Below are positions 1 to 60,770 of a stretch of 60,770 nucleotides of DNA, one piece after another. Under the pieces are notes generated by a model, which was not told where the DNA came from, did no database searches, and worked only from the letters and a program-made list of their open reading frames with translations. The DNA is from Oligoflexia bacterium (GTDB lineage: Bacteria > Bdellovibrionota > UBA1018): assembly GCA_014376785.1 (NCBI GenBank), contig JACMQW010000035.1:1-60770 (forward strand), given 5' to 3'. The translations under genes and the position numbers were made by a program. Each line of letters opens with the position of its first letter. The stretch's first letter is position 1.

Positions 1-2
1 GA

Positions 3-710
3 GCGGATGCTTTGCGCAGAGGCTTTTTCGAAGAAGCAGACGGCGGGACCATTTTTTTCGACGAAATTGCCAATATGCCGATCCTCATTCAAGCCAAGCT
101 CCTTCGAGTCCTTCAGGAAAAGGAGATCGTACGAATGGGCTCAAGTCGACCCATTCCGCTCGACTTTCGTGTCATCGCAGCCACCAACCGATCGTTGGAA
201 GAACTTGCGGCCAAAGGAGAATTTCTGCCCGATCTCATTCAGAGATTGAACGTCTTACCCATTTCGATTTCGCCGCTTCGTGAGCGACTGGAAGATATGC
301 CTTATCTCGTTCAACACTTTCTGGAGACGAAATCTCAAGGCCGAATACGGATGAGTGAGTCGGCGCAGGAAGCGCTTAAAAATTATTCTTGGCCCGGCAA
401 CGTTCGAGAACTCTCGGCTCTCATCGACTACTCTATCGCGCTCACGGACGACTCGATGATTGAACTGGCGGACCTTCATCCTAAGATTCAAGAACGTTCG
501 CCGAACTCATCATCGCACCAAAGCAAGGGCCCAACGACTGACAAAACTTTCTATGATCAAATGGGAACCTACGAAGCTCACCTCCTTAAGGAAGCTTACG
601 AGCGATATCAGGGAAATATTTCTCAACTTGCCTTGGCGCTTGGAATGGACCGCTCGCACCTGCACTCGAAGCTCAAGTTGCACCAAATTCATTCCGCCAA
701 AAATCGCTAA
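3..710 (+). CDS. Sigma-54-dependent transcriptional activator, C-terminal part (5' end outside window)
   Basis: The reading frame is open from the first bases, so the gene starts upstream. What remains is the second half of an AAA+ sigma-54 activation domain: a Walker B-type segment (FFDEIANMP), the sensor-I region (VIAATNRSLEEL), the arginine-finger region (DLIQRLNVLPI) and the lid (SWPGNVREL). A short linker leads to a Fis-type helix-turn-helix at the C-terminus (about the last 45 residues, GNISQLALALGMDRSHLHSKL). Such proteins bind enhancer sites and use ATP to open sigma-54 promoters. The GAFTGA loop and any sensory domain lie outside the window, so the signal is unknown. The stop overlaps the stop of the convergent gene by 4 bp. 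Confidence 0.9.
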   Translation, partial: ADALRRGFFEEADGGTIFFDEIANMPILIQAKLLRVLQEKEIVRMGSSRPIPLDFRVIAATNRSLEELAAKGEFLPDLIQRLNVLPISISPLRERLEDMPYLVQHFLETKSQGRIRMSESAQEALKNYSWPGNVRELSALIDYSIALTDDSMIELADLHPKIQERSPNSSSHQSKGPTTDKTFYDQMGTYEAHLLKEAYERYQGNISQLALALGMDRSHLHSKLKLHQIHSAKNR

Positions 711-1051
711 TCTGTCGTCTGCAGATCACCTGATGCGGCCTGGTTTTTAGGGGGCGAGTAAATCTTGCAACCGGTTCCCTTGCACTTGCCTTCCTCACAA
801 CGATCACCGGAGCAGCCGCTCGTCGACTCATATCGCCAAGGACGAGAAATCGAATTCACAAAATGAAGCGCTGCATCTACCGCTGGAAAACTCTCATGGC
901 AGAGGGCTGCGCCTTGCAAATGATCCACGATGAATACCGAAAAAACTCCGTTTTCCCGTGAAACACCTGCCATCCACTCATCATCAATGAGCATGCCTTT
1001 TTCGTAATTCTTCTCGTTCAGTACGGCGATCTCTTGGGTCTTAGCGGCCAT
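707..1051 (-). CDS. Small hypothetical protein with C-terminal cysteine cluster
   Basis: A 114-residue protein I do not recognise. No signal peptide or membrane segment is visible. The N-terminal two thirds look like a compact alpha/beta domain (LIDDEWMAGVSRE, VFSVFIVDHLQG), and the last third has four cysteines in a short stretch (CSGDRCEEGKCKGTGC), which could bind a metal or form disulphides. It converges on the sigma-54 activator gene with overlapping stop codons, and its start faces the tRNA-Ala gene about 100 bp away. Function unknown. Confidence 0.6.
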   Translation of the reverse strand: MAAKTQEIAVLNEKNYEKGMLIDDEWMAGVSRENGVFSVFIVDHLQGAALCHESFPAVDAALHFVNSISRPWRYESTSGCSGDRCEEGKCKGTGCKIYSPPKNQAASGDLQTTD

Positions 1052-1100
1052 GCCTTAACGTATCACTGGAAATTTAGAAGACCAACTCAGCGAAAGGGTA

Positions 1101-1131
1101 TTGCGAGAGCGAAAACTTTCGGCTAGATACT
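1101..1131 (+). promoter_or_regulatory. Candidate promoter of tRNA-Ala
   Basis: TTGCGA at 1101-1106 and GATACT at 1126-1131 resemble sigma-70 -35 and -10 boxes with a long 19-bp spacer. TAGATA at 1124-1129 gives a 17-bp spacer but a weaker -10. Either would start transcription some 10 bp before the mature tRNA 5' end. This is a positional inference. Confidence 0.35.
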
Positions 1132-1149
1132 AAATCACCGTAAGGTTGT

Positions 1150-1225
1150 GGGGACATAGCTCAGTTGGTAGAGCGGTAGCTTTGCAAGCTATAGGTCTGG
1201 GGTTCGACTCCCCATGTCTCCACCA
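1150..1225 (+). tRNA. tRNA-Ala (anticodon TGC), integration site of the downstream element
   Basis: A canonical 76-nt cloverleaf with encoded CCA. The acceptor arms GGGGACA and TGTCTCC pair with one G-U. The D-arm is GCTCAGTTGGTAGAGC. The anticodon stem GTAGC/GCTAT closes the loop TTTGCAA (anticodon TGC), and the T-arm is TGGGG-TTCGACT-CCCCA. The last 20 nt of the gene lie inside the 26-bp direct repeat that bounds the integrative element, so the element rebuilt the tRNA 3' end on insertion. Its intrinsic terminator now sits beyond the element at 13960-13991. Confidence 0.97.
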
Positions 1226-1231
1226 TTTTTC
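1206..1231 (+). repeat. attL: 26-bp direct repeat overlapping tRNA-Ala 3' end
   Basis: Identical base for base to 13931-13956; the match stops at 1205 (C versus T at 13930). It covers the T-loop to CCA end of the tRNA and the following T-run. This is the standard geometry for tyrosine-integrase attachment at a tRNA 3' end. Confidence 0.95.
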
Positions 1232-1249
1232 TCTCAAAAGACAATGATT

Positions 1250-1301
1250 CCGGGCACTTAGGTGTCCGGACCGTGTCCGAAAAGGACATGGGAGACACGG
1301 T
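1250..1301 (+). promoter_or_regulatory. Cluster of CCGTGTC-type repeats next to attL, candidate integrase/excisionase arm sites
   Basis: GTGTCCG occurs at 1262-1268 and 1273-1279, an 11-bp period of one helical turn. Inverted copies follow: GGACA at 1284-1288 and GACACGG at 1294-1300. Two hairpins can form: CCGGGCAC/GTGTCCGG (1250-1269, one G-U) and ACCGTGTC/GACACGGT (1270-1301, perfect). The ten-mer CCGTGTCCGA at 1271-1280 recurs inverted at 13917-13926, just inside attR. Position and pattern suggest arm-type binding sites; an alternative is regulation of the integrase gene that starts at 1353. Confidence 0.5.
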
Positions 1302-1352
1302 ACTTTTCAAGCTCAGTGTTCGTTTAACCGATAAGGGAACGAGGCACTTCTA

Positions 1353-2492
1353 ATGGGCTATGTGATTAAGGCATTACCGAAGAACAAGACACGCAAGTGG
1401 AAGCTACAACACGTCAGCTACGCAGGCGACGTTTCCAAGACTACCGACATCCCGGAGAAGAACATGCCCGGCATCGGCTTTTCTCCAGACATGACGATCG
1501 AACAAGCGCGCGTTCGCCGCGATCAGATCAATGCTCAGGAACATCTTAAGCGGCAGGAAAGCCGCCGCGTGAAGATCATTGAAAAATTACTTCATGAAGA
1601 GCTCGTTCAAGACGCGTTCCTCCCCTCCGCACTCGTGAAAGACTTCGAGGAGAACCACCTGTTTGAGCGGATGGATAAGGAATCCGCGAAGAGAAATAAG
1701 GTAGCCTCGCACTGGCGCGCGGCGAAGCGGGTGCTATGCAAGCTGCAGCTCGACGGCAGTGAATGGTACGAGCGCCGCGGGCGCTTCTACGACTTCTTTT
1801 CGAGCCAAGCTTTCAGCCCATCTTACGTTCAAAAGATCATTACGCTCGTGAATCGTTGGGGAAGGTACGAGGCGCGAAAGTCAAAGCGGTTCTTCGAACC
1901 ACTTCCGCTTCCTACCCATAAGGAGCTTCAGACAATCGCCGACGCGTACTTCGATGAGAATGATGGAGAGAGCTTTGAGTCCGCACCACTGACTCCGAAG
2001 ATGCTTGAGTCAAAAAGAAGCGCTATAGATTCTGAGCTTGCGGACTGGCTCTTCCTTTCCGTCTGGCTCGGCTTAAGGCCAAGTGAAGTCGATCTGATGG
2101 CAAAGCCCACCGGGAAGTCTACATGGTGGACAGACTCTGACGACAAAGGCGTTGAAATCCTCTACGTGTATCAACCGAAACTCAAATCGATAGCACGACC
2201 TAAGCGTGTGAAGGCGATTCCAATACTCTTCCCTGAACAAACAGCCTGCCTCAAGATTATTAGGGATGGAAAGTTCCGACGCCCGCTTGCGAAGACTACT
2301 AAGCATCATTTCGGCCCAAACGTTACGACCTACGGAGGAAGGAAGGGCTTCACCGATTTAATGCTCTCTAAGGGTCAGGACTTCATTCACATCTCACGGT
2401 GGCTGGGCCACACGACGGTGGACCGAACTCTAAAGAATTATAAGGATAAGCTGATCGCGAACTACACCCTGCCTTCGAAGGATGCGGCGTGA
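1353..2492 (+). CDS. Tyrosine recombinase (integrase) of the element
   Basis: A 379-residue phage-type integrase that would recombine the tRNA-Ala attachment site. The N-terminal 60 residues (TIEQARVRRDQINAQ) resemble the arm-binding/DUF4102-like region, residues about 95-185 a core-binding SAM-like domain, and about 190-370 the catalytic domain. Visible catalytic residues are Arg242 (GLRPSEV), Arg330 (YGGRKGF), His353 (WLGHTTVD) and Tyr363 (LKNYKD). The usual HxxR histidine is replaced by tyrosine (YGGR). The start follows GAGG at a suitable distance. It reads into the element from attL, as is typical. No separate excisionase is obvious. Confidence 0.95.
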   Translation: MGYVIKALPKNKTRKWKLQHVSYAGDVSKTTDIPEKNMPGIGFSPDMTIEQARVRRDQINAQEHLKRQESRRVKIIEKLLHEELVQDAFLPSALVKDFEENHLFERMDKESAKRNKVASHWRAAKRVLCKLQLDGSEWYERRGRFYDFFSSQAFSPSYVQKIITLVNRWGRYEARKSKRFFEPLPLPTHKELQTIADAYFDENDGESFESAPLTPKMLESKRSAIDSELADWLFLSVWLGLRPSEVDLMAKPTGKSTWWTDSDDKGVEILYVYQPKLKSIARPKRVKAIPILFPEQTACLKIIRDGKFRRPLAKTTKHHFGPNVTTYGGRKGFTDLMLSKGQDFIHISRWLGHTTVDRTLKNYKDKLIANYTLPSKDAA

Positions 2493-2543
2493 ATGAGAGC
2501 TTCTAAAAGCGGGCTAGTTCGTGACATGGCTCGGGCGATAATT

Positions 2544-2795
2544 TCAACGACGTCGTGAACTCAGACGGATCACGTTATCCGGCAGCTCAAGTGACTCAGC
2601 GTCTTCGAAGGATTCAAGTGCTGTCCGAACTATCGCTAGTCCGTCCGGATAGTCGGCCGCGAAGCGAAGGAAAAGTTTCACAAGCTGACCAAAGGATAGA
2701 ACAGGGTATTCGCGCATGCGCTCGGTAGAGCAAGTACGATGCCGATTTAGAAGTCGCGCATACGATTCACGCGAGTGTCCGGTGTCAGCGACCAT
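2544..2795 (-). CDS. Small hypothetical protein, element-borne
   Basis: Up to 83 residues, not recognised. The C-terminal 55 residues (YPVLSFGQLVKLFLRFAADYP) look like a genuine folded segment. The start is uncertain: the first ATG (2795) overlaps the upstream gene by 49 bp, whereas an internal ATG at 2717 would remove the overlap, and neither has a convincing ribosome site. It converges on the integrase gene. It may be a continuation of the upstream reading frame broken by a frameshift. Confidence 0.4.
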   Translation of the reverse strand: MVADTGHSRESYARLLNRHRTCSTERMREYPVLSFGQLVKLFLRFAADYPDGLAIVRTALESFEDAESLELPDNVIRLSSRRR

Positions 2796-3013
2796 TCGAT
2801 GAACATAGCTGACCAGACGGTAATCTCCATTCCATCTAGGGACTCATTGAGATGATGAAGACTCGCTCCCATGCGGCTTGCTATCTGTTCGTGCGAGAAG
2901 CCAGACTTCTCTATCGCGGTGAGAAGATCGGCGCGTGCTACCACATACGTTCCGCGCGATGTTCGTTTCCAGATTCCCAGTCTGAGTTCGGGACGCGACT
3001 TTTTCGCCATCAA
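2747..3013 (-). CDS. Small putative helix-turn-helix protein, element-borne
   Basis: An 88-residue protein rich in basic residues at the start. The middle region (LLTAIEKSGFSHEQIASRMG, about residues 30-49) has the spacing of a helix-turn-helix. Its start overlaps the stop of the preceding gene by 4 bp (ATGA), so the two are probably translationally coupled. A regulatory role next to the integrase, for example as repressor or excision factor, is only a guess from position. Confidence 0.5.
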   Translation of the reverse strand: MMAKKSRPELRLGIWKRTSRGTYVVARADLLTAIEKSGFSHEQIASRMGASLHHLNESLDGMEITVWSAMFIEWSLTPDTRVNRMRDF

Positions 3014-3303
3014 GCAGGATCACTTCCGTAAAGTTTTAAGGCACCACGGCAGACGGCTTCTTCATAGGTCTCACCGAACGCGGTTGCATGCTCCTTGCCG
3101 TCATCATGGCTCAACCTCAGCACTACCCCGTCGGTTTCGTCGTACTTAAAGTGAAAACCTTCCATCCCGAGTTTGAGAGTGATCAGCGAGGCGGCATCCG
3201 GGCATGTTGAATACGGCTTCGTTTCGTCTGATATAAACAGTTTTCTTGCTACGAGCCGGTCAAGATCGCGGCCCGGCTTCATCTCACGGTGTGGAGGTCT
3301 CAT
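3010..3303 (-). CDS. Small phage-type protein resembling the phage ABA-sandwich family
   Basis: A 97-residue protein whose central part (TLKLGMEGFHFKYDETDG, then GKEHATAFGETYEEAVCRGALKLYG) matches the look of small phage proteins with a beta-strand, a strand and a helix ending in an A-x-C-R-A-A-L motif. I recognise the pattern but the family assignment is tentative. A GAGGAG sequence abuts the first ATG (3303); Met8 (3282) is an alternative. It heads a three-gene minus-strand group with overlapping ends. It supports a phage ancestry for the element. Confidence 0.55.
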   Translation of the reverse strand: MRPPHREMKPGRDLDRLVARKLFISDETKPYSTCPDAASLITLKLGMEGFHFKYDETDGVVLRLSHDDGKEHATAFGETYEEAVCRGALKLYGSDPA

Positions 3304-3475
3304 CTCCTCTGATTATGATCGCCGACGATACGAAATCAAGGAAAGACTTACGCACAACTTACGCACAAAGGTTGAGCTAGTCTTGTAGCTAATACACTGA
3401 GTCACTGAACATCGTAGGATTGACCTCGAATCACCGCGGACTGGCCCTGCAAAGTCCGTCGCTCATGAAGTGAAT

Positions 3476-3877
3476 CTATCCGAGAACGGCGATAACCAAA
3501 CGCACTGAAATCGTGAAGCAGACCGCAACGCCTACCACATACGAGATCGATCGCATCGGTTGCATCGCGCGAAGCAACGCTACGGAGTGCAATACCTGCG
3601 ACAGGAAGTATGTCCCGAAGAGCACGGCGCAGATCATTGGACGACCACCGGTGAGCACGTCCGCTAGAGCGAGAAACAAGAAGAGCGGGACGTTCTCCAA
3701 GTCATTTTCCCACAACCACCCTGCTCGCTCCGCAAGTGGCGGCTCAGCCCCAAGCTTCAACCTACCTTTGCTTCCGAACGCGGCGACATCTTCGGGAGTG
3801 GTGACGACACCGGCACGTGAGCGGGCGACGCCCTGGACGACAGAGTTTGAAAAGAGCTTCAGTCGCGAACTAACCAT
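3476..3877 (-). CDS. MAPEG-family membrane protein, microsomal glutathione S-transferase-like
   Basis: About 133 residues from ATG 3877. It carries hallmarks of the MGST1 branch of MAPEG proteins: TTPEDVAAFG near residue 30, ERAGWLWENDLENVPLF in the middle, then hydrophobic helices (FLALADVLTG, CAVLFGTYFLSQVLHSVALL, SYVVGVAVCFTISVRLVIAVL). These proteins conjugate glutathione or reduce lipid peroxides in membranes. The N-terminal helix is shorter and less hydrophobic than usual (SSRLKLFSNSVVQG), so the protein may be clipped. The open frame extends to 3967, but that start would lie inside the upstream gene. It overlaps the upstream gene by 8 bp, which suggests coupling. Confidence 0.75.
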   Translation of the reverse strand: MVSSRLKLFSNSVVQGVARSRAGVVTTPEDVAAFGSKGRLKLGAEPPLAERAGWLWENDLENVPLFLFLALADVLTGGRPMICAVLFGTYFLSQVLHSVALLRAMQPMRSISYVVGVAVCFTISVRLVIAVLG

Positions 3878-4181
3878 TAGCGTGGCAGGTCGCTTTCTCA
3901 GAGATGCATGAATTTCCACAAGCCTTGCCGTGCTTGCATTCCTTCTTTCTTGCAGTGGTAGCGTCAACCGACGGAGCTACGACAGCGCCAGTAGCTGCTG
4001 CAGGGGCTGCTGCTTCGGATGTAGTCGCGGACGTTTCGCCCTTGTGACAGACGTCGTCTTTCGAGATGCACGCGTTCCCGCAAGGCTTACCTTTGGAACA
4101 GTGTTTAGCAGCTAAAGCAGCTGGAGCAGATGCGAGTGCAAAAGTAACGATCAATGCGGAAAGTACAGAGCGGATGTTCAT
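3870..4181 (-). CDS. Small exported protein with two cysteine-histidine motif copies
   Basis: A 103-residue protein with a clear signal peptide (LIVTFALASAPAALA, cleavage about residue 24). The mature part has two copies of one motif: HCSKGKPCGNACISKDDVCH directly after the signal and ECKHGKACGNSCISEKATCH at the C-terminus. An Ala/Thr/Ser-rich linker of about 35 residues joins them. Each copy conserves C-x5-C-x3-C-x6-C-H. Disulphide-bonded or metal-binding mini-domains are likely, and function is unknown. It is followed at once by the MAPEG gene, with which it shares a transcript by spacing. Confidence 0.75.
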   Translation of the reverse strand: MNIRSVLSALIVTFALASAPAALAAKHCSKGKPCGNACISKDDVCHKGETSATTSEAAAPAAATGAVVAPSVDATTARKKECKHGKACGNSCISEKATCHANG

Positions 4182-4336
4182 AGGATGTCCTTTGTGATGG
4201 TTTCCTAAGCTCTAAACCGGACGTGGTCCATTGGCAACGGTAAGTACTATGGTTGCGCTACCGATGCCTCACTCTGCAAGTAAGTGTACGACGACAAACA
4301 AACGATATACGTCGAGCACGAAGTCGCGGCGTTGCT

Positions 4337-4705
4337 CTAGGCTGCTAACTTTGAAACCAGTGCTAACAGTTTCTCAAGATCAGTCGGCTTTTTGAGGAAT
4401 GCCCGCGCGCCCTCTGCAGTCTTCTCGTCTGCGTTCGCGGAAACAACAAGCACCGGGATCGTTCCCAAAATCGGGTCAACGAGAAGAGCGTCGAGGAACT
4501 CACGTCCGGTCATTACCGGCATCATAAGGTCCAGAAGAACGACGCTTGTTTTTGGAAATATGCGGAGGGCGTTCATACCCTCTTTCCCGTTGGCGGCGGT
4601 AACGACTGTGTAGCCGTCACTTTCCAGCGCCTCTTGGAGAGTCGCGCGAATGCTCTCATCATCTTCAACCACTAATACGACTTTACCGGTTCCGATCTCA
4701 CTCAT
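4337..4705 (-). CDS. Stand-alone response regulator receiver protein
   Basis: A 122-residue single receiver domain with no output domain. The acidic pair lies at Asp15-Asp16 (VVEDDESIR), the phospho-acceptor is Asp59 (LLDLMMP), followed by Ser89 and Lys106 (KKP). The start at 4705 overlaps the kinase stop by 4 bp (ATGA); upstream in-frame starts fall inside the kinase gene and are unlikely. It should receive phosphate from the adjacent kinase and act by protein-protein contact. Both are cargo of the integrative element. Confidence 0.92.
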   Translation of the reverse strand: MSEIGTGKVVLVVEDDESIRATLQEALESDGYTVVTAANGKEGMNALRIFPKTSVVLLDLMMPVMTGREFLDALLVDPILGTIPVLVVSANADEKTAEGARAFLKKPTDLEKLLALVSKLAA

Positions 4706-6639
4706 ACGTGCAACCTTGAGTCCCTTGGTAGACGAACAATGAATGTCGTGCCGAGCGCCGCCGTGCTTTCGACTCGCACGGTGCCTCCTTGAGCTTCTGT
4801 CATTCCTTTTACGAGCGTCAAGCCGATTCCCCATCCCTTTAGACCGCCACCCAGAGCGGTAGTAGTCCGCCGGTAAGGATTGAAAAGTACTTTTTGGTCG
4901 GCTTCGAGAATCACTTCTCCTTCGTTATGGACGGCGAACTCTACCCACTCTGGACTCGCATTGAGACGAATGGTGACCGGCGCCGCCTCATGCCCATACT
5001 TGATCGCATTTCCGGTCAGGTTCTCAACGATTCTCTGGACTGCACTCTCGTCCCAGAAGCCGGCGACATGGCCGACTTCATTGTTCGTACGAATACGCGG
5101 TCCGTGAAGATTGGCGAGGTCGTTCACCGTGGATTCGATGATTTGGTCGATTCGGCATTCTTTAATCGAAAGAGGAAGCGGTTCCCCGGCGCGAATGCGA
5201 CTTACATCGAGAAGATCTCGAATCATCGCGTCCGCGCGGTCCATGTTCACGACGATCCGATCGGCGAGCTTGGAAACTGTCGCTGGATCACCGGGGCGGC
5301 GAAGGATGAGCTGAGCCGTCATCTTACCCGCGGTCATGGGCGTGCGCAGGTCGTGGGTGAGAGAATCTACGAACTTCTCCCGAAGAGCGCGCTGCTCTTC
5401 GAGGTCGCGAATCGCTTTCTTCTCGTCGTCGATGTCCGTACAGGTTCCAAACCAATAGGAGATCTTCCCAGTATCTGCCGAGCGCACGGGGGTGCCGCGA
5501 GTTTTGAACCACCGGTAGGCACCGTCGTGGCGGCGAATACGGTACTCGATGTCATAGTCGTGCTTGCCTTCGACCGCACCAATCCAATGTACGAGGGTCC
5601 GCTCGCGGTCTTCCGGGAAAATGACCCGGTCAAGCCAGTCTAGGCCGAGTTGTTCGCCCGCCGAGATACCAGTGAAGGCCGCCCACTGTGGACTCAGGTA
5701 ATCGCATTGACCATCCGGAAGGCACGTCCAGACGAGTTGCGGAATCGTGACCATCATGGTCCGGAATGTCTCTTCACTTCGCTGTAGTGCCTCGGAAGAC
5801 TTCTTCACCGCTTCTTCGGCAAGTTTCCGTTCGGTGACGTCCCAGACGAGTCCCGCCATTCGAACCGGATGGCCATTCGTATTGCGCTCTACGCGCGCAC
5901 GGGCGCTGATCCAGTGAAGGCTTTCATCGGCCCAGATTACGCGGCACTCGAAATTCAATTCGTCCTTGCCGGCCGCCGTTACGGCGTGTGCAGCCCTGAC
6001 TCGCTCAACATCTTCCGGATGGATGTGCCGAAGCGCATGCTCAAGCGTCCACTCTGGCTGAAGCTCCTTATAGCCGAAACACTGATCGTGCTTGAGCGAG
6101 CGAAATGCCTTACCGGTGATGAGGTTTAATTCCCAGTCGCCCATGCCCGCGGCATTTAGAGCGAACTTCATCCGTTCTTCGGATTCTTGCGATTTATTTT
6201 TAGCTTCTAAACTTTCCTGTTCCTTCTTCTGAAGCTCGGTCACTTCCTCAGTACGATGGATAATATATTCAACTTCGCCGCTGCGACCAAGAACCGGGGT
6301 GTTCGAAGGACGCCAGAATTTTTCGGTAAACCCTCCGTCCTTTCGCTGGATCGCGTATTTCACGATCGGCATGACATCCGGTTTCCGGGTTTCAAGCACC
6401 TTCAGAAGCGAGGAACGCCAAACCTCAAATCCCGTCGGATCATTCGGGTCATCGGGAAGAACTTCGAAAATAAATTGTCCGAGAGAATCCTCGCGATCAA
6501 CCTGAGCTGCGTTAGACAATTCGTCTGTGATCGCAACGAGCTTCAGTTCGTGGTCGAGGACAAGGTAGCTCCCAGGAACGGAGTTAAACAATTGAAGGAA
6601 GTTGGGTGCAGGCAATGCTGAAGTCACGGACGCTACCAT
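4702..6639 (-). CDS. Multi-PAS sensor histidine kinase
   Basis: About 645 residues from ATG 6639 (an in-frame extension to 6753 looks non-coding). It contains three PAS-type domains in its first two thirds (VPGSYLVLDHELKLVAITD; a PAC-like MGDWELNLITG region; IPQLVWTCLPDGQCDYLSPQW). A HisKA domain follows with phospho-acceptor His429 (SLTHDLRTPM), then an HATPase domain with N-box NLTGNAIKYG and G-boxes near the C-terminus (GWGIGLTLVKGM). No membrane helix is visible, so it is a cytosolic sensor. It forms an overlapping pair with the receiver gene. Three successive PAS domains suggest a redox, ligand or light cue, not determinable here. Confidence 0.93.
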   Translation of the reverse strand: MVASVTSALPAPNFLQLFNSVPGSYLVLDHELKLVAITDELSNAAQVDREDSLGQFIFEVLPDDPNDPTGFEVWRSSLLKVLETRKPDVMPIVKYAIQRKDGGFTEKFWRPSNTPVLGRSGEVEYIIHRTEEVTELQKKEQESLEAKNKSQESEERMKFALNAAGMGDWELNLITGKAFRSLKHDQCFGYKELQPEWTLEHALRHIHPEDVERVRAAHAVTAAGKDELNFECRVIWADESLHWISARARVERNTNGHPVRMAGLVWDVTERKLAEEAVKKSSEALQRSEETFRTMMVTIPQLVWTCLPDGQCDYLSPQWAAFTGISAGEQLGLDWLDRVIFPEDRERTLVHWIGAVEGKHDYDIEYRIRRHDGAYRWFKTRGTPVRSADTGKISYWFGTCTDIDDEKKAIRDLEEQRALREKFVDSLTHDLRTPMTAGKMTAQLILRRPGDPATVSKLADRIVVNMDRADAMIRDLLDVSRIRAGEPLPLSIKECRIDQIIESTVNDLANLHGPRIRTNNEVGHVAGFWDESAVQRIVENLTGNAIKYGHEAAPVTIRLNASPEWVEFAVHNEGEVILEADQKVLFNPYRRTTTALGGGLKGWGIGLTLVKGMTEAQGGTVRVESTAALGTTFIVRLPRDSRLHV

Positions 6640-6817
6640 GCGGCAGGATGGGCAGAAAATCAAGGCACCCCCACGAGCCCTAAAACCGGCTTCAAACGGC
6701 CTCAGGGCGCGGCGAAGTCGCGTAGTCTGCTTCACCGCGGAAGGTTTGATCAAAGACTAAAGGTCGGTTTTAATATCGCCTTCATTCTAACGGGTCCCAG
6801 AGTGAAGTTAATGAAGA

Positions 6818-7024
6818 CTAGTTAGTAATGCCTTTTCTTGAAAGGACCGGCGTTCCTCTTTCCGACATCGCGCGGATCTCCTTAACAACCTCTTCCAACA
6901 CCTCAACATCGTCGATGCGCATGGGCTCGTTAAAGGAGTGCACCGGTGATAGCCGAACCTCACCAGATGCCAGCAAACCGTTCGCGTCCTCGATGACCTT
7001 GATCTCTTCGAATTGATTTCTCAC
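6818..7024 (-). CDS. Small hypothetical protein, element-borne
   Basis: A 68-residue acidic protein with a GTG start (7024) and an AAGGCGG-like ribosome site about 7 nt upstream. The sequence (VEVLEEVVKEIRAMSERG) predicts a helix after a short strand region. No family recognised. It precedes the kinase gene in the same direction with a gap of about 180 bp. Confidence 0.5.
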   Translation of the reverse strand: MRNQFEEIKVIEDANGLLASGEVRLSPVHSFNEPMRIDDVEVLEEVVKEIRAMSERGTPVLSRKGITN

Positions 7025-7209
7025 GTAGGTACCGCCTTCGAGTTATGAGAGTTAAGTTCGGTTGCCTGTCCTTGAAAGAACTAAATCACTCGCCGCTACC
7101 GGGAGCTCACCGGATTACTACACGGTAGCCGCGGGCTTGGAGCGCCGCTAATGACTCTGTGCTGATTTTACTCACTATGATCTTCATGGGGCTTTCCTTC
7201 TTTCCTTAG

Positions 7210-7280
7210 TCACCGAGGAGAGTGGGAGGGACTGTGTCTCCAGTTCTGGAGTTTCCGACCGTTTCCACTCCCCTCGATGA
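7210..7280. repeat. Large imperfect inverted repeat with inner palindrome
   Basis: The arm at 7210-7225 (TCACCGAGGAGAGTGG) pairs with 7265-7280 (CCACTCCCCTCGATGA) at 14 of 16 positions. Inside it, CTCCAG-TT-CTGGAG at 7238-7251 forms a second perfect hairpin. No T-run follows, so it is not a simple terminator. The 361-bp gap (7025-7385) contains no gene and this is its main structure. Candidates are a replication or resolution site, or a structured leader RNA. Confidence 0.5.
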
Positions 7281-7315
7281 CCTTACTAAATTAGAGTAAC
7301 TCCGATGCCGCACCG

Positions 7316-7355
7316 TGTCCACTACAAAATTGTAGTTGTTTAAATGTAGTGGACA
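7316..7355. promoter_or_regulatory. Palindromic operator/resolution site upstream of the RHH gene
   Basis: TGTCCACTACA at 7316-7326 and TGTAGTGGACA at 7345-7355 are perfect 11-bp inverted arms. A nested palindrome ACTACAA-AA-TTGTAGT occupies 7321-7336, so the hexamer ACTACA/TGTAGT occurs three times. A -10-like TATAGT lies at 7369-7374 and the right arm covers its -35 position. Ribbon-helix-helix proteins commonly bind such repeated hexamers in front of their own gene; alternatively it is a res site for the serine recombinase. Confidence 0.55.
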
Positions 7356-7385
7356 GCGATGTACTTGGTATAGTAGGATCTAGCT

Positions 7386-7613
7386 ATGGTACTGAAACGA
7401 GCTGAGCCCAAAGATAGGAACCGTTACGGGACGCCGCAGTCCTTTCGCCTCGACGACGAGGTCGCGGTACGCCTCAAGGTTCTCAAGGAATTACTTAATA
7501 AGAGTCAGGCTTTGATTATCGAAGAACTAGTCAACGCGGAGTATGGTCAGCACGAAAAGAGACAACCCAAAGAACTGGCCGTCGCCCGTACCGTAGTTAT
7601 TAAAAAGAAGTAA
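7386..7613 (+). CDS. Ribbon-helix-helix DNA-binding protein
   Basis: A 75-residue protein with the ribbon-helix-helix layout: a short strand (PQSFRLDDE, residues 17-25), helix A (VAVRLKVLKELLN) and helix B (SQALIIEELVNAEY). A basic tail follows (KEKR- and IKKK-type). Such dimers bind paired operators. It lies 30 bp downstream of a nested palindrome and 22 bp ahead of the serine recombinase gene, so autoregulation and control of the recombinase are likely. It could also be the accessory DNA-binding factor of the recombinase. Confidence 0.75.
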   Translation: MVLKRAEPKDRNRYGTPQSFRLDDEVAVRLKVLKELLNKSQALIIEELVNAEYGQHEKRQPKELAVARTVVIKKK

Positions 7614-7635
7614 CGTCTGAAATACCGAGGTCTGT

Positions 7636-8259
7636 ATGAACTCGAAATCGAAATCGAAACGCTGCGTGGCTTACGTTCGCACCAGTACGGATCTGCAAGA
7701 TACGGCGATGCAGTCCCGCGAGCTGACTGAGTATGCGCGCCTTCGCGGATGGAACCTCACCGTGGTGTACGACGACTCCGGGTATAAGGGCGGAAACATG
7801 AATCGCCCCGAATTAAATCGCCTGCTCCGCGATGCGCGGTCACGAAAGTTTGACCTAGTGCTCGTCTGGAAGCTCGATCGCTGGGGACGCAGCCTTCGCG
7901 AAATCGTCCTAATGATTCAAGAACTCGCGGACGTTGGGGTCGAGTTTTGTTCGCTCAAAGATAACCTCGATCTGAGTAGCGCCCAGGGACGTCTCATGCT
8001 CCACATGATCGCTGCGTTCGCCGAGTACGAGGCGGAAGTTATTCGCTCCCGCGTGCGCTCAGGGATCGCGAACGCACGGGCGAAGGGCGTGAGGTTTGGT
8101 CGGCCTAAGACACGGGACGATCACGAGATCCGACGCCTTCGATCGGACGGGCTCTCTCTGAGAAAGATCGCGGCGAGACTTGGTGTCGCTAAAGGCACAG
8201 TGCAGAACGCACTCGAAGGGTGGACAGAAAACCCCATCCGAAAGACGTCCTCCAGCTAG
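7636..8259 (+). CDS. Serine recombinase of the resolvase/invertase family
   Basis: A 207-residue small serine recombinase. The catalytic domain spans about residues 8-145 with nucleophile Ser17 (YVRTSTDLQ), the conserved KLDRWGRSL segment (79-87) and a dimerisation helix E (AAFAEYEAEVIRSRV). A short linker (GVRFGRPK) leads to a C-terminal helix-turn-helix (residues 172-193, LSLRKIAARLGVAKGTVQ). It would resolve multimers, invert DNA or move DNA between short sites. It follows the ribbon-helix-helix gene in an apparent two-gene unit inside the integrative element, which already has a tyrosine integrase, so a resolution role is the more likely one. Confidence 0.93.
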   Translation: MNSKSKSKRCVAYVRTSTDLQDTAMQSRELTEYARLRGWNLTVVYDDSGYKGGNMNRPELNRLLRDARSRKFDLVLVWKLDRWGRSLREIVLMIQELADVGVEFCSLKDNLDLSSAQGRLMLHMIAAFAEYEAEVIRSRVRSGIANARAKGVRFGRPKTRDDHEIRRLRSDGLSLRKIAARLGVAKGTVQNALEGWTENPIRKTSSS

Positions 8260-8475
8260 GCTACCGCCTCTCCCTACCCCCATTCAATCGTGGGCTATTA
8301 TCTAACTGTATATTGTCCACCGATCCGCGGTCCGGAGTCTGATGTAATCAGGCTACCACTCACCGCCAAACGCACCGGTGAGTCTCATCAGGCGCTCGGA
8401 GAATTCTTCGGCATGTGCGCCAGTATCGTGGAATCTTTCCGCTGGATAACCGGGCTTGACACCGTAGGTGCTCGA

Positions 8476-10137
8476 TCAATCATTGTCTTGATCCATCCAT
8501 TCGCGAAACGAACGGGGCTCAATGTGTCCAAAGTTAAAACCACAGATCGCGTCGAAAGATCTGACTTCGAGTAGGCCACCGTCTATCCGTTCGAAATTCG
8601 CAAGTGCCAGAGCCATTACAATGTCGTCGTGGATCCCTGCACCGGACTCGAAGACGATCTTGCCGGTGCGCGATACACCGTAAGTGAAAGAGCTGAGTTC
8701 TTTTCGGACCGTCTGAATGTTCGGGAGGATTATTTCATTGCGCTCGATCGACACCGCAAGTTTGTTGATGAGTTCCTGCTTGGAAGAATTCGTGAAGACG
8801 AACGGTCGTGTCGAGATACCGAGACGGTCAACAAGCTCCGAGAGGCCGGACCCCACGCCGGTAGCGTCGTAGATCAAAGTCGCATGATTCAATCTTTCAC
8901 AGAGCCTCGCTGCGTCCGGAAGGATTTCAAGGTACGGGACTTTATTCACGCGACGATAGTAAACACACTCGCCTGAAGAAGCGTCGAGCGCGATCATAAC
9001 CGTGAAGTCAACTTGCTTCGCAAGGTCGAGACCAACTACGAAAGTTCGCTTAGCCACGTTCGCTATCGGCGGTGCCCATTCCTGGTTGGCATGAGGAAAC
9101 GAAATCTCGTCACCTTTGATGCAACTGTCGAGTCCGGTAAAGACACCGGTGCCGTCATCAAGGAACTCACCCTCGTATTCCTGTCTGCGAATCCAATCGG
9201 GCATACCAGCCATCAAGTCGATGAGCAGGTTACTGTAACGAGGGTTGTCCCGGTACGTTCGATGAAAGCTAAGGTAGTTTCTTTCTGCGTCGTCCTGGCC
9301 CTTGAGATACAGGTCACGGAACCAGTTACGTCCGCGCGGCGTTGACACGAGAAAAATCTTCGAGCCTTTCTTGCGAGCTGTTCCAAGGATGCGCTGATGG
9401 AAAACTGTCGAGTCACCGATGAGGGCAGCCTCGTCCATAAAGATGCGGTCGTATCCGCGGGAAACAAGTGACTCTGGATTTTCTGCGGAACGGATCGAAA
9501 CGGTTGCCCCATTGGACCAACGGATCTGAAGACCTGATTTTCCCTGAACAACTTCCCAAACTCGGTTGCCGTATTCATCTTCGTCATCGAGAAATCGCTC
9601 GCCGCTATCGTCATCAACACCTTTGAAGAGTTCGTCCACCAAGGCGAGGGCCGATGAGTAATGCGGGGCGACCCATAGGACTTTGCCGTTGGGGGTATTC
9701 ATTAGAAAATCTATAAGGAGTGAACCAGCGAAGATGGTCTTACCGAACCCACGGGCGGCGACGATCGTGACAATCGATGCCGGAGTCGGACTTGCGAAGT
9801 TTGCTTCAATGGCGTCCAGGACGGACTGCTGGCCGGCATGTAATACGAAATTAGGCTTCCAGTTCACCGGTGCATTGCCGAAGATGGAGGAGCCACGAAG
9901 GCGCTGCTCCTGCCGTTCCAAGATACGATCGGCTTCCCGGCGATGGACTGCGGCCTCTCGACGGGCCTTGTGCTTACTCATGCCGTGTATGGCGATGAGA
10001 TTCGCGATCGTACGGGGTGAGCGCTTGAGGCGGAGTGCTATTTCCTTATGGGTCAGGCCGCTGCCCAAATACAACGGGAGTATCTTCCGGGCTAGCTCAG
10101 AGTAGTTTTCGGTGTCGATAGTGTCGTCGTGTTCCAT
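8476..10137 (-). CDS. Terminase large subunit-like protein with N-terminal helix-turn-helix
   Basis: A 553-residue protein with the two TerL modules. The ATPase has Walker A at about 128-134 (ARGFGKT), Walker B at 231-236 (RIFMDE) and a coupling motif STPRG at 265-269. The RNase H-like nuclease has acidic residues Asp371 (VGLDLAK), Asp424 (IYDATGVG) and Asp504/505 (HDDIVMAL). All core residues look intact. The first 60 residues hold a helix-turn-helix (LTHKEIALRLKRSPRTIANL), a feature normally supplied by a separate small subunit. The ribosome site GAGGTAA precedes ATG 10137. TerL packages DNA into procapsids, yet no capsid or portal gene is nearby. Confidence 0.9.
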   Translation of the reverse strand: MEHDDTIDTENYSELARKILPLYLGSGLTHKEIALRLKRSPRTIANLIAIHGMSKHKARREAAVHRREADRILERQEQRLRGSSIFGNAPVNWKPNFVLHAGQQSVLDAIEANFASPTPASIVTIVAARGFGKTIFAGSLLIDFLMNTPNGKVLWVAPHYSSALALVDELFKGVDDDSGERFLDDEDEYGNRVWEVVQGKSGLQIRWSNGATVSIRSAENPESLVSRGYDRIFMDEAALIGDSTVFHQRILGTARKKGSKIFLVSTPRGRNWFRDLYLKGQDDAERNYLSFHRTYRDNPRYSNLLIDLMAGMPDWIRRQEYEGEFLDDGTGVFTGLDSCIKGDEISFPHANQEWAPPIANVAKRTFVVGLDLAKQVDFTVMIALDASSGECVYYRRVNKVPYLEILPDAARLCERLNHATLIYDATGVGSGLSELVDRLGISTRPFVFTNSSKQELINKLAVSIERNEIILPNIQTVRKELSSFTYGVSRTGKIVFESGAGIHDDIVMALALANFERIDGGLLEVRSFDAICGFNFGHIEPRSFREWMDQDND

Positions 10138-10347
10138 GGTCTTTACCTCGGATGTCGCTGGTCCGTGAACGCCCTTCGGGACATGCGCTGACTGCCGTTA
10201 GCGCCACCTTATCAGCAAGCTTTACTGGCCCTTAGGATGCTTCGGGATGTCGGGGTGGTAATCACCGCGGATCGGGCCGTAAGGCGCAGACGCGGGCGTT
10301 TAAAGGGTATGCGTTTGGTAATGGCGGGCGGTTTCCCGCGGATGACT

Positions 10348-10893
10348 TTAACGTCGCCCACTGACGATCTTCTTCTTAATTCTCGAAACCAGTCCTGTGG
10401 TTGAGGACTCGGCAGTAGGCTCAATCTTTGGCTCGATTGGCCCCTGGCTTCGTCTCAACGTGCCTACCCTTCGCTCTTCGAGTTGGATCAGCGTTTCAAG
10501 GATTAGATCTGGATGGAACCGATACTCCCTAGCCAGCTCTGAAATCTCTGCACCGGCATTGAAGTCTGCTTGGATTGATTTCACCGTCGCGAGGGGGATA
10601 ATCTTGGTCATTTCTTCAGCTACGAATACACGCCGCCGCTCTTCCTCGGCCAGTGCGTTCGCAATCTGAAACTTTTCGTAGAGTTCTTTCTGCTCTGGTG
10701 TCGGAGTTTTCAGATCAGGATAACAGCTTGGCCCACGTCGATTCCAGATCACTGCCTCAACTGCACGTTGCGCATCTACGGCAGACTTAAATCCGTCGCC
10801 CGCAGATTTAAAATCGTCGTAAGGATACGCGGCAGAGAAGGTTCCATCACTACGCTGGGTGACATTTCTAAATTCAGTTCTTCCGTTACTCAC
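10348..10893 (-). CDS. Hypothetical protein with AP2-like N-terminus and C-terminal helix-turn-helix
   Basis: A 181-residue protein. Residues about 8-52 (FRNVTQRSDGTFSAAYPYDD, then SAVDAQRAVEAVIWNRRG) show the strand-strand-strand-helix pattern of AP2-type DNA-binding domains. Residues 115-138 (AEISELAREYRFHPDLILETL) resemble a helix-turn-helix. It overlaps the upstream gene by 4 bp and precedes the terminase gene by 210 bp. A DNA-recognition partner of the terminase or primase is conceivable; no family is confidently recognised. Confidence 0.6.
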   Translation of the reverse strand: MSNGRTEFRNVTQRSDGTFSAAYPYDDFKSAGDGFKSAVDAQRAVEAVIWNRRGPSCYPDLKTPTPEQKELYEKFQIANALAEEERRRVFVAEEMTKIIPLATVKSIQADFNAGAEISELAREYRFHPDLILETLIQLEERRVGTLRRSQGPIEPKIEPTAESSTTGLVSRIKKKIVSGRR

Positions 10894-11231
10894 CGTTGGC
10901 TCCGCTTCTTTGGAGTTTCAGACCGGGCTGAGGCTGAAGAGGTTGCCTGGCTAGCGGTGTGTTCCATCAGCGTCGCTAAACCCTCAGAGATGTGCCCCAA
11001 CATATTCTTGATCTCGGTAAGTTCTTGCTCAATCGTTTTATTTCCGTCTCCACCGGGGGTAACAGTGGATCCGGTAGCTTTTCTGGTCGCAGCGGTAAGC
11101 GCTTTAAATCCGGGAGTGGAAAGAGCCACCTTGGTAGCTTTCATGTCGGCGAGGTGTTTATTGATCTGGTCCACCAGACTTACTGTCGCGGTGTGATTGG
11201 TACTTTTATTCGGGGGGAGTTTTTTGTTCAT
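10890..11231 (-). CDS. Small hypothetical protein with short coiled coil
   Basis: A 113-residue protein with a basic N-terminus, a Thr/Ala/Gly-rich centre and one predicted amphipathic helix (IEQELTEIKNMLGHISEGLATLMEH). The Ser/Arg/Lys-rich tail overlaps the next gene by 4 bp. It lies between the primase and the AP2-like gene on the same strand. No recognised family. Confidence 0.55.
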   Translation of the reverse strand: MNKKLPPNKSTNHTATVSLVDQINKHLADMKATKVALSTPGFKALTAATRKATGSTVTPGGDGNKTIEQELTEIKNMLGHISEGLATLMEHTASQATSSASARSETPKKRSQR

Positions 11232-11268
11232 ATCGGTCCTCTAATGTGGCGCATTTATTTAAAGGGAT

Positions 11269-11369
11269 GATCTCGATGCCCACGTCGAAAGCGCCAGCTT
11301 GAGGGGAGCACCGAGATCAGAGGTGCCGCGAGCTGAGAACTGAAGGATTGAACGGTGATCAGCTCGCGG
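11269..11369. repeat. Two successive inverted repeats downstream of the primase gene
   Basis: GATCTCG (11269-11275) pairs with CGAGATC (11312-11318), and CCGCGAGCTGA (11326-11336) pairs perfectly with TCAGCTCGCGG (11359-11369). The 165-bp gap contains no gene. Candidates are an attenuator, a single-strand initiation site or an origin for the primase. No T-run follows either stem on the transcribed strand. Confidence 0.4.
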
Positions 11370-11396
11370 GCCTCAAAGGTATTATACGAAATGTTT

Positions 11397-13034
11397 TTAG
11401 ACGATCCTGGCGCGCCACGCGTGTGTGGTTTCCACAAGCCCGTCGATCGCTTCGACGTCGGCCGAGCAGCCGTCTTGAATCTCGGAGCTCCGGAGAACCT
11501 TGTCGGTCAGCAGCTTAATTGAATCTTCGATCCCAACCCCTGCAAGGGCGAGCTTTCGGCTATCTACCCGTAGGCCGGTGTTCCGTTTGCCCGACGTATA
11601 GACACCCGGAATTAGCTCTCCGGACGTGTTGACTCGGTTATGCTGGCCGAGCACCTGCACCAGTTTTCTGTGAATCGAATACACCGTCTTCTTACTCCTC
11701 TTAGGATCGCTGTGGCGCTCAGCCTTGCTCTTCATAGGAAGCAGGTCCTTTATGTTGATCTTTCGACCGACTCGCGAGAGCCGGTAAATCGTATCGTGAA
11801 GCTCGCGGTAACGGTTTCCCTTTCCATCCAGAGACAGTCTAAAGCCGTCATTGAAGAATACCTCGCCTCGCTGCGAGTACCTTGCTACGTGAGACAGCAA
11901 TGCGATTTCATTCTGCGTTAGAGAGTCCTTGATACGGAACGTGGTTCTGAAGCGATCAAGGACTTCGTGCGATAGAGTTACGGCATGCCGATTAACTAGC
12001 TCCTCCGCGCCACTCTCGAGTTGAAGTTCCTGCGGTGTAACTATCGGCACGTCCTGTTTCTCGGTACGGTCACCTATTCCATCTTCACCGGTGATCTCTA
12101 GGATCATTGAAAGCATATTATCGTAAGTTGTAGCCGGCTCGCCTAGCGCAGCTTCCAGCGTTTGGCTGTTCTTATGGTACCTGCAAAGCTGAGGTCTTCG
12201 GCCTTTCGCCGGCTTGTGGTTGAGTGTGCCTGGCACTCTTAATACTCTCGTCACATCGGTGGATTCAGAATCACCGCGGAGGTGCAGTGATAAGACCCTC
12301 TGCGCGGCTTGGTACTCTTTGATGACGTCTTCGTTCAACTGCTCTCCGTAGACTTTTGAACTGGCGCTTCGGAATCGTTTATAGCCGAGTTTCACCGGGG
12401 GGATTGACCAATATAGGTGGTAGCGGTTTCTGGACGACTCGACGATAACATCGGGTTTGATCGGGAGGTCGGCGAGCCTTCGTGCGAGTTGAACTGCGCT
12501 CGTCGCTTGGTCCAGATCGACGAAGAAAAATCGAATTACTGCCACGACCTCGCGCCTTCTACCAGAACCTGGCTTCGACATAAGTCTTTTCAGTGACTGG
12601 AACTTTCCCGTTCGGTAGGTCGCCAGCAAGTTCGGGTAAAAGTAGATGTTAGACCGAGTCTCAATCTTGTGAGCGCTCTCGCTCGTAAGCAGTTCACGGC
12701 TTCCACTCAGCCCGCTAAAAAAATTCCGTCCGATAGTCTTTAAGCGCTTTAGGATCGCTGTACCGCTCAGAATGAACCGAGCTTGCGTCGGCAGATTCGT
12801 CAGAACCGAGAGCGCGCGAATTTGGCGTCCGAGTCTAGCTCTTCGCCTTGGATGGTCTTGGCTATCGGTCAGCTGCTGAGCAGTTTCTTTGATCAGTTCT
12901 CTGAGTTCGTGGGGAGACTTACCGCTCAGTCGGTGCTCGCTTGTTATCTTCCGGATCAAGTCTGAGTTGGTTAGGACTCTGAGCGCTTTGACTTGTAGAA
13001 CCTTAAGCTGATCGTTTGAACTTCTTGTCTTCAT
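11397..13034 (-). CDS. RepB-type primase (archaeo-eukaryotic primase fold), replication protein of the element
   Basis: A 545-residue protein. Residues about 165-290 carry the motifs of RepB-like primases: FFVDLDQ with metal-binding Asp173 and Asp175, a following VVESS-type strand, RYHLYW with His206, and DVTRVLRVPGTLNHKP. The N-terminal 130 residues are helical and basic. The C-terminal part (SLTQNEIALLSHVARYSQRG) could be a helical DNA-binding or primase-associated domain. No helicase motif is visible. The start is supported by AGGAGGGA 6-8 nt upstream of ATG 13034 and a strong promoter at 13061-13089. It probably primes replication of the excised element. Confidence 0.85.
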   Translation of the reverse strand: MKTRSSNDQLKVLQVKALRVLTNSDLIRKITSEHRLSGKSPHELRELIKETAQQLTDSQDHPRRRARLGRQIRALSVLTNLPTQARFILSGTAILKRLKTIGRNFFSGLSGSRELLTSESAHKIETRSNIYFYPNLLATYRTGKFQSLKRLMSKPGSGRRREVVAVIRFFFVDLDQATSAVQLARRLADLPIKPDVIVESSRNRYHLYWSIPPVKLGYKRFRSASSKVYGEQLNEDVIKEYQAAQRVLSLHLRGDSESTDVTRVLRVPGTLNHKPAKGRRPQLCRYHKNSQTLEAALGEPATTYDNMLSMILEITGEDGIGDRTEKQDVPIVTPQELQLESGAEELVNRHAVTLSHEVLDRFRTTFRIKDSLTQNEIALLSHVARYSQRGEVFFNDGFRLSLDGKGNRYRELHDTIYRLSRVGRKINIKDLLPMKSKAERHSDPKRSKKTVYSIHRKLVQVLGQHNRVNTSGELIPGVYTSGKRNTGLRVDSRKLALAGVGIEDSIKLLTDKVLRSSEIQDGCSADVEAIDGLVETTHAWRARIV

Positions 13035-13060
13035 CGTTGGTCCCTCCTAGACCTAACGAT

Positions 13061-13089
13061 ATTATCTCGAATCGTTCAGTGTTGTTCAA
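13061..13089 (-). promoter_or_regulatory. Strong sigma-70-type promoter of the primase gene with flanking operator
   Basis: Read on the minus strand: TTGAAC (13089-13084), a 17-bp spacer and GATAAT (13066-13061), about 27 bp before the primase ATG. GTTCAGTG (13074-13081) and CACTGAAC (13113-13120) form an 8-bp inverted repeat. One half lies in the promoter spacer and the other upstream of the -35, a layout that suits a repressor. The rest of the 357-bp divergent gap (13035-13391) shows no gene. Confidence 0.65.
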
Positions 13090-13391
13090 GCCAGACTCAG
13101 CGCAGAGTTGCTCACTGAACAAGCACTTTACACTATATACACTAGTCCTGATTACTACGTGAAGAATAACACTAGAGATAACGCTGACTAAGAACAGCAG
13201 CTTGAGAAGATGCTGACTACACAGCAACTGTAGAAACAGAGCAGAGCAAGCCACCAGATCGAGACGCGTTTCGTGTGCGCCCGCCCCCGTGCCGAGAACG
13301 CATTGACCACGCTCATCCAACGATTCATGTTCAGAATAGAGCCCTGCGCACGACGTTCGGGGCAAGTCACACAGCCAAGGAAGGCACTGTT

Positions 13392-13850
13392 ATGAAGATA
13401 AAAAACTGCGAGTGGATTTTGCCAAGGAAAGACTCTCGGTCCCCAACAACCATTTTCGGATTTAGAGCTCTCAAGAACAGGGTGTCTGGTGAGCTTTCGA
13501 TCTTTGGAAAATACGGAGAAGTCTGGGACTGCGATGACGGCGTTCATTTTAAAGTCCTGATTTACTCAGAGACAGGGGGTTTTACAGCCAAAAAGATCGC
13601 CGCAGCTGCCTCCGCTAGTGGGGTAGCCACCGGCCCTCGCCGATCGGTTTATAAGGTCGAAAAGACCCTCCTAGCTCAGATTCTGAAGGCAATTAGAATT
13701 CCCGTTAACCCTGGCCGCCAGGTCGCCTACTACAAGCGGGCCTATCATCCCATGCCAGCTCCGAAACCAAGCGCGCTATCTCAACCAGCATCTCTCGCTA
13801 TCGACCCTCAAGCTTCAGTCACACCAGTGATGCAAGCCGCAGCCTTCTAG
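13392..13850 (+). CDS. Hypothetical protein at the right end of the element
   Basis: A 152-residue protein starting at ATG 13392, chosen because AAGGAAGG lies 7 nt upstream; the frame is open further 5' but without a start signal. Residues 1-60 look like beta-strands (SGELSIFGKYGEVWDCDDGVHF). Residues 65-110 are basic and helical (FTAKKIAAAASASG, VEKTLLAQILKAIRIP), and the tail is Pro/Ala/Gln-rich. No family recognised. It reads towards attR and is divergent from the primase. Confidence 0.6.
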   Translation: MKIKNCEWILPRKDSRSPTTIFGFRALKNRVSGELSIFGKYGEVWDCDDGVHFKVLIYSETGGFTAKKIAAAASASGVATGPRRSVYKVEKTLLAQILKAIRIPVNPGRQVAYYKRAYHPMPAPKPSALSQPASLAIDPQASVTPVMQAAAF

Positions 13851-13916
13851 AGCGTCCCCTCACCGCGCGGCCTGGAAGCGCTTGATCTCACGTCCTTCTG
13901 GAGGTATTCGTTTGCT

Positions 13917-13926
13917 TCGGACACGG
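13917..13926 (-). promoter_or_regulatory. Inverted CCGTGTCCGA copy next to attR
   Basis: TCGGACACGG is the exact reverse complement of the ten-mer at 1271-1280 beside attL and ends 4 bp before the attR repeat. Matching copies in mirrored orientation near both ends suit integrase or excisionase arm sites. Confidence 0.4.
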
Positions 13927-13930
13927 GTAT

Positions 13931-13956
13931 GACTCCCCATGTCTCCACCATTTTTC
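13931..13956 (+). repeat. attR: 26-bp direct repeat, partial tRNA-Ala 3' end
   Basis: Exact copy of 1206-1231. The sequence 5' of it no longer resembles a tRNA, so this copy is non-functional as a gene and marks the right boundary of the element. Confidence 0.95.
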
Positions 13957-13959
13957 AAT

Positions 13960-13991
13960 AAAAAGGCTGCCTCTTCGGAGGTGGCCTTTTT
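13960..13991 (+). terminator. Intrinsic terminator, probably the original one of tRNA-Ala
   Basis: GGCTGCCTC-TTCG-GAGGTGGCC forms a stem with two G-U pairs and a UUCG tetraloop, extended by A-T pairs and followed by TTTTT. It starts 4 bp after attR. In the empty chromosome it would lie a few bases after the tRNA-Ala CCA end. Confidence 0.85.
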
Positions 13992-14098
13992 ACTTTCAAG
14001 CGGAGGCTAGCGCGGGAAATATCGGCTCCGTAGCTTTCACAGAAATTCCTGGAGCTGGACGACCGAGTGATGGTCGCCACGCCGATCGAATCCTAAAT

Positions 14099-14962
14099 TT
14101 AAATATCCAACATTATGCCCAAATACCCGAAGGTCACGTGCGTGTCCTTGTAGTAATAATACTTCAGGCGCGGGTCTGGACCCGAATAAAAACCGGCCGT
14201 ACAGCGAAGAGAATTAAAACGTTTCGGATCGCGATGGTTCCCGAAGTAAACGCCTACCTGGCTGTGCAAGCTGACTTCTAAGCTATTATGCCCATATTCC
14301 TCAAGACCAAAGGCGAAGTACGGAGTGGGAACCGAATAGCTTTTGGCTCGCCCCCATGGGTACCATTCAAGAAATTGGTTTCCTTGAAAGAACTTGGACT
14401 TCGGTTCCGACTCGAAAAGCGGCTTCAGTGTGAACCCCGGCCGAAAGAATTCGCTCCCGTCGTAGATCACTCGTATGGGGAACGCGTCCACGCCGAGGTT
14501 CAATGGTAGGAGATCGAGATCTTGCGGTAATGCACTGTCATTCACGTGTCCTGAGGCGTGGCTGAATCCGAAACTGAGAAGCCACTCCGGACTGAGTCTC
14601 GTGTCCCAAGTGATTTCAACGCGCGCATCTGCCGTTTCAGGCGAGAGCCCATCCTCGAGGCGAAACGCCGTATTGACAGAGGCGCTGACCACGAGTTGTG
14701 AAGCTTCGACGCCTTGACCGCGGCCTAGCAGCGCAAAAGTAGCACCGAGTGCACCCCAAGCGCGGCCTGCATTTCGATAGATCAACGTCGTTTGATTATC
14801 GATGAAAAGACCATAGGTTTGGTAACGCTGATGATGAGACTCCGGCAGAAAAGTAGTATCTGCACCTCGAGAATTCAATGGGGCAGCAAGGAATCCAATA
14901 AAACCCATCGTGAAAATGGTGAATTTAAGAGAGGGGCTTCCAAGAAATTTGAGTCTTTTCAT
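14099..14962 (-). CDS. Putative outer-membrane beta-barrel protein
   Basis: A 287-residue protein with a signal peptide (FTIFTMGFIGFLAAPLNSRGA, cleavage about residue 34) and alternating hydrophobic/polar strands throughout. It ends in a strand with aromatic spacing (VTFGYLGIMLDI), typical of barrels inserted by the Bam complex. Segments such as HHQRYQTYGLFIDNQT and FLEWYPWGRAKSY remind me of DUF1207-type proteins, but this is not certain. It is the last gene of a four-gene minus-strand envelope group and follows the lipoprotein gene by 14 bp. Confidence 0.65.
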   Translation of the reverse strand: MKRLKFLGSPSLKFTIFTMGFIGFLAAPLNSRGADTTFLPESHHQRYQTYGLFIDNQTTLIYRNAGRAWGALGATFALLGRGQGVEASQLVVSASVNTAFRLEDGLSPETADARVEITWDTRLSPEWLLSFGFSHASGHVNDSALPQDLDLLPLNLGVDAFPIRVIYDGSEFFRPGFTLKPLFESEPKSKFFQGNQFLEWYPWGRAKSYSVPTPYFAFGLEEYGHNSLEVSLHSQVGVYFGNHRDPKRFNSLRCTAGFYSGPDPRLKYYYYKDTHVTFGYLGIMLDI

Positions 14963-14976
14963 AAATTATCCAGTAC

Positions 14977-15684
14977 TCAATACGCATCACGCCATCCAGT
15001 GGTAAAGGTAGGATCCCCCGAAATCGACAACGGTAGGAGTGGGTCGGTATTCCAGTTTTGTAGAGACGGCGGTGCGGGCGAAGCTGGCTGTGATGAATTG
15101 TCGATATAGACGCAAGCCAACAGAGAAGTGCCGTTCGGCAAAGATGCGGTTCCCGATGGGCCGATTCCAGCCAACCACCCGGAGAAGCAACTTTCACTCG
15201 GATTAAGGGTACAACCCGTGCTGTCATCGCAAGTCACAGTATCGCCAGGGATCGTTGTCGAACTCTGGTAAAAAGCAGTTGCCGACTCGATAGAGCCGGC
15301 GAAGAAATCTTGCCAAAGCGAACCACAAGTTGCGTAAAGGATCCCGGTTGAATCCTGGAACGAACCGCCCGCATTGTTTGCGACTAGTAAAACGTACAGA
15401 ATGCCTCCGCTGAGAGCCGACGAACATTGGTTGAAGGAGCCCGACCCCGGAGTGCAATTCATGCGAACTTTACGGCTGAAACTCGTGCCAGCGCAACTTG
15501 CTGACCCTCCGATGGGGACACGCCGGGCATCTAACGCGTAACTTCGGCAGCCGGGCTCGTTCATGAATCGATCGACAACTCCGCATCCGTGCGTTCCGCA
15601 ACTTGAAAGTAAAAATCCGCAAATTCCGATCACACATACTACCTCAGCGAAAAGTAAAAAATATTTGCGTGAAGTCTTTCGCAA
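14977..15684 (-). CDS. Cysteine-rich putative lipoprotein
   Basis: A 235-residue protein beginning with TTG (15684), supported by GGAGG 5 nt upstream. A hydrophobic signal ends in a lipobox, LLSSC with lipidated Cys29. The mature part has many cysteines (CGTHGCGVVDRFMNEPGC, then CDDSTGCTLNPSESC) and Gly/Ser/Thr-rich stretches, so it is probably disulphide-stabilised and surface-exposed or periplasmic. It overlaps the upstream barrel gene by 41 bp. No family recognised. Confidence 0.75.
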   Translation of the reverse strand: MRKTSRKYFLLFAEVVCVIGICGFLLSSCGTHGCGVVDRFMNEPGCRSYALDARRVPIGGSASCAGTSFSRKVRMNCTPGSGSFNQCSSALSGGILYVLLVANNAGGSFQDSTGILYATCGSLWQDFFAGSIESATAFYQSSTTIPGDTVTCDDSTGCTLNPSESCFSGWLAGIGPSGTASLPNGTSLLACVYIDNSSQPASPAPPSLQNWNTDPLLPLSISGDPTFTTGWRDAY

Positions 15685-16786
15685 AATCGCCTCCGATCAT
15701 CAGCTCGATTCCCGAAAAGGCCTGATACGCGATACCCATTGTCGCGTGTAGGCGGCCTCTAAGTCCCGACCGGCGGGAGGTTTCATAAAAACTACCGAGC
15801 AACAGCCGCGGCGGTACGCTTAGTCCGACATCAATCGGCGCCTGGAATCCGATTCTCGGCTGGATAGCCACCGTACGCCCTTTCTCACGAATCCTACCCT
15901 CGCCCAGCGCTGCCGCAAAAGTATCGTAATTGAGCAGAAAGCCATCAGTCGTCGGGCCAATCGCGTCAAGCTCGGCTAGGAAAATTTTTCCCCGTGAGCC
16001 GGGATTCCATCTCGCTCCGACAGCCCAAATCCATGGGTCGTGGAGGGCAAGTTCCTCCCTATATTGAATCTGATTCGAATACGCTTGAGTATCAAGTTCG
16101 ATGCGTATGTTACGCGTGGAGGGCAGCTTAAACCAGCTCCCAAACTCCCAATCGCTCCGAAGCGGCTGGTAAATACCCCCGAAGCGAAAACCCCACTGAA
16201 TCGGAGCGCTCTGCGGAGAGGCAACCGCACGGCTTCCATTTTCTCCCGTAAGGGTTTGGGACCATAGGGAGGCGGATACCGCGCCCCCCAATGAAAACTT
16301 GTGAGAAGCTCGAAATGCTAACGGAATTCGGAGATCAAACGATCGCGAGCGAGCCGCGAGAGGAAATCGCTGCGTAAACCCATTTTCATCGACGACCGAT
16401 ACGCTAGAAGCCACGCGCTCTTGTCGTCCGGAAAATGCGATGGCCATTCCCCACAGATCCCCCGCCCACCCAATACCGCCCATCACTGAACTTTCGCTGA
16501 CGTCATTTGACTCCTTCATTCCGGGTTCAAGATTACTCGAGCCATTATAATCGCCATCGAATGCCCAAGTCGGTTCGCGAGCGGTCAATGCAGCGGGGTT
16601 TTGGAAAAAAGAGTTTTCGAGGTCTGGATCGGCAGCGCAGGCACCCCCAATTGCCGAACAGTAGTGGCCTTTCGGGTAGTCGGCGCGGTAGAGATCATAC
16701 ACGCGCGCGTGTGCCGGACTCATTCCGATGCCTACTACCGAGAGCAAAGCCAACAATAGACTGAACCCTGTCTTTTGAATATCCAA
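15644..16786 (-). CDS. Putative outer-membrane beta-barrel protein with FadL/PorV-like look
   Basis: A 380-residue protein, TTG start (16786), signal peptide FSLLLALLSVVGIGMSPAHA. Early mature residues (SAIGGACAADPDLENSFFQNPAALTARE) resemble the N-terminal segment of transport barrels that mention an 'NPAAL' motif. It ends in GGDFAKDFTQIFFTFR, an aromatic-terminated strand. It probably sits in the outer membrane with the neighbouring barrel and lipoprotein, and it follows the CPBP gene after 41 bp. Confidence 0.7.
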   Translation of the reverse strand: MDIQKTGFSLLLALLSVVGIGMSPAHARVYDLYRADYPKGHYCSAIGGACAADPDLENSFFQNPAALTAREPTWAFDGDYNGSSNLEPGMKESNDVSESSVMGGIGWAGDLWGMAIAFSGRQERVASSVSVVDENGFTQRFPLAARSRSFDLRIPLAFRASHKFSLGGAVSASLWSQTLTGENGSRAVASPQSAPIQWGFRFGGIYQPLRSDWEFGSWFKLPSTRNIRIELDTQAYSNQIQYREELALHDPWIWAVGARWNPGSRGKIFLAELDAIGPTTDGFLLNYDTFAAALGEGRIREKGRTVAIQPRIGFQAPIDVGLSVPPRLLLGSFYETSRRSGLRGRLHATMGIAYQAFSGIELMIGGDFAKDFTQIFFTFR

Positions 16787-16827
16787 ACACCACCTATTTC
16801 ATTCGATGCGGGTATGGGAAAAGAGTA

Positions 16828-17931
16828 CTAGAACGATAGGGAAAACTGAAGAGCCAAGGGTGAGGCACCGGTGGCCGCGGCCTGCGATTTTTTCACGAGT
16901 AGATAAGACTCTATCCCGAGGAAAAGAACCGCCCAAAAGTGGAGCGCGATTCCGGGACCCAAAGCGCCGTGGTAATGAGAAGCGAGAAAGCCCGTGTAGA
17001 GTCCGCTGAAAGCGGCCGTCACCCGGCCTTCGGGGGAATGTGAAAGCGAAAACGCGGCCGAGCTTAACAAGACCGATGCCCAAGAGGACCGAGTCAGAAA
17101 GTACGCCTCGTTCTGAACGAAACCACGGTAAAACATTTCCTCAGGAGCTCCGCTACCAACCGGATACAGCGCCATTTGATTGAAGGCCAAGAATCGATTC
17201 GATCCCCGCGTCAGGGGTTGCGTCGGTGTGAGACCGGATCGCACTTGGCTCGAATAATCGTAAGCGGTGTAGCCCGCGACTAAAATCAACGGAACGTAGA
17301 CCCACGGATTTGTCAGATGCTCGACTCTGAATGGCTCAAGAAAGAGGTCCCCCGAAGACTTTTTTTCCAGCCCTTGTCCAAGGTCTCCACCTGAGCGCTC
17401 AAGGGCGTCTCGATAGCTCTCGAAGACGTTCATCATATGATATTTAATACCCACCTCTTGCAGAAACGCTGCACCGATTGGTCGGGTAAGGTCCGAGGGT
17501 GTTGAGTCGTATGCTGCCGACGTCTGTATGGACACCATATACTGGGTACAACGTTTTCTAACACGATCGTATTTGACACATACTTTGCGTTTGTTTTGCG
17601 TTATCACACCGGGCGATTGAGCCGGATATTCCTCCGGAACGCCGTCGAGCGAAAAGGACGAGCGGCTTGAAAGAGAATACCCTATTCCGAAAGTAAGCGA
17701 TTCCACCGCGGCTTCTTCCAGGCCACGACCCGGGTTTCCAAGCAAAAATTGTCCGCCTCCAGGTAGAACGGTGTTTACCCATCCCACAATATGGGGGTTC
17801 GGTTCGGCCCAAGCGGGCCGAGTTGACACGCTCATTAGAGACAAGGCAAGGGTCCCGGCGCAAAGTTTGGCCAAACAGGTCGACGATCGTGAGATGTTGT
17901 GGGACCGCCGAGACCGGGTCAGAGTAGACAC
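16828..17931 (-). CDS. CPBP-family (CAAX-like) intramembrane protease with signal-like N-terminus
   Basis: A 367-residue protein. Signature motifs are EExxxR (APEEMFYRGF, Glu264-Glu265), FxxxH (FSLSHS) and a further His in a helix (LHFWAV). Hydrophobic segments flank them. Family members cleave membrane proteins or modify prenyl-type tails. The N-terminal 170 residues are unusual: a signal-like stretch, a Gly-rich patch (NTVLPGGGQFLLGNPGRG) and a soluble Cys-containing insert. The GTG start (17931) lies immediately after GAGGA, closer than ideal, so the exact start is uncertain. It heads the envelope gene group. Confidence 0.8.
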   Translation of the reverse strand: MSTLTRSRRSHNISRSSTCLAKLCAGTLALSLMSVSTRPAWAEPNPHIVGWVNTVLPGGGQFLLGNPGRGLEEAAVESLTFGIGYSLSSRSSFSLDGVPEEYPAQSPGVITQNKRKVCVKYDRVRKRCTQYMVSIQTSAAYDSTPSDLTRPIGAAFLQEVGIKYHMMNVFESYRDALERSGGDLGQGLEKKSSGDLFLEPFRVEHLTNPWVYVPLILVAGYTAYDYSSQVRSGLTPTQPLTRGSNRFLAFNQMALYPVGSGAPEEMFYRGFVQNEAYFLTRSSWASVLLSSAAFSLSHSPEGRVTAAFSGLYTGFLASHYHGALGPGIALHFWAVLFLGIESYLLVKKSQAAATGASPLALQFSLSF

Positions 17932-18001
17932 TCCTCAAGAGTAAAAGAAATTCCGAGCTCCGCAATCGCGCAATCAAGCTCACCGAAATAACTGAGTATT
18001 A

Positions 18002-18031
18002 TTGTCAATTATTTAGAATCTTTGTTAGTAT
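18002..18031 (+). promoter_or_regulatory. Candidate promoter of the decayed lipoprotein gene
   Basis: TTGTCA (18002-18007), an 18-bp spacer and TAGTAT (18026-18031) lie just upstream of ATG 18034. It is better conserved than the gene it serves. It is also divergent from the CPBP gene. Confidence 0.45.
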
Positions 18032-18033
18032 TA

Positions 18034-18506
18034 ATGAACAACCATCGTATGAAGTCATACTAATCACACGTATCGCAACCTTACACTTTTCTCATCCTCG
18101 GAATCCTAGTCGCACCCCTCAGCGCCTGCGTTCAAAGTGAAGACGCTTCATACGGCACCGAGGATTCAATCAGCGTTACAGAGCCACCGTTCTCGAAGAC
18201 GTGCTTACGCATTATTCGCGTCTCCGGGAGGAAGAATCCGCGACCATATCCGGGACAAAAGCGCCCCCGCGGTGGCAGGAAATGACAGTGCCAGAACTTT
18301 ATTTCAGGTTCCCGGCCCACTCTTCACCGATCTGGAGATAGATGGTCCCGACTGAGTCGTCGGTATTCCAGGCCAAGCCCCGCTCTTGATGGTTCCGGGC
18401 TCGGCTATCGCTATCGCGGAACTTGCTGCCTACTCGGGTACGGTTCCATCAGCAAATCGGTGGCTCTCTAGAATGATTTCTGCCGGGTATAAAGAGATAC
18501 GGGTCA
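18034..18506 (+). pseudogene. Decayed lipoprotein gene with nonsense and frameshift changes
   Basis: Starting from ATG 18034 or 18049 the frame reads a few residues and hits TAA at 18061-18063. The same frame then continues as a textbook lipoprotein signal (TFLILGILVAPLSAC) and a short acidic mature part (VQSEDASYGTEDS) before ending at TGA 18283. A +1 frame takes over (GNDSARTLFQVPGPLFTDLEIDGPD), stops at 18353-18355, and resumes as coding-like sequence (VVGIPGQAPLLMVPGSAIAIAEL, about 18356-18424). At least two stops and one frameshift are needed to explain this. The original product is unknown. Confidence 0.55.
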
Positions 18507-18511
18507 TAAGA

Positions 18512-20245
18512 CTAGGCTGCCTTGTCGCGAGGGAGTGGTTCATCCGGTTCCGACGAAACTTTCGGCGTCCGGTCCTTCGCGTGCTTCCGACTTTGATTTC
18601 TCTCCCATTCAAACTTGAGCTTTCCGATCGCGAAACCAAACGACAAAAAGACGAAATGGTTTAGATTGAGCAGCAGTATGTGGATCTCGCCTGTGACGAA
18701 AACGATTGCGAGCACCGTGATCAGACTTGTTACGACGAAGAGCAATTCGCGATTCTTTTGGAATCGGGTAATTTGAAGGCCGAGGAGGAGCGCCATGAGC
18801 AATGATCCACCGACCTGCTTCTCCGACATGAGGGCGCCGAAAATAGACGGATGGTAGTGCTTAAAGGGCCAGATGACGACAGCGTAATTTACGAAATCGT
18901 CGAAAACCGACGCGAGAGCAACCAGAGCAAGAAAAAATGAACGGCGCTGGGTTTTTTCGGACCAAGCCAATAAGCACGCAAACGGTATGAAGCAGGTGTA
19001 GAAATGGAACGCGCCGGAGTAGAAGAAATCCGACACGACGCTACGAAAAAACCATTCGTTCATCGGCAAGAGGCCTACGAATCCGAATCGGGACAGGTCG
19101 CCGTCCTGTAACGTACCACCATGATTAAATGCGAGGAAAACCGCGACGCTTACCAGGCAGACGGTAATTGTGACGGGATATCTCCTCAGGGGCCTGAGTA
19201 TCCCGTTTCTGATCAGACGCGCGCTTATATTCAGACGCGGTTTGAAAGCCCGAAAGAGCGCGAAGAAAGACTTCAGCCACGCGACGGTTTCGTTCATACC
19301 TTCGGGGCATCTCACCGCAAGGTTGATATCCGCCCAGCGATGGGGTTTAAAACGCTTTCGATAGAGCTCCATCCCCTCGGCATTGTAAAATGCACTTAGT
19401 TGAGAAGGAACCGTAACCAACAGGAAGCGCACGAGGGGTGGAAGATCAGTATTCTTAGCCTCGTCCTCCGAGTTCGCCGTGGCTACCACACCTAGGCTCG
19501 CCTCGTAGGCTTGATCGCGATTCAGCGCTCCCATCGCTTCTAACGTCAGGAGCTCACCGGAACCTTTTGGCGCATTCCGGCGAAGAATGATGTCTTCGAG
19601 ATAATAGGACCGCGTCTTCGGAACCGGACTAGCGACCAGATATCCCTCGATTTTCTCAGGAGACTTCACAACAAAATAACGCCGATCTGACATTCGCTGG
19701 AACGCATCAGTAGCCAAAGTAAAGCCACTTAGCTTCAACCATTGTTCGCTCGACCAGTCCGCGTAAATCTCTTTGAAGAGCTCGCGCTTTTTCTGGTCAT
19801 GTTCAAGATCTCCGGCAACCCACTCTTCGACCCGAACTCCAGCTTTAACTGCATGGTTGCGAGCCGAGCGAACTCCCTTTCCGGAGTTTCCGGAAGGCAT
19901 CCATTCGGTAAGCTTAACCCAAGGTTCTGACCCAATCTTCACGCTACGAAATCCATGTGGCTTCAGGTCGGTCAAAAACGGGTCGTAAACGGAGATGAAT
20001 GCGGAAATTTTCGGAGAGATTTCGCGGCATACTTCGTCCCAAGCTTCCGAAAAGGAGGCAATGGGATCGGGCGCGAGCGGCTCGAGCGCGAAAAGAGTGA
20101 CGTCGCCGACCACTGCGAAGCCAAAAACATAACCCTTGCTCGTCTCGAAAAATTTTAGATCCGCTAGGAACCAGACGAAGTGACTCGAGTTAAAGCCGAG
20201 CCGCTTGAATTTCGAATAAGCTTCCTCACGACCGATCATTGGCAT
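18512..20245 (-). CDS. DUF2156-type acyl/aminoacyltransferase fused to a C-terminal membrane domain
   Basis: About 577 residues from ATG 20245, preferred because GAGGGG lies 8 nt upstream; the frame extends to 20338 but would overlap the neighbour. Residues about 1-320 resemble the GNAT-fold C-terminal catalytic part of MprF/LysX-type phosphatidylglycerol aminoacyl transferases (FNSSHFVWFLADLKFFETSKGYVFGF; GSGELLTLEAMGALN; FYNAEGMELYRKRFKPH). From about residue 345 there are six or so hydrophobic helices with a rhomboid-like arrangement (FFYSGAFHFYTCFIPFACLL). MprF has the opposite order, membrane first. It may modify lipids or surface polymers at the inner membrane. Confidence 0.75.
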   Translation of the reverse strand: MPMIGREEAYSKFKRLGFNSSHFVWFLADLKFFETSKGYVFGFAVVGDVTLFALEPLAPDPIASFSEAWDEVCREISPKISAFISVYDPFLTDLKPHGFRSVKIGSEPWVKLTEWMPSGNSGKGVRSARNHAVKAGVRVEEWVAGDLEHDQKKRELFKEIYADWSSEQWLKLSGFTLATDAFQRMSDRRYFVVKSPEKIEGYLVASPVPKTRSYYLEDIILRRNAPKGSGELLTLEAMGALNRDQAYEASLGVVATANSEDEAKNTDLPPLVRFLLVTVPSQLSAFYNAEGMELYRKRFKPHRWADINLAVRCPEGMNETVAWLKSFFALFRAFKPRLNISARLIRNGILRPLRRYPVTITVCLVSVAVFLAFNHGGTLQDGDLSRFGFVGLLPMNEWFFRSVVSDFFYSGAFHFYTCFIPFACLLAWSEKTQRRSFFLALVALASVFDDFVNYAVVIWPFKHYHPSIFGALMSEKQVGGSLLMALLLGLQITRFQKNRELLFVVTSLITVLAIVFVTGEIHILLLNLNHFVFLSFGFAIGKLKFEWERNQSRKHAKDRTPKVSSEPDEPLPRDKAA

Positions 20246-20298
20246 TTGGCGCCCCTCTTCTTCCCGCTTATCGAAAGAATCGCCAGAAAAATGAATTT

Positions 20299-21201
20299 TT
20301 ACTTTGAGTCCATGATCGGAAATTCGCGTTTCGAGCAAACTCCGAGCTGCTTCGACAATGCTTTGGCGAAATTATTGCTGGTTTCAAGGACACGCTCTGC
20401 GCTCCAATTTCCGTGCTCAGCCCGAAGTTTTAGCGCAAAATCCGATTGATATAGTCCTTCCAGGCAGCCCTTCCAAAGCCTATCCACGCCAAATGATTTT
20501 GCGATTCCCCAATCAGCGTCAAAAAAATCAAACTCTGTGTAAACGGTTTCACCGAATCTTCCAGCTTCGAGGACGATGAATCCGTCGTTCCGTGTCAGAT
20601 GATTGCTTTCTTTCAAACCGTATCGATAAATTTTCAGTCCCGCATGCGGATTCGAGACCAAATGGATCATTTGATTGTGCTCATTCGGCACTAATGGGAA
20701 AGGGATCTCCTCTTCCCAGGCTGTCACCACGCGATTTTCGTCGACGGAAATCGAATTGACTTTCTTCAGTCCCTCAAAAATTCCGACATACTTTCCGTAA
20801 TCGTCTACTACCGACACGACGCGCTCGAAAGGGGCCGCTACGACCATTCTCTGCGCCACTCCGATATAAGTCGGATTATTCAATGTTTCGTAACATTGAA
20901 TTTCGATATCGGCTTCTCCTACCTTAGCAGGTTGATTCTTTTGGAAAGAGACAGATTTCGGCCAAGTCGCAATAAGGCTTTTTAGTTTGTCTCGATACGG
21001 ACTCGGCACCGAACCTATGTCGGAGAGGATGCTAAATTTTTCTTTCAGCCCTGCGAAACTGGAGGACGGAATAGCCTTGAGGTCGCCGGGTTTCACAACC
21101 TCCTCAGCGAGCGAGGGGTCGATCCCGCTCATCAAACCGAGCTTAAATACGAGTGCAATGCAGGAGTTTAAACTTTTACGGGCGAACATGCCATTCCTCA
21201 A
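20299..21201 (-). CDS. START/SRPBCC-like exported protein
   Basis: A 300-residue protein with a plausible signal peptide (ALVFKLGLMSGIDPSLA). Residues about 100-270 resemble a START/polyketide-cyclase fold: a strand with RMVVAAPFERVVSVVDDYGKY, then WEEEIPFPLVPNEHNQMIH and a C-terminal helix. These proteins hold hydrophobic ligands in a cavity. It is adjacent to the DUF2156 membrane fusion gene on the same strand with overlapping ends, so a joint role in lipid handling is plausible. The gene starts a few bases from the tRNA-Lys gene. Confidence 0.65.
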   Translation of the reverse strand: MRNGMFARKSLNSCIALVFKLGLMSGIDPSLAEEVVKPGDLKAIPSSSFAGLKEKFSILSDIGSVPSPYRDKLKSLIATWPKSVSFQKNQPAKVGEADIEIQCYETLNNPTYIGVAQRMVVAAPFERVVSVVDDYGKYVGIFEGLKKVNSISVDENRVVTAWEEEIPFPLVPNEHNQMIHLVSNPHAGLKIYRYGLKESNHLTRNDGFIVLEAGRFGETVYTEFDFFDADWGIAKSFGVDRLWKGCLEGLYQSDFALKLRAEHGNWSAERVLETSNNFAKALSKQLGVCSKREFPIMDSK

Positions 21202-21225
21202 GTCTGCGGAAATTTCTTTTTGAAA

Positions 21226-21301
21226 TGGTGAGCCGTCTCGGGAGTTGAACCCAAGGACCCGCTGGTTAAGAACCAGCTGCTCTGCGCTGAGCTAACGGCT
21301 C
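21226..21301 (-). tRNA. tRNA-Lys (anticodon CTT), with unusual D-arm and T-stem
   Basis: On the minus strand it reads GAGCCGT ... ACGGCTC with encoded ACCA. The anticodon stem GCTGG/CCAGC closes loop TTCTTAA. The variable loop is GGGTC. Two features are odd. The D-arm is GCTC-AGCGCA-GAGC, lacking the GG pair normally at positions 18-19. The T-arm can be drawn with six base pairs (CTTGGG-TTCAACT-CCCGAG), giving a 13-bp acceptor-T stack. Total length is still 76 nt. It may be a functional variant or a degenerate copy. Confidence 0.85.
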
Positions 21302-21704
21302 ATTCCTAGAGTAGGGCTTAACTAAATGTTTGCAAGCGTTCAATTATACCATTTCAGATGCCACCAAAAAACGGTGGCGCCCAAAGCACTTTCAACACCC
21401 CCGGTGCGTTTGCCGATATTTAAATCTCGAAATAAACGATCCTGCCGCACGGCAAACACCAAACAGGCCGCCAATTCGACGCGATATAAAACTGAAGAAT
21501 CGTAAATTGGATTCTCTTTTATTTTCGAAGTTGCAGCAAATTCGTCAGTTTAGATTGCGCCGGCAAAGCGGGTTTTTCATTCGCAGATTCCGCGAGCTAA
21601 ACTCAAAGGAAGAGTCCGATTCACAGGCCTGGCACCAGTCAGAAACGAAAGCCAAAACTCACCACTGGGCAAGGGTCAGTAAGCTAAGGTACTGAAAGTG
21701 ACCG
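21302..21704. other. 403-bp stretch without a supported gene
   Basis: A 121-codon plus-strand frame spans most of it, but it is Arg/Lys/Gln-rich, has no ATG with a ribosome site and resembles no family. A short hairpin (CCACC-AAAAAAC-GGTGG, near 21361-21377) is the only structure seen. The promoter of the tRNA-Lys gene must lie at its left edge, but no clear boxes stand out. Confidence 0.4.
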
Positions 21705-22448
21705 CTATGGTTCGGCGTGTTTTTTTACCAACCGCACACAACCGAGGAACCGGCGCATGACCTGAATGTTTTGCTGACCGGAGACGTAAAGCAAAAAGAG
21801 GAAAAGGGCGAGTCCCACCCATTCCGAAGAACTGGCTCCGCCACTCAGTCCCGGGGCAAAAACTTCGCTCGTAGGTCCGTCATTCGTGAGTGAATCAATC
21901 CCTTGCATCAAAAGAAAAAAGACGGCGCCCGCAAGAGCAGTCAGGTGCCGGATGCGCATTTGGAGTCTTTCCAAATCTTCCTCGATATTCGTAATCACCC
22001 AAGACCATTCGTCCGGAAGGTAAGCAAGCTCTCGCTCCATCCCCTCGCACGTTTCAATTCTCCACTCTGCTTCTTGTGCGGCCTGGCTGAGGGTCAAACC
22101 CACTCCACCTTTCCGGAACGCCGCGGGAATTCCGGTTAGCACCTGAGAACTGAAGAAATATAACGAATAGAGAACCGGGAAAAAAAGCAGAATCCAATCT
22201 TGGTGACTTCGAAAAGAGCGAGGTAATACCCCTCGATTCACGAGGTAAATGACGAGTGAAACCACCACTACGGGGACGAGAAAACACCAGACGAAAACCG
22301 ACCGAATTCGCCGATTCACATCTCTGCGGTCTTTCTGATTCGCCGACTGGATGAACGAAAGGTAACGGTCGTAGAGCTCCTTCCTCCGCAAGTGCAGAAG
22401 CGAGCCACTTAATTTTTTAAAGTCTGAATTGTCAAAAGGTGCCGTCAT
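21705..22448 (-). CDS. Hypothetical inner-membrane protein with four helices
   Basis: A 247-residue protein. Hydrophobic helices lie at about residues 52-68 (VFVWCFLVPVVVVSLVIYL), 85-102 (WILLFFPVLYSLYFFSS), 170-185 (LAGAVFFLLMQ) and 212-228 (GLALFLFLLYVSG). A charged cytosolic segment lies between the second and third (EAEWRIETCEGMERELAYLP). No catalytic motif or family is recognised. It follows the ymdB-like gene with a 41-bp gap. Confidence 0.65.
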   Translation of the reverse strand: MTAPFDNSDFKKLSGSLLHLRRKELYDRYLSFIQSANQKDRRDVNRRIRSVFVWCFLVPVVVVSLVIYLVNRGVLPRSFRSHQDWILLFFPVLYSLYFFSSQVLTGIPAAFRKGGVGLTLSQAAQEAEWRIETCEGMERELAYLPDEWSWVITNIEEDLERLQMRIRHLTALAGAVFFLLMQGIDSLTNDGPTSEVFAPGLSGGASSSEWVGLALFLFLLYVSGQQNIQVMRRFLGCVRLVKKHAEP

Positions 22449-22489
22449 TCTCTCATTAGATTAGACATCCTAACGACCCCACGCAAGCT

Positions 22490-23314
22490 CTACTCGGAAA
22501 TGACCGTTTCTCGCAGACGTAAAATCGAGCGGGCAAGCCCGGTTGATTCATCGATGTCGATGATCACGCAACCATACCCACCCGGACCCTCGGCGGCCTC
22601 GTATTTCACGGGTCGCTTCGTCACAAATTTTTGGATGGAGAGTTCCTTTTTAACTCCAATCACCGAATCGAAGCAGCCACTCATTCCAACATCGGTAATC
22701 GCAGCCGTCCCATGGGGAAGGATGCGCTCATCGGCGGTTTGGACATGGGAATGACTTCCCACTACCGCACTTGCTTTACCGTCCAAGAAATTTGCGATTG
22801 CTTGCTTCTCGCTGGTCGCTTCTGCATGCACGTCGACTAAGATCGCGTCGATTCCGAGATCAGAATACTTCGTCACTTCTTTTTCCGCCGCTCGGAAAGG
22901 ACAGTCGAGGGTGTCCATGAAAACACGGCCCATCACTTGGATCACTGCAAGCCGCAGCGGTTTTCCATCGGCTTTTTTTCTTCTCTGGCATTCGACCACA
23001 GTCGATCCACGACCCGGTGTTTTATACATCGGGTGATCGGGGTAGTTTGCGGGCCGAATGATTTTCGTCGATTGGGCCATGTAAGGAATGATCGTCTTCT
23101 GATCCCACGCGTGGTTGCCCGTCGTGATCACGTCCACGCCGTTTGCAAAAAATTCCTCCGCCATTTCTGGATTAATGCCGTAACCATGTGTGGCGTTTTC
23201 ACCGTTCACGACCACGAAATCAATGGCATGGGCAGGGATAATTTTCTTCATCGCCAGTCGAACCGCATCGCGACCTGGCTTTGCGTAGATGTCGCCAAAA
23301 TAGAGGACTTTCAT
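22490..23314 (-). CDS. ymdB: YmdB-type metallophosphoesterase
   Basis: A 274-residue protein from ATG 23314 (MKVLYFGD). The metal-binding motifs of the YmdB family are all present: GDIYAKPGR near the start, VVNGEN, TTGNHAWD, and VGSHSHVQTADE. In Bacillus YmdB is a 2',3'- and 3',5'-cyclic nucleotide phosphodiesterase that affects biofilm and RNA turnover genes; the reaction here is inferred from the family. It probably belongs to a unit with the fthC, zapA and thiolase genes upstream. Confidence 0.9.
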   Translation of the reverse strand: MKVLYFGDIYAKPGRDAVRLAMKKIIPAHAIDFVVVNGENATHGYGINPEMAEEFFANGVDVITTGNHAWDQKTIIPYMAQSTKIIRPANYPDHPMYKTPGRGSTVVECQRRKKADGKPLRLAVIQVMGRVFMDTLDCPFRAAEKEVTKYSDLGIDAILVDVHAEATSEKQAIANFLDGKASAVVGSHSHVQTADERILPHGTAAITDVGMSGCFDSVIGVKKELSIQKFVTKRPVKYEAAEGPGGYGCVIIDIDESTGLARSILRLRETVISE

Positions 23315-23428
23315 CGGAGAGCGCTTTCTACCGAAACTCGAAAAGAATCCCGGACCCATCCCTTCTCTAAACCTGAGCATCGCGGCAAGAAAAAACGTGA
23401 AATCGCAGGGACAAGCTCAGCCGGGAAT

Positions 23429-24085
23429 TCAGTCTCGAGCCTGGGTTACGATCAAACGCTTCTCAGTGACGATCAAATCCATTTTTGCGTCCCACGGAGC
23501 CTGCGGGATGCTTTCCTTCCGTACTTGAAAGTCGAATGCGAAGCCCACTCGCAGGGCCCCGGGAGCCCGCGCTAAGTAGCGGTCATAGTAACCCGCCCCC
23601 ATTCCAATTCGGCCCCCCCTCTCATCAAAGACGACCCCAGGAACGAGAATGAGATCCAAGGAAGAAGGTTTCGCTGCAGGCAACTCTGCACGGGGCTCCG
23701 GAATGCCATAGCTCCCAAAAACCCAATCCGTGTGATGGATCGCAACCGCGAAATCCATGAGGGGGTCGGTCCGACTCAAGATTCGCGGATAGGAGAAATG
23801 AATCTCCGGTAATCCAGTCGGGTTAAAGATGGTCTCAGGGTTTGCCTCTCGCCAAGGATTCTGATCAAGGCAACGGTAACCACCCCAGAGGACTTCCGGT
23901 AAATGGCCATCCACTACCCCAAGGCCAGGGTTAGGGCCAGGATCGGAAGCAGATTCAAAAATCCGCGATTCGAACTTCACCCAATTCAGAAAGCGAGACG
24001 CCGCCGCTCTCGAGCGAGTGTCTGCTTCAGATTCACTCAACAAGCGGCGTTCAGCCATCAACCGCTTTCGGAGTTGCTCTGGCAT
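23429..24085 (-). CDS. fthC: 5-formyltetrahydrofolate cyclo-ligase
   Basis: A 218-residue protein, near the family length of about 200. The N-terminal basic helix (QLRKRLMAERRLLSE) and the C-terminal substrate/ATP loop (GMGAGYYDRYL) are diagnostic. It converts 5-formyl-THF to 5,10-methenyl-THF with ATP. The first codon is 6 bp after the zapA stop; the zapA-fthC order is common in proteobacteria, but here there is no room for a 6S RNA between them. Confidence 0.9.
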   Translation of the reverse strand: MPEQLRKRLMAERRLLSESEADTRSRAAASRFLNWVKFESRIFESASDPGPNPGLGVVDGHLPEVLWGGYRCLDQNPWREANPETIFNPTGLPEIHFSYPRILSRTDPLMDFAVAIHHTDWVFGSYGIPEPRAELPAAKPSSLDLILVPGVVFDERGGRIGMGAGYYDRYLARAPGALRVGFAFDFQVRKESIPQAPWDAKMDLIVTEKRLIVTQARD

Positions 24086-24091
24086 CTGGAG

Positions 24092-24415
24092 CTATTCTTT
24101 CAGAGCGGAATCGACCCAGCTCTGAAGCTGCTGAACTTTCAGGATTAATTCCGATTGATGGTCTTGGACCTTCCGCTTCGCTTCCACATAGTCTTCCGCG
24201 ATGTCGAAGAGCGCTAAAAGTGCCGCCAGATGCGGGGCATTCGAATTTTTCACTCGAAGAGAGGACGCTTCAAGCCGCTCAATCACGAGCGCGGTCACTT
24301 CCGCTACTAAACGGGGGTCGGCTTGAGTCTTCAAAACTACTTTCTGACCCATCAGTGGAATTTCGATCACATGTTCAGTACTCGGACGATCTCGAGACGT
24401 TTCATTGGGTGCCAT
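24092..24415 (-). CDS. zapA: Cell division protein ZapA
   Basis: A 107-residue protein. It has the N-terminal strand-containing head (VIEIPLMGQKVVLKTQADP) and a long C-terminal coiled coil (LLALFDIAEDYVEAKRKVQDHQSE...), as in ZapA, which bundles FtsZ filaments at mid-cell. Its start lies 1 bp after the stop of the thiolase gene, and fthC follows after 6 bp. Confidence 0.85.
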   Translation of the reverse strand: MAPNETSRDRPSTEHVIEIPLMGQKVVLKTQADPRLVAEVTALVIERLEASSLRVKNSNAPHLAALLALFDIAEDYVEAKRKVQDHQSELILKVQQLQSWVDSALKE

Positions 24416-24416
24416 A

Positions 24417-25601
24417 TCAAAGGACCTCGATGATCATTGCGATACCCTGACCACCGCCGATACAGGCAGCGCCCAAACCGTAGCGAAGGCCCCGTCGCTT
24501 TAATTCGTAAAGCAGGTGGGTCATGATGCGCGACCCACTGGCCGCAAGGGGGTGTCCCAGCGCAATCGCACCTCCGCAAAGATTCAGTTTATTTCGGTCA
24601 ATGCCAAGCTCTCTCTCGACTGCAATGGTTTGAGGTGCGAAGGCCTCATTCACTTCGATCAAATCCATTTCATTTAAACTCAGACCCGCTTTTTTCAAGG
24701 CGATGCGCGCTGCCGGAGCAGGACCGATCCCCATGATTTTAGGATCGCATCCGGAAATACCGTACGAAACGAGCCTGCCCATCGGTTTCCAACCTTCAGC
24801 TTTCGCGCGCGATTCGGTAGCGACCACCAAAGAGGCTGCCCCGTCGTCGATCCCACTCGAAACTCCAGCGGTAACGATGCCGTCTTTCTTGAAAAGAGGT
24901 TTCAATTTTGAAAGGGCTTCTGCAGTTGTTCCAGGCCGCGCATGTTCATCCGTAGATAATTCGACTGAGTTTCCTTTTTTATCCGTGACCGAATAAGGAG
25001 CGATCTCACTTTTAAAAACCCCGGCATCGTGCGCTGCTTTTGCGAGCTGCTGGGAACGAAGCGCGAACGCATCCGAATCTTCCCGACTAATTTTATACAG
25101 AACGGCGAGGTTTTCCGCGGTAACTGCCATCGGGGCATTTGCATAGGGATCACTGAGCGCCTCGACCATCGTATCGATCACTTCATGATTTCCCATCCGA
25201 AGGCCCCAACGCGCTCCCCGAATCGCATAAGGACTCATGCTCATGTTTTCAATGCCACCAACTAAAGCCACTTCGGTGTCTCCGGCGCACATTTGCTGAT
25301 AGGCCTCCACAATCGACTGGAACCCCGAACCGCAAAGGCGGTTCAGTCCGAGCGCAGGTATGGCTTCAGGTACTCCTGCATAGAGCCCAATGTGTCTCGG
25401 AGAATAGATGCTGTCGGGGGCAGAATGGAGAACATTCCCGTAAATCACGTGGTCGATTTGATCGGGACGAACGCCAGACTGCTCCAGTGCAGCCTTCGCG
25501 GAATGAACACCGAGTTTCGTGGGAGAAACATCTTTCAAACTTCCCCCGTTCGATCCGAACGGTGTGCGTTTCGCGCCTAAAAAAACCAATGATTCAGCCA
25601 T
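24417..25601 (-). CDS. Acetyl-CoA acetyltransferase (thiolase)
   Basis: About 394 residues. Thiolase motifs are the nucleophile Cys90 (LNRLCGSGFQS; Cys92 counted from the first ATG), the substrate loop VNEAFAPQ, the His motif GGAIALGHPLAASG and the second Cys near the end (LGAACIGGGQG). It condenses or cleaves acetoacetyl-CoA or 3-ketoacyl-CoA. The second ATG (25601) is chosen because GAGG lies 8 nt upstream; the first (25607) has too short a spacer. It is the first gene of the unit thiolase-zapA-fthC. Confidence 0.93.
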   Translation of the reverse strand: MAESLVFLGAKRTPFGSNGGSLKDVSPTKLGVHSAKAALEQSGVRPDQIDHVIYGNVLHSAPDSIYSPRHIGLYAGVPEAIPALGLNRLCGSGFQSIVEAYQQMCAGDTEVALVGGIENMSMSPYAIRGARWGLRMGNHEVIDTMVEALSDPYANAPMAVTAENLAVLYKISREDSDAFALRSQQLAKAAHDAGVFKSEIAPYSVTDKKGNSVELSTDEHARPGTTAEALSKLKPLFKKDGIVTAGVSSGIDDGAASLVVATESRAKAEGWKPMGRLVSYGISGCDPKIMGIGPAPAARIALKKAGLSLNEMDLIEVNEAFAPQTIAVERELGIDRNKLNLCGGAIALGHPLAASGSRIMTHLLYELKRRGLRYGLGAACIGGGQGIAMIIEVL

Positions 25602-25747
25602 TTTCATTTCCTCGGATTCAAGTTCACTTCATCAAACCAGGTCTCCCGCTCTAGGTCGAGTGTCAAAAGTTTGGCAATCGAGAGATCACGGAGCGATTTT
25701 GCGTAAACAGAAGTTTGCTGGCAAAATAGTGGGAGGAGGGCAAAGGA

Positions 25748-26206
25748 ATGCCCGGTGAAATCGGTAACGTGCAGGCAGACGAACTTCGCCTGAAAAATGT
25801 CCGAACTCAAATCCAAAACCGACACAACTCAGAACTGCGAGAGATCCAAGCGCAGAACGGGTCGGAGACCCAGCGCCTGGTCGAAAATCAACAAGAACAA
25901 CTCTCCAATCTCAAAGGCGCCTACGAGGTTCAGTTTTCCAAGGAAGCAGAGAACCTCGGTGCACACCTTCAGGAAGTTCGAACTAAAAACGAAGAACGCG
26001 TGATTGCCGAAAAAAAAAGCGGCGATCAAGAAGTCGCGAAAATCCAAAAAGCCAATCAAGAGAAGATCGAATCTTACCGGAAAAACGGAGAAGCCAAACT
26101 CGAATCAGCCCGGAAAGACATCCAAGTTCAAAGCGACGCTCTCCATCAACGTGAAATTCAAGAAGCGCGCAAAGCTGCCAAACTGAAGAAGTCCGAAAAT
26201 ACTTAA
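25748..26206 (+). CDS. Coiled-coil protein of unknown function
   Basis: A 152-residue, highly charged protein, almost wholly predicted coiled coil (RHNSELREIQAQNGSETQ onward; repeated heptads rich in E, K, Q). No signal or membrane segment. It starts 140 bp from the divergent thiolase gene, and a second small gene follows after 14 bp. The pair has no recognised counterpart. Confidence 0.7.
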   Translation: MPGEIGNVQADELRLKNVRTQIQNRHNSELREIQAQNGSETQRLVENQQEQLSNLKGAYEVQFSKEAENLGAHLQEVRTKNEERVIAEKKSGDQEVAKIQKANQEKIESYRKNGEAKLESARKDIQVQSDALHQREIQEARKAAKLKKSENT

Positions 26207-26220
26207 CGGAGGCCACCCCC

Positions 26221-26466
26221 ATGAGTTCTTATTCAGATTCTTACCGAAACGCCAAAAATACTCAGTCAAAACCCGCAACCAGTCAGACGCCCGTGGGCAT
26301 CGATCCGGTGACCAAAGAAGCGCAGATTAAGGTAGACGGGTTCGGCCAAGTGATTGCGTTGCTTGAAGTGGCAGATCCGTCATTTCGAGATTCGCTAATC
26401 AATCGAATTGCGGCAAAGGACCCTCAGCTCGCTCGCCAGATTCGTTCGACGCTTGGAATGAACTAA
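26221..26466 (+). CDS. Small hypothetical protein
   Basis: An 81-residue protein with a strong ribosome site (GGAGG 8 nt before ATG). The N-terminal 30 residues are Ser/Thr/Gln-rich and likely disordered. The C-terminal half is a compact helical domain (QVIALLEVADPSFRDSLINRI). It forms a two-gene unit with the coiled-coil gene and converges on the Ppx gene across a tandem repeat. Confidence 0.7.
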   Translation: MSSYSDSYRNAKNTQSKPATSQTPVGIDPVTKEAQIKVDGFGQVIALLEVADPSFRDSLINRIAAKDPQLARQIRSTLGMN

Positions 26467-26467
26467 G

Positions 26468-26523
26468 TCACTGTTTCACAGCTACTGTTTCTCAGTTACA
26501 ATTTCTCAGTTACAATTTCTCAG
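26468..26523. repeat. 14-bp tandem repeat, four units, spanning the ppx stop codon
   Basis: Units TCACTGTTTCACAG, CTACTGTTTCTCAG and twice TTACAATTTCTCAG occupy 26468-26523, with a partial unit after. The stop codon of the minus-strand ppx gene (26510-26512) is inside the third/fourth unit junction. Each unit read on the minus strand contains a TAA/TGA-rich pattern. Confidence 0.9.
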
Positions 26524-27430
26524 TCACTATCTCTAAAACGCCGTACCTGAGTCCTCGGGTGCTCACACGCAGGACCGGAAAATCCAAATTTTCGAGAACC
26601 CGCCAAAGGATCAGCGCGCCCGCGAGTATCACATCCGCGCGCCCCGGCTCGAGACCCGGAAGGACGCGACGCTCAGCAACGGTCCTCCACTTCAACTCTT
26701 CCACCATCCGGTGGAGATCCCCGCGGGAAAGTTCGAGACCGTCCAGAGCTTGCGCATCGAAACTTTTTAAGCCTAATTGCCACTGAGCGAGTGTCACCGC
26801 AGTTCCGGCTACCGCGATCAGTTTTGCGTCCTTTGGTAAAGACTGACGCCAGTCCCGAGCCTGATCCAGCATCCGTTCAATTTCCGCGCGACATTCCCAA
26901 AACTCGGAGTCCGTGACGGGATCGGATTTCAGAAAGCGTTCGGTGAAGCGAACTGACCCTAATTGGAGGCTGAGTCCGCCCGATTCCGATTTGAACTCGG
27001 TGCTCCCTCCGCCGATGTCGACCACCGCACTGGTCGAAGCGTCTGAGCCAGGAAGGAGCCCGCCCAGAAACATGTATTTTGCCTCTTCGTCCCCGGAAAG
27101 AGTCCGAAAACTCAGCTCCGTCTCACGCCTCACGGTATCGAAGAACTTTGCGCCATTCTCAGCATCGCGAGCGGTCGCCGTAGCCACACAGACCGTGTGG
27201 GATGGCTTTAGTCCCATGGCCGCAATCTTTGCGGCATAACCCCGCAGACAGTTTCTCGTCCGCTCGACCGCATCGGGATGTAACCTTTTCGTTTGGTCCA
27301 CTGCCTGACCAAGACGCACCATCGTCGACTGATCAAAGAGAACCTTCGTCACGGCTTTTTTCTCGGCGTCGTAATCCGCGATCAGAAGAAGACAAGTGTT
27401 TGTTCCGAGATCGATCGAAGCTTTTAGCAT
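26510..27430 (-). CDS. ppx: Exopolyphosphatase/guanosine pentaphosphatase (Ppx/GppA)
   Basis: A 306-residue protein, the size of the short Ppx/GppA catalytic core. Sugar-kinase/actin-fold motifs are visible: phosphate-1 SIDLGTNTCLLLIAD at the start, a conserved Glu/Asp segment (CVATATARDAENG), phosphate-2 VVDIGGGSTEF, and the adenosine motif VAGTAVTLAQ. It releases phosphate from polyphosphate or pppGpp; which is preferred cannot be told. It is the last gene after asmA, 2 bp apart. Confidence 0.9.
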   Translation of the reverse strand: MLKASIDLGTNTCLLLIADYDAEKKAVTKVLFDQSTMVRLGQAVDQTKRLHPDAVERTRNCLRGYAAKIAAMGLKPSHTVCVATATARDAENGAKFFDTVRRETELSFRTLSGDEEAKYMFLGGLLPGSDASTSAVVDIGGGSTEFKSESGGLSLQLGSVRFTERFLKSDPVTDSEFWECRAEIERMLDQARDWRQSLPKDAKLIAVAGTAVTLAQWQLGLKSFDAQALDGLELSRGDLHRMVEELKWRTVAERRVLPGLEPGRADVILAGALILWRVLENLDFPVLRVSTRGLRYGVLEIVTEKL

Positions 27431-27432
27431 GG

Positions 27433-29793
27433 CTACTTGAACAGTCCTTTTAGAAGCTTCTTGCCAATTTCTTTCGCTTTATCTTCTACTTTTCCTTTTA
27501 CTGCCTGGGTGGCACCGGACTTCGTGTTTCCGAGGGCTACTTTTAGAAAGTGCTCTGGAACCCGTCCATAGCTTGGGCAAGGAGCCGTGTATTTACAACC
27601 GACCGAAATCGGAATGGTCACCGGACCAGACCCTTCCGCGAGGGCGTGATTCACTTCGACTCCTGCGACGTTAAAACTCACGTCCTTTGCGCGAGTGAGA
27701 TTATAGGTATCGATCACTTCCCACTCTGCTTTCAACTCTTGGTCGATCAAACCAACCTCAGTCGTTCCTCGCAAATCGAGTCCCTGGTCTTTCAAAGCTT
27801 TCGCGGTAAAGTTCGGAGCGGAGAATCGACCCCCCTTAATCGTGAAATCCGACGCGATATAGTCGTATTTCGAAGACCTCTCCGGCAAGGATTTCAGAGT
27901 CTTCCCTTTCGCCGCCGGAATTTTATCGGCAATTTTTTCAAGCGCGCGGTTTATGGCGTCGCTCGCCATTTTCCCAACATCGATGGACTGAAACGAAGCG
28001 TCCGTCACCTTCAGACTGCCTTTTGCGTCGAGATTTCGCTTCGCAGCCTCGGAATTGTAACTGGCCCCGGCCCCATCCATCTTAAAATTTACTTTTCCTA
28101 AAACTGTGTCCCGGAAAAGATTCAGCTGACTCTTCACCGCTTTCTGAAGGTCCATTCCAGCGACCGTTGTAGAAAACTGATAAGTCGGAACTTTAGGGCT
28201 CATCGCCGTATGCGCTTTCATCGCAACTGTCCCATCCCAAAGTTTGAAACTGGCAGAATCGACTGCCGCAACCAAGCTTCGCATCGAAAGCTTCGCAATC
28301 AGATCCGTCATCCTCACGCCGTACGCCTGGAATGATTTCGCATTAATCGACGCAACGAAGAGTGTTTCTCGAGCGATTTCGCTCTTCCTCAGGGGTTCGA
28401 GCAACGCGTCCAGATCTTCTTTAGCCGGAGCGGAATTTCCGCCTTTTACCCCGGATAGATCGACGCCCGCAATCATAGCCCCTTTGCTCTGGGCAGGCTC
28501 AGGAAACCGCACCATCTGATCAAGGTCCATGCCGGGAGAAGTGATTTTCAATTCCACTTTCGGCTTCGTAAACGAAACGACCGTTCCCTCTAAGCTCAAA
28601 TCATTACCAGGAGCTTTCAGAGTCAGAGAAAGTCTCTCCACCTTATCCGTGACGATTTTAGCAATAAAGTTCACCACCGGTTCGGACTTCAGCATGGGCG
28701 ATTTTGCTTTTAAGTCTTTGACGGAAATATCGGCAGCATACTGGATTTTCGAGAGGGGGCCTGAAGCTTTCGCTCCGAAAGACGCCGTTCCGCTGAGGGC
28801 ATATTCTTTCAGCATCGGAACGAGTTCATTCCAAGGCTGGAGGGAAATCGGATTCGAGGTCAGCGTAAAATCGATCGCCGGATCGCCCTTCAGATCGGAT
28901 ACCCTGCCGCTTGCCTGGATTTCGGCGTTGAAAAATTTCGCGTCAAATCTCGAAACCGAGAAGGCCTCTTTGGAGAGCTCAAAGGCTCCAGTCATCCGGG
29001 CAGTCACGCCCTTCTTTTTAAAGAAAGCCCGACCCGCTTCAATTTCGATCGCATCGAAGTCTGCATCGAGATCCGCAGATACCCCCTCGAAAACTCCGGC
29101 CTCCACCCGAGGAGTGGCATTTACTTTCACAGCAAACGGGCCACTTACCTTGAGGAGGTTTTCCGCCGTGCTTACAAACTGACCAGAGAGCTCAATGGAA
29201 GTCTTTCTAGAGAACGAAAGATCCTTTATCCGGAGGTTCAAATTTTTCGTGATCGTCTCTGATTTCGCTAAAATATCCTGATAAGTGAACTGGGCATTTT
29301 CAATATCGATTCCGAGACGAGAATTCGTGACGAATGAAGGAAGCTTCACTTCTGAACTTTCCGGATTTCCGGCAGACCCGGGCGGCGCGGACGAAGCACT
29401 TTCTGATTTCGGGGATTCTTTAACGAGGGTCAGGACGTTCAATTTTCCAGTAACCTCTTTTACAACGCGAAGCTCAGGCTCACGCATGTTAAACGTCAGG
29501 ACTGGAGAGCCAGTAAAAATCGAGAGCCAGGGAACCGACACATAAGCGTCCTTCACCCCGACGACTTTCGCTCCTTTTAAATCAGAAAGCGTCATTCCCG
29601 CAATCTCGACCCGAATCGTTCCCCAGAGTGAGAGCTTCATCGCCCCAAGCTCAAGTTTTCCATTCAATCGTTCGTTTGCTGCACGAACAATCTTCGGTCG
29701 GTATTGGTCGACATCCACAAACATCGGCACCGCGACGATCGCGACCAAGAAAATTGCAAAAAGAGAACCGAGAATGATGAGAAGTTTTTTCAC
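27433..29793 (-). CDS. AsmA-family protein
   Basis: A 786-residue protein with a single N-terminal helix (LLIILGSLFAIFLVAIVAVPMFV). The AsmA signature follows (VDVDQYRPKIVRAANERLNGKLELG), then long repetitive beta-rich segments and a C-terminal AsmA_2-like region. AsmA-like proteins are inner-membrane anchored, periplasm-spanning tubes linked to phospholipid transport to the outer membrane. The gene lies 30 bp after gatB and 2 bp before ppx. Confidence 0.88.
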   Translation of the reverse strand: MKKLLIILGSLFAIFLVAIVAVPMFVDVDQYRPKIVRAANERLNGKLELGAMKLSLWGTIRVEIAGMTLSDLKGAKVVGVKDAYVSVPWLSIFTGSPVLTFNMREPELRVVKEVTGKLNVLTLVKESPKSESASSAPPGSAGNPESSEVKLPSFVTNSRLGIDIENAQFTYQDILAKSETITKNLNLRIKDLSFSRKTSIELSGQFVSTAENLLKVSGPFAVKVNATPRVEAGVFEGVSADLDADFDAIEIEAGRAFFKKKGVTARMTGAFELSKEAFSVSRFDAKFFNAEIQASGRVSDLKGDPAIDFTLTSNPISLQPWNELVPMLKEYALSGTASFGAKASGPLSKIQYAADISVKDLKAKSPMLKSEPVVNFIAKIVTDKVERLSLTLKAPGNDLSLEGTVVSFTKPKVELKITSPGMDLDQMVRFPEPAQSKGAMIAGVDLSGVKGGNSAPAKEDLDALLEPLRKSEIARETLFVASINAKSFQAYGVRMTDLIAKLSMRSLVAAVDSASFKLWDGTVAMKAHTAMSPKVPTYQFSTTVAGMDLQKAVKSQLNLFRDTVLGKVNFKMDGAGASYNSEAAKRNLDAKGSLKVTDASFQSIDVGKMASDAINRALEKIADKIPAAKGKTLKSLPERSSKYDYIASDFTIKGGRFSAPNFTAKALKDQGLDLRGTTEVGLIDQELKAEWEVIDTYNLTRAKDVSFNVAGVEVNHALAEGSGPVTIPISVGCKYTAPCPSYGRVPEHFLKVALGNTKSGATQAVKGKVEDKAKEIGKKLLKGLFK

Positions 29794-29823
29794 GACGAAA
29801 ATTCCTTTTTTATGGGCAAGACC

Positions 29824-31308
29824 TTAGCCGGATAGTTTCTTTTTCACGATTTCTTGGAGCATGGCCGGATTTGCTTTCCCGCCGGTTGCTTTCATCGTTT
29901 GGCCGACGAAGAAGCCAAGTAACTTTTCTTTACCGGCTCGGTATTCCGCCGTCTGGCCAGGGTTTGCCGCGATGATCTCATCGACTGCTTTTTCAAGCGC
30001 GCCGGTGTCGGAAACCTGGGCCAAACCTTCATTTTCTACAATCGCGGAGATCTTTCCGCCCGATTTCCATGCGACGCCTAAGGCCGTCTTCGCGCCGGTA
30101 CTAGATATGCCGCTGGACGCGACGAGTCTTACCGCATCGGCGACATGCTCAGGCAGTAGTCGAGAGGCAGAAAGCTCGATTTGGTCTTCATTCATCAAAC
30201 GCGAAATTTCGCCCGCCAAATTATTGGAAACGGTTTTGGCTAGTCGCTTCGCATCGGACCCGAGGAGTCGGAGTGTCTCCTCAAAAAATACGGTTAATGC
30301 CGGAGAACTGGTCAGAACTCCAGCGTCGTAATTCGACAAACCGAACTCGGAGACGTAGCGTGCTTTTTTCTGGGTGGGAAGTTCAGGGAGGGAAGCTTTC
30401 ACCCGAGCCGCCCATGCCTCGTCAATGTTCACGGGGATTAAATCCGGCTCTGGAAAATAACGGTAGTCGTGGGCTTCCTCTTTCGAGCGCATCGAAAATG
30501 TTTGGTTTTTTGCAGAATCCCAAAGACGGGTTTCTTGAACAATTTTTCCACCCGATTCAATCAGAGCAATCTGGCGATCAATTTCGTATTCGATCGCTTT
30601 TTCGACGAAGCGGAAGGAATTTACGTTTTTAATTTCGGCGCGGGTCCCAAATTTTGTCGACCCTTTTTTCATGACCGAGACGTTCGCGTCGCAACGGAAG
30701 TTTCCTTCCTGCATGTTTCCGTCGCAAATTCCCAGCGCCGTCACGATTCCGTAAACGGTGCGCATGTAAGCACCCGCCTCCTCCGAGGAACGCATGTCGG
30801 GTTCGGAAACGATCTCGATGAGCGGAATGCAAGCTCGGTTCAAGTTCACGAGCGAGAACTCATCCATGTGTAAATTTTTGCCGGCGTCTTCTTCCATGTG
30901 TATCCGAGTAACCCCGATTCGCTTGGCCGACTCCTTGCCATCTTTTTTAAACTCGATATCGATGAAACCTTTTTCGCAAATCGGCAAATCGAATTGGGAG
31001 ATTTGATAACCCTTCGGAAGATCAGGGTAGAAATAATTTTTTCGCGAGAAAACGTTATGCCTTCTGATTTCGCAATTCAGAGCGTAGCCCGCTCGCATGG
31101 CGTATTCGACCACTTTTCGGTTTAGGACCGGTAAGGCACCAGGCTGAGCGGTGCAAACCGGGCACGTATTTGCGTTTGGTCCGAGCTCCGCGACTGTCAT
31201 TCCGGCGGGAGCTTTCGAAAGACAACCGCAGAAAATCTTTGTCTCCGTCGAAAGTTGAGTGTGGATTTCAAGACCAATGACGACTTCCCAATCTGGATGC
31301 AGAGCCAT
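29824..31308 (-). CDS. gatB: Aspartyl/glutamyl-tRNA(Asn/Gln) amidotransferase subunit B
   Basis: A 494-residue protein with family hallmarks: [19 protein letters not shown] at the start, [31 protein letters not shown] and the HMEEDAGK segment. The C-terminal YqeY-like tail domain is present ([22 protein letters not shown]). With GatA and GatC it converts Glu-tRNA(Gln) or Asp-tRNA(Asn) to the amide. The gene starts 3 bp after gatA ends. Confidence 0.97.
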
Positions 31309-31311
31309 GGC

Positions 31312-32805
31312 TTAAACCTCTTTCCCTTTCACTTGATCGCGGTCCGCGGTCGGGTAACCTTTTTCAAACGCATGCCCCACTTTCAAAACAAGGTCGTCGC
31401 GGAACATCGGGGCGATGACTTGCAAACCGATCGGCAATCCAAGATTATCCGTGCCGCAAGGAACACTCATTCCGGGTAATCCCGCCAAATTACAGGGGAT
31501 CGTCAGAATGTCGTTTAGGTACATCTTCAACGGATCCGCATTTTTTTCGCCGTGCTTAAAAGCCGTAGAGGGAGAAACGGGACCAAGAATCACATCGCAT
31601 TCGCGAAAGACGCGGTCGAAATCGTCTTTGATCATTCGTCGCACCTGGCAGGCCTTCCGGTAGTAGGCATCGTAATAACCAGATGAAAGCGCGAACGTTC
31701 CGAGAATAATCCGACGTTTTACTTCGGGGCCGAAATTTGAGCGCACGCGTTTGAAAAAATCCGCGATGTCTTCGACTTGCATCGCATCGGGTGGGCGCAC
31801 TCCGAAACGAACGCCATCGAAGCGGGCAAGGTTCGAAGAGGCTTCTGAAACAGCCACAATGTAATAGACCGACACCGCGTAGGGGGTGTTCGGCAATGAA
31901 ATATCAACGAGCTTCGCTCCTTGTTTTTCGACCCACGCAATCGCCGCGCGGACTTCAGAAAGAACCGCAGGATCGAATCCGTCAACGAAGTATTCTTTCG
32001 GAATGCCGACGCGAAGGCCCTTCCAATCCATCGGCTTGCGAAGTTCCGCGGTAAAATCCGGCAAAGCGTACGGACTTGAGGTCGAATCTTTCGGATCGTG
32101 ACCGCCCATCGCGCCGAGAAGGATCGCTGCGTCTGCGACGGAATTCGTGAGTGGCCCGATTTGGTCGAGCGAACTCGCGAAAGCCACCAGTCCATAGCGC
32201 GAAACGAGACCGTAGGACGGTTTTAATCCGACGACTCCGCAATAACTTGCGGGCTGGCGGACGGAGCCACCGGTATCGCTTCCGAGCGCGGCGACGCAGA
32301 GTCTCGCGCGCACCGCGGTCGCCGAACCACCGGAAGAGCCGCCGGGTACGTAGCCCGGATGAGTCGGATGGTCGACCAAACCGAATGCGGAGTTTTCATT
32401 CGAGCCACCCATCGCAAATTCATCCATGTTCGCCTTACCGATGAAAACGGCCCCGGCTTTTTCCAAGCGCTCGACTGCCGTGCCGGTATAAGGCGAAACG
32501 TAATTTTCGAGCATTTTCGACGCGCAAGTGGTCCGCACACCGTCGATCACCAAATTATCTTTAATCGCGAGCGGAATTCCGAGGAGCGGAAATTTTTCGC
32601 GAGGAACCTTCCCATGTTCAGCGATTATTTTTTCGGCGCTTTTCGCAGCTGCCATGGCGCGATCTTCCAGCGTGCTCAGGTAGGCATTATGCTGGGAAGC
32701 TTTCACGGCTTTTAAAGTATCGAGCGTCAGTTCAGTGGGAGTGAACTCCTTCCGATCATACGCATCGTGAATTTCAGAAATGGTGAAATATTTTTCGTTC
32801 AGCAT
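31312..32805 (-). CDS. gatA: Aspartyl/glutamyl-tRNA(Asn/Gln) amidotransferase subunit A
   Basis: A 497-residue amidase. The Ser-cisSer-Lys triad is visible: Lys82 (LAIKDNLV), Ser157 in GGSSGGSA and nucleophile Ser181 (DTGGSVRQP). It releases ammonia from glutamine for the GatB site. The gene lies between gatC (25 bp upstream) and gatB. Length is normal. Confidence 0.97.
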   Translation of the reverse strand: MLNEKYFTISEIHDAYDRKEFTPTELTLDTLKAVKASQHNAYLSTLEDRAMAAAKSAEKIIAEHGKVPREKFPLLGIPLAIKDNLVIDGVRTTCASKMLENYVSPYTGTAVERLEKAGAVFIGKANMDEFAMGGSNENSAFGLVDHPTHPGYVPGGSSGGSATAVRARLCVAALGSDTGGSVRQPASYCGVVGLKPSYGLVSRYGLVAFASSLDQIGPLTNSVADAAILLGAMGGHDPKDSTSSPYALPDFTAELRKPMDWKGLRVGIPKEYFVDGFDPAVLSEVRAAIAWVEKQGAKLVDISLPNTPYAVSVYYIVAVSEASSNLARFDGVRFGVRPPDAMQVEDIADFFKRVRSNFGPEVKRRIILGTFALSSGYYDAYYRKACQVRRMIKDDFDRVFRECDVILGPVSPSTAFKHGEKNADPLKMYLNDILTIPCNLAGLPGMSVPCGTDNLGLPIGLQVIAPMFRDDLVLKVGHAFEKGYPTADRDQVKGKEV

Positions 32806-32830
32806 CAGGTCGGTCTTTCGTCAGAAAAAA

Positions 32831-33151
32831 TTAAAGAATCGGCGGGACTTTGAATCCCTCATAAAGGGTGTCCGGCGCCGCGCTAATCATTTTTGGTTTG
32901 CCGTCAGCGGTCGTCGGCGAAGGAACGACCGTGTCGTCTCGCATCGGTGTCGCGAGTTCGAACGGATGGTAGAGTGGGACGGTTCCTTCGGGAATTTTTA
33001 CCTTCGAGATTTGGTCGACGTAACCGAGGGTGATTTTCATCTGGGCTGCGTAACGGGTCACTTCATCGTCGGTTAACGCCAGTCGCGCGAGGTCGGCAAC
33101 TTTTCGGACCAGGGCTTCATTCACTTCAAACGCAGTCTCGGGTTGTGACAT
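32831..33151 (-). CDS. gatC: Aspartyl/glutamyl-tRNA(Asn/Gln) amidotransferase subunit C
   Basis: A 106-residue protein with the GatC pattern: VADLARLALTDDEVTRYAAQM, then a loop (VPLYHPFELATPMRDDTV) and the C-terminal tail ending in FKVPPIL. It tethers GatA to GatB. It is the first gene of a gatC-gatA-gatB-asmA-ppx unit. Confidence 0.93.
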   Translation of the reverse strand: MSQPETAFEVNEALVRKVADLARLALTDDEVTRYAAQMKITLGYVDQISKVKIPEGTVPLYHPFELATPMRDDTVVPSPTTADGKPKMISAAPDTLYEGFKVPPIL

Positions 33152-33223
33152 AGGCCTCGAAGACTAGTCGAATCGGAGAGCTGGCACAACGATAGATGCG
33201 TAGCGTTACATGGCTCGAGATCG

Positions 33224-34255
33224 TTATTTTTCAAACGTGATGAGCTCATGGGTCTCTTCCAGACTCTGCGTCGGAGCAGCCCATATTTCGACTAAAGTGA
33301 ATGCGTTTGGAGAACCGGGACGATTATAGAACAATCCGCCGCCGCTGGTGACACCGTAGAGTTTCCATTCCGCTTTTTCATTTGGCCGGCAATAGAGCAT
33401 TCCTCCAGAATCTCCCGGTGCGGTTGCTCCCGCGGTAAATAAAGCTGAAAACCACTGATTAAATGTCGCAGAGAGGGACTTATCGAGCAGGATCTTTTCC
33501 AAATCAATGACGTCTTCCGTTGCGGCCTTGGAACGAGGATACCGATTCCATTTTTCCACCGCAGCGGAATGCTTTGAATTCAAATAGGCAGTTTCTATCC
33601 TGCGGTAAAGATGATCAGCCAACTCCAAGCGAAAGTAGTTAATGCGCGCTGAAAGTGGGACCTGAGTCGGTGCCACGGGATTCCGACCTAAACCCGCGAT
33701 TCGACAGTCAGCAGTGTCTGGCATTTCCAGAAAATCTTTTTCGCTTCCAATCATCATGGGGCGAGCAGTCGAACCTACGGACGAAAATTTTATCTTCGCG
33801 AAGTCATGGGAATCATTCAGAAGGACGCCCTTTTCCTTCGTGTAAGTTGAAAAGCGAACTGCATTCGCCCAAGCCCAATTTTCAGCGGTAAATTTTTTCG
33901 CTACCTGATTATAGGAAACGTCACAGGAGACGCGAATCGCAACGTCTCCGAAATGGTAACCTTCACTCACCGCGCTCGTCGTGCAGTGAGCGGCGGTAGT
34001 CACTTCGCCCGGAGCGGTCAGCGTTCCTGAGCAGTAGAAGTAAGAGTTACTAAATTTGGCGGGATCAAAGGTTTTCAATTCGTTTATCGGAGGCGTTCCT
34101 GGACTTGAATTCTTAAAGGAGTGGATGACACAAAGGGAAGAGGGCACATCAAAACCGATGCCGCGACCAAATATTTCCGGCGAGGCGAAACCGGACTGGA
34201 CTCCGATGCTGAATAGCCCGAAAAAAGGGAGAACCCAGATCACAGTATTTTTCAT
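33224..34255 (-). CDS. Trypsin-like serine protease, exported (paralogue 1)
   Basis: A 343-residue protein with a signal peptide (VIWVLPFFGLFSIGVQSGFA). Trypsin-fold residues are His90 (TTAAHC), Asp151 (HDFAKIKF) and Ser283 (PGDSGGML). Cysteine pairs around the His (YCSGT, AHC) suggest disulphides. It contains a helical insert of about 70 residues before the Ser (LADHLYRRIETAYLNSKH). The ATG overlaps the stop of the upstream paralogue by 4 bp. It probably digests protein in the periplasm or outside the cell. Confidence 0.88.
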   Translation of the reverse strand: MKNTVIWVLPFFGLFSIGVQSGFASPEIFGRGIGFDVPSSLCVIHSFKNSSPGTPPINELKTFDPAKFSNSYFYCSGTLTAPGEVTTAAHCTTSAVSEGYHFGDVAIRVSCDVSYNQVAKKFTAENWAWANAVRFSTYTKEKGVLLNDSHDFAKIKFSSVGSTARPMMIGSEKDFLEMPDTADCRIAGLGRNPVAPTQVPLSARINYFRLELADHLYRRIETAYLNSKHSAAVEKWNRYPRSKAATEDVIDLEKILLDKSLSATFNQWFSALFTAGATAPGDSGGMLYCRPNEKAEWKLYGVTSGGGLFYNRPGSPNAFTLVEIWAAPTQSLEETHELITFEK

Positions 34256-35316
34256 GTTCCCGCCTTGGGTTTCCGAGCGGCTAAATTTTCCGCTACGGGC
34301 GGAACGGTGTCAGCGGGTGCCCACTGAAGAACTGAATTTAGGCTCGGATGGTACTTATCGTGGTCATCGTAGAGAACGTCACCGACATTAATGCCGTAGA
34401 GCTTCCATTCGGAGGTCTTATTCGGGCGGCAGAAGAGCGGCCCTCCCGAATCTCCCGAAGTGAACGCTCCGTCTCCGAAGAGCTCGATGTAGAAATCATC
34501 GAAGGCCTTCCGATCCTTCGAGTGGCGCAATAAATTTCCGACATTCACGGAGAGTTTCCCGGCATCTTGGGGAAGACGATTCCAAAACGCGAGCGCAGAA
34601 GAACTCAACGCCTCTTTGCTTGCTTTCCGGAGAGACAGAATCGTCTCGTAGGGTTTTCCAGAGTATTTCAAACGGCTGAAAACGACCGGAGCGCTGAGGA
34701 TTCGCTTTTCCGCAACTTGAGCGTTCCAACCTAAGCCGGCAATCCGGCATTCCGTTTCCGCGGGAAGCGCCAGAAACTCGGATCGAGTGCCAATCTCCAT
34801 GGGTATCGGACGTTTTGCAGATGGGTCGGCGCTCAAGAATAACTTTGCGACGTCCTCTTTCGTATCTAAAACGCGGTTTGTCCGAATCATTTTATCCGAA
34901 AGAGAGACGCTGCTCACCCACTGCCAGTTCCGAATAACGAGGTTTTTACTTCGGGAATCCGAAGTCAGGTTGCAAGAAAATCGAACGGCCACTTTGCCCG
35001 CCCGGTAATCGGGGTTGCCCATGTACTCCAAACAGTGGCCAGCCGTGGTGATTTCGTTCTCTGCGGTCAAAGTGCCGGAACATTCCTCGAACTCTTCCGC
35101 AAAACGGCCCTGAAAAGCGTACGGTTGGCCGGGACTGGGGAGTGTGCGTTCAGGATTCCAATCCCAATAGGTTTGAATCAGACAAAGTGCCGGCGGACCT
35201 CCAATGACCGTTCCTTTGCCATAGATCTCCGTTGAAGCTTGCGCCCCGGCAATGAGGATCAGTGGAGTGAAAATCGCAGTTCTCATCAGTCTGAAAGAAC
35301 AGTGAGGTCGGTCCAT
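34252..35316 (-). CDS. Trypsin-like serine protease, exported (paralogue 2)
   Basis: About 354 residues from ATG 35316, which has GAAGG 5 nt upstream; a later ATG at 35286 would give a shorter signal peptide. The signal is TAIFTPLILIAGAQAS. The triad is His94 (TTAGHC), Asp155 (KEDVAKLF) and Ser in SGDSGGPLFC. It matches paralogue 1 in length, Cys pattern and the helical insert (KYSGKPYETILSLRKASKEAL), so the two arose by tandem duplication. The substrate is unknown. Confidence 0.88.
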   Translation of the reverse strand: MDRPHCSFRLMRTAIFTPLILIAGAQASTEIYGKGTVIGGPPALCLIQTYWDWNPERTLPSPGQPYAFQGRFAEEFEECSGTLTAENEITTAGHCLEYMGNPDYRAGKVAVRFSCNLTSDSRSKNLVIRNWQWVSSVSLSDKMIRTNRVLDTKEDVAKLFLSADPSAKRPIPMEIGTRSEFLALPAETECRIAGLGWNAQVAEKRILSAPVVFSRLKYSGKPYETILSLRKASKEALSSSALAFWNRLPQDAGKLSVNVGNLLRHSKDRKAFDDFYIELFGDGAFTSGDSGGPLFCRPNKTSEWKLYGINVGDVLYDDHDKYHPSLNSVLQWAPADTVPPVAENLAARKPKAGT

Positions 35317-35407
35317 GCAGCCTTCATAACCCACTGCGTTATTATTAGGCAAGATTTCGCTGCGCAGATTCCTTGCAGCTTCCAGTCCATTGTTTTTATG
35401 AGGTTTT

Positions 35408-38023
35408 TTAGCTTGAGAAATAAGATTCGATGAATCTCACGAGAAACTTTCGGGGACCGCCCCGGGAAAATTGGACGGTCACTTTTTCGTCGTTTCCACT
35501 GCCTTCTTGGGCAATCACTTTTCCCGATCCGTAGTCCGGATGATCGAGAAGCGAACCAATGCGGTAAACGCCACCCGTCCTTGCCCGCGTACCTGCCGCT
35601 GCCTTCGCGCGGTCACGGTCGGTCAACTGCGAGTAATCATCCATCGTCGAACGGCCAGTGGTCCGTCCTGTTGATTCCCCGCCTGATCCTCCACTTCCCC
35701 AGTCACTCCCCCAGCTCTTCCGTTCAAAGTGGCGTGAAGATCCGGCTCTAAACGCGTCCGCTCCGATTCCTACGGAGAGGTCTTTAAACTCGAGTAGCTC
35801 CTCGGGGATTTCTTGGAAGAAGCGGGCCGGTTCCTGGTAATTAATCTGCCCCCAGATTCGGCGAATCGAGGCATGAGTGAGGTAAAGAACTTCCCTCGCG
35901 CGCGTGATGCCCACGTAACAAAGCCTCCGCTCTTCTTCGATGTCTTCGTCACTGGCTTTCTCAGTGCCTCGAATCGATGGGAAAAGCCCTTCTTCCATGC
36001 CCACCAGAAAAACAACCGGATATTCTAATCCTTTAGAAGAATGCAGGGACATCATCGGCAGGGAAGGAACTTTTTCTTGCTCGTCTTTCGATTTTCCCTC
36101 GATATCACCCGCGAGTGCTGATTCTTCCAAAAAGATTGGGAGGAGTTCGGCTTTCTTTCGCGTGATATCTTCTTCGGTTAACCCTTCTAACTGCGCTTCT
36201 TCGAATTCTTGGAGAACTGTATCGAATTCCTCTAAGTTTTCGATTCGTGCGGAAGCTTCGTCGGTTCCCTCTTTGCGAAGCTCGGCCACGTAGTGCGTTT
36301 CATCCAGAATCAAGTGGTAGAGCTCAGAAATCAGAAGGTTCGGTCGTTCGCGGAAGAGTCGCTCCATAAATGCGTAAAAACTCATGAGTTTTTTTGCGGT
36401 TCCGGCAGAAGTCAGCGAAGGATCTTTAGCGGCCATGCGCAAGGCGGCCCAGAGCGATGTGTCGGTCGCCTCTTCTTCGGCAAAGAAAAATTCTGGAACT
36501 TCTCCTGGCGCAAGTGCAGCGGCTTCGCTCGAGGAATTTGCACCGGAATTCCGATGAGCAAATTCAAGGTTCGTTTGAAGAGCCTCCAGCTTATCGATCG
36601 TCGTTTTTCCGATCCCCCTTGCCGGAGTATTAATAATCCGCTTCAGACTGACGGAATCTTGGGGATTCTGAAGAACCTTGAAATAAGAGAGGACGTCTTT
36701 AATTTCTTTCCGGTCGTAAAAGCGGAGGCCGCCCACGATTTCGTAGGGAATTTTTTCGCGGCGAAAGACTTCCTCAAACTGGCGACTCTGAGCGTGCGTT
36801 CGGTAAAAAATCGCGAAATCTGTGTAAGGGCGGTCTTCGTTTGCGGCGATCCGTTTCACTTCGCCAATCACGTACTCGGCTTCGGCACGCTCGTCGGCGA
36901 GCGCCGTTCGAAGGATCAGCGGACCTTCCCCATTCGCCGTCCAAAGCGTTTTATCTTTTCGCTCCCGGTTGTTTTTAATTACTGCCGCCGCGGCTTTAAT
37001 AATTGTTTTCGAAGATCGGTAATTCTGCTCGAGTTTTACGATCTTCGCGCCGGGATAATCCGTCTCGAAATCCAAAATGTTACGAATGTCGGCACCACGC
37101 CACTTGTAGATCGATTGGTCCTCATCACCGACCACGCAAATATTTTGGTGCCCGCCGAACTCGGCTTTCGCGAGTTGTGAGAGGAGCAGGTACTGCGCAC
37201 GGTTGGTATCCTGGTACTCATCCACGTGGATGTAGAGGAATCGCTGCTGATAACGGGCCCGGATTTCTGGATGATCGCGAAAAATCCGGTAAGGCATGCA
37301 TAGGATTTCGCCAAAATCGAGAGCGTTATTTGCGAAAAGGTCTTTTTGATACTCTTCGTAAACGCGTTTTAAATTTCTCTCAAAAAGATCGTGCGGAGAC
37401 GGATCGAGTTCTTTCGGCTCGATGGCATCACACTTCAGCCGATTAATACCGGCCTGCATGCCTTTCGCGCTGAATGCCTTATCGTCGATCCCGAGCTTTT
37501 CGATCACGCGCTTCACCAGAGAGAGCTGGTCGGAGTCATCGTAAATCACAAACGGCTTCGTAAATGGAGTTGCGGCAAGTTCTCTCCGAAGAATCCGTAC
37601 GCAAATCGCGTGGAAGGTTCCGATCTCCGGGGCGCCGAAAAAACCGCTCGCACCACTCGAATGGAGGTGACGCTCGACTCGCGCTTTCATCTCTCGCGCC
37701 GCCTTGTTCGTGAAAGTGACGGCAAGGATTCGATTCGCAGGAACGCCACGCACGTCCATCAAATAGGCGATCCGAGAGGTCAGCATCTTCGTCTTACCGG
37801 AACCCGCTCCGGCGAGAACGATCAGCGGTCCATCCACATGTTCCGCTGCCTCACGCTGCGGAGGATTTAAGGATTCGAGATAAGCGGGAACTTCTCCCGG
37901 AGCAAGCGTCCGCGGAGTCAAGGGAGCGTTTTCTCGTCCGGAGAACCCTCCGAAATTCGGAGAATAAGTCGGACGCCGAGGACTCGACGGCACGGCGCCA
38001 GGCGCCTCATCAAAATCAATCAT
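35408..38023 (-). CDS. pcrA: UvrD/PcrA-type DNA helicase
   Basis: An 871-residue superfamily 1A helicase. Motifs in order: an N-terminal disordered stretch of about 45 residues, Q-motif LNPPQREA, Walker A AGAGSGKT, Ia FTNKAAREMKAR, II VDEYQDTN, III GDEDQSIYKWRGA, IV QNYRSSKTI, V LHSSKGLEYPVVF and VI CYVGITRAREVLYL. The C-terminus is a tudor-like PcrA domain (YRIGSLLDHPDYGSGKVI). It unwinds DNA in repair and displaces RecA or stalled RNA polymerase. It overlaps the CLC gene by 4 bp. Confidence 0.95.
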   Translation of the reverse strand: MIDFDEAPGAVPSSPRRPTYSPNFGGFSGRENAPLTPRTLAPGEVPAYLESLNPPQREAAEHVDGPLIVLAGAGSGKTKMLTSRIAYLMDVRGVPANRILAVTFTNKAAREMKARVERHLHSSGASGFFGAPEIGTFHAICVRILRRELAATPFTKPFVIYDDSDQLSLVKRVIEKLGIDDKAFSAKGMQAGINRLKCDAIEPKELDPSPHDLFERNLKRVYEEYQKDLFANNALDFGEILCMPYRIFRDHPEIRARYQQRFLYIHVDEYQDTNRAQYLLLSQLAKAEFGGHQNICVVGDEDQSIYKWRGADIRNILDFETDYPGAKIVKLEQNYRSSKTIIKAAAAVIKNNRERKDKTLWTANGEGPLILRTALADERAEAEYVIGEVKRIAANEDRPYTDFAIFYRTHAQSRQFEEVFRREKIPYEIVGGLRFYDRKEIKDVLSYFKVLQNPQDSVSLKRIINTPARGIGKTTIDKLEALQTNLEFAHRNSGANSSSEAAALAPGEVPEFFFAEEEATDTSLWAALRMAAKDPSLTSAGTAKKLMSFYAFMERLFRERPNLLISELYHLILDETHYVAELRKEGTDEASARIENLEEFDTVLQEFEEAQLEGLTEEDITRKKAELLPIFLEESALAGDIEGKSKDEQEKVPSLPMMSLHSSKGLEYPVVFLVGMEEGLFPSIRGTEKASDEDIEEERRLCYVGITRAREVLYLTHASIRRIWGQINYQEPARFFQEIPEELLEFKDLSVGIGADAFRAGSSRHFERKSWGSDWGSGGSGGESTGRTTGRSTMDDYSQLTDRDRAKAAAGTRARTGGVYRIGSLLDHPDYGSGKVIAQEGSGNDEKVTVQFSRGGPRKFLVRFIESYFSS

Positions 38024-39633
38024 CTTTTCCCCAATGCTCGCCGAGCCACTTCTCGGTCGTAGGCTGCTCGAACGGCGTAAGAAAATAACAGTCCTACGAC
38101 TTTTCCTTTTTCATCTAACACTGTCATGCACCCATGCTCCCCAAAACGGCCACTCGTCTGCGAAAGAGATTGCTGATCAAGCGCGGTGTGGAGTTTCTGT
38201 TTCGATTTATAGAGCAGGTCTTTCACTTCAAAAAATGCGTCCGATCCTTTGGCAGCTTGGATTCCGTCTTGAATCAGATCCAGGGTCAACAGACCGACGT
38301 ATTTTCCGGAAGCATCGACCACGGGTAAAAAGGGATGGCGAGAATTTAAGAATTTTTCGGTCAACTCGCGAACGAGTTCATTTTCAACTACGGTTTCATG
38401 GTCCGTCACCATGGCGTCGCGCACGGGAATGGCCGAAAGAACCGACGCAGAACGACCGTCGAGCAGAGATAAACCCCTTGCTTCCAGATCCCGATGAATC
38501 AATGGGGTTTGCTTACAAAATTTTCGAATGCCATCTGCAATCGCACCCGTCACGAGCGTTGCCACCATTAATTTCCAATTTCGCGTCATCTCAAACGCAA
38601 GCACCCCCGCGGCTATCGGTGCGCCGAGCACTCCGGCCCACAATGCCGATGCCCCTGTGAAAATTCCGACGACGCCACCCATCGACATCAATCCAAAAGA
38701 AGCGCCGATGATGAAGAGAGGCCAGAAGACTCCGATCGTTCCAAAACAACCGACCACCGCAGCGAGCATCAGCATTTTCGCGAGAAAAAATGAGGCTTGC
38801 ACATCGGGTGCGCGTGGAGCCATCACGAGCGAGGTCAGTGAAACCATCGGCGAGCCTTGAACTCCGGGCTGCAGTGCCAAGACTGCCGAGAGAAGACCGC
38901 CACCTAAAAGCGGCCTCGCCCAGATCCGGTTTCGGAAAAGATCAATGACGCCCTCTTGGAACCAACGCAGTCCCCGAACAATCAGAAATGAAAGAATTCC
39001 ACCGCCCACGGCAACCGCAAGGAGAGTCGGCCAATGGAAAGGGCCAGAAGGAATGGAACTGAAATAAGGAATCCATTCGTTCTCGAGGCCAAACTTTTTT
39101 GAGATGAAAAGCGTCCCTGCGTAAGCAGAAAGGGCCGACAGAATCGCGGATTGGGTCCGACCACCTGCGCCCACCTCAAGCGAAAGAACAACACCGGCAA
39201 AGGGGGCTTGGAAAACAGCCGCAATAGCCCCGGCCAAAATCGTGGCGACGTCCGTTCGACGGCGATTTTCACTCCAGAGTTCAGAAGGTGAACGAGTGGC
39301 CAGTGTGTAGGCTTGGGACGATTCCGCAGCTACCCCTTCAACCCCTACCCCCGCTCCGAAGAGCGTCAGCAGGAACGAGACGAGAGCACGGTAGAGCCAC
39401 CGAACCCACCCATCCTCCGCAGTCCGTGAATGGATGAAAATAAAAAGATCAGCCACCCCGTCGTAGGCACGGACCCGGTTAGGAGTTTTTCGAAAATAGA
39501 AAAACTGGATCACGCTCGCAACGAGACCGAGCGCGAGGAGCAGCAGAGGGCGTTCCAGATCGATCCGTTCCTGAAGAATTCCGGGAAGGCTCGCGAAACA
39601 AGCGCAAATAAGGCCGGTGACGATCGCATTCAT
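38020..39633 (-). CDS. CLC-type chloride channel/transporter with CBS domains
   Basis: A 537-residue membrane protein. CLC motifs are GVGVEG with gating-type Glu99, then AGAIAAVFQAPFAGVVLSLE and WPLFIIGASFG. About ten hydrophobic helices precede two CBS domains (AIPVRDAMVTDHETVV; FLPVVDASGKYVGLLTLD). The E next to G-V-G-V is consistent with a proton-coupled exchanger, but the second Glu was not verified. It overlaps both pcrA and glmS by 4 bp. Confidence 0.9.
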   Translation of the reverse strand: MNAIVTGLICACFASLPGILQERIDLERPLLLLALGLVASVIQFFYFRKTPNRVRAYDGVADLFIFIHSRTAEDGWVRWLYRALVSFLLTLFGAGVGVEGVAAESSQAYTLATRSPSELWSENRRRTDVATILAGAIAAVFQAPFAGVVLSLEVGAGGRTQSAILSALSAYAGTLFISKKFGLENEWIPYFSSIPSGPFHWPTLLAVAVGGGILSFLIVRGLRWFQEGVIDLFRNRIWARPLLGGGLLSAVLALQPGVQGSPMVSLTSLVMAPRAPDVQASFFLAKMLMLAAVVGCFGTIGVFWPLFIIGASFGLMSMGGVVGIFTGASALWAGVLGAPIAAGVLAFEMTRNWKLMVATLVTGAIADGIRKFCKQTPLIHRDLEARGLSLLDGRSASVLSAIPVRDAMVTDHETVVENELVRELTEKFLNSRHPFLPVVDASGKYVGLLTLDLIQDGIQAAKGSDAFFEVKDLLYKSKQKLHTALDQQSLSQTSGRFGEHGCMTVLDEKGKVVGLLFSYAVRAAYDREVARRALGKR

Positions 39634-41525
39634 TCGACGGTGACACTTTTCGCCAGGTTTCTTGGCTTATCGATGTCAGTCCCCTTCAAAACGGCAATTT
39701 CGTAACTCAAAAGCTGCACCGCCGGAGTCATCGCAAACGGAAGAAGCGCGTCGTCCTCTAGTTCGGGAAGGGGTATCCAAAAGTCAGATAGCGAGCGCAA
39801 ATGCGAATCGCTTGGAGCGCCAATGGAAACGATCCGCGCTCCGCGTGCTTTCACTTCTTCGAGATTCGAAACGGTTTTATCCCGCCAAGCATCTTTCGGC
39901 GCAAGAACCACAACCACCATGTCCGAATCGATCATCGCAATCGGACCATGCTTCAACTCTCCCGCGGCGTAACCTTCCGCATGAACGTAGGCAATCTCTT
40001 TCAATTTCAACGCGCCTTCCAGAGCTACGGGATAAGAATAGCCACGCCCGATGAAGAAAAATCCTTTCGCATCGACGAGCGACTTCGCGATCGTCTGCGC
40101 TTGTTTGGCAACCCCATCTGTCGCTTCAAGGTACGCGGTCAGCGCATGCGGAAGCACGAGGGTGTTTTTGAAAAGGGCATCCGTCAGCGGGTCGGTGGAA
40201 CCTTTCTTTCCGTGCTCGTGATGTCTTTTAGCGGACAATGCTCCCGCGAAAGTGAGTAACGTCAAAAACTGGGTTAAGAGCGCTTTCGTCGAAGCCACCC
40301 CGATCTCGGGTCCCGCCGCCGTGAAAAATACGCCCTCCGCCTCGCGCGCAATCGGAGAACCGCGAACGTTTACGACCGCAAGCGTAGGCACTCCCTGCTT
40401 TTTCATCGCTCGAATCACCGCCAAGGTGTCCGCCGTCTCGCCCGACTGGGAAACACCGATCACGAGGGCCCCCGGACGAAGCACAGGATCTCGGTAACGA
40501 AACTCGCTCGCCAGTTCGACTGACACGGAAATTCGTGCGTACTTTTCCAACCAATATTTTCCAAGCAGTGCTGCATGCCAACTCGACCCGCAAGCGACGA
40601 ACACAAGCTCCTCCGCGGCCATGAGCAACTCCGTGCCTCGGTGCTTTGCGAGCGGAAAGGACTCGATCTTCGCTCGGTCCAAAAGGGCGTTCAGCGTATC
40701 CACGAGCGCAGTGGGTTGCTCGTAAATTTCTTTCAACATGTAGTGGGGATAACCGCCGCGATCAATGCGATCGATCGACCAATCGAGGTGGGTGCTCTCC
40801 ACTTTTTTAGGCAAACCCGTCGTCAAATCAAAAAACTCGGCACCGCCTTCGCTGAGTTCAACCAAATCGCCGTCGCCCATGAAAAAAACGTCGTTGGTGT
40901 ATTCAAGAATCGGCTGCGCGTCGCTCGCTAAAATCGCACCGCCGCTCGGGTCGAGTGCAGCAACCATCGGCGTTCCGTTCCGGACGCCAATTATTTTTCC
41001 GAGTTCGCGTTCGCTCATCACCACGACAGAGCAAACTCCGATGATGCCCCGAAAACTCACGATTACGGCCTCTCGCAAGCCGAGACCTTTCGCCATTTCG
41101 TCGAGGACCAGAAAACCAAAAAGTTCGGAATCAGTTTCGGACGCGGGTTTGTGGCCGCGAGCAAGCAACTCTTCTTTAATTTCCTGATAGTTTTCGATGA
41201 TGCCGTTATGAACGAGGACCACATGCCCCGTGCGGTGGGGATGGGCATTCTGCGTGGTGGGCTTTCCGTGCGTCGCCCACCGGGTATGACCGATTCCACA
41301 AAGAGAATTTTTCGCTTGAGCGGGGAGACTCGTTGCGAGCTTTTGAACGTTTTCCAACTTCCCTTCGCTTTTTCGAATCTCGATCTTCGAGCCCTCGGAA
41401 TTTTCTGTCTCTAGGCGCAACGCGATCCCTGTAGAATCGTATCCGCGGTATTCTAAACGACTGAGTCCTTTTAAAAGAACTTCAACCGCTGGACGCTTCC
41501 CTATGTATCCGACGATCCCACACAT
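39630..41525 (-). CDS. glmS: Glutamine-fructose-6-phosphate aminotransferase
   Basis: A 631-residue protein. It has an N-terminal glutaminase with nucleophile Cys2 (MCGIVGYIG) and THGKPTTQNAHPH, then two SIS domains (SQSGETADTLAVI; FIGRGYSYPVALEGALKLKE) and a C-terminal PRNLAKSVTVE tail typical of GlmS. It makes glucosamine-6-phosphate for peptidoglycan and LPS. It lies 6 bp after glmU, so there is no room for a glmS ribozyme. Confidence 0.97.
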   Translation of the reverse strand: MCGIVGYIGKRPAVEVLLKGLSRLEYRGYDSTGIALRLETENSEGSKIEIRKSEGKLENVQKLATSLPAQAKNSLCGIGHTRWATHGKPTTQNAHPHRTGHVVLVHNGIIENYQEIKEELLARGHKPASETDSELFGFLVLDEMAKGLGLREAVIVSFRGIIGVCSVVVMSERELGKIIGVRNGTPMVAALDPSGGAILASDAQPILEYTNDVFFMGDGDLVELSEGGAEFFDLTTGLPKKVESTHLDWSIDRIDRGGYPHYMLKEIYEQPTALVDTLNALLDRAKIESFPLAKHRGTELLMAAEELVFVACGSSWHAALLGKYWLEKYARISVSVELASEFRYRDPVLRPGALVIGVSQSGETADTLAVIRAMKKQGVPTLAVVNVRGSPIAREAEGVFFTAAGPEIGVASTKALLTQFLTLLTFAGALSAKRHHEHGKKGSTDPLTDALFKNTLVLPHALTAYLEATDGVAKQAQTIAKSLVDAKGFFFIGRGYSYPVALEGALKLKEIAYVHAEGYAAGELKHGPIAMIDSDMVVVVLAPKDAWRDKTVSNLEEVKARGARIVSIGAPSDSHLRSLSDFWIPLPELEDDALLPFAMTPAVQLLSYEIAVLKGTDIDKPRNLAKSVTVE

Positions 41526-41531
41526 AAGCTT

Positions 41532-43022
41532 CTACTCCGGGCGAAATTTTTTCGCGTAGCCGATTTTATTTTCCTGGCGCGAGCGCGCGATGGCGAGCGA
41601 ACCCGCCTCCACATCTAACGTAATCGTGGAACCACTAGCGACGTAAGCTCCTCGACCGACTTTCACCGGCGCCACCGTCTGACAATCACTCCCGATAAAA
41701 GCGTCGTCTTCGATGACCGTCTCGTGCTTGCGCGAACCTTTTTTCGACCTTCCATCAAAGTTGCAGGTGATGAAACCGCAGCCGATGTTTACCCTTGCTC
41801 CGATCGCGGCGTCCCCGACGTAAGAAAGGTGGGCAATCGAAGTATTCTCGCCGATTTTCGATTTTTTTAATTCGACGAAGTTTCCGATTTTTGCACCTTT
41901 ACCGACGAGGCTATCCGGACGCAGGTGAGCATAGGGACCGATTTTCGCACCCGACTCAACCACCGAATCCAAGCAATAAGAACCGGTTTTCAGTTCGACG
42001 CTGTTTCCGATCCGCATGTTCTTCAAAACCACGTTCGAACCGATCTCAACATCATTCCCGATGGTGGTGTGTCCGCGAAGAATCGCGCCGCGCTCGATCC
42101 TGACTCTTTCTCCGATTACAACACTAGCCTCAATGGCCACCGAACTCGGATCTAGAAAACGAACCCCATTACGGGCATGTCGCTCAATCAATCGAAGCTG
42201 TAGCGCGCGCTCTGCGAGCGAAAGCTCCCAAAGGTCATTCACTCCCCTCAAGTCTTCGGCGTTCGCCCAGGCCAGGGTCGAAACTTTCGTGCGGCTCGCC
42301 GCAGTCCCTTTGCCGGCCCATTCGATGAGGTCCGTGAGATAATATTCGCCTTGGGCATTTTTTGTCGTTAATTTTGGAAGAAAATTTGCCAAGAATGTTG
42401 ACTGAAAAAGATAGATAGAGGCGGCGACTTCGGTGATTTTTCGTTCACGAGGACTCGCATCTTTTTCTTCGACGATCCGTTTCACTTTTCCGGCTGCCTT
42501 GAAACCCAACCTGAGCACGCGTCCATATCCGCGCGGATCGGGAACGTCACAAGTGAGGAGACGAATGGCGGTGTTCTTTTCGAGCGGTCGTCCGATTTCG
42601 CCCACCAGAGCGGGCGGTATGAGCGGGGAATCGCCGGGAAGCACCAAGACATTTGCTTTTTCTTTCAAGCGTAGACTGCCCCAAGTGGATTCCATTGCCG
42701 AATGAACGGCGTGACCCGTTCCTTTTTGCTCCGCTTGAAGGATGAAATCGACTTTCAAATGCCGCAGCGTAGGGTCCTCTTTCACAGCAGAGCGCACCGC
42801 AGCTTCAACTTTTTCACGACCATGACCGACAATGATTCCGACGTTCACGGAAACGGCGTCGGTCCCGAAAGCGGAGTCGATGCTTCTTAAAATCGGAATC
42901 AAGAGAGGCTCTCCGCAAATCTCGTGGAGGACTTTCGGCAAAACAGATTTCATGCGTTTTCCCTGACCGGCAGCAAGTAAAAGGACCGCGGGAGGAGGAA
43001 TCATTTTTTCGTGAGTCGACAT
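41532..43022 (-). CDS. glmU: Bifunctional UDP-GlcNAc pyrophosphorylase/glucosamine-1-P acetyltransferase
   Basis: A 496-residue protein, slightly longer than usual. The N-terminal nucleotidyltransferase has LLAAGQGKRMKS and VLPGDSPLIPP. The C-terminal left-handed beta-helix (hexapeptide repeats, IGNDVEIGSNVVLKN, GPYAHLRPDSLVGKG) carries the acetyltransferase site ending with NIGCGFITCNFDG. It produces UDP-GlcNAc from glucosamine-1-P. It is the first gene of the unit glmU-glmS-CLC-pcrA and divergent from dksA. Confidence 0.96.
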   Translation of the reverse strand: MSTHEKMIPPPAVLLLAAGQGKRMKSVLPKVLHEICGEPLLIPILRSIDSAFGTDAVSVNVGIIVGHGREKVEAAVRSAVKEDPTLRHLKVDFILQAEQKGTGHAVHSAMESTWGSLRLKEKANVLVLPGDSPLIPPALVGEIGRPLEKNTAIRLLTCDVPDPRGYGRVLRLGFKAAGKVKRIVEEKDASPRERKITEVAASIYLFQSTFLANFLPKLTTKNAQGEYYLTDLIEWAGKGTAASRTKVSTLAWANAEDLRGVNDLWELSLAERALQLRLIERHARNGVRFLDPSSVAIEASVVIGERVRIERGAILRGHTTIGNDVEIGSNVVLKNMRIGNSVELKTGSYCLDSVVESGAKIGPYAHLRPDSLVGKGAKIGNFVELKKSKIGENTSIAHLSYVGDAAIGARVNIGCGFITCNFDGRSKKGSRKHETVIEDDAFIGSDCQTVAPVKVGRGAYVASGSTITLDVEAGSLAIARSRQENKIGYAKKFRPE

Positions 43023-43145
43023 GTTCCATCAAATTTAGCGAGCTGGAATTCTTTTCACAAGCCCTGGTGTGGCTTCTCGGAAAATGATTTCGACGCACCC
43101 AAACTAACGTTGCGCATTATAAGATGTTGTAAGAACACGCTTTTT

Positions 43146-43176
43146 TTGCTTGTCCGATCTTAGATCTTCTTATAAT
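43146..43176 (+). promoter_or_regulatory. Candidate promoter of dksA
   Basis: A perfect -10 box TATAAT at 43171-43176, with TTGCTT at 43146-43151 as a possible -35 (19-bp spacer). It lies about 80 bp before the dksA start at 43259. The glmU promoter must be on the other strand in the same gap. Confidence 0.5.
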
Positions 43177-43258
43177 CGTGTGTCCTCATCGCGAAGGCTG
43201 CGGTGTCAGAGGAGTAGTAGTTTTAACTGAAGTAGTAGGGATTCAACGGGGGAATTGT

Positions 43259-43621
43259 ATGGACGCTAGAACGCTAACGAAGTTTCGGAAGACCTTGCTT
43301 GAAGAAAAGCAACGCCTCATGAACAACTCGAAAAATGCCATTAAAACCGAATTGGCCGTTTCTCAGGATGACCTTCCTGATGAGACCGACCTCGCTGCAA
43401 GCGAAGTGAACCAAAACCTGATCTTCAAGCTTCGAGACCGCGAACGCCTCTTACTGGTGAAAATCGACGAAGCGCTCAGTAGAATCGAAGAAGGATCTTT
43501 CGGCGTTTGCTTAGAGTGCGAAGAACCGATCGAACCGCGCCGCCTGGAAGCCCGCCCCGTCTCTACCCTTTGCATTGCTTGCAAAGAAGCGGAAGAGCAC
43601 AAAGAAAAAGTTTACGCGTGA
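43259..43621 (+). CDS. dksA: DksA/TraR-family zinc-finger regulator
   Basis: A 120-residue protein from ATG 43259, which has GGGGGAA upstream. It has an N-terminal helical coiled-coil (FRKTLLEEKQRLMNNSKNAI) with the tip motif DLPDETDLAA, then a C4 zinc finger (CLECEEPI ... CIAC). The RRLEARP segment is typical. It binds the RNA polymerase secondary channel with ppGpp; the tip Asp/Glu residues are consistent with active DksA. A strong bidirectional hairpin follows. Confidence 0.9.
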   Translation: MDARTLTKFRKTLLEEKQRLMNNSKNAIKTELAVSQDDLPDETDLAASEVNQNLIFKLRDRERLLLVKIDEALSRIEEGSFGVCLECEEPIEPRRLEARPVSTLCIACKEAEEHKEKVYA

Positions 43622-43630
43622 TTGAAACGG

Positions 43631-43670
43631 AAAAAGGGCTGCGAAGGAAATTCCTTCGCAGCCCTTTTTT
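43631..43670. terminator. Bidirectional intrinsic terminator after dksA
   Basis: A 19-bp near-perfect stem (AAAGGGCTGCGAAGGAA with TTCCTTCGCAGCCCTTT), one-base loop, flanked by A- and T-runs. It serves dksA (+) and the VWA lipoprotein gene (-), which ends at 43691. Confidence 0.92.
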
Positions 43671-43690
43671 CTGAGTATCAGGTTTTACAA

Positions 43691-45037
43691 TCAAAGGTAT
43701 CGGTAGTCGACGGTTACGCGTCGTCCGGCACTCGCCTCTAAAGCATCTCCTGCAAGTTCGATCGTGTTTCTGTCCGCATGGAAGATGTAGCCATTGGTTG
43801 CATCAGCTGCGATCAGATCACCGTCGATTTTTACGACGATCGAACCATCGATTGGTTTTTGAGAGAGTTTATATTCTCTCTCTGCCTGGTTGATGATGTC
43901 TCCACCGATCTTCGCTAGATCACCGCCGAAGTTCCGTAGCACATCGTAGGTTTTGCCTACGAATGCTTCAGCAGCTGCGAAATAGAAGTTCGGATAGGAG
44001 TTCACACTCGCGGTCAGCGGATAGGTGATTCTAGATGGCTTCGGAGCCGTCTTGTTAATCACGAAATCGAAGCTGTAGCCTCTCGAGTTCGAACCTTTCA
44101 CCGCAGAAAGTCGAGATTTCATTCGCTGGATGAGTGCATCCACCGTCTCGCCTCTATGGCCAGGATCAGAACCGACCGCTTCATCTTCATCGCTGATCAC
44201 GATCATCGAAAGGAGGGCATCATCGCGCACAAAGTGCTCGTTGAAACCGCCGCTTGAAACGATCGATTCATCGAGAGCGTAGAGCATCGAGGAAAAACAT
44301 TGTTCTTCTCCGCTACCTGACGTTCCGACTTTCGCGTTTGCCTTAAACTTATCGACGGAGTTCTGAGAACTCGAAGACAAGTAGCGTTCCGAATAGCGAG
44401 ATTCCAATCGTCCGCGATTTGGCTGGAGATAGCTTGGAAGCCTTCCTTGCCAGTAATTATTCGCAACGCTTGAAACGTCCGTGGTCACAATACCGATGTG
44501 ATAATCGATACCGCGAGCAACGAACTGGCCGATGAAAGTATCGACGGAATCCGCCAGCACTTTCTGTTTGTCAGCCATCGAACCGGAGTTATCGACGCAA
44601 AAGAGCATGTCGACTTTCGGGACGATATTCGCTGGAACATTAAACGCATCCTGCTGAGACTTCGAAGTCGGCTGCGGCACGACCACCGTAGGAACCGGTG
44701 AAGGTGTCGACGTCGGCACGCTGGTAGGCGCAGAAGTCGGTACTGACGTCGGCACCGAAGTGGGTGCTGAAGTAGGTACGCTGGTAGGCGCGGAAGTCGG
44801 TACTGAAGTAGGGACCGGAGTCGGAGCCGAGGTCGGCGCTGACGTTGGAACCGAAGTCGGTACCGAAGTAGGAAACACCGAAGGAATCGGTGTTGGCTGG
44901 TCGGTTGGATTGAGCTTATCAAGCTCCCTCTGACCGAGTTGGCTGACTGAAAACCCAGTGTTGTTACAGGCGGACAATCCGACTGTAGCGAGCACCGTTA
45001 ATAAAGCGACCTTCACATGATACGTCCTGCTATCCAT
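43691..45037 (-). CDS. VWA-domain lipoprotein with long Pro-Thr-Ser repeat
   Basis: About 448 residues from ATG 45037. The signal ends in lipobox VGLSAC with Cys24. Residues about 50-113 are repeats of P-T-S-V-P-T-S-A. A von Willebrand A domain follows with MIDAS motif DNSGSMAD and a Thr/Asp-rich rest (ISDEDEAVGSDPG). The last 60 residues are beta-rich (IVVKIDGDLIAADATNGYIF). It is probably an outer-membrane surface protein with an extended stalk and a metal-dependent adhesive head. The target is unknown. No operon partner is obvious. Confidence 0.85.
   Translation of the reverse strand: MDSRTYHVKVALLTVLATVGLSACNNTGFSVSQLGQRELDKLNPTDQPTPIPSVFPTSVPTSVPTSAPTSAPTPVPTSVPTSAPTSVPTSAPTSVPTSVPTSAPTSVPTSTPSPVPTVVVPQPTSKSQQDAFNVPANIVPKVDMLFCVDNSGSMADKQKVLADSVDTFIGQFVARGIDYHIGIVTTDVSSVANNYWQGRLPSYLQPNRGRLESRYSERYLSSSSQNSVDKFKANAKVGTSGSGEEQCFSSMLYALDESIVSSGGFNEHFVRDDALLSMIVISDEDEAVGSDPGHRGETVDALIQRMKSRLSAVKGSNSRGYSFDFVINKTAPKPSRITYPLTASVNSYPNFYFAAAEAFVGKTYDVLRNFGGDLAKIGGDIINQAEREYKLSQKPIDGSIVVKIDGDLIAADATNGYIFHADRNTIELAGDALEASAGRRVTVDYRYL
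44699..44887. repeat. 12-bp-type coding repeat (PTSVPTSAPTS stalk)
   Basis: Degenerate repeats encode Pro-Thr-Ser-(Val/Ala) tetrapeptides, about 15 in a row. Codons for Ser and Val vary between units (gtc/gta, gct/gcg), so the DNA repeat is imperfect but in frame throughout. Confidence 0.85.
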
Positions 45038-45224
45038 GAGACACACTCCTCTCCCGAGAGTCCCGACGATGGATTAAACACTTAGCTAATTCTTAAACAC
45101 TGCAATCGCCGTGCTTTTTTTAACTAACGGATTCTGTTCGATTCTGAAGATTCGGAAGCCCAAAATTGGCGTCGAACTTTCAGACACTGCTTAGACCCTA
45201 AACAGATCCCCTTTACTGACACTT

Positions 45225-46964
45225 TTACTCTGCTGCCTTCGGTGTCGGAGCTTCCGTTGCCGGAGCCGCCGATGCCGCAGGTTTCGGAGCTTTCGCGCCA
45301 AACTTGTCTTCACGGAAATGATCTTTTGTTTTGCACTCGTCGGTAACGTCCGCACTCGTCCAGCCGAGCTCGTCTTCCCAGACTTCGTTGTGAACCTTAG
45401 GATCGACCGGGATCGATCCCCATTCCCAATAACGTTCTTTCGCGCGAGAAGTCGATTCCTGCTCTTCTAACCACTTCTGGTAATCGGTATTCACGTTACG
45501 CCAGACCATGTCCTCACCCGCGTGATCGAAAATTTCGACCTCCAAGAGCTGGACGTTCTCAGCCATCTTCGCGACTTGCTTCGCCATGCGCGCAGTCAGA
45601 CGACTCAAAACACCGTTTAATGATTTTCCGAGGTCTTTCTGATGTAGGGACACTTCGCTGTAAAACCGAGGCAACGGAGCCTTCCACTCTTTCAGCCATT
45701 GCGCACCTTTTTCTGCGTTCACGCGGGAGGTGTGGAGAGTGTAGGCTGCCTTTTTCTCATCAAAATAGAGATTGGATTCGAGTTGGTAGGCTCGGTATTC
45801 GGGTGAGCGCAACCACTCGAGCAGAACCAGGTTAGGCACTCCACCTTTTTTACGAAGGGCAGTCGTCAGGAGCGCGTACTGATGCTCTTTTTGGCTCGGA
45901 GTGAGCTTGTTGTACCAAATGAGCACCGGATAATATTTTTTCTTGAAGAAGACGGCGTTCTTCAGCGCCCGCGCATACTGACACATTTCATGAAGTGCAA
46001 TCGAGGCTACGAGCGGAGCTTCTGGAGCATAGACTCGAGTGAGGAGCGACTTCTGGATGTTGAATGCGGCACCGATTGCTTCGGGGCGTTTGCCCGCTTG
46101 CAAAAGGGACCACGATAGATCTGACAAAGCTTGAGCGAGATAGTTCGAATCCCGAGGAATCATTCGGAGAATATCTGCGGCTTTGTCGTACTTTTTCGAC
46201 TCATACAGATCGCGGGCATAAAGCACGAGCGCCGTGTCTCGATCTTGCGCAAATACGGATGGCATTTCTGACTTTTCAGTTAACCGCTCCCAGAGAGGAA
46301 TCGCTTTCATGAATTGGCCATTTCGCTGAAACGCAAGCGCTTGGGCATAGAGCGCCCAGCCTTTTAGATTACCGAGACTCGCGATAATGGCGCTCGCCTC
46401 TTTTTCGTCCCATTCATTTACGACTTCCTTCATCCGAACAACGAGTGCACGACCGATATTCTCACGCCCGGCTTCGTCGACATCGGGACGCTTCATCCAA
46501 GCAAGTAAATTAGGGACGACGGCCCGACCAAATCCCAGAGTCGGGTAATCGCTCTGAATTTTCAGAACGCATTGAAGCGCTCCCTCCCGACCCACGACCG
46601 GAACTCCGGGTTGCAGGGGGAGAATCAACTGGGCCATAAACCGCTGGTAGGCTAAGTGGACGAGGCCATCACCGTAGTAAGCGCGAGCTTTTAAGTAAGC
46701 CCCGATTTCACGAACTTCCCAAGAAGTTTTAGATTGGCTTAATTTGAAACCGGCTCGGTAGATTTCCGATCCTGGACTTTTGTCGGATGACACACCCTTC
46801 GCTAATCCGAGCTCCATTTCTGGAAAGTTATCCGCGAATCGAATCCGTTCGTCTTTGCCGCAGGCATCGAAAATTTTCGTAGGTGCGTCTGCGAATGCCG
46901 AAGAAAGAGTCACACTCGATGCGAAGACCAAGGCCCCCACCGCAAGTAGGATTGAGTTCCTCAT
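45225..46964 (-). CDS. Exported TPR-like protein, last gene of the motor cluster
   Basis: A 579-residue protein with a signal peptide (AVGALVFASSVTLSSAFA). It is mostly helical with repeat-like spacing (LKGWALYAQALAFQRNGQFMKAIPLWERL; YDKAADILRMIPRDSNYLAQALSDLSWSL). The tail is Pro/Ala-rich (PAASAAPATEAPTPK). The repeats suggest tetratricopeptide-type protein contacts in the periplasm. It lies 3 bp after the TonB-like gene and should be part of the same trans-envelope machine, perhaps like the Glt TPR proteins of Myxococcus; the exact counterpart is uncertain. Confidence 0.75.
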   Translation of the reverse strand: MRNSILLAVGALVFASSVTLSSAFADAPTKIFDACGKDERIRFADNFPEMELGLAKGVSSDKSPGSEIYRAGFKLSQSKTSWEVREIGAYLKARAYYGDGLVHLAYQRFMAQLILPLQPGVPVVGREGALQCVLKIQSDYPTLGFGRAVVPNLLAWMKRPDVDEAGRENIGRALVVRMKEVVNEWDEKEASAIIASLGNLKGWALYAQALAFQRNGQFMKAIPLWERLTEKSEMPSVFAQDRDTALVLYARDLYESKKYDKAADILRMIPRDSNYLAQALSDLSWSLLQAGKRPEAIGAAFNIQKSLLTRVYAPEAPLVASIALHEMCQYARALKNAVFFKKKYYPVLIWYNKLTPSQKEHQYALLTTALRKKGGVPNLVLLEWLRSPEYRAYQLESNLYFDEKKAAYTLHTSRVNAEKGAQWLKEWKAPLPRFYSEVSLHQKDLGKSLNGVLSRLTARMAKQVAKMAENVQLLEVEIFDHAGEDMVWRNVNTDYQKWLEEQESTSRAKERYWEWGSIPVDPKVHNEVWEDELGWTSADVTDECKTKDHFREDKFGAKAPKPAASAAPATEAPTPKAAE

Positions 46965-46967
46965 GCC

Positions 46968-48581
46968 TTAACCTCCCAGAGTCTTGAAGTTGAAGGGATA
47001 AGAGACATCGACGTTTACGCCGCCCTTCGGTGTGGGGAACTGCCAGGTACGGAGTCGGCGCATAATGCATTCGCCAAGCGCCGCGTCAGGTAAGGTCGAG
47101 CTGGAAACTTTTGCTTTCGCAACGACCCCTTTCCCATTGATTCCGAAATCAAGGATGACTTTACCGTCCACACGGGAAGTTCGGACCATCGAAGACTCGT
47201 AGCAATAACGAACTTCCTTCATGTGAGCATGAATCACACGTCCGACTTCATCTTTCGTGAGTCCCTCTTCGACTTCCGCCTCTGCCGTGCCTAATGAGAT
47301 TCGGTCACTGCCGGTTCCTGAAGTGATCGCTCCCTTCACGCCGTCGGAATAACCGATCGTGGCTGGGCCTTTTACTCCGGCATTCGTCGAACCACCGAAA
47401 CCAACTACTTTTGAATTCCCAACTCCTGCTCCGGCATTCACATCCAGAGCCAGGTTAGACAGCGCACTAGCCACGGACTTCGAATCGCCTTTCAGCTTCC
47501 CGCCCATTCCGAGTTTCGAACTATCCAAGATCTGTTTTGAGTCGAGAATCTTCATCAGACCGCCACGCATCAAACCTTGGTAGAGGTTATTCACTTTATT
47601 CATCCGCTGCACTTGCTTGTGCTCGAGCTTCTTACCGCCTGACGTCCCTTTCGGAACGATCAGTTCAGCTGGCTTTGGAGGAGTCGGGGCAACTTCTTCG
47701 CTTTGGGCGAGTGCCTTTTCCTTCACTTCTTTCTTCTCTCCAGGAATTTCTTTTTTCACCGCTGGAGCAGCCGCTTTTTTCTTTTGGACGAGAACTTTCA
47801 AGATTTGGGGAGGAATGACCTCTTCGCGCTCCTGTTTAGGAAGCAGCGCGGAGCCTCCAAAGATCAGCATCAAGCTCAGAAGTGCCCCTGCTGCGAATCG
47901 GTAGAAGTCCCGATTATCAAGAGGGTGGTCAGGAATACTGAAAATTTTATCCTTCCGCATTTCAGAGGTGGTTGCGAAGTACCAACTTGCATAGCCGTAG
48001 CGAACGGATGCCTTGAAAAATTCAGAAGCGGAGACGTCAAAAGACAATCCCATCTCTAAACTCTTAACGACGCCGTTGAATTCCACGACTAACCCTGGAC
48101 GAGAAGAAGTGATCTTTGCCCGCGTGCCTTCGGTTGTAACTAAGAAAATCTCTTCTCCGCGCAAAGTACCGACGTATCGATTCTTATGTTTCGTCGATTC
48201 GGTATTCCAATCTCCCACGCAGTGGTAGACTTGGAAACCTTTGGCGAAGTCTACTCCGCCGGTCTCGCGGTAAAACTGAGGATGGAGACTCCGCATTGCC
48301 CGGATCTCGAGCTTAATTTCGTCTGAATCTTTTTTCTTAAATTTAACCTGAACGCCTTTTTCAATTTGGGCTTCACTGAGCACCTGAGAATGAGCATTCG
48401 AAATCTCACCGATTTCTCCACCCAGCGAACGCACGCGGACGTCACCGTTTGGGGTATTCTCAATCACCCAAAGTGGACCTTTTTCAGTCCGTCCGAGCAT
48501 GAGCGGAGTGCCCGTGTCCCAAGTCTCCGTGCGGGTCCTGCCTCGAAACGTCGTCGAAATCACAAATCTTGCGGCACTCAT
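46968..48581 (-). CDS. TonB-like motor protein with AgmX/PglI-type C-terminal domain (GltG/GltJ-like)
   Basis: A 537-residue protein. Residues about 1-200 are a cytosolic beta-rich, FHA-like part (MLGRTEKGPLWVIEN). One helix at about 231-250 (FAAGALLSLMLIFGGSALL) crosses the membrane. A Lys/Pro/Ala-rich stalk follows (KKKAAAPAVKKEIPGEKKE). The C-terminal 90 residues match the AgmX/PglI C-terminal domain (GLTKDEVGRVIHAHMKEVRYCYE ... VDVSYPFNFK). In Myxococcus such proteins transmit ExbB/ExbD energy across the periplasm in gliding. It overlaps the small exported protein by 4 bp. Confidence 0.85.
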   Translation of the reverse strand: MSAARFVISTTFRGRTRTETWDTGTPLMLGRTEKGPLWVIENTPNGDVRVRSLGGEIGEISNAHSQVLSEAQIEKGVQVKFKKKDSDEIKLEIRAMRSLHPQFYRETGGVDFAKGFQVYHCVGDWNTESTKHKNRYVGTLRGEEIFLVTTEGTRAKITSSRPGLVVEFNGVVKSLEMGLSFDVSASEFFKASVRYGYASWYFATTSEMRKDKIFSIPDHPLDNRDFYRFAAGALLSLMLIFGGSALLPKQEREEVIPPQILKVLVQKKKAAAPAVKKEIPGEKKEVKEKALAQSEEVAPTPPKPAELIVPKGTSGGKKLEHKQVQRMNKVNNLYQGLMRGGLMKILDSKQILDSSKLGMGGKLKGDSKSVASALSNLALDVNAGAGVGNSKVVGFGGSTNAGVKGPATIGYSDGVKGAITSGTGSDRISLGTAEAEVEEGLTKDEVGRVIHAHMKEVRYCYESSMVRTSRVDGKVILDFGINGKGVVAKAKVSSSTLPDAALGECIMRRLRTWQFPTPKGGVNVDVSYPFNFKTLGG

Positions 48582-48922
48582 TTCATGTACTCCATTTCCC
48601 GCAGGAGAGATTTCGAATCGTCGTCGAATTCTGCCCGTTTCCGGTAAAGCTTTTCACCTTTTAATCCATCGGCGCTTCCGGTCTGCGAAAGCGATTCGTA
48701 GCCTTTGTTTGAGAGACCTTCAATCACCCGCTCTTCGAAATTCAGTTCTTTCTTTCGAAATCCCTTATTTGCAGCGTCCACTTTTCCAGAGGCGGCAGGT
48801 TTCGTTGGCGCTGCCTTCGGGGCATCGGCCGCTAGAGCTTGCCCGAGAAAGGACAATCCGAGCAACCATGCCGAAAGAAGCGACCGGCGATTGAAAATCG
48901 ATTTTTTCTGACTCTCTCTCAT
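48578..48922 (-). CDS. Small exported protein of the motor cluster
   Basis: A 114-residue protein from ATG 48922, chosen because GGGAG lies 7 nt upstream; the frame extends to 48952. Signal peptide LSAWLLGLSFLGQALAA, then an Ala/Pro/Lys-rich linker and a charged helical end (EERVIEGLSNKGYESLSQ). No family recognised. It lies between the large TPR gene and the TonB-like gene, overlapping the latter by 4 bp. Confidence 0.65.
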   Translation of the reverse strand: MRESQKKSIFNRRSLLSAWLLGLSFLGQALAADAPKAAPTKPAASGKVDAANKGFRKKELNFEERVIEGLSNKGYESLSQTGSADGLKGEKLYRKRAEFDDDSKSLLREMEYMK

Positions 48923-48958
48923 AACTGCTCTCCCTGACGTTCCACGGCTCACATCTCT

Positions 48959-51900
48959 CTATCGGCGCGCCGAAGATTTTCCTGACTTCTTCGTTGGGGG
49001 TGACTTTTCAGTTGCTGAATCAGGCACGCCATCCGCACCCGCCGACGCGGGAACACGCTTTCTTTGGCTTTCTGCTTCACCCTTTGCTTTCGCATCGGCT
49101 TCCGCTTTTTCTCTTGCGTCAGACTCAGCCTTCGCAATGATCGAAGAAGTGGTCTCGTCGATTTGTTCTGCTAGGTCTAATACGTGCGACTCATCGCTGG
49201 AGTCTCCTTTGAGTCGGAGGTCTTTAAACTCTTTACGAGCCGTGCGAACGCCTTCGATCGAATGTGAGATCACGCTCTCATACACTTTCGTCAGCATCCC
49301 GAGCCGCTGGGCTTCGCCTTTCAGAGTTGGCGCTTTTTCCTTAATCAGAAGATTTGCCTCTGAATCGAGCCCCAAAGTACGGAGTGTTGCAAACTGGAGG
49401 AGGGCTTTATCACTCTCATCGAGTCCGAGCTTCTCTGCCTGGGCCGTCATCGATAACTGATAGAAAAAGATCATCGGGCGAATTTGCTTCCGCTTCACCA
49501 CTTCAAACCAAGAAGACTTCTTTCCCTTGTCGCCGATTGCTCCCAGGTAGCCGGATTCGGGCTTCCAAGAAAGATCGTGATCACCATAAGCGGGTCCATA
49601 GGTTTGCTCGTGGTTTGGATCCCGCCAAGGAGCCCTCACACCCGCTTGCTTCGCGATGTCCCACGTCTGCTGACCGATTTGAGCGATTTTTTGCTGGAGC
49701 GGGTCCAGCATGTTTGCCATGGCCTGTTTGAAAACTTTTTCTTCGTCTTCTTTGAAGCCTTTCGGAGTCGGCATCATTCGAAGTTGATCGGCAATTTTTC
49801 CGTACGCTCCCGCAAGCATGCCGAGAACCTTCACCTTCACTTCGGGAGCCGGAATCGCGAGCAGCGAAGCCGCAAGCTTTTCAAGACCCTGAACTTCTCT
49901 CACCCTTTTTTGCAAGGTTGGCTGGAGGTCATCGAGTCTCCGGCTGATTGGAGAGTTCGTTTCGACGACTTCGACTTTACGCTGGTAAATGCGGGGAGCG
50001 GATGTCTGGAGTTCCGCAAGGACTTCCATCTGAGAAATGGAATCGAGCTTATCAAACGACTTCAGAAGGTCTTCCACGGTTTTTGTGATCACGGAATTCG
50101 GAATCTGCTGCCCCCGAGATAGTGCGGTCGCATACCATGCAGACTTCGCTTCTTTCGGAGCACGGTCACCGAGCTCAATGAAATTCCATGCGGTCCGGCG
50201 ATCTCCGTCATTTCGTACAGCGGTCAGCGCGGTTAAGCGTTCGCATTCCGCGCGAAGGTCATCGATACGATCACGTCCGCAGAAGTCCGGACTCTTCATC
50301 AGGGTCTCGGAAATTTTTGCATCGTCGGCAATCAAACCGAGAACGAACAACTTTCTTTTCAGGGCAGGCGCGTCGTTTTCACTGATTCCGCGCTTATCTG
50401 CCGGAAGCTTGTAAACTTTGTAGTAGTCGGCGAATGCTTGTTTGAAGAAAAACTTCTTCTCTGCGTCTGCACCGCGAACGAAGTATGCGACCCCCGCAGT
50501 TTCGTGGCTTGGATTTGCCTCGATCACTTGGTTCATGTACGCAAGCGACGCGTCGTTATCCTTTAACTCCAAGCTTACTTTTCCAAGCATCGCCAGGACA
50601 TCGACCTTGTGTTTCGAATCAGGGTACAGCTTCAGGTGCTCTTCACCGAGCGCCTTTGCTTTTGCATAGTCTTTATTTTTCAAGACCGCGACCGTGATTT
50701 TATAATGAGAATCTCGTTCAAGCTGAACCAGTTTGGCTTTAAACTCACCGACGGCGACGTTCGGCATTTCCTGGAACTTCATCGCAAGCGTGCGCGTGGC
50801 CACCCAAGCGTCACTCTCAATCAGAGTATCGATCACCAAAGCGCAAACCGCAGGAGTTAATTTCGAATTCGGGCGAGTTCCCACATAATGAAGCATGCGC
50901 TTGTAGGCGCTGTCCACGTCACCGTAAGAGTAAACCACGCGATTCGCCTCGAAAAGAAGCTTATCCATTGTTTCTGGCTGGCTCGTCTTTTGGGCCGCAA
51001 CTTCATCCACCCACTTAATCCACTCGACCACGTCGCTTGGAAGCGGGCGTTTAGGCGAGTTTAACTTGGCGGCTTTCAAGGACTGAGGAATGACTCCCTT
51101 TGCTTTGAAGGAGTCGTAACGAGCCGTCATTGCGCGCAAGCGAGCTTGGTCTCTCAGGTTCGCATCAGCAACCACGAATAATTTTGCTTGGTAGACTTCG
51201 GTGAAAGCCTGCTGAGCTTTTTCCCAGTCCTTCATGTTCGAATAGAACTCTCCGGCACGAAAGCGAACTTTCGCTTTCGTGTCATCTTTCGGATCCGCGA
51301 TCTTCGCATAAGCGTTCAACGCTTGCAGATATGGCCCTTGAATGACTTTGTAATCGTTTTCATTGGGATCTTTTTTAGGCAGAGTCGCGTAAATTTTATC
51401 GGCAAACTCCAGGAGAGTCTTTTTGAAATGCTTATACCAATCCGTATTTGCGGCTTTTGCTGCTGCCGTAGGATTTTGGGCAAAGTAGTTTCCAAAATCT
51501 TTTTCGATATTCGCAAACCGCGGAAAATCTTTCCAGTTGATCAGCGCATCGTAAGTATCGACTAAAATCCAGAGGGTGTCGAAAGATCTTGGCATTCGAG
51601 CCAACGCGAGGTCTTTCCAAGCAAGCGTCTCCGCCTGCATTTCTTTTGATCGCATCACGATCATGAATTCATGAGAAAGCTTTCCGAAAATGGCGCCGTT
51701 CTCAAGCTTTCTAAAGTAATCAATCGCGTGTTCGAGTGAGTAACCGGCAAGGCGTTTCTCAAAAGCGGTACCGTAAAAAAGCGCAACCATGCTGACGACT
51801 TCGTCATAATGACCGCCTTTATCTTTATTGAGTCCCTTTGCGTGATCATAGCGAAGGAGCCACTCCGCTTTGCGAAAGGCTTCTGGATAATTTTCAACGT

Positions 51901-52549
51901 TGAAATTCGCAAGAGCTTGTTTCTCAGCAACTTGCGATTCCAGCCCACCGAGATTTTTCGTAACATCGACTGGCTTCAGAATCGAGATGATTTCTTGGTG
52001 CCGATTTTGTTCAGCGAGCACATCGCTCGCCATCAACCGAACTTCAACGGTTTGTTTTTCGTCCGGGTATTTTTTGATGTAGTCCAAGTAATCCCGAAGC
52101 GCGTAATCCTTTTTCTTGAGTTCTTCAAACGTGCGACCGCGGCGCACGAGCACGTCGCGAATGGTCGGAAATTTAGGGAACCGAGTCAGAAGTTCAGTCG
52201 TGTGCGCGATACAAGCTTCCAAGAGTTCGTTTAAACGCGTGTTAGATCGATTATTCTGGTTGTCTTGGGATACACCAACCCGGAAATAGCTTTTCGAAGA
52301 ACGCCATTCCATGTCGGCTAAACGCCAGATGATCATCGCCTCTTCCGGTTTACCGCGCTTTAACTTCAGCATCCGCTTGAGGTTTAAGATCGCGGTTTCG
52401 CGTGAGGACGCAGCCATTTCGTCAACTGCACGGTCGACCCGTTCCTGCTTCGTAGTCAAACTCTTCGAAGGAGCAGCTTGCGCGACGGTGATCGGCAAAC
52501 TGGCTAGAGCGAGGAATATGACTGTTCTGCGATGCAAAGCACTTTTCAT
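48959..52549 (-). CDS. Large TPR-repeat exported protein (Glt-like)
   Basis: About 1196 residues. ATG 52549 is preferred over GTG 52564 because GAGG lies 6 nt upstream and the signal peptide (RRTVIFLALASLPITVAQA) then starts directly. The rest is helical repeats of tetratricopeptide type (KAQQAFTEVYQAKLFVVADAN; KALGEEHLKLYPDSKHKVDV), and the tail is Lys/Glu/Ser-rich with low complexity. Such proteins scaffold the periplasmic part of the Glt machine (GltD/GltE-like). It is preceded by the ExbD-like genes. Confidence 0.8.
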   Translation of the reverse strand: MKSALHRRTVIFLALASLPITVAQAAPSKSLTTKQERVDRAVDEMAASSRETAILNLKRMLKLKRGKPEEAMIIWRLADMEWRSSKSYFRVGVSQDNQNNRSNTRLNELLEACIAHTTELLTRFPKFPTIRDVLVRRGRTFEELKKKDYALRDYLDYIKKYPDEKQTVEVRLMASDVLAEQNRHQEIISILKPVDVTKNLGGLESQVAEKQALANFNVENYPEAFRKAEWLLRYDHAKGLNKDKGGHYDEVVSMVALFYGTAFEKRLAGYSLEHAIDYFRKLENGAIFGKLSHEFMIVMRSKEMQAETLAWKDLALARMPRSFDTLWILVDTYDALINWKDFPRFANIEKDFGNYFAQNPTAAAKAANTDWYKHFKKTLLEFADKIYATLPKKDPNENDYKVIQGPYLQALNAYAKIADPKDDTKAKVRFRAGEFYSNMKDWEKAQQAFTEVYQAKLFVVADANLRDQARLRAMTARYDSFKAKGVIPQSLKAAKLNSPKRPLPSDVVEWIKWVDEVAAQKTSQPETMDKLLFEANRVVYSYGDVDSAYKRMLHYVGTRPNSKLTPAVCALVIDTLIESDAWVATRTLAMKFQEMPNVAVGEFKAKLVQLERDSHYKITVAVLKNKDYAKAKALGEEHLKLYPDSKHKVDVLAMLGKVSLELKDNDASLAYMNQVIEANPSHETAGVAYFVRGADAEKKFFFKQAFADYYKVYKLPADKRGISENDAPALKRKLFVLGLIADDAKISETLMKSPDFCGRDRIDDLRAECERLTALTAVRNDGDRRTAWNFIELGDRAPKEAKSAWYATALSRGQQIPNSVITKTVEDLLKSFDKLDSISQMEVLAELQTSAPRIYQRKVEVVETNSPISRRLDDLQPTLQKRVREVQGLEKLAASLLAIPAPEVKVKVLGMLAGAYGKIADQLRMMPTPKGFKEDEEKVFKQAMANMLDPLQQKIAQIGQQTWDIAKQAGVRAPWRDPNHEQTYGPAYGDHDLSWKPESGYLGAIGDKGKKSSWFEVVKRKQIRPMIFFYQLSMTAQAEKLGLDESDKALLQFATLRTLGLDSEANLLIKEKAPTLKGEAQRLGMLTKVYESVISHSIEGVRTARKEFKDLRLKGDSSDESHVLDLAEQIDETTSSIIAKAESDAREKAEADAKAKGEAESQRKRVPASAGADGVPDSATEKSPPTKKSGKSSARR

Positions 52550-52564
52550 GGGCGTCCTCTTCAC

Positions 52565-53131
52565 TTATTCCGCGGTCACAACCACGAGCTTAAAATCGGT
52601 AAAATCCATCGCCGAAGCGGAGGCGAGCACGTTCTTCAGAAGCTTGTAAGGCACTCGTTTGTCGGCAATGACCAGAAGTTTCGTGTCGAAGTTCTTCTTC
52701 ACGTCTTCCGCTTTGCCGCCTTGCCTGAGTTGCTCAGAAGCAATTTGCCTCTGCTTCTCACGCTCGTGTTTGAGTGCCTTCACCACTTCAGGAAAAGTAC
52801 CATCCGCAGCCGTATCTTTAGGCGAAGCGATGTACCCGGTCAGAGTCAACACTGGTTTCCCTTCGATGGTGATTCCGTTTGCGGTCACCTGCACCTTCAT
52901 CGCTTCGACGCTTTCGGTTCCACCGTTTGCGACCGGAAGCTTGATGTCTTTACCGACATCGACGTCGATTGCGCTGACCGAGTAACTCTTCAAAAGGAAG
53001 ACGAGCAGAATCGTGAAGATATCTGCCATCGACGTGATTTGGAGAGGGATCTCGTCACTTCCGTGCGATCGTCTGCGACGTCCTCCTCCCGATCCTCTTC
53101 TGCTGGGGCCTGATGATCCGCCGGTATGCAT
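52565..53131 (-). CDS. ExbD/TolR-family motor subunit (second)
   Basis: A 188-residue protein. An N-terminal Gly/Arg/Ser-rich tail precedes one transmembrane helix with the conserved Asp37 (TSMADIFTILLVFLL). The periplasmic part ends with a strand motif (KLLVIADKRVPYKLLKNVL). It probably forms the proton-channel with the ExbB-like protein. It lies between the first ExbD-type gene (2 bp) and the large TPR gene, and resembles AglS/AglV-type subunits. The longer arginine-rich N-tail distinguishes it from the other copy. Confidence 0.85.
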   Translation of the reverse strand: MHTGGSSGPSRRGSGGGRRRRSHGSDEIPLQITSMADIFTILLVFLLKSYSVSAIDVDVGKDIKLPVANGGTESVEAMKVQVTANGITIEGKPVLTLTGYIASPKDTAADGTFPEVVKALKHEREKQRQIASEQLRQGGKAEDVKKNFDTKLLVIADKRVPYKLLKNVLASASAMDFTDFKLVVVTAE

Positions 53132-53133
53132 GG

Positions 53134-53559
53134 CTAGAACCCTCCTAAAACCATTCCCGGCATGTATTTCCGGGTTTTCTCCATCGCTTTCACGATCGAG
53201 TCGTATTCTACTTCCGCATCCGCAGTGATCGTCATGGACTCCACTCCCGGATATTTTTCTTTCAACTGTCGTAAGGCTTCCGCCGCTTCGTCGGGATTCG
53301 CGAAAGTATTTTTCGACTCGAGCGTTCCCTTAGTCACCACTTGGATAGAGCCATCTTTTTTCAAATCCAAAGTCACCGTGATCGGCGGAGGCGCAGGATC
53401 TCCCTGCGCTTCAGCCGGAGTAAACCCCGCATCGAAAATCGAAACCGAAATGAAAGAGGCAGATGCCAGCATGAAAGTGATCAAGACTGTAAAACAGTCG
53501 ATGATCGGGGCTAAGTTCAGATCGAAATCGAGTGAACCTCCCCCTCCACGCCTGCTCAT
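53134..53559 (-). CDS. ExbD/TolR-family motor subunit (first)
   Basis: A 141-residue protein. A Gly-rich start (RRGGGGSLDFDLN) is followed by a membrane helix with the Asp near APIIDCFTVLITFML, and then a periplasmic domain (LRQLKEKYPGVESMTITADAEVEYD). It overlaps the ExbB-like gene by 4 bp (ATGA). Together with the second ExbD copy it could form the 5:2 ExbB:ExbD-type stator, and two different ExbD proteins are typical of the AglRQS-like motor. Confidence 0.87.
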   Translation of the reverse strand: MSRRGGGGSLDFDLNLAPIIDCFTVLITFMLASASFISVSIFDAGFTPAEAQGDPAPPPITVTLDLKKDGSIQVVTKGTLESKNTFANPDEAAEALRQLKEKYPGVESMTITADAEVEYDSIVKAMEKTRKYMPGMVLGGF

Positions 53560-54209
53560 GCGATCCTCTTAGTGTCCACTCCGTAAGAACGCTGACGAAT
53601 GATATCAAGCGCTTCCAACGAGCATTGGTCGAGTTCGCTCACCATTCTGTTCGTGCGGTTCATGATGAAACTGAAAGCCACCATCGCAGGGATAGCAACT
53701 CCGAGACCCATCATGGTCGCGTTCATGGCGGTCGAGATACCGGCAGCGAGAAGTGCAGACTTCTCTTGCGGGTTCGCAGTTCCGACGGCTTCGAATGACT
53801 GGATCAGACCGGCGATCGTTCCGAAGAGGCCGAGTAAGGTCGCGACGTTTGCAATCATGGAAAGAAACGCAGTTCGCTTCGAAATATTTTCAATCCACTC
53901 ACCGACGCAGATATTCAGACCATCGTTCACCATCTGCTCAGGCAGATGGGCACGAAGAAGACCTTCTTTCATCACCTGTGCAGCAGGCTTCTGTGGGTAC
54001 TGGTCGCAGAGCGCGACTGCGTCCTGGACCTTATCCGCCATCACAAGCTCACGAATTCGGTGATAGAACTTTGCTCGTCCTGCGAGTGGATAAGTGAAGA
54101 AAACGACTTTCACTCTCTCGAGAACGATCGCCACCGCGAAAACGCCGGCGATGATGATTGGTAAAACGTGCGACAAATTATTGAGGATAAAGTCAGTAAA
54201 CTTACCCAT
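53556..54209 (-). CDS. MotA/TolQ/ExbB-family motor subunit
   Basis: A 217-residue protein with three hydrophobic helices (about 12-30, 108-130, 155-178: HVLPIIIAGVFAVAIVLERV; ATLLGLFGTIAGLIQSF; ATMMGLGVAIPAMVAFSF). The conserved GLFGTIxGLI and GxGxAIPAM segments are those of ExbB/TolQ/AglR. It forms the proton channel with the ExbD subunits. It is the first gene of a seven-gene unit (53556 down to 45225). Confidence 0.92.
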   Translation of the reverse strand: MGKFTDFILNNLSHVLPIIIAGVFAVAIVLERVKVVFFTYPLAGRAKFYHRIRELVMADKVQDAVALCDQYPQKPAAQVMKEGLLRAHLPEQMVNDGLNICVGEWIENISKRTAFLSMIANVATLLGLFGTIAGLIQSFEAVGTANPQEKSALLAAGISTAMNATMMGLGVAIPAMVAFSFIMNRTNRMVSELDQCSLEALDIIRQRSYGVDTKRIA

Positions 54210-54367
54210 GGATCTCTCCTACGATCTGTTTCCAAAAAGGGAACCCCTTTTAGGGATGGGTCTGACTCGCTAGCCAACGAGAAAGAGCTGTCCAAGAAAC
54301 CTATCGTCAGGAGGATCGGGTTGGGTAAGGCCTAAAATGCCAACTTAACAATTGTTTTCATTTTGGT

Positions 54368-54421
54368 CGGGAGTGCCGAAAAAGACACTCCCGGCGACTC
54401 CTTTCAGAGAATCGCCGGGAG
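54368..54421 (-). terminator. Overlapping hairpins between the barrel gene and the ExbB unit
   Basis: Read on the minus strand, CTCCCGGCGA (54421-54412) pairs with TCGCCGGGAG (54397-54388), a perfect 10-bp stem followed by TGTCTTTTT. A second, mutually exclusive stem is CGGGAGTG (54393-54386) with CACTCCCG (54375-54368). The first stem looks like an intrinsic terminator; the second would compete with it. The structure lies between the barrel gene and exbB in the direction of transcription. Confidence 0.7.
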
Positions 54422-54456
54422 CGCCAAAAGTCCTGAGATAAAAAATGAATCGCTCA

Positions 54457-55293
54457 TTAAAAAGCGAAAACACCCACCCCGAGCTGAATCCAGTTTGTCG
54501 TCAAAGAACGGTCAACAGCTGGTGGGCTATTGAATTTGTCGGTGTGAAAGAGAAGCCGATAATCCAGCGTTAGAAAGAACGTCTTGTTTAAGAAAAACTG
54601 CTGGCCGAGCCCGACAAAGAACCCGGTCGAACTTCCGACGACTGCTTTGTGCTGAGATAATCCCCCAGCGACGTTCAGATCGTAATAAATGATCTTACTT
54701 CCCAGCAGAGAAAGTTTTCCGTAAATCAAACTCGCCCGAGCTTCGAGCCCGCTTACCGAAGTGCTCGGATTGATCGTCGGAATGAGAAGCTTAGCCGCTT
54801 GGGCATAGGCTTGGTTATTCGAAGCGCTCACTTTCGCGTAAAACGCGTGCAGCGACCAGAACTCGTTGAAATGATAACCTAGGGAAACTCCGGTCGTCTT
54901 CATGTCCTGAAAAGGATCGTCCGACCAAAATCCATAGCGAACGCCTAATTCGATCCGTCCTTTTTTGGTGTAGAGGCGGTTCTGAACCACATCCATTAAA
55001 TCTTCATTACCTACCGTCCAGTAGCGACGCTTCATCGTCTGAACATCGATTCGTTCGGGCAACGTGCCGGCGTCGTCGTTCGCATCCGCAGAAGGACGGA
55101 GGGCCCCGTCATTCCCTGGCGCAACTCCCGGAGGAGCCGCTGCAGGAGCGCGGCGTACATTCGCAACTGGTGCTGCATGCGCAGCTGGAGCGAAGCTCGC
55201 AGCCGTCAATCCAATGACAGCTGCAACCATGAACGAGGCCGATGTTTTCATCCTGAAAAATTTCGCATCAAGCGAATGCTTATGGTTCATCAT
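54457..55293 (-). CDS. Outer-membrane beta-barrel, OMP_myx_plus-like, motor-associated
   Basis: About 278 residues from ATG 55293; 55251 is an alternative start, and the longer frame to 55356 would overlap the divergent gene. Signal SFMVAAVIGLTAASFAPAAHAA, then an Ala/Pro linker (AAPPGVAPGNDG) and a barrel with GRIELGVRYGFWSDDP and LHAFYAKVSA. The C-terminal end is WIQLGVGVFAF. Such barrels are known next to Glt clusters in myxobacteria and Bdellovibrio. It lies 250 bp upstream of the ExbB unit, on the same strand. Confidence 0.78.
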   Translation of the reverse strand: MMNHKHSLDAKFFRMKTSASFMVAAVIGLTAASFAPAAHAAPVANVRRAPAAAPPGVAPGNDGALRPSADANDDAGTLPERIDVQTMKRRYWTVGNEDLMDVVQNRLYTKKGRIELGVRYGFWSDDPFQDMKTTGVSLGYHFNEFWSLHAFYAKVSASNNQAYAQAAKLLIPTINPSTSVSGLEARASLIYGKLSLLGSKIIYYDLNVAGGLSQHKAVVGSSTGFFVGLGQQFFLNKTFFLTLDYRLLFHTDKFNSPPAVDRSLTTNWIQLGVGVFAF

Positions 55294-55346
55294 ATTTATT
55301 TCAAAGTTACCCGCCTTTAGACAGAATAGGAAGTAGGAACAAAAAA

Positions 55347-55898
55347 ATGGAAGCACTCCTCTATCTCGCTAAAGAAGGCAAAGTCTCAGGACCGTTCACT
55401 CCTCCCCAAGTGGAGGAGTTAAAACTCTCCGGAGAATTCTATCGTTATGAATGGATGTGGGACGGTGAAGCCCCTGATTGGAGCGCTGTCCCGCGGAAAC
55501 TCACCTCACCTCCCGGGCTTCCGGCAGAACGAACGAAGACTCTCACGAAAATTCCGGCGGCCGTAGACACTCCGATTCTCCAGCCGGTAAAGGTGGCGCG
55601 GCCTTTTCAAGGCGTCGACATTCAGACGAGTTCGAAAGTTTTCTGTGCGGTACTTTTTGATAACCGCCAATCCATCGGCGGTGAAGTCACCAAAGCCCAT
55701 TCTCGGGGAGCTCATTTCGTTTCCACGCCGAGCCAAACGACTCCTCTCTCTAAAGGAACTCGCGCACTGGTAGACTTGCTCGACGAATCGAATGACCGCT
55801 CAACGAAAATTCAAGCCACCGTGGCCACCGTTTCTCGAATGGGAGATCGCTGGGTGCTCGAACTTGAATGGAGTGGCTGCCCCCTTCTCGACACCTAA
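55347..55898 (+). CDS. GYF-domain protein of unknown function
   Basis: A 183-residue protein. Residues 1-50 match a GYF_2 domain (LYLAKEGKVSGPFTPPQVEELKLSG and WMWDGEAPDW). The C-terminal half (VFCAVLFDNRQSIGGEVTKAHSRG...) is beta-rich and might be PilZ-like, but no diagnostic motif is seen. Myxococcal AgmX/GltJ also has a GYF-type domain. It is divergent from the barrel gene with a 50-bp gap, so their promoters may overlap. Possible cytosolic adaptor of the motor. Confidence 0.6.
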   Translation: MEALLYLAKEGKVSGPFTPPQVEELKLSGEFYRYEWMWDGEAPDWSAVPRKLTSPPGLPAERTKTLTKIPAAVDTPILQPVKVARPFQGVDIQTSSKVFCAVLFDNRQSIGGEVTKAHSRGAHFVSTPSQTTPLSKGTRALVDLLDESNDRSTKIQATVATVSRMGDRWVLELEWSGCPLLDT

Positions 55899-55926
55899 TT
55901 CCCCGACTGAAGTGGTTGCTTATCAT

Positions 55927-55965
55927 GACAGAAACCAGCCGGATTCGGCTGGTTTCTGTCGTTTT
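55927..55965. terminator. Intrinsic terminator after the GYF gene
   Basis: A perfect 14-bp stem (GACAGAAACCAGCC with GGCTGGTTTCTGTC) with loop GGATTC, followed by GTTTTAG. It separates the GYF gene from lon. The remaining leader (55966-56109) has no recognisable heat-shock promoter. Confidence 0.85.
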
Positions 55966-56109
55966 AGGGACGAAATCGGTGTTCAGCCTGGTTGGTTTCA
56001 GTCTGGTAAGTTTTTCTTCCGAATTCGTCTTGTTGATCCTAAAGAGTTCTCGATTCGCCACCGATTCGTTCTTTGGAGCTAGATCAACCTACACAGAGGG
56101 ACTCAGAGA

Positions 56110-58554
56110 ATGGTAACTAACTACGACGGCGAACAAGTGGAAATCCCAAGCACGCTACCCATGCTACCGGTACGTGACATAGTGGTGTTCCCGTATATGA
56201 TCATCCCCCTCTTCGTGGGCCGGGATTCTTCAATCAAAGCAGTCGAAGAAGCGCTTTCGCGCTCCGATCGACTCATCCTCCTCGCATCTCAAAAAGACAT
56301 CAGTGACGAGCATCCTTCACCTGACGGAATTTACCAGACCGGTACCGTCGCGATGATCATGCGCATGCGCAAACTTCCCGACGGCCGGATTAAAATTCTG
56401 ACCCAAGGACTTTGCAAAGCGACCATCAAAGATTTCAAATCCCGTGAACCCTTCTATGAAGTGGGAATCGACCGGATCACTGAAACCGTCAGTCCTCGTC
56501 AATCAGACGCAGAAGCCCTGATGCGGACGGTTCGTGAACAACTCGAGCGCGTGATTGCCCTCGGAAAATCTCTTGCGCCCGACATTCTGATGGTTCTCGA
56601 TGACATCACCGATCCAGGTCGTATGGCCGATCTCGTGGCATCAAACCTCGGATTGAAAGTCGCGGAAGCGCAAAATGTTCTGGAGACGACCGATTCCTTC
56701 GATCGTTTGACGAAAATTCATGAGAGCCTCACTCGCGAAATTGAAGTCCTTACCCTGCAAGCGAAAATTCGTTCACAGGCAAAAGACGAAATGCAAAAGT
56801 CACAAAAGGAATACTTCCTTCGTGAACAGATGCGTGCCATCAAGAGCGAACTCGGTGACGGCGATTCGAAGTCTGAAGAAATCAACGAACTTCGCGAAAA
56901 AGTAGCGAAGGCGACGATGCCTGAAGAAGTCGAAGTCGAAGCGATGAAACAGCTCGGACGTTTGGAGCGCATGCATCCCGATGCATCCGAAGCTTCGATG
57001 CTCCGTTCCTACATCGATTGGTTAATCGAGACCCCTTGGGCGAAGCAGTCGAAAGACAATTTGGAGCTGAAACGCGCCAAGGAAATTCTCGACGATGACC
57101 ACCACAATCTCGATAAAGTAAAAGAGCGGATTCTCGAATACCTAGCCGTTCGTCGGTTGAAAGATAAAATGAAAGGCCCGATTCTCTGCCTCTCTGGACC
57201 TCCAGGAGTTGGAAAAACAAGTCTCGGGAAATCAATCGCCAGAGCGATGGGACGTGAATTCGTTCGCATCTCACTTGGCGGAGTAAAAGACGAAGCCGAA
57301 ATTCGCGGACACCGCAGAACATACGTCGGGGCACTTCCCGGACGAATTGTTCAAGGCATGAAGCAAGCGGGTACCAATAACCCGATCTTCGTTCTCGATG
57401 AGATCGATAAGCTTGGGAACGACTTCCGCGGTGACCCCGCGTCGGCGCTCCTCGAAGTGCTCGATCCGGAACAAAACCACACGTTCCGGGACCATTACCT
57501 GAACGTGCCGCTTGACCTCTCGAACGTGCTCTTCATCGCAACCTGTAACGTTTTGGATAACATTCCTCCGGCTCTTCGCGACCGGATGGAAGTCATCCAA
57601 ATCCCAGGTTACACGGAAGAAGAAAAATTCTTCATCTCAAAGAAGTACACGACTCCGAAGCAAATCGTCGAGAACGGTTTGAAGAACGAGCAAATCGAAT
57701 TCACCGATGAAGGCCTGCGCGCCGTCATCACGGGCTACACCCGAGAAGCCGGACTCCGGAATCTCGAGCGCCAAATCGGAACCGTCTGCCGGAAAACTGC
57801 CCGCTTAGTCGCAGAAGGAAAAACCGAGAAGACGCTCATCGATGCCGCTACGGTTGGCAAACTCCTCGGACCCGCTCCCTTCTCCAGAGAAGAAGAGCAG
57901 GAAGCGGATGAAGTTGGAATCGCAACCGGCCTTGCTTGGACGTCGGTCGGCGGAGAAATCCTCTACGTCGAAACCACGGCAATCAAAGGAAAAGGAAACA
58001 TCACCCTCACCGGCCAGCTCGGCGATGTGATGAAAGAGTCAGCGCACGCTGCCCTCGGCCTGATCCGTTGGAGAGCAAAGGACTTCGGTCTCGACGAAGA
58101 CGCCCTCGCGAATACGGACATCCATGTTCACTATCCGCAAGGAGGAATTCCGAAAGACGGCCCGTCGGCTGGGATCACGATGGCGACTGCCATCATTTCT
58201 CGCCTCACGGGAATCCCGATTCGCAAAGATGTGGCCATGACGGGAGAGATCACTCTTACCGGGCGAGTGCTACCGATTGGCGGATTGAAAGAAAAGGCCT
58301 TGGCTGCGATGAGACACGGCGTGAAAATCGTGATCATTCCTGACAAAAACAAGAAAGACCTAGAAGACATTCCTGTGGAAATCCGAAACCAACTCACGTT
58401 TGTTCCAGTAAAAACGATCGACGAGGTTCTCGACGTCGCCCTGGCAAGCAAGATCAAAGGCAACGACCAAGACAAAGTCGAACGCCCGAAGACCGTCACG
58501 GGTCGTCGTAGAATGGGTGGGGCCGCCGCGGCCGCCGCCGCAAAAGGTCGGTAA
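56110..58554 (+). CDS. lon: ATP-dependent protease Lon
   Basis: An 814-residue protein. It starts with the Lon N-domain ([25 protein letters not shown]) and continues with coiled-coil helices ([17 protein letters not shown]). The AAA+ domain has Walker [10 protein letters not shown] (about residue 362), Walker [11 protein letters not shown] and the sensor. The C-terminal protease has Ser near 686 (KDGPSAGIT) and Lys near 728 (LKEKAL). It degrades misfolded and regulatory proteins. The C-terminus is basic and Ala-rich (AAAAAAKGR), a little unusual. A CNNM gene follows after 30 bp. Confidence 0.97.
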
Positions 58555-58584
58555 TCTTGTTGGAAATCGGGTAAGCTCGGAACT

Positions 58585-59673
58585 GTGGAAACACTGTCCA
58601 CCTTACTGGTTCTTATTTTAATCGCGATCTCGGGTTTCCTTTCAGGATCCGAGATCGCGCTTTTTTCGCTTTCTAAAGTCCAACTCAAGCACTTGCGCGA
58701 GCGATTTAAGCCTTCCTATCGCTTGATCAAAAAGCTCCTGAGCGATCCGACCGGGGTTTTGGTTACGATCCTGATCTGTAACGAAGTATCCAATATCGCG
58801 ATTTCGACATTGGTGTCGGAAGCGGTCGCAAATAACCACGGCGTCGGTTGGTTCGCCATCATCGGCGAGCGTTGGCTTCATCGGCTTCCACCTTGGGGGA
58901 TCGACCTCGTGCTCGGCGCGGTACTCACTTCCCCCATCGTTCTTATTTTCTGCGAGATCACTCCGAAAATCATCGCTGCACGAACAAACACGCTCGTCGC
59001 CCCGCTTACGATCGGCCCGCTTCACTTGCTCTACCAAATCATGGCGCCCATTCGCATGACCGTCATTGGCACGCAGAGGTTAGTCGCTAAGATGATTCCG
59101 GGAAAAAATCCCGAGCAAAAAATGATTTCGACCCGCTCAAAACTGCGGGAAGAAGATTTTTTAACCATGGTCGAAGAAGCCCAAAAAGAAGGAACGGTTG
59201 GTTCTTCTGAACTCCAGCTAATTCGGAACGTTTTCGATTTGGATGACACTGCGGTGAGCGAAATCGCCACTCCCCTCTCACGCACTTTCATGCTGCCCCA
59301 GACGACTTCACTCAGCCAAGCGCTGATCAGTATGCGCGACGGATCTTCCGGCCAACGCTATTCCCGGGTTCCCGTTTACGGAAAGAATCGCTCCGATGTG
59401 GTCGGACTGCTCTACTCAAAGGACCTCTTAGTCGCAAAGCTTGAAAAAGCAGATCTTGCGACGCCGATTTCTGAATACATGTGGAAACCCTTTTTCGTGA
59501 GTGCAGTGACTCGACTGAACTCACTCTTTCGAAAAATGAAGCGGCAGCGCGTTCACCTTGCGATGGTCACGAATGCCCAAGGCGCCTCAGTCGGCGTGGT
59601 CACGATGAACGACGTGCTGGAAGCGCTACTGGATGAACTCTTGATCGATGATGATGAGGAGGACGAACTATGA
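58585..59673 (+). CDS. CNNM/DUF21-type membrane protein with CBS pair
   Basis: A 362-residue protein with a GTG start. The DUF21 membrane domain has LSGSEIALFSLSKVQLKHL and ILICNEVSN, three or four helices, then FCEITPKIIAARTN. It continues with two CBS domains (FMLPQTTSLSQALISM; LYSKDLLVAKLEKADLATP). It lacks the C-terminal CorC_HlyC domain of its neighbour. Family members export or regulate Mg2+ or other divalent ions. Its stop overlaps the next start by 4 bp. Confidence 0.88.
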   Translation: METLSTLLVLILIAISGFLSGSEIALFSLSKVQLKHLRERFKPSYRLIKKLLSDPTGVLVTILICNEVSNIAISTLVSEAVANNHGVGWFAIIGERWLHRLPPWGIDLVLGAVLTSPIVLIFCEITPKIIAARTNTLVAPLTIGPLHLLYQIMAPIRMTVIGTQRLVAKMIPGKNPEQKMISTRSKLREEDFLTMVEEAQKEGTVGSSELQLIRNVFDLDDTAVSEIATPLSRTFMLPQTTSLSQALISMRDGSSGQRYSRVPVYGKNRSDVVGLLYSKDLLVAKLEKADLATPISEYMWKPFFVSAVTRLNSLFRKMKRQRVHLAMVTNAQGASVGVVTMNDVLEALLDELLIDDDEEDEL

Positions 59674-60770
59674 GCCAGCTCTCCACCGAACTCCTCATCT
59701 CGCTCCTCATTCCGCTGATTTTAATTGAGGGATTTTTCTCCGGCAGCGAGATTGCCCTTTTGTCGGCAGATCAAATTGATTTAAAAGCGCGGGCCGCAAA
59801 CGGTTCCAGCCGAGCGAAACTTGCGCTGCAGCTCGCGAAACACCCTGAGCGGGTACTTACGTCGACTCTCGTCATGACGGCGTTTTGTGTGATCCTCATT
59901 TCTGCACTCTGCTCGCTCTGGGCTCGCGGTAAGTACGGAGAATCATCGGAGTGGATCGCGGTCTCGATCGCTTCCCCACTCGTCGTGATCTTGGGTGAGC
60001 TCATTCCGAAAACCGTTTATCAGAAATACGCAAATCGCGTGGCGCCTTGGGTTTCTTACCCCGTATCTTTTGTGTACCTCCTCTTTTATCCGCTCACCCG
60101 CACCATCTCATTTTACACGAGCGGCTTATCCCGAGTGCTTCGACCCATCGAAGAAATGCTGACCGGAAAATCTCCGTCGGGCCGGGATGAACTCCTCACG
60201 CTTCTGTCTTACGGAAAACGAGAAAGTGAACTCGGAGTCAGCGAGAAACGCATGATCCGGCGGATCTTCGATTTTAAGGGGACCGAGGCGAAACACATTT
60301 TAATTCCGCTGATCAAAGTCGAGGCCATCGAAGAACACGCCACAATTTTGGATGGTCTCGAACGATTTAAATCCCACCGCCATTCTCGCATGCCCGTCTA
60401 CTCTGGCCGCATTGATAACATCGTCGGCATCCTCGAAGTCTCAGATCTCTTTCGAGCACCCGACCCCCAGCAGAGCGTGCGAAATTTCGTGGAAACGGCG
60501 ACTTACGTTGCGGAAACGCATCACCTCGACGACCTGCTAAAAATCATGCGACGAGACGAAACCGAAATGGTCGTGATCGTCGACGAATATGGGGGCGCGA
60601 TCGGAATCCTCACTTTCGAAGACATCGTCGAAGAAATCGTCGGCGAAATCGAAGACGAGCATGACGACCAAGCCGTCGATGTGAAGCAACTCGGTGAGAA
60701 CAGTTACATCGTCCCCGCGCGGATGGAAGTGACTGCGCTGAATGAAAACTTAAACTTCGAAATTCCCGAA
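59670..60770 (+). CDS. CNNM/DUF21-type membrane protein with CBS and CorC_HlyC domains (3' end outside window)
   Basis: Open from ATG 59670 to the window end (367 codons visible). The DUF21 domain begins LIEGFFSGSEIALLSADQIDLK and contains ILGELIPKTVY. The CBS pair includes RMPVYSGRIDNIVGILEVSDLF and VVIVDEYGGAIGILTFEDIVEEIVGEI. The CorC_HlyC domain starts at about QLGENSYIVPARMEV. It overlaps the previous paralogue by 4 bp (ATGA), so the two are probably made together and may form a heteromer. Confidence 0.9.
   Translation, partial: MSQLSTELLISLLIPLILIEGFFSGSEIALLSADQIDLKARAANGSSRAKLALQLAKHPERVLTSTLVMTAFCVILISALCSLWARGKYGESSEWIAVSIASPLVVILGELIPKTVYQKYANRVAPWVSYPVSFVYLLFYPLTRTISFYTSGLSRVLRPIEEMLTGKSPSGRDELLTLLSYGKRESELGVSEKRMIRRIFDFKGTEAKHILIPLIKVEAIEEHATILDGLERFKSHRHSRMPVYSGRIDNIVGILEVSDLFRAPDPQQSVRNFVETATYVAETHHLDDLLKIMRRDETEMVVIVDEYGGAIGILTFEDIVEEIVGEIEDEHDDQAVDVKQLGENSYIVPARMEVTALNENLNFEIPE

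Follow-up and report, generated by a model that had tools for sequence, protein, structure and literature searches.

A 12.7-kb tRNA-Ala island of a Bdellovibrionota bacterium with a phage terminase large subunit as its sole detected head gene

The island and its genes

The stretch of DNA analyzed here—the window—comprises 60,770 nucleotides of the genome of an Oligoflexia bacterium (Bdellovibrionota; 103 contigs, 97% complete). Near its left end lies a discrete insertion of 12.7 kb, bounded by a 41-nt direct repeat, the two copies of which are 88% identical and 12,725 nt apart. The left copy coincides with the 3' end of a tRNA-Ala gene, and between the copies the element carries its own integrase, primase and resolvase, and a single phage head gene, that for the large subunit of terminase (TerL). 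In a congener, G001, the same tRNA gene is uninterrupted and both of its flanks match those of the window—the left-flank genes at 61% and 52%, the right-flank genes mostly at 63–83%. This is the empty site, defined gene by gene rather than at base resolution of the junction, the inner right flank being partly different. The features of the occupied site are as follows.

1150..1225 (+), tRNA-Ala (TGC), the integration target (ARAGORN)
1200..1240 (+), attL, the 3' end of the tRNA-Ala gene, repeated at 13925-13965
1353..2492 (+), tyrosine integrase, 379 aa (phrog_1 integrase, 1.6e-4), with relatives in Bdellovibrionota islands and in phages
2544..3303 (−), three small cargo ORFs of 83, 88 and 97 aa, no PHROG match
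3476..3967 (−), MAPEG-family membrane protein, cargo (Pfam MAPEG, 4e-18)
3870..4181 (−), 103-aa cysteine-containing ORF, no family match
4337..4834 (−), single-domain response regulator (Response_reg, 2e-19)
4702..6753 (−), PAS histidine kinase, signalling cargo (PAS_3, HisKA, HATPase_c)
7316..7355 (no strand), perfect 11-bp inverted repeat, TGTCCACTACA/TGTAGTGGACA, immediately upstream of the RHH–resolvase operon; a candidate operator or res site
7386..7613 (+), ribbon-helix-helix (RHH) regulator, 75 aa (RHH_1, 0.0023, slightly under the gathering score)
7636..8259 (+), serine resolvase, 207 aa (Resolvase, 9e-42)
8476..10137 (−), TerL, 553 aa (Pfam Terminase_6N, 8e-11; PHROG phrog_2 'terminase large subunit', 5e-44)
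10348..10893 (−), putative regulator, 181 aa, with an AP2-like N-terminal motif seen by eye (BLAST E 0.002 to the 174-aa protein of L030/L037)
10890..11231 (−), 113-aa small protein
11268..11369 (no strand), two inverted repeats between the primase and the small operon; a candidate origin or terminator
11397..13034 (−), RepB-type replication primase, 545 aa (RepB_primase, 1e-6; phrog_10514 DNA primase, 3e-8)
13275..13850 (+), right-end ORF, 191 aa, start uncertain (possibly 13392), no family match
13925..13965 (+), attR, the second copy of the 41-nt repeat

The terminase and the primase lie where the first-pass annotation of this DNA had placed them and, with the 113-aa and 181-aa genes, form one leftward block. 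The primase has a single weak match (34%) among 291 genomes of the phylum, at a locus (L006) among whose few ORFs no island is recognizable. Relatives of the integrase, mostly at 35–47%, come from MAGs labeled, for example, Bdellovibrionales, Bacteriovoracaceae and Oligoflexia, and from six IMG/VR contigs; integrases of the same family occur together with TerL on IMG/VR phage contigs (L076–L079) and in a locus that resembles a prophage (L069). Set among 523 background ORFs, the 174-aa protein of L030/L037 is the best match of the 181-aa protein (shuffle z 5.5), whose predicted model is of low confidence (pLDDT 60.6) and too poor for a fold search. The 97-aa cargo ORF matches Phage_ABA_S at 7.7e-4, below the gathering score.

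Just to the right of attR is a 29-nt inverted repeat, 76% complementary, with arms at 13987-14015 and 15587-15615, 1.57 kb apart. From about 14,000 to 21,300 the window has little similarity to G001, and synteny returns near 21.7 kb; variability at this locus may extend past the right border of the island.

The terminase

TerL has the two parts that define a large terminase subunit, an ASCE ATPase with Walker A and B motifs and an RNase H-fold nuclease with its acidic residues, laid out as a helix-turn-helix (HTH) at residues ~14–50, a long helix at 55–82, the ATPase at ~92–330 and the nuclease at ~328–518. Against the sequences of the PDB, the nuclease of G20c/P74-26 TerL is matched at 3e-21 and the ATPase at 1e-5; the predicted model (pLDDT 80.7) superimposes on 5m1o, the G20c nuclease, with Z 24.8, and on 4znl, the P74-26 ATPase, with Z 24.2. 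The first-pass annotation held that the Walker motifs and the nuclease acidic residues are kept, and they are: G132/K133 of Walker A, E236 of Walker B, and D371 and D504/D505 of the nuclease are invariant in alignments of 6 and of 40 TerLs. D235 of Walker B is nearly invariant in both, and D424 is invariant in the alignment of six. Judged by these residues and by the fold of the predicted model, the enzyme appears to be intact.

The relatives of TerL in IMG/VR phages are mostly ~400 aa long, and their matches mostly start near residue 97. Beyond their span the window TerL has an additional N-terminal HTH region of ~95 residues, modeled as helices at 14–24, 30–39 and 41–50 and the long helix at 55–82, and matched over residues 22–81 by phrog_664, 'DNA binding protein' (2.5e-5). 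This region could be a built-in small subunit (TerS). In the structure search none of the PDB entries listed covers residues 1–86, which is not evidence of novelty. Kinship with the HTH proteins of two sister islands (L030, L171) or with the TerS of a third island (L170), all described below, was looked for, and none is detectable.

In a quick tree TerL sits on a long, unplaced branch (1.59), with no close phage TerL in that tree. A single-sequence search of GTDB contigs and IMG/VR found no close relative, and a search of 97 related genomes found no copy besides that of the window. In one of the closer cases among the IMG/VR phages, L083, a portal gene follows TerL (phrog_2662, 1e-132).

Virion genes, helpers and particles

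With a cutoff of E ≤ 0.1, scans of main and minor ORFs of the window by Pfam and/or PHROGs brought up no gene for a portal, a capsid, a tail or a protease, as the first-pass annotation had it for portal, capsid and tail in the 12.7 kb, and TerL is the only head gene detected in the island; no further structural genes or pseudogenes, such as a prophage remnant might retain, turned up either. Nor did we find an AlpA-type inducer or a capsid-remodeling gene in the island. It has no match to the capsid-size genes of PHROGs, divergent versions of which could escape such a search.

In the host genome the Terminase_6N match is confined to the window TerL, and there are no matches to PF04586, PF04860 or PF05876 (S78 protease, portal and GpA terminase, respectively); with these four families, no helper prophage was found in the 103 contigs. 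IMG/VR yielded no packaged relative of the island, and no exact match to the att pattern, which is a weak test.

Sister islands and other relatives

Two islands, each from another genus within the bacterial family of this host, are in part laid out similarly. The first, L030, is 11.9 kb long and lies at tRNA-Met with an att repeat of its own. Its integrase is 44% identical to that of the window, and its resolvase 34% identical over 185 aa (2e-29). From the integrase it runs through a CBASS cyclase, response regulators and the serine resolvase to a leftward block, the products of which are a phrog_4756 protein, a coiled-coil-like protein, the 174-aa protein mentioned above, an S78 prohead protease in the place of TerL, and an HTH protein. 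The second island, L171/L175, lies beside tRNA-Cys and has the same leftward block; its S78 protease, also in the place of TerL, is 33% identical to that of L030. Its resolvase is clearly related to that of the window, and the window integrase found no integrase in its genome; a contig end cuts the island off on the right. Two-component signalling cargo is common to the window island and its sisters.

Whether the three form one island family depends on the gene compared. Integrase and resolvase are clear for L030, and the resolvase is clear for L171. The 181-aa regulator is weakly similar to its counterpart in L030 and not significantly so to that in L171, and the 113-aa protein is equivalent in position to the coiled-coil-like proteins of both, with sequence similarity that is not significant. 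A profile of the three 174–181-aa proteins matched, in 369 genomes of the phylum, only their own three genomes and one more, weakly; in IMG/VR it matched nothing.

Both sisters have further genes of interest. In the primase position of L030 (9669-10919) the phrog_4756 protein, of 416 aa, has PolA-like motifs by eye (DFSALHPRL, HDSF). The CBASS cyclase of its cargo (2498-3553; PADLOC, 4e-95) is flanked by ORFs that may be its effectors. Near tRNA-Cys, L175 encodes a 490-aa candidate defence protein (8620-10092; PDC-M36A, 3e-11).

The genome that hosts L030 (G008) also has a tailed prophage, apparently complete and with a GpA-type terminase, downstream of tRNA-Arg on contig 76 (L174, L176, L177), so that a sister island shares its genome with a prophage that might serve as its helper. 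The L030 protease has no significant similarity to the protease-capsid protein of this prophage, so nothing indicates that it was acquired from there recently.

Among the 97 relatives, Terminase_6N occurs in three and S78 in three. A third island with lone head genes, L170:1740-9966 (G023 contig 32), is small and encodes a DUF927 primase-helicase, integrases, TerS (phrog_4102, 1e-32) and TerL (phrog_38, 6e-98); host genes follow without an intervening portal or capsid gene, and its borders are undefined. A tRNA-Asn island in G008 (L186:4624-10700, contig 72) has no terminase but encodes a related resolvase, an integrase-like protein and a primase-polymerase-like protein of 782 aa; none of the islands with related resolvases (L185–L192) matched the terminase or S78 queries used. 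TerL is present on small plasmids of other phyla, too. One of these, the 14.9-kb Salinibacter plasmid pSR14 (L004), encodes a primase, a tape-measure-like protein and a TerL that is divided between two neighboring ORFs.

Comparison with known systems

SaPI/PICI and P4-like satellites resemble the island in being integrated in the chromosome, with a replication gene of their own and no virion genes, but they redirect the helper by TerS, Rpp, scaffold proteins or cos sites, not by their own motor ATPase (PMC10690885, PMC11389934). P4-like elements combine a P4-type primase-helicase with sid, delta and psu; the primase of the island matches RepB_primase, instead. PICMIs are marked by an integrase, AlpA, a DUF3987-type primase and Fis (PMC10803314), whereas the island has no AlpA or Fis Pfam match and its primase is RepB-type.

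On the preference of satellites for TerS over TerL, the first-pass remark is largely correct, with exceptions: cf-PICIs and the Streptomyces satellites MulchRoom and MiniFlayer, likewise small, encode their own TerL along with a full head set (PMC10690885). No counterpart of their TerS, portal, capsid or connectors was found in the window island; nor does the island pair its terminase with an MCP and protease of its own, as capsid-forming PICIs do.

Closer in economy is NitKor-E1 of Thaumarchaeota, described as having an integrase and a terminase, with no other Caudovirales gene, and as being of 'enigmatic' function and likely a relic (PMC6563490). It differs in having separate TerS and TerL and an archaeal host, and the passages on it mention neither primase nor resolvase. 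The putative satellite phage ML_43_3791, a 15.8-kb scaffold from a glacial virus-fraction metagenome (PMC4490671, Table 5), shares terminase, resolvase, prim-pol and integrase with the island; going by its description, it differs in its P4-type integrase and prim-pol, its ParB and its tail-like gene. The Wolbachia plasmids pWCP and pWALBA1 are plasmid-like replicons with TerL, but pWALBA1 has portal and coat-like genes too, and the TerL of pWCP is decayed (PMC9560607). In view of cf-PICIs, NitKor-E1, the glacial scaffold and the Wolbachia plasmids, elements of this kind are already known, and the island is therefore a variant. The protease-only sister islands look new when set against the published satellites compared here, none of which is described as intervening at the motor or the protease step by means of a single gene.

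What the island might do

In the general sense of an integrated element without the genes for a full virion, the island qualifies as a satellite by its att repeat, integrase, empty site and want of structural genes; its mobility is predicted. We go further, and read it as an integrative phage-satellite-like element of Bdellovibrionota that would package its own DNA, with its own motor, into the procapsids of a helper. We give this reading about an even chance. It rests on the kept active-site residues of TerL, the absence of structural genes or their remnants, the tRNA- and att-bounded insertion with its occupied and empty forms, the replication gene, and the recurrence of similar islands, each with a single enzyme of head assembly and with defence genes among its cargo. 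Since its motor looks intact and comes without shell or tail genes, and since its sisters have a lone shell-maturation protease, a satellite that acts at an unusual step is what the island most likely is. Several things count against this: no helper prophage found in the host genome with the four families, no packaged relative in IMG/VR, no AlpA-type inducer or capsid-remodeling gene found, homology to the sisters that is weak for the 181-aa protein and not significant for the 113-aa protein, no detectable kinship of the TerL HTH with the HTH proteins of the sisters, no integrase detected in L171/L175 and a contig end across its right side, and related resolvases in islands without head genes. 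The first-pass annotation had suggested either a satellite that redirects a helper's procapsid with its own motor or a plasmid-like element that kept TerL for another use. Of the two, the satellite is favored here; the redirecting is conjecture, as the four families found no helper prophage in this genome and IMG/VR no packaged copy.

Were this so, replication of a helper phage would lead the island to excise. The excised island would replicate from its own primase and express TerL, the N-terminal HTH of which would bind the packaging site of the island and render a separate TerS unnecessary. TerL would dock on the helper's portal and pump island DNA into helper procapsids; the helper would supply capsid, portal and tail, and the serine resolvase would sort multimers of the circular form. 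The sister islands would act at a neighboring step, with a head-maturation protease and a separate HTH protein. Induction, excision, portal docking, N-terminal recognition and the helper itself are the parts of this scheme that we infer.

The island might, alternatively, be a plasmid-like integrative element in which a TerL taken over from a phage serves some purpose other than packaging—as a DNA-translocating nuclease, for example—or is a recently acquired passenger. The RHH regulator, the resolvase and the RepB-type primase fit this idea, as do L186, built along the same lines without TerL, and the small plasmids of other phyla that have TerL. But the motor and nuclease residues are kept, three further islands have lone head genes, and TerL shares its leftward block with regulator-like genes; we find this alternative fairly unlikely, and the satellite reading better supported. 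A decayed prophage that has lost its structural genes would account for integrases of the same family in phages and a prophage-like locus, but not readily for intact TerL active residues with no detectable remnant of a structural gene, for a TerL without close phage kin in the quick tree, or for similarly laid-out sisters with a different single head gene; we consider it unlikely. That TerL is an anti-phage weapon, which would compete for the helper's portal or cleave phage DNA and would serve the protection of the host, not the transfer of the island, is suggested by the defence genes of the sister islands and is unlikely for an element that has a replication gene of its own and an integrase of full length, and among whose scanned ORFs no defence gene was recognized.

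To return to the satellite reading, we suggest, tentatively and with some doubt, that these islands represent a satellite family of Bdellovibrionota, each member of which would hijack its helper through a single late head enzyme: a motor with a fused site-recognition domain, or a maturation protease with an HTH protein. A full-text literature search for Bdellovibrio prophages and satellites returned, going by titles or abstracts, nothing on Bdellovibrio satellites. Where a terminase occurs in an element with no other virion gene, as in NitKor-E1, it has previously been put down as a relic or an enigma (PMC6563490). The kept catalytic residues, the lone TerS-TerL island and the protease-only sisters turn the matter into a testable proposition, that procapsids can be stolen by just a motor or a protease. 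If true, it would extend phage satellites to Bdellovibrionota.
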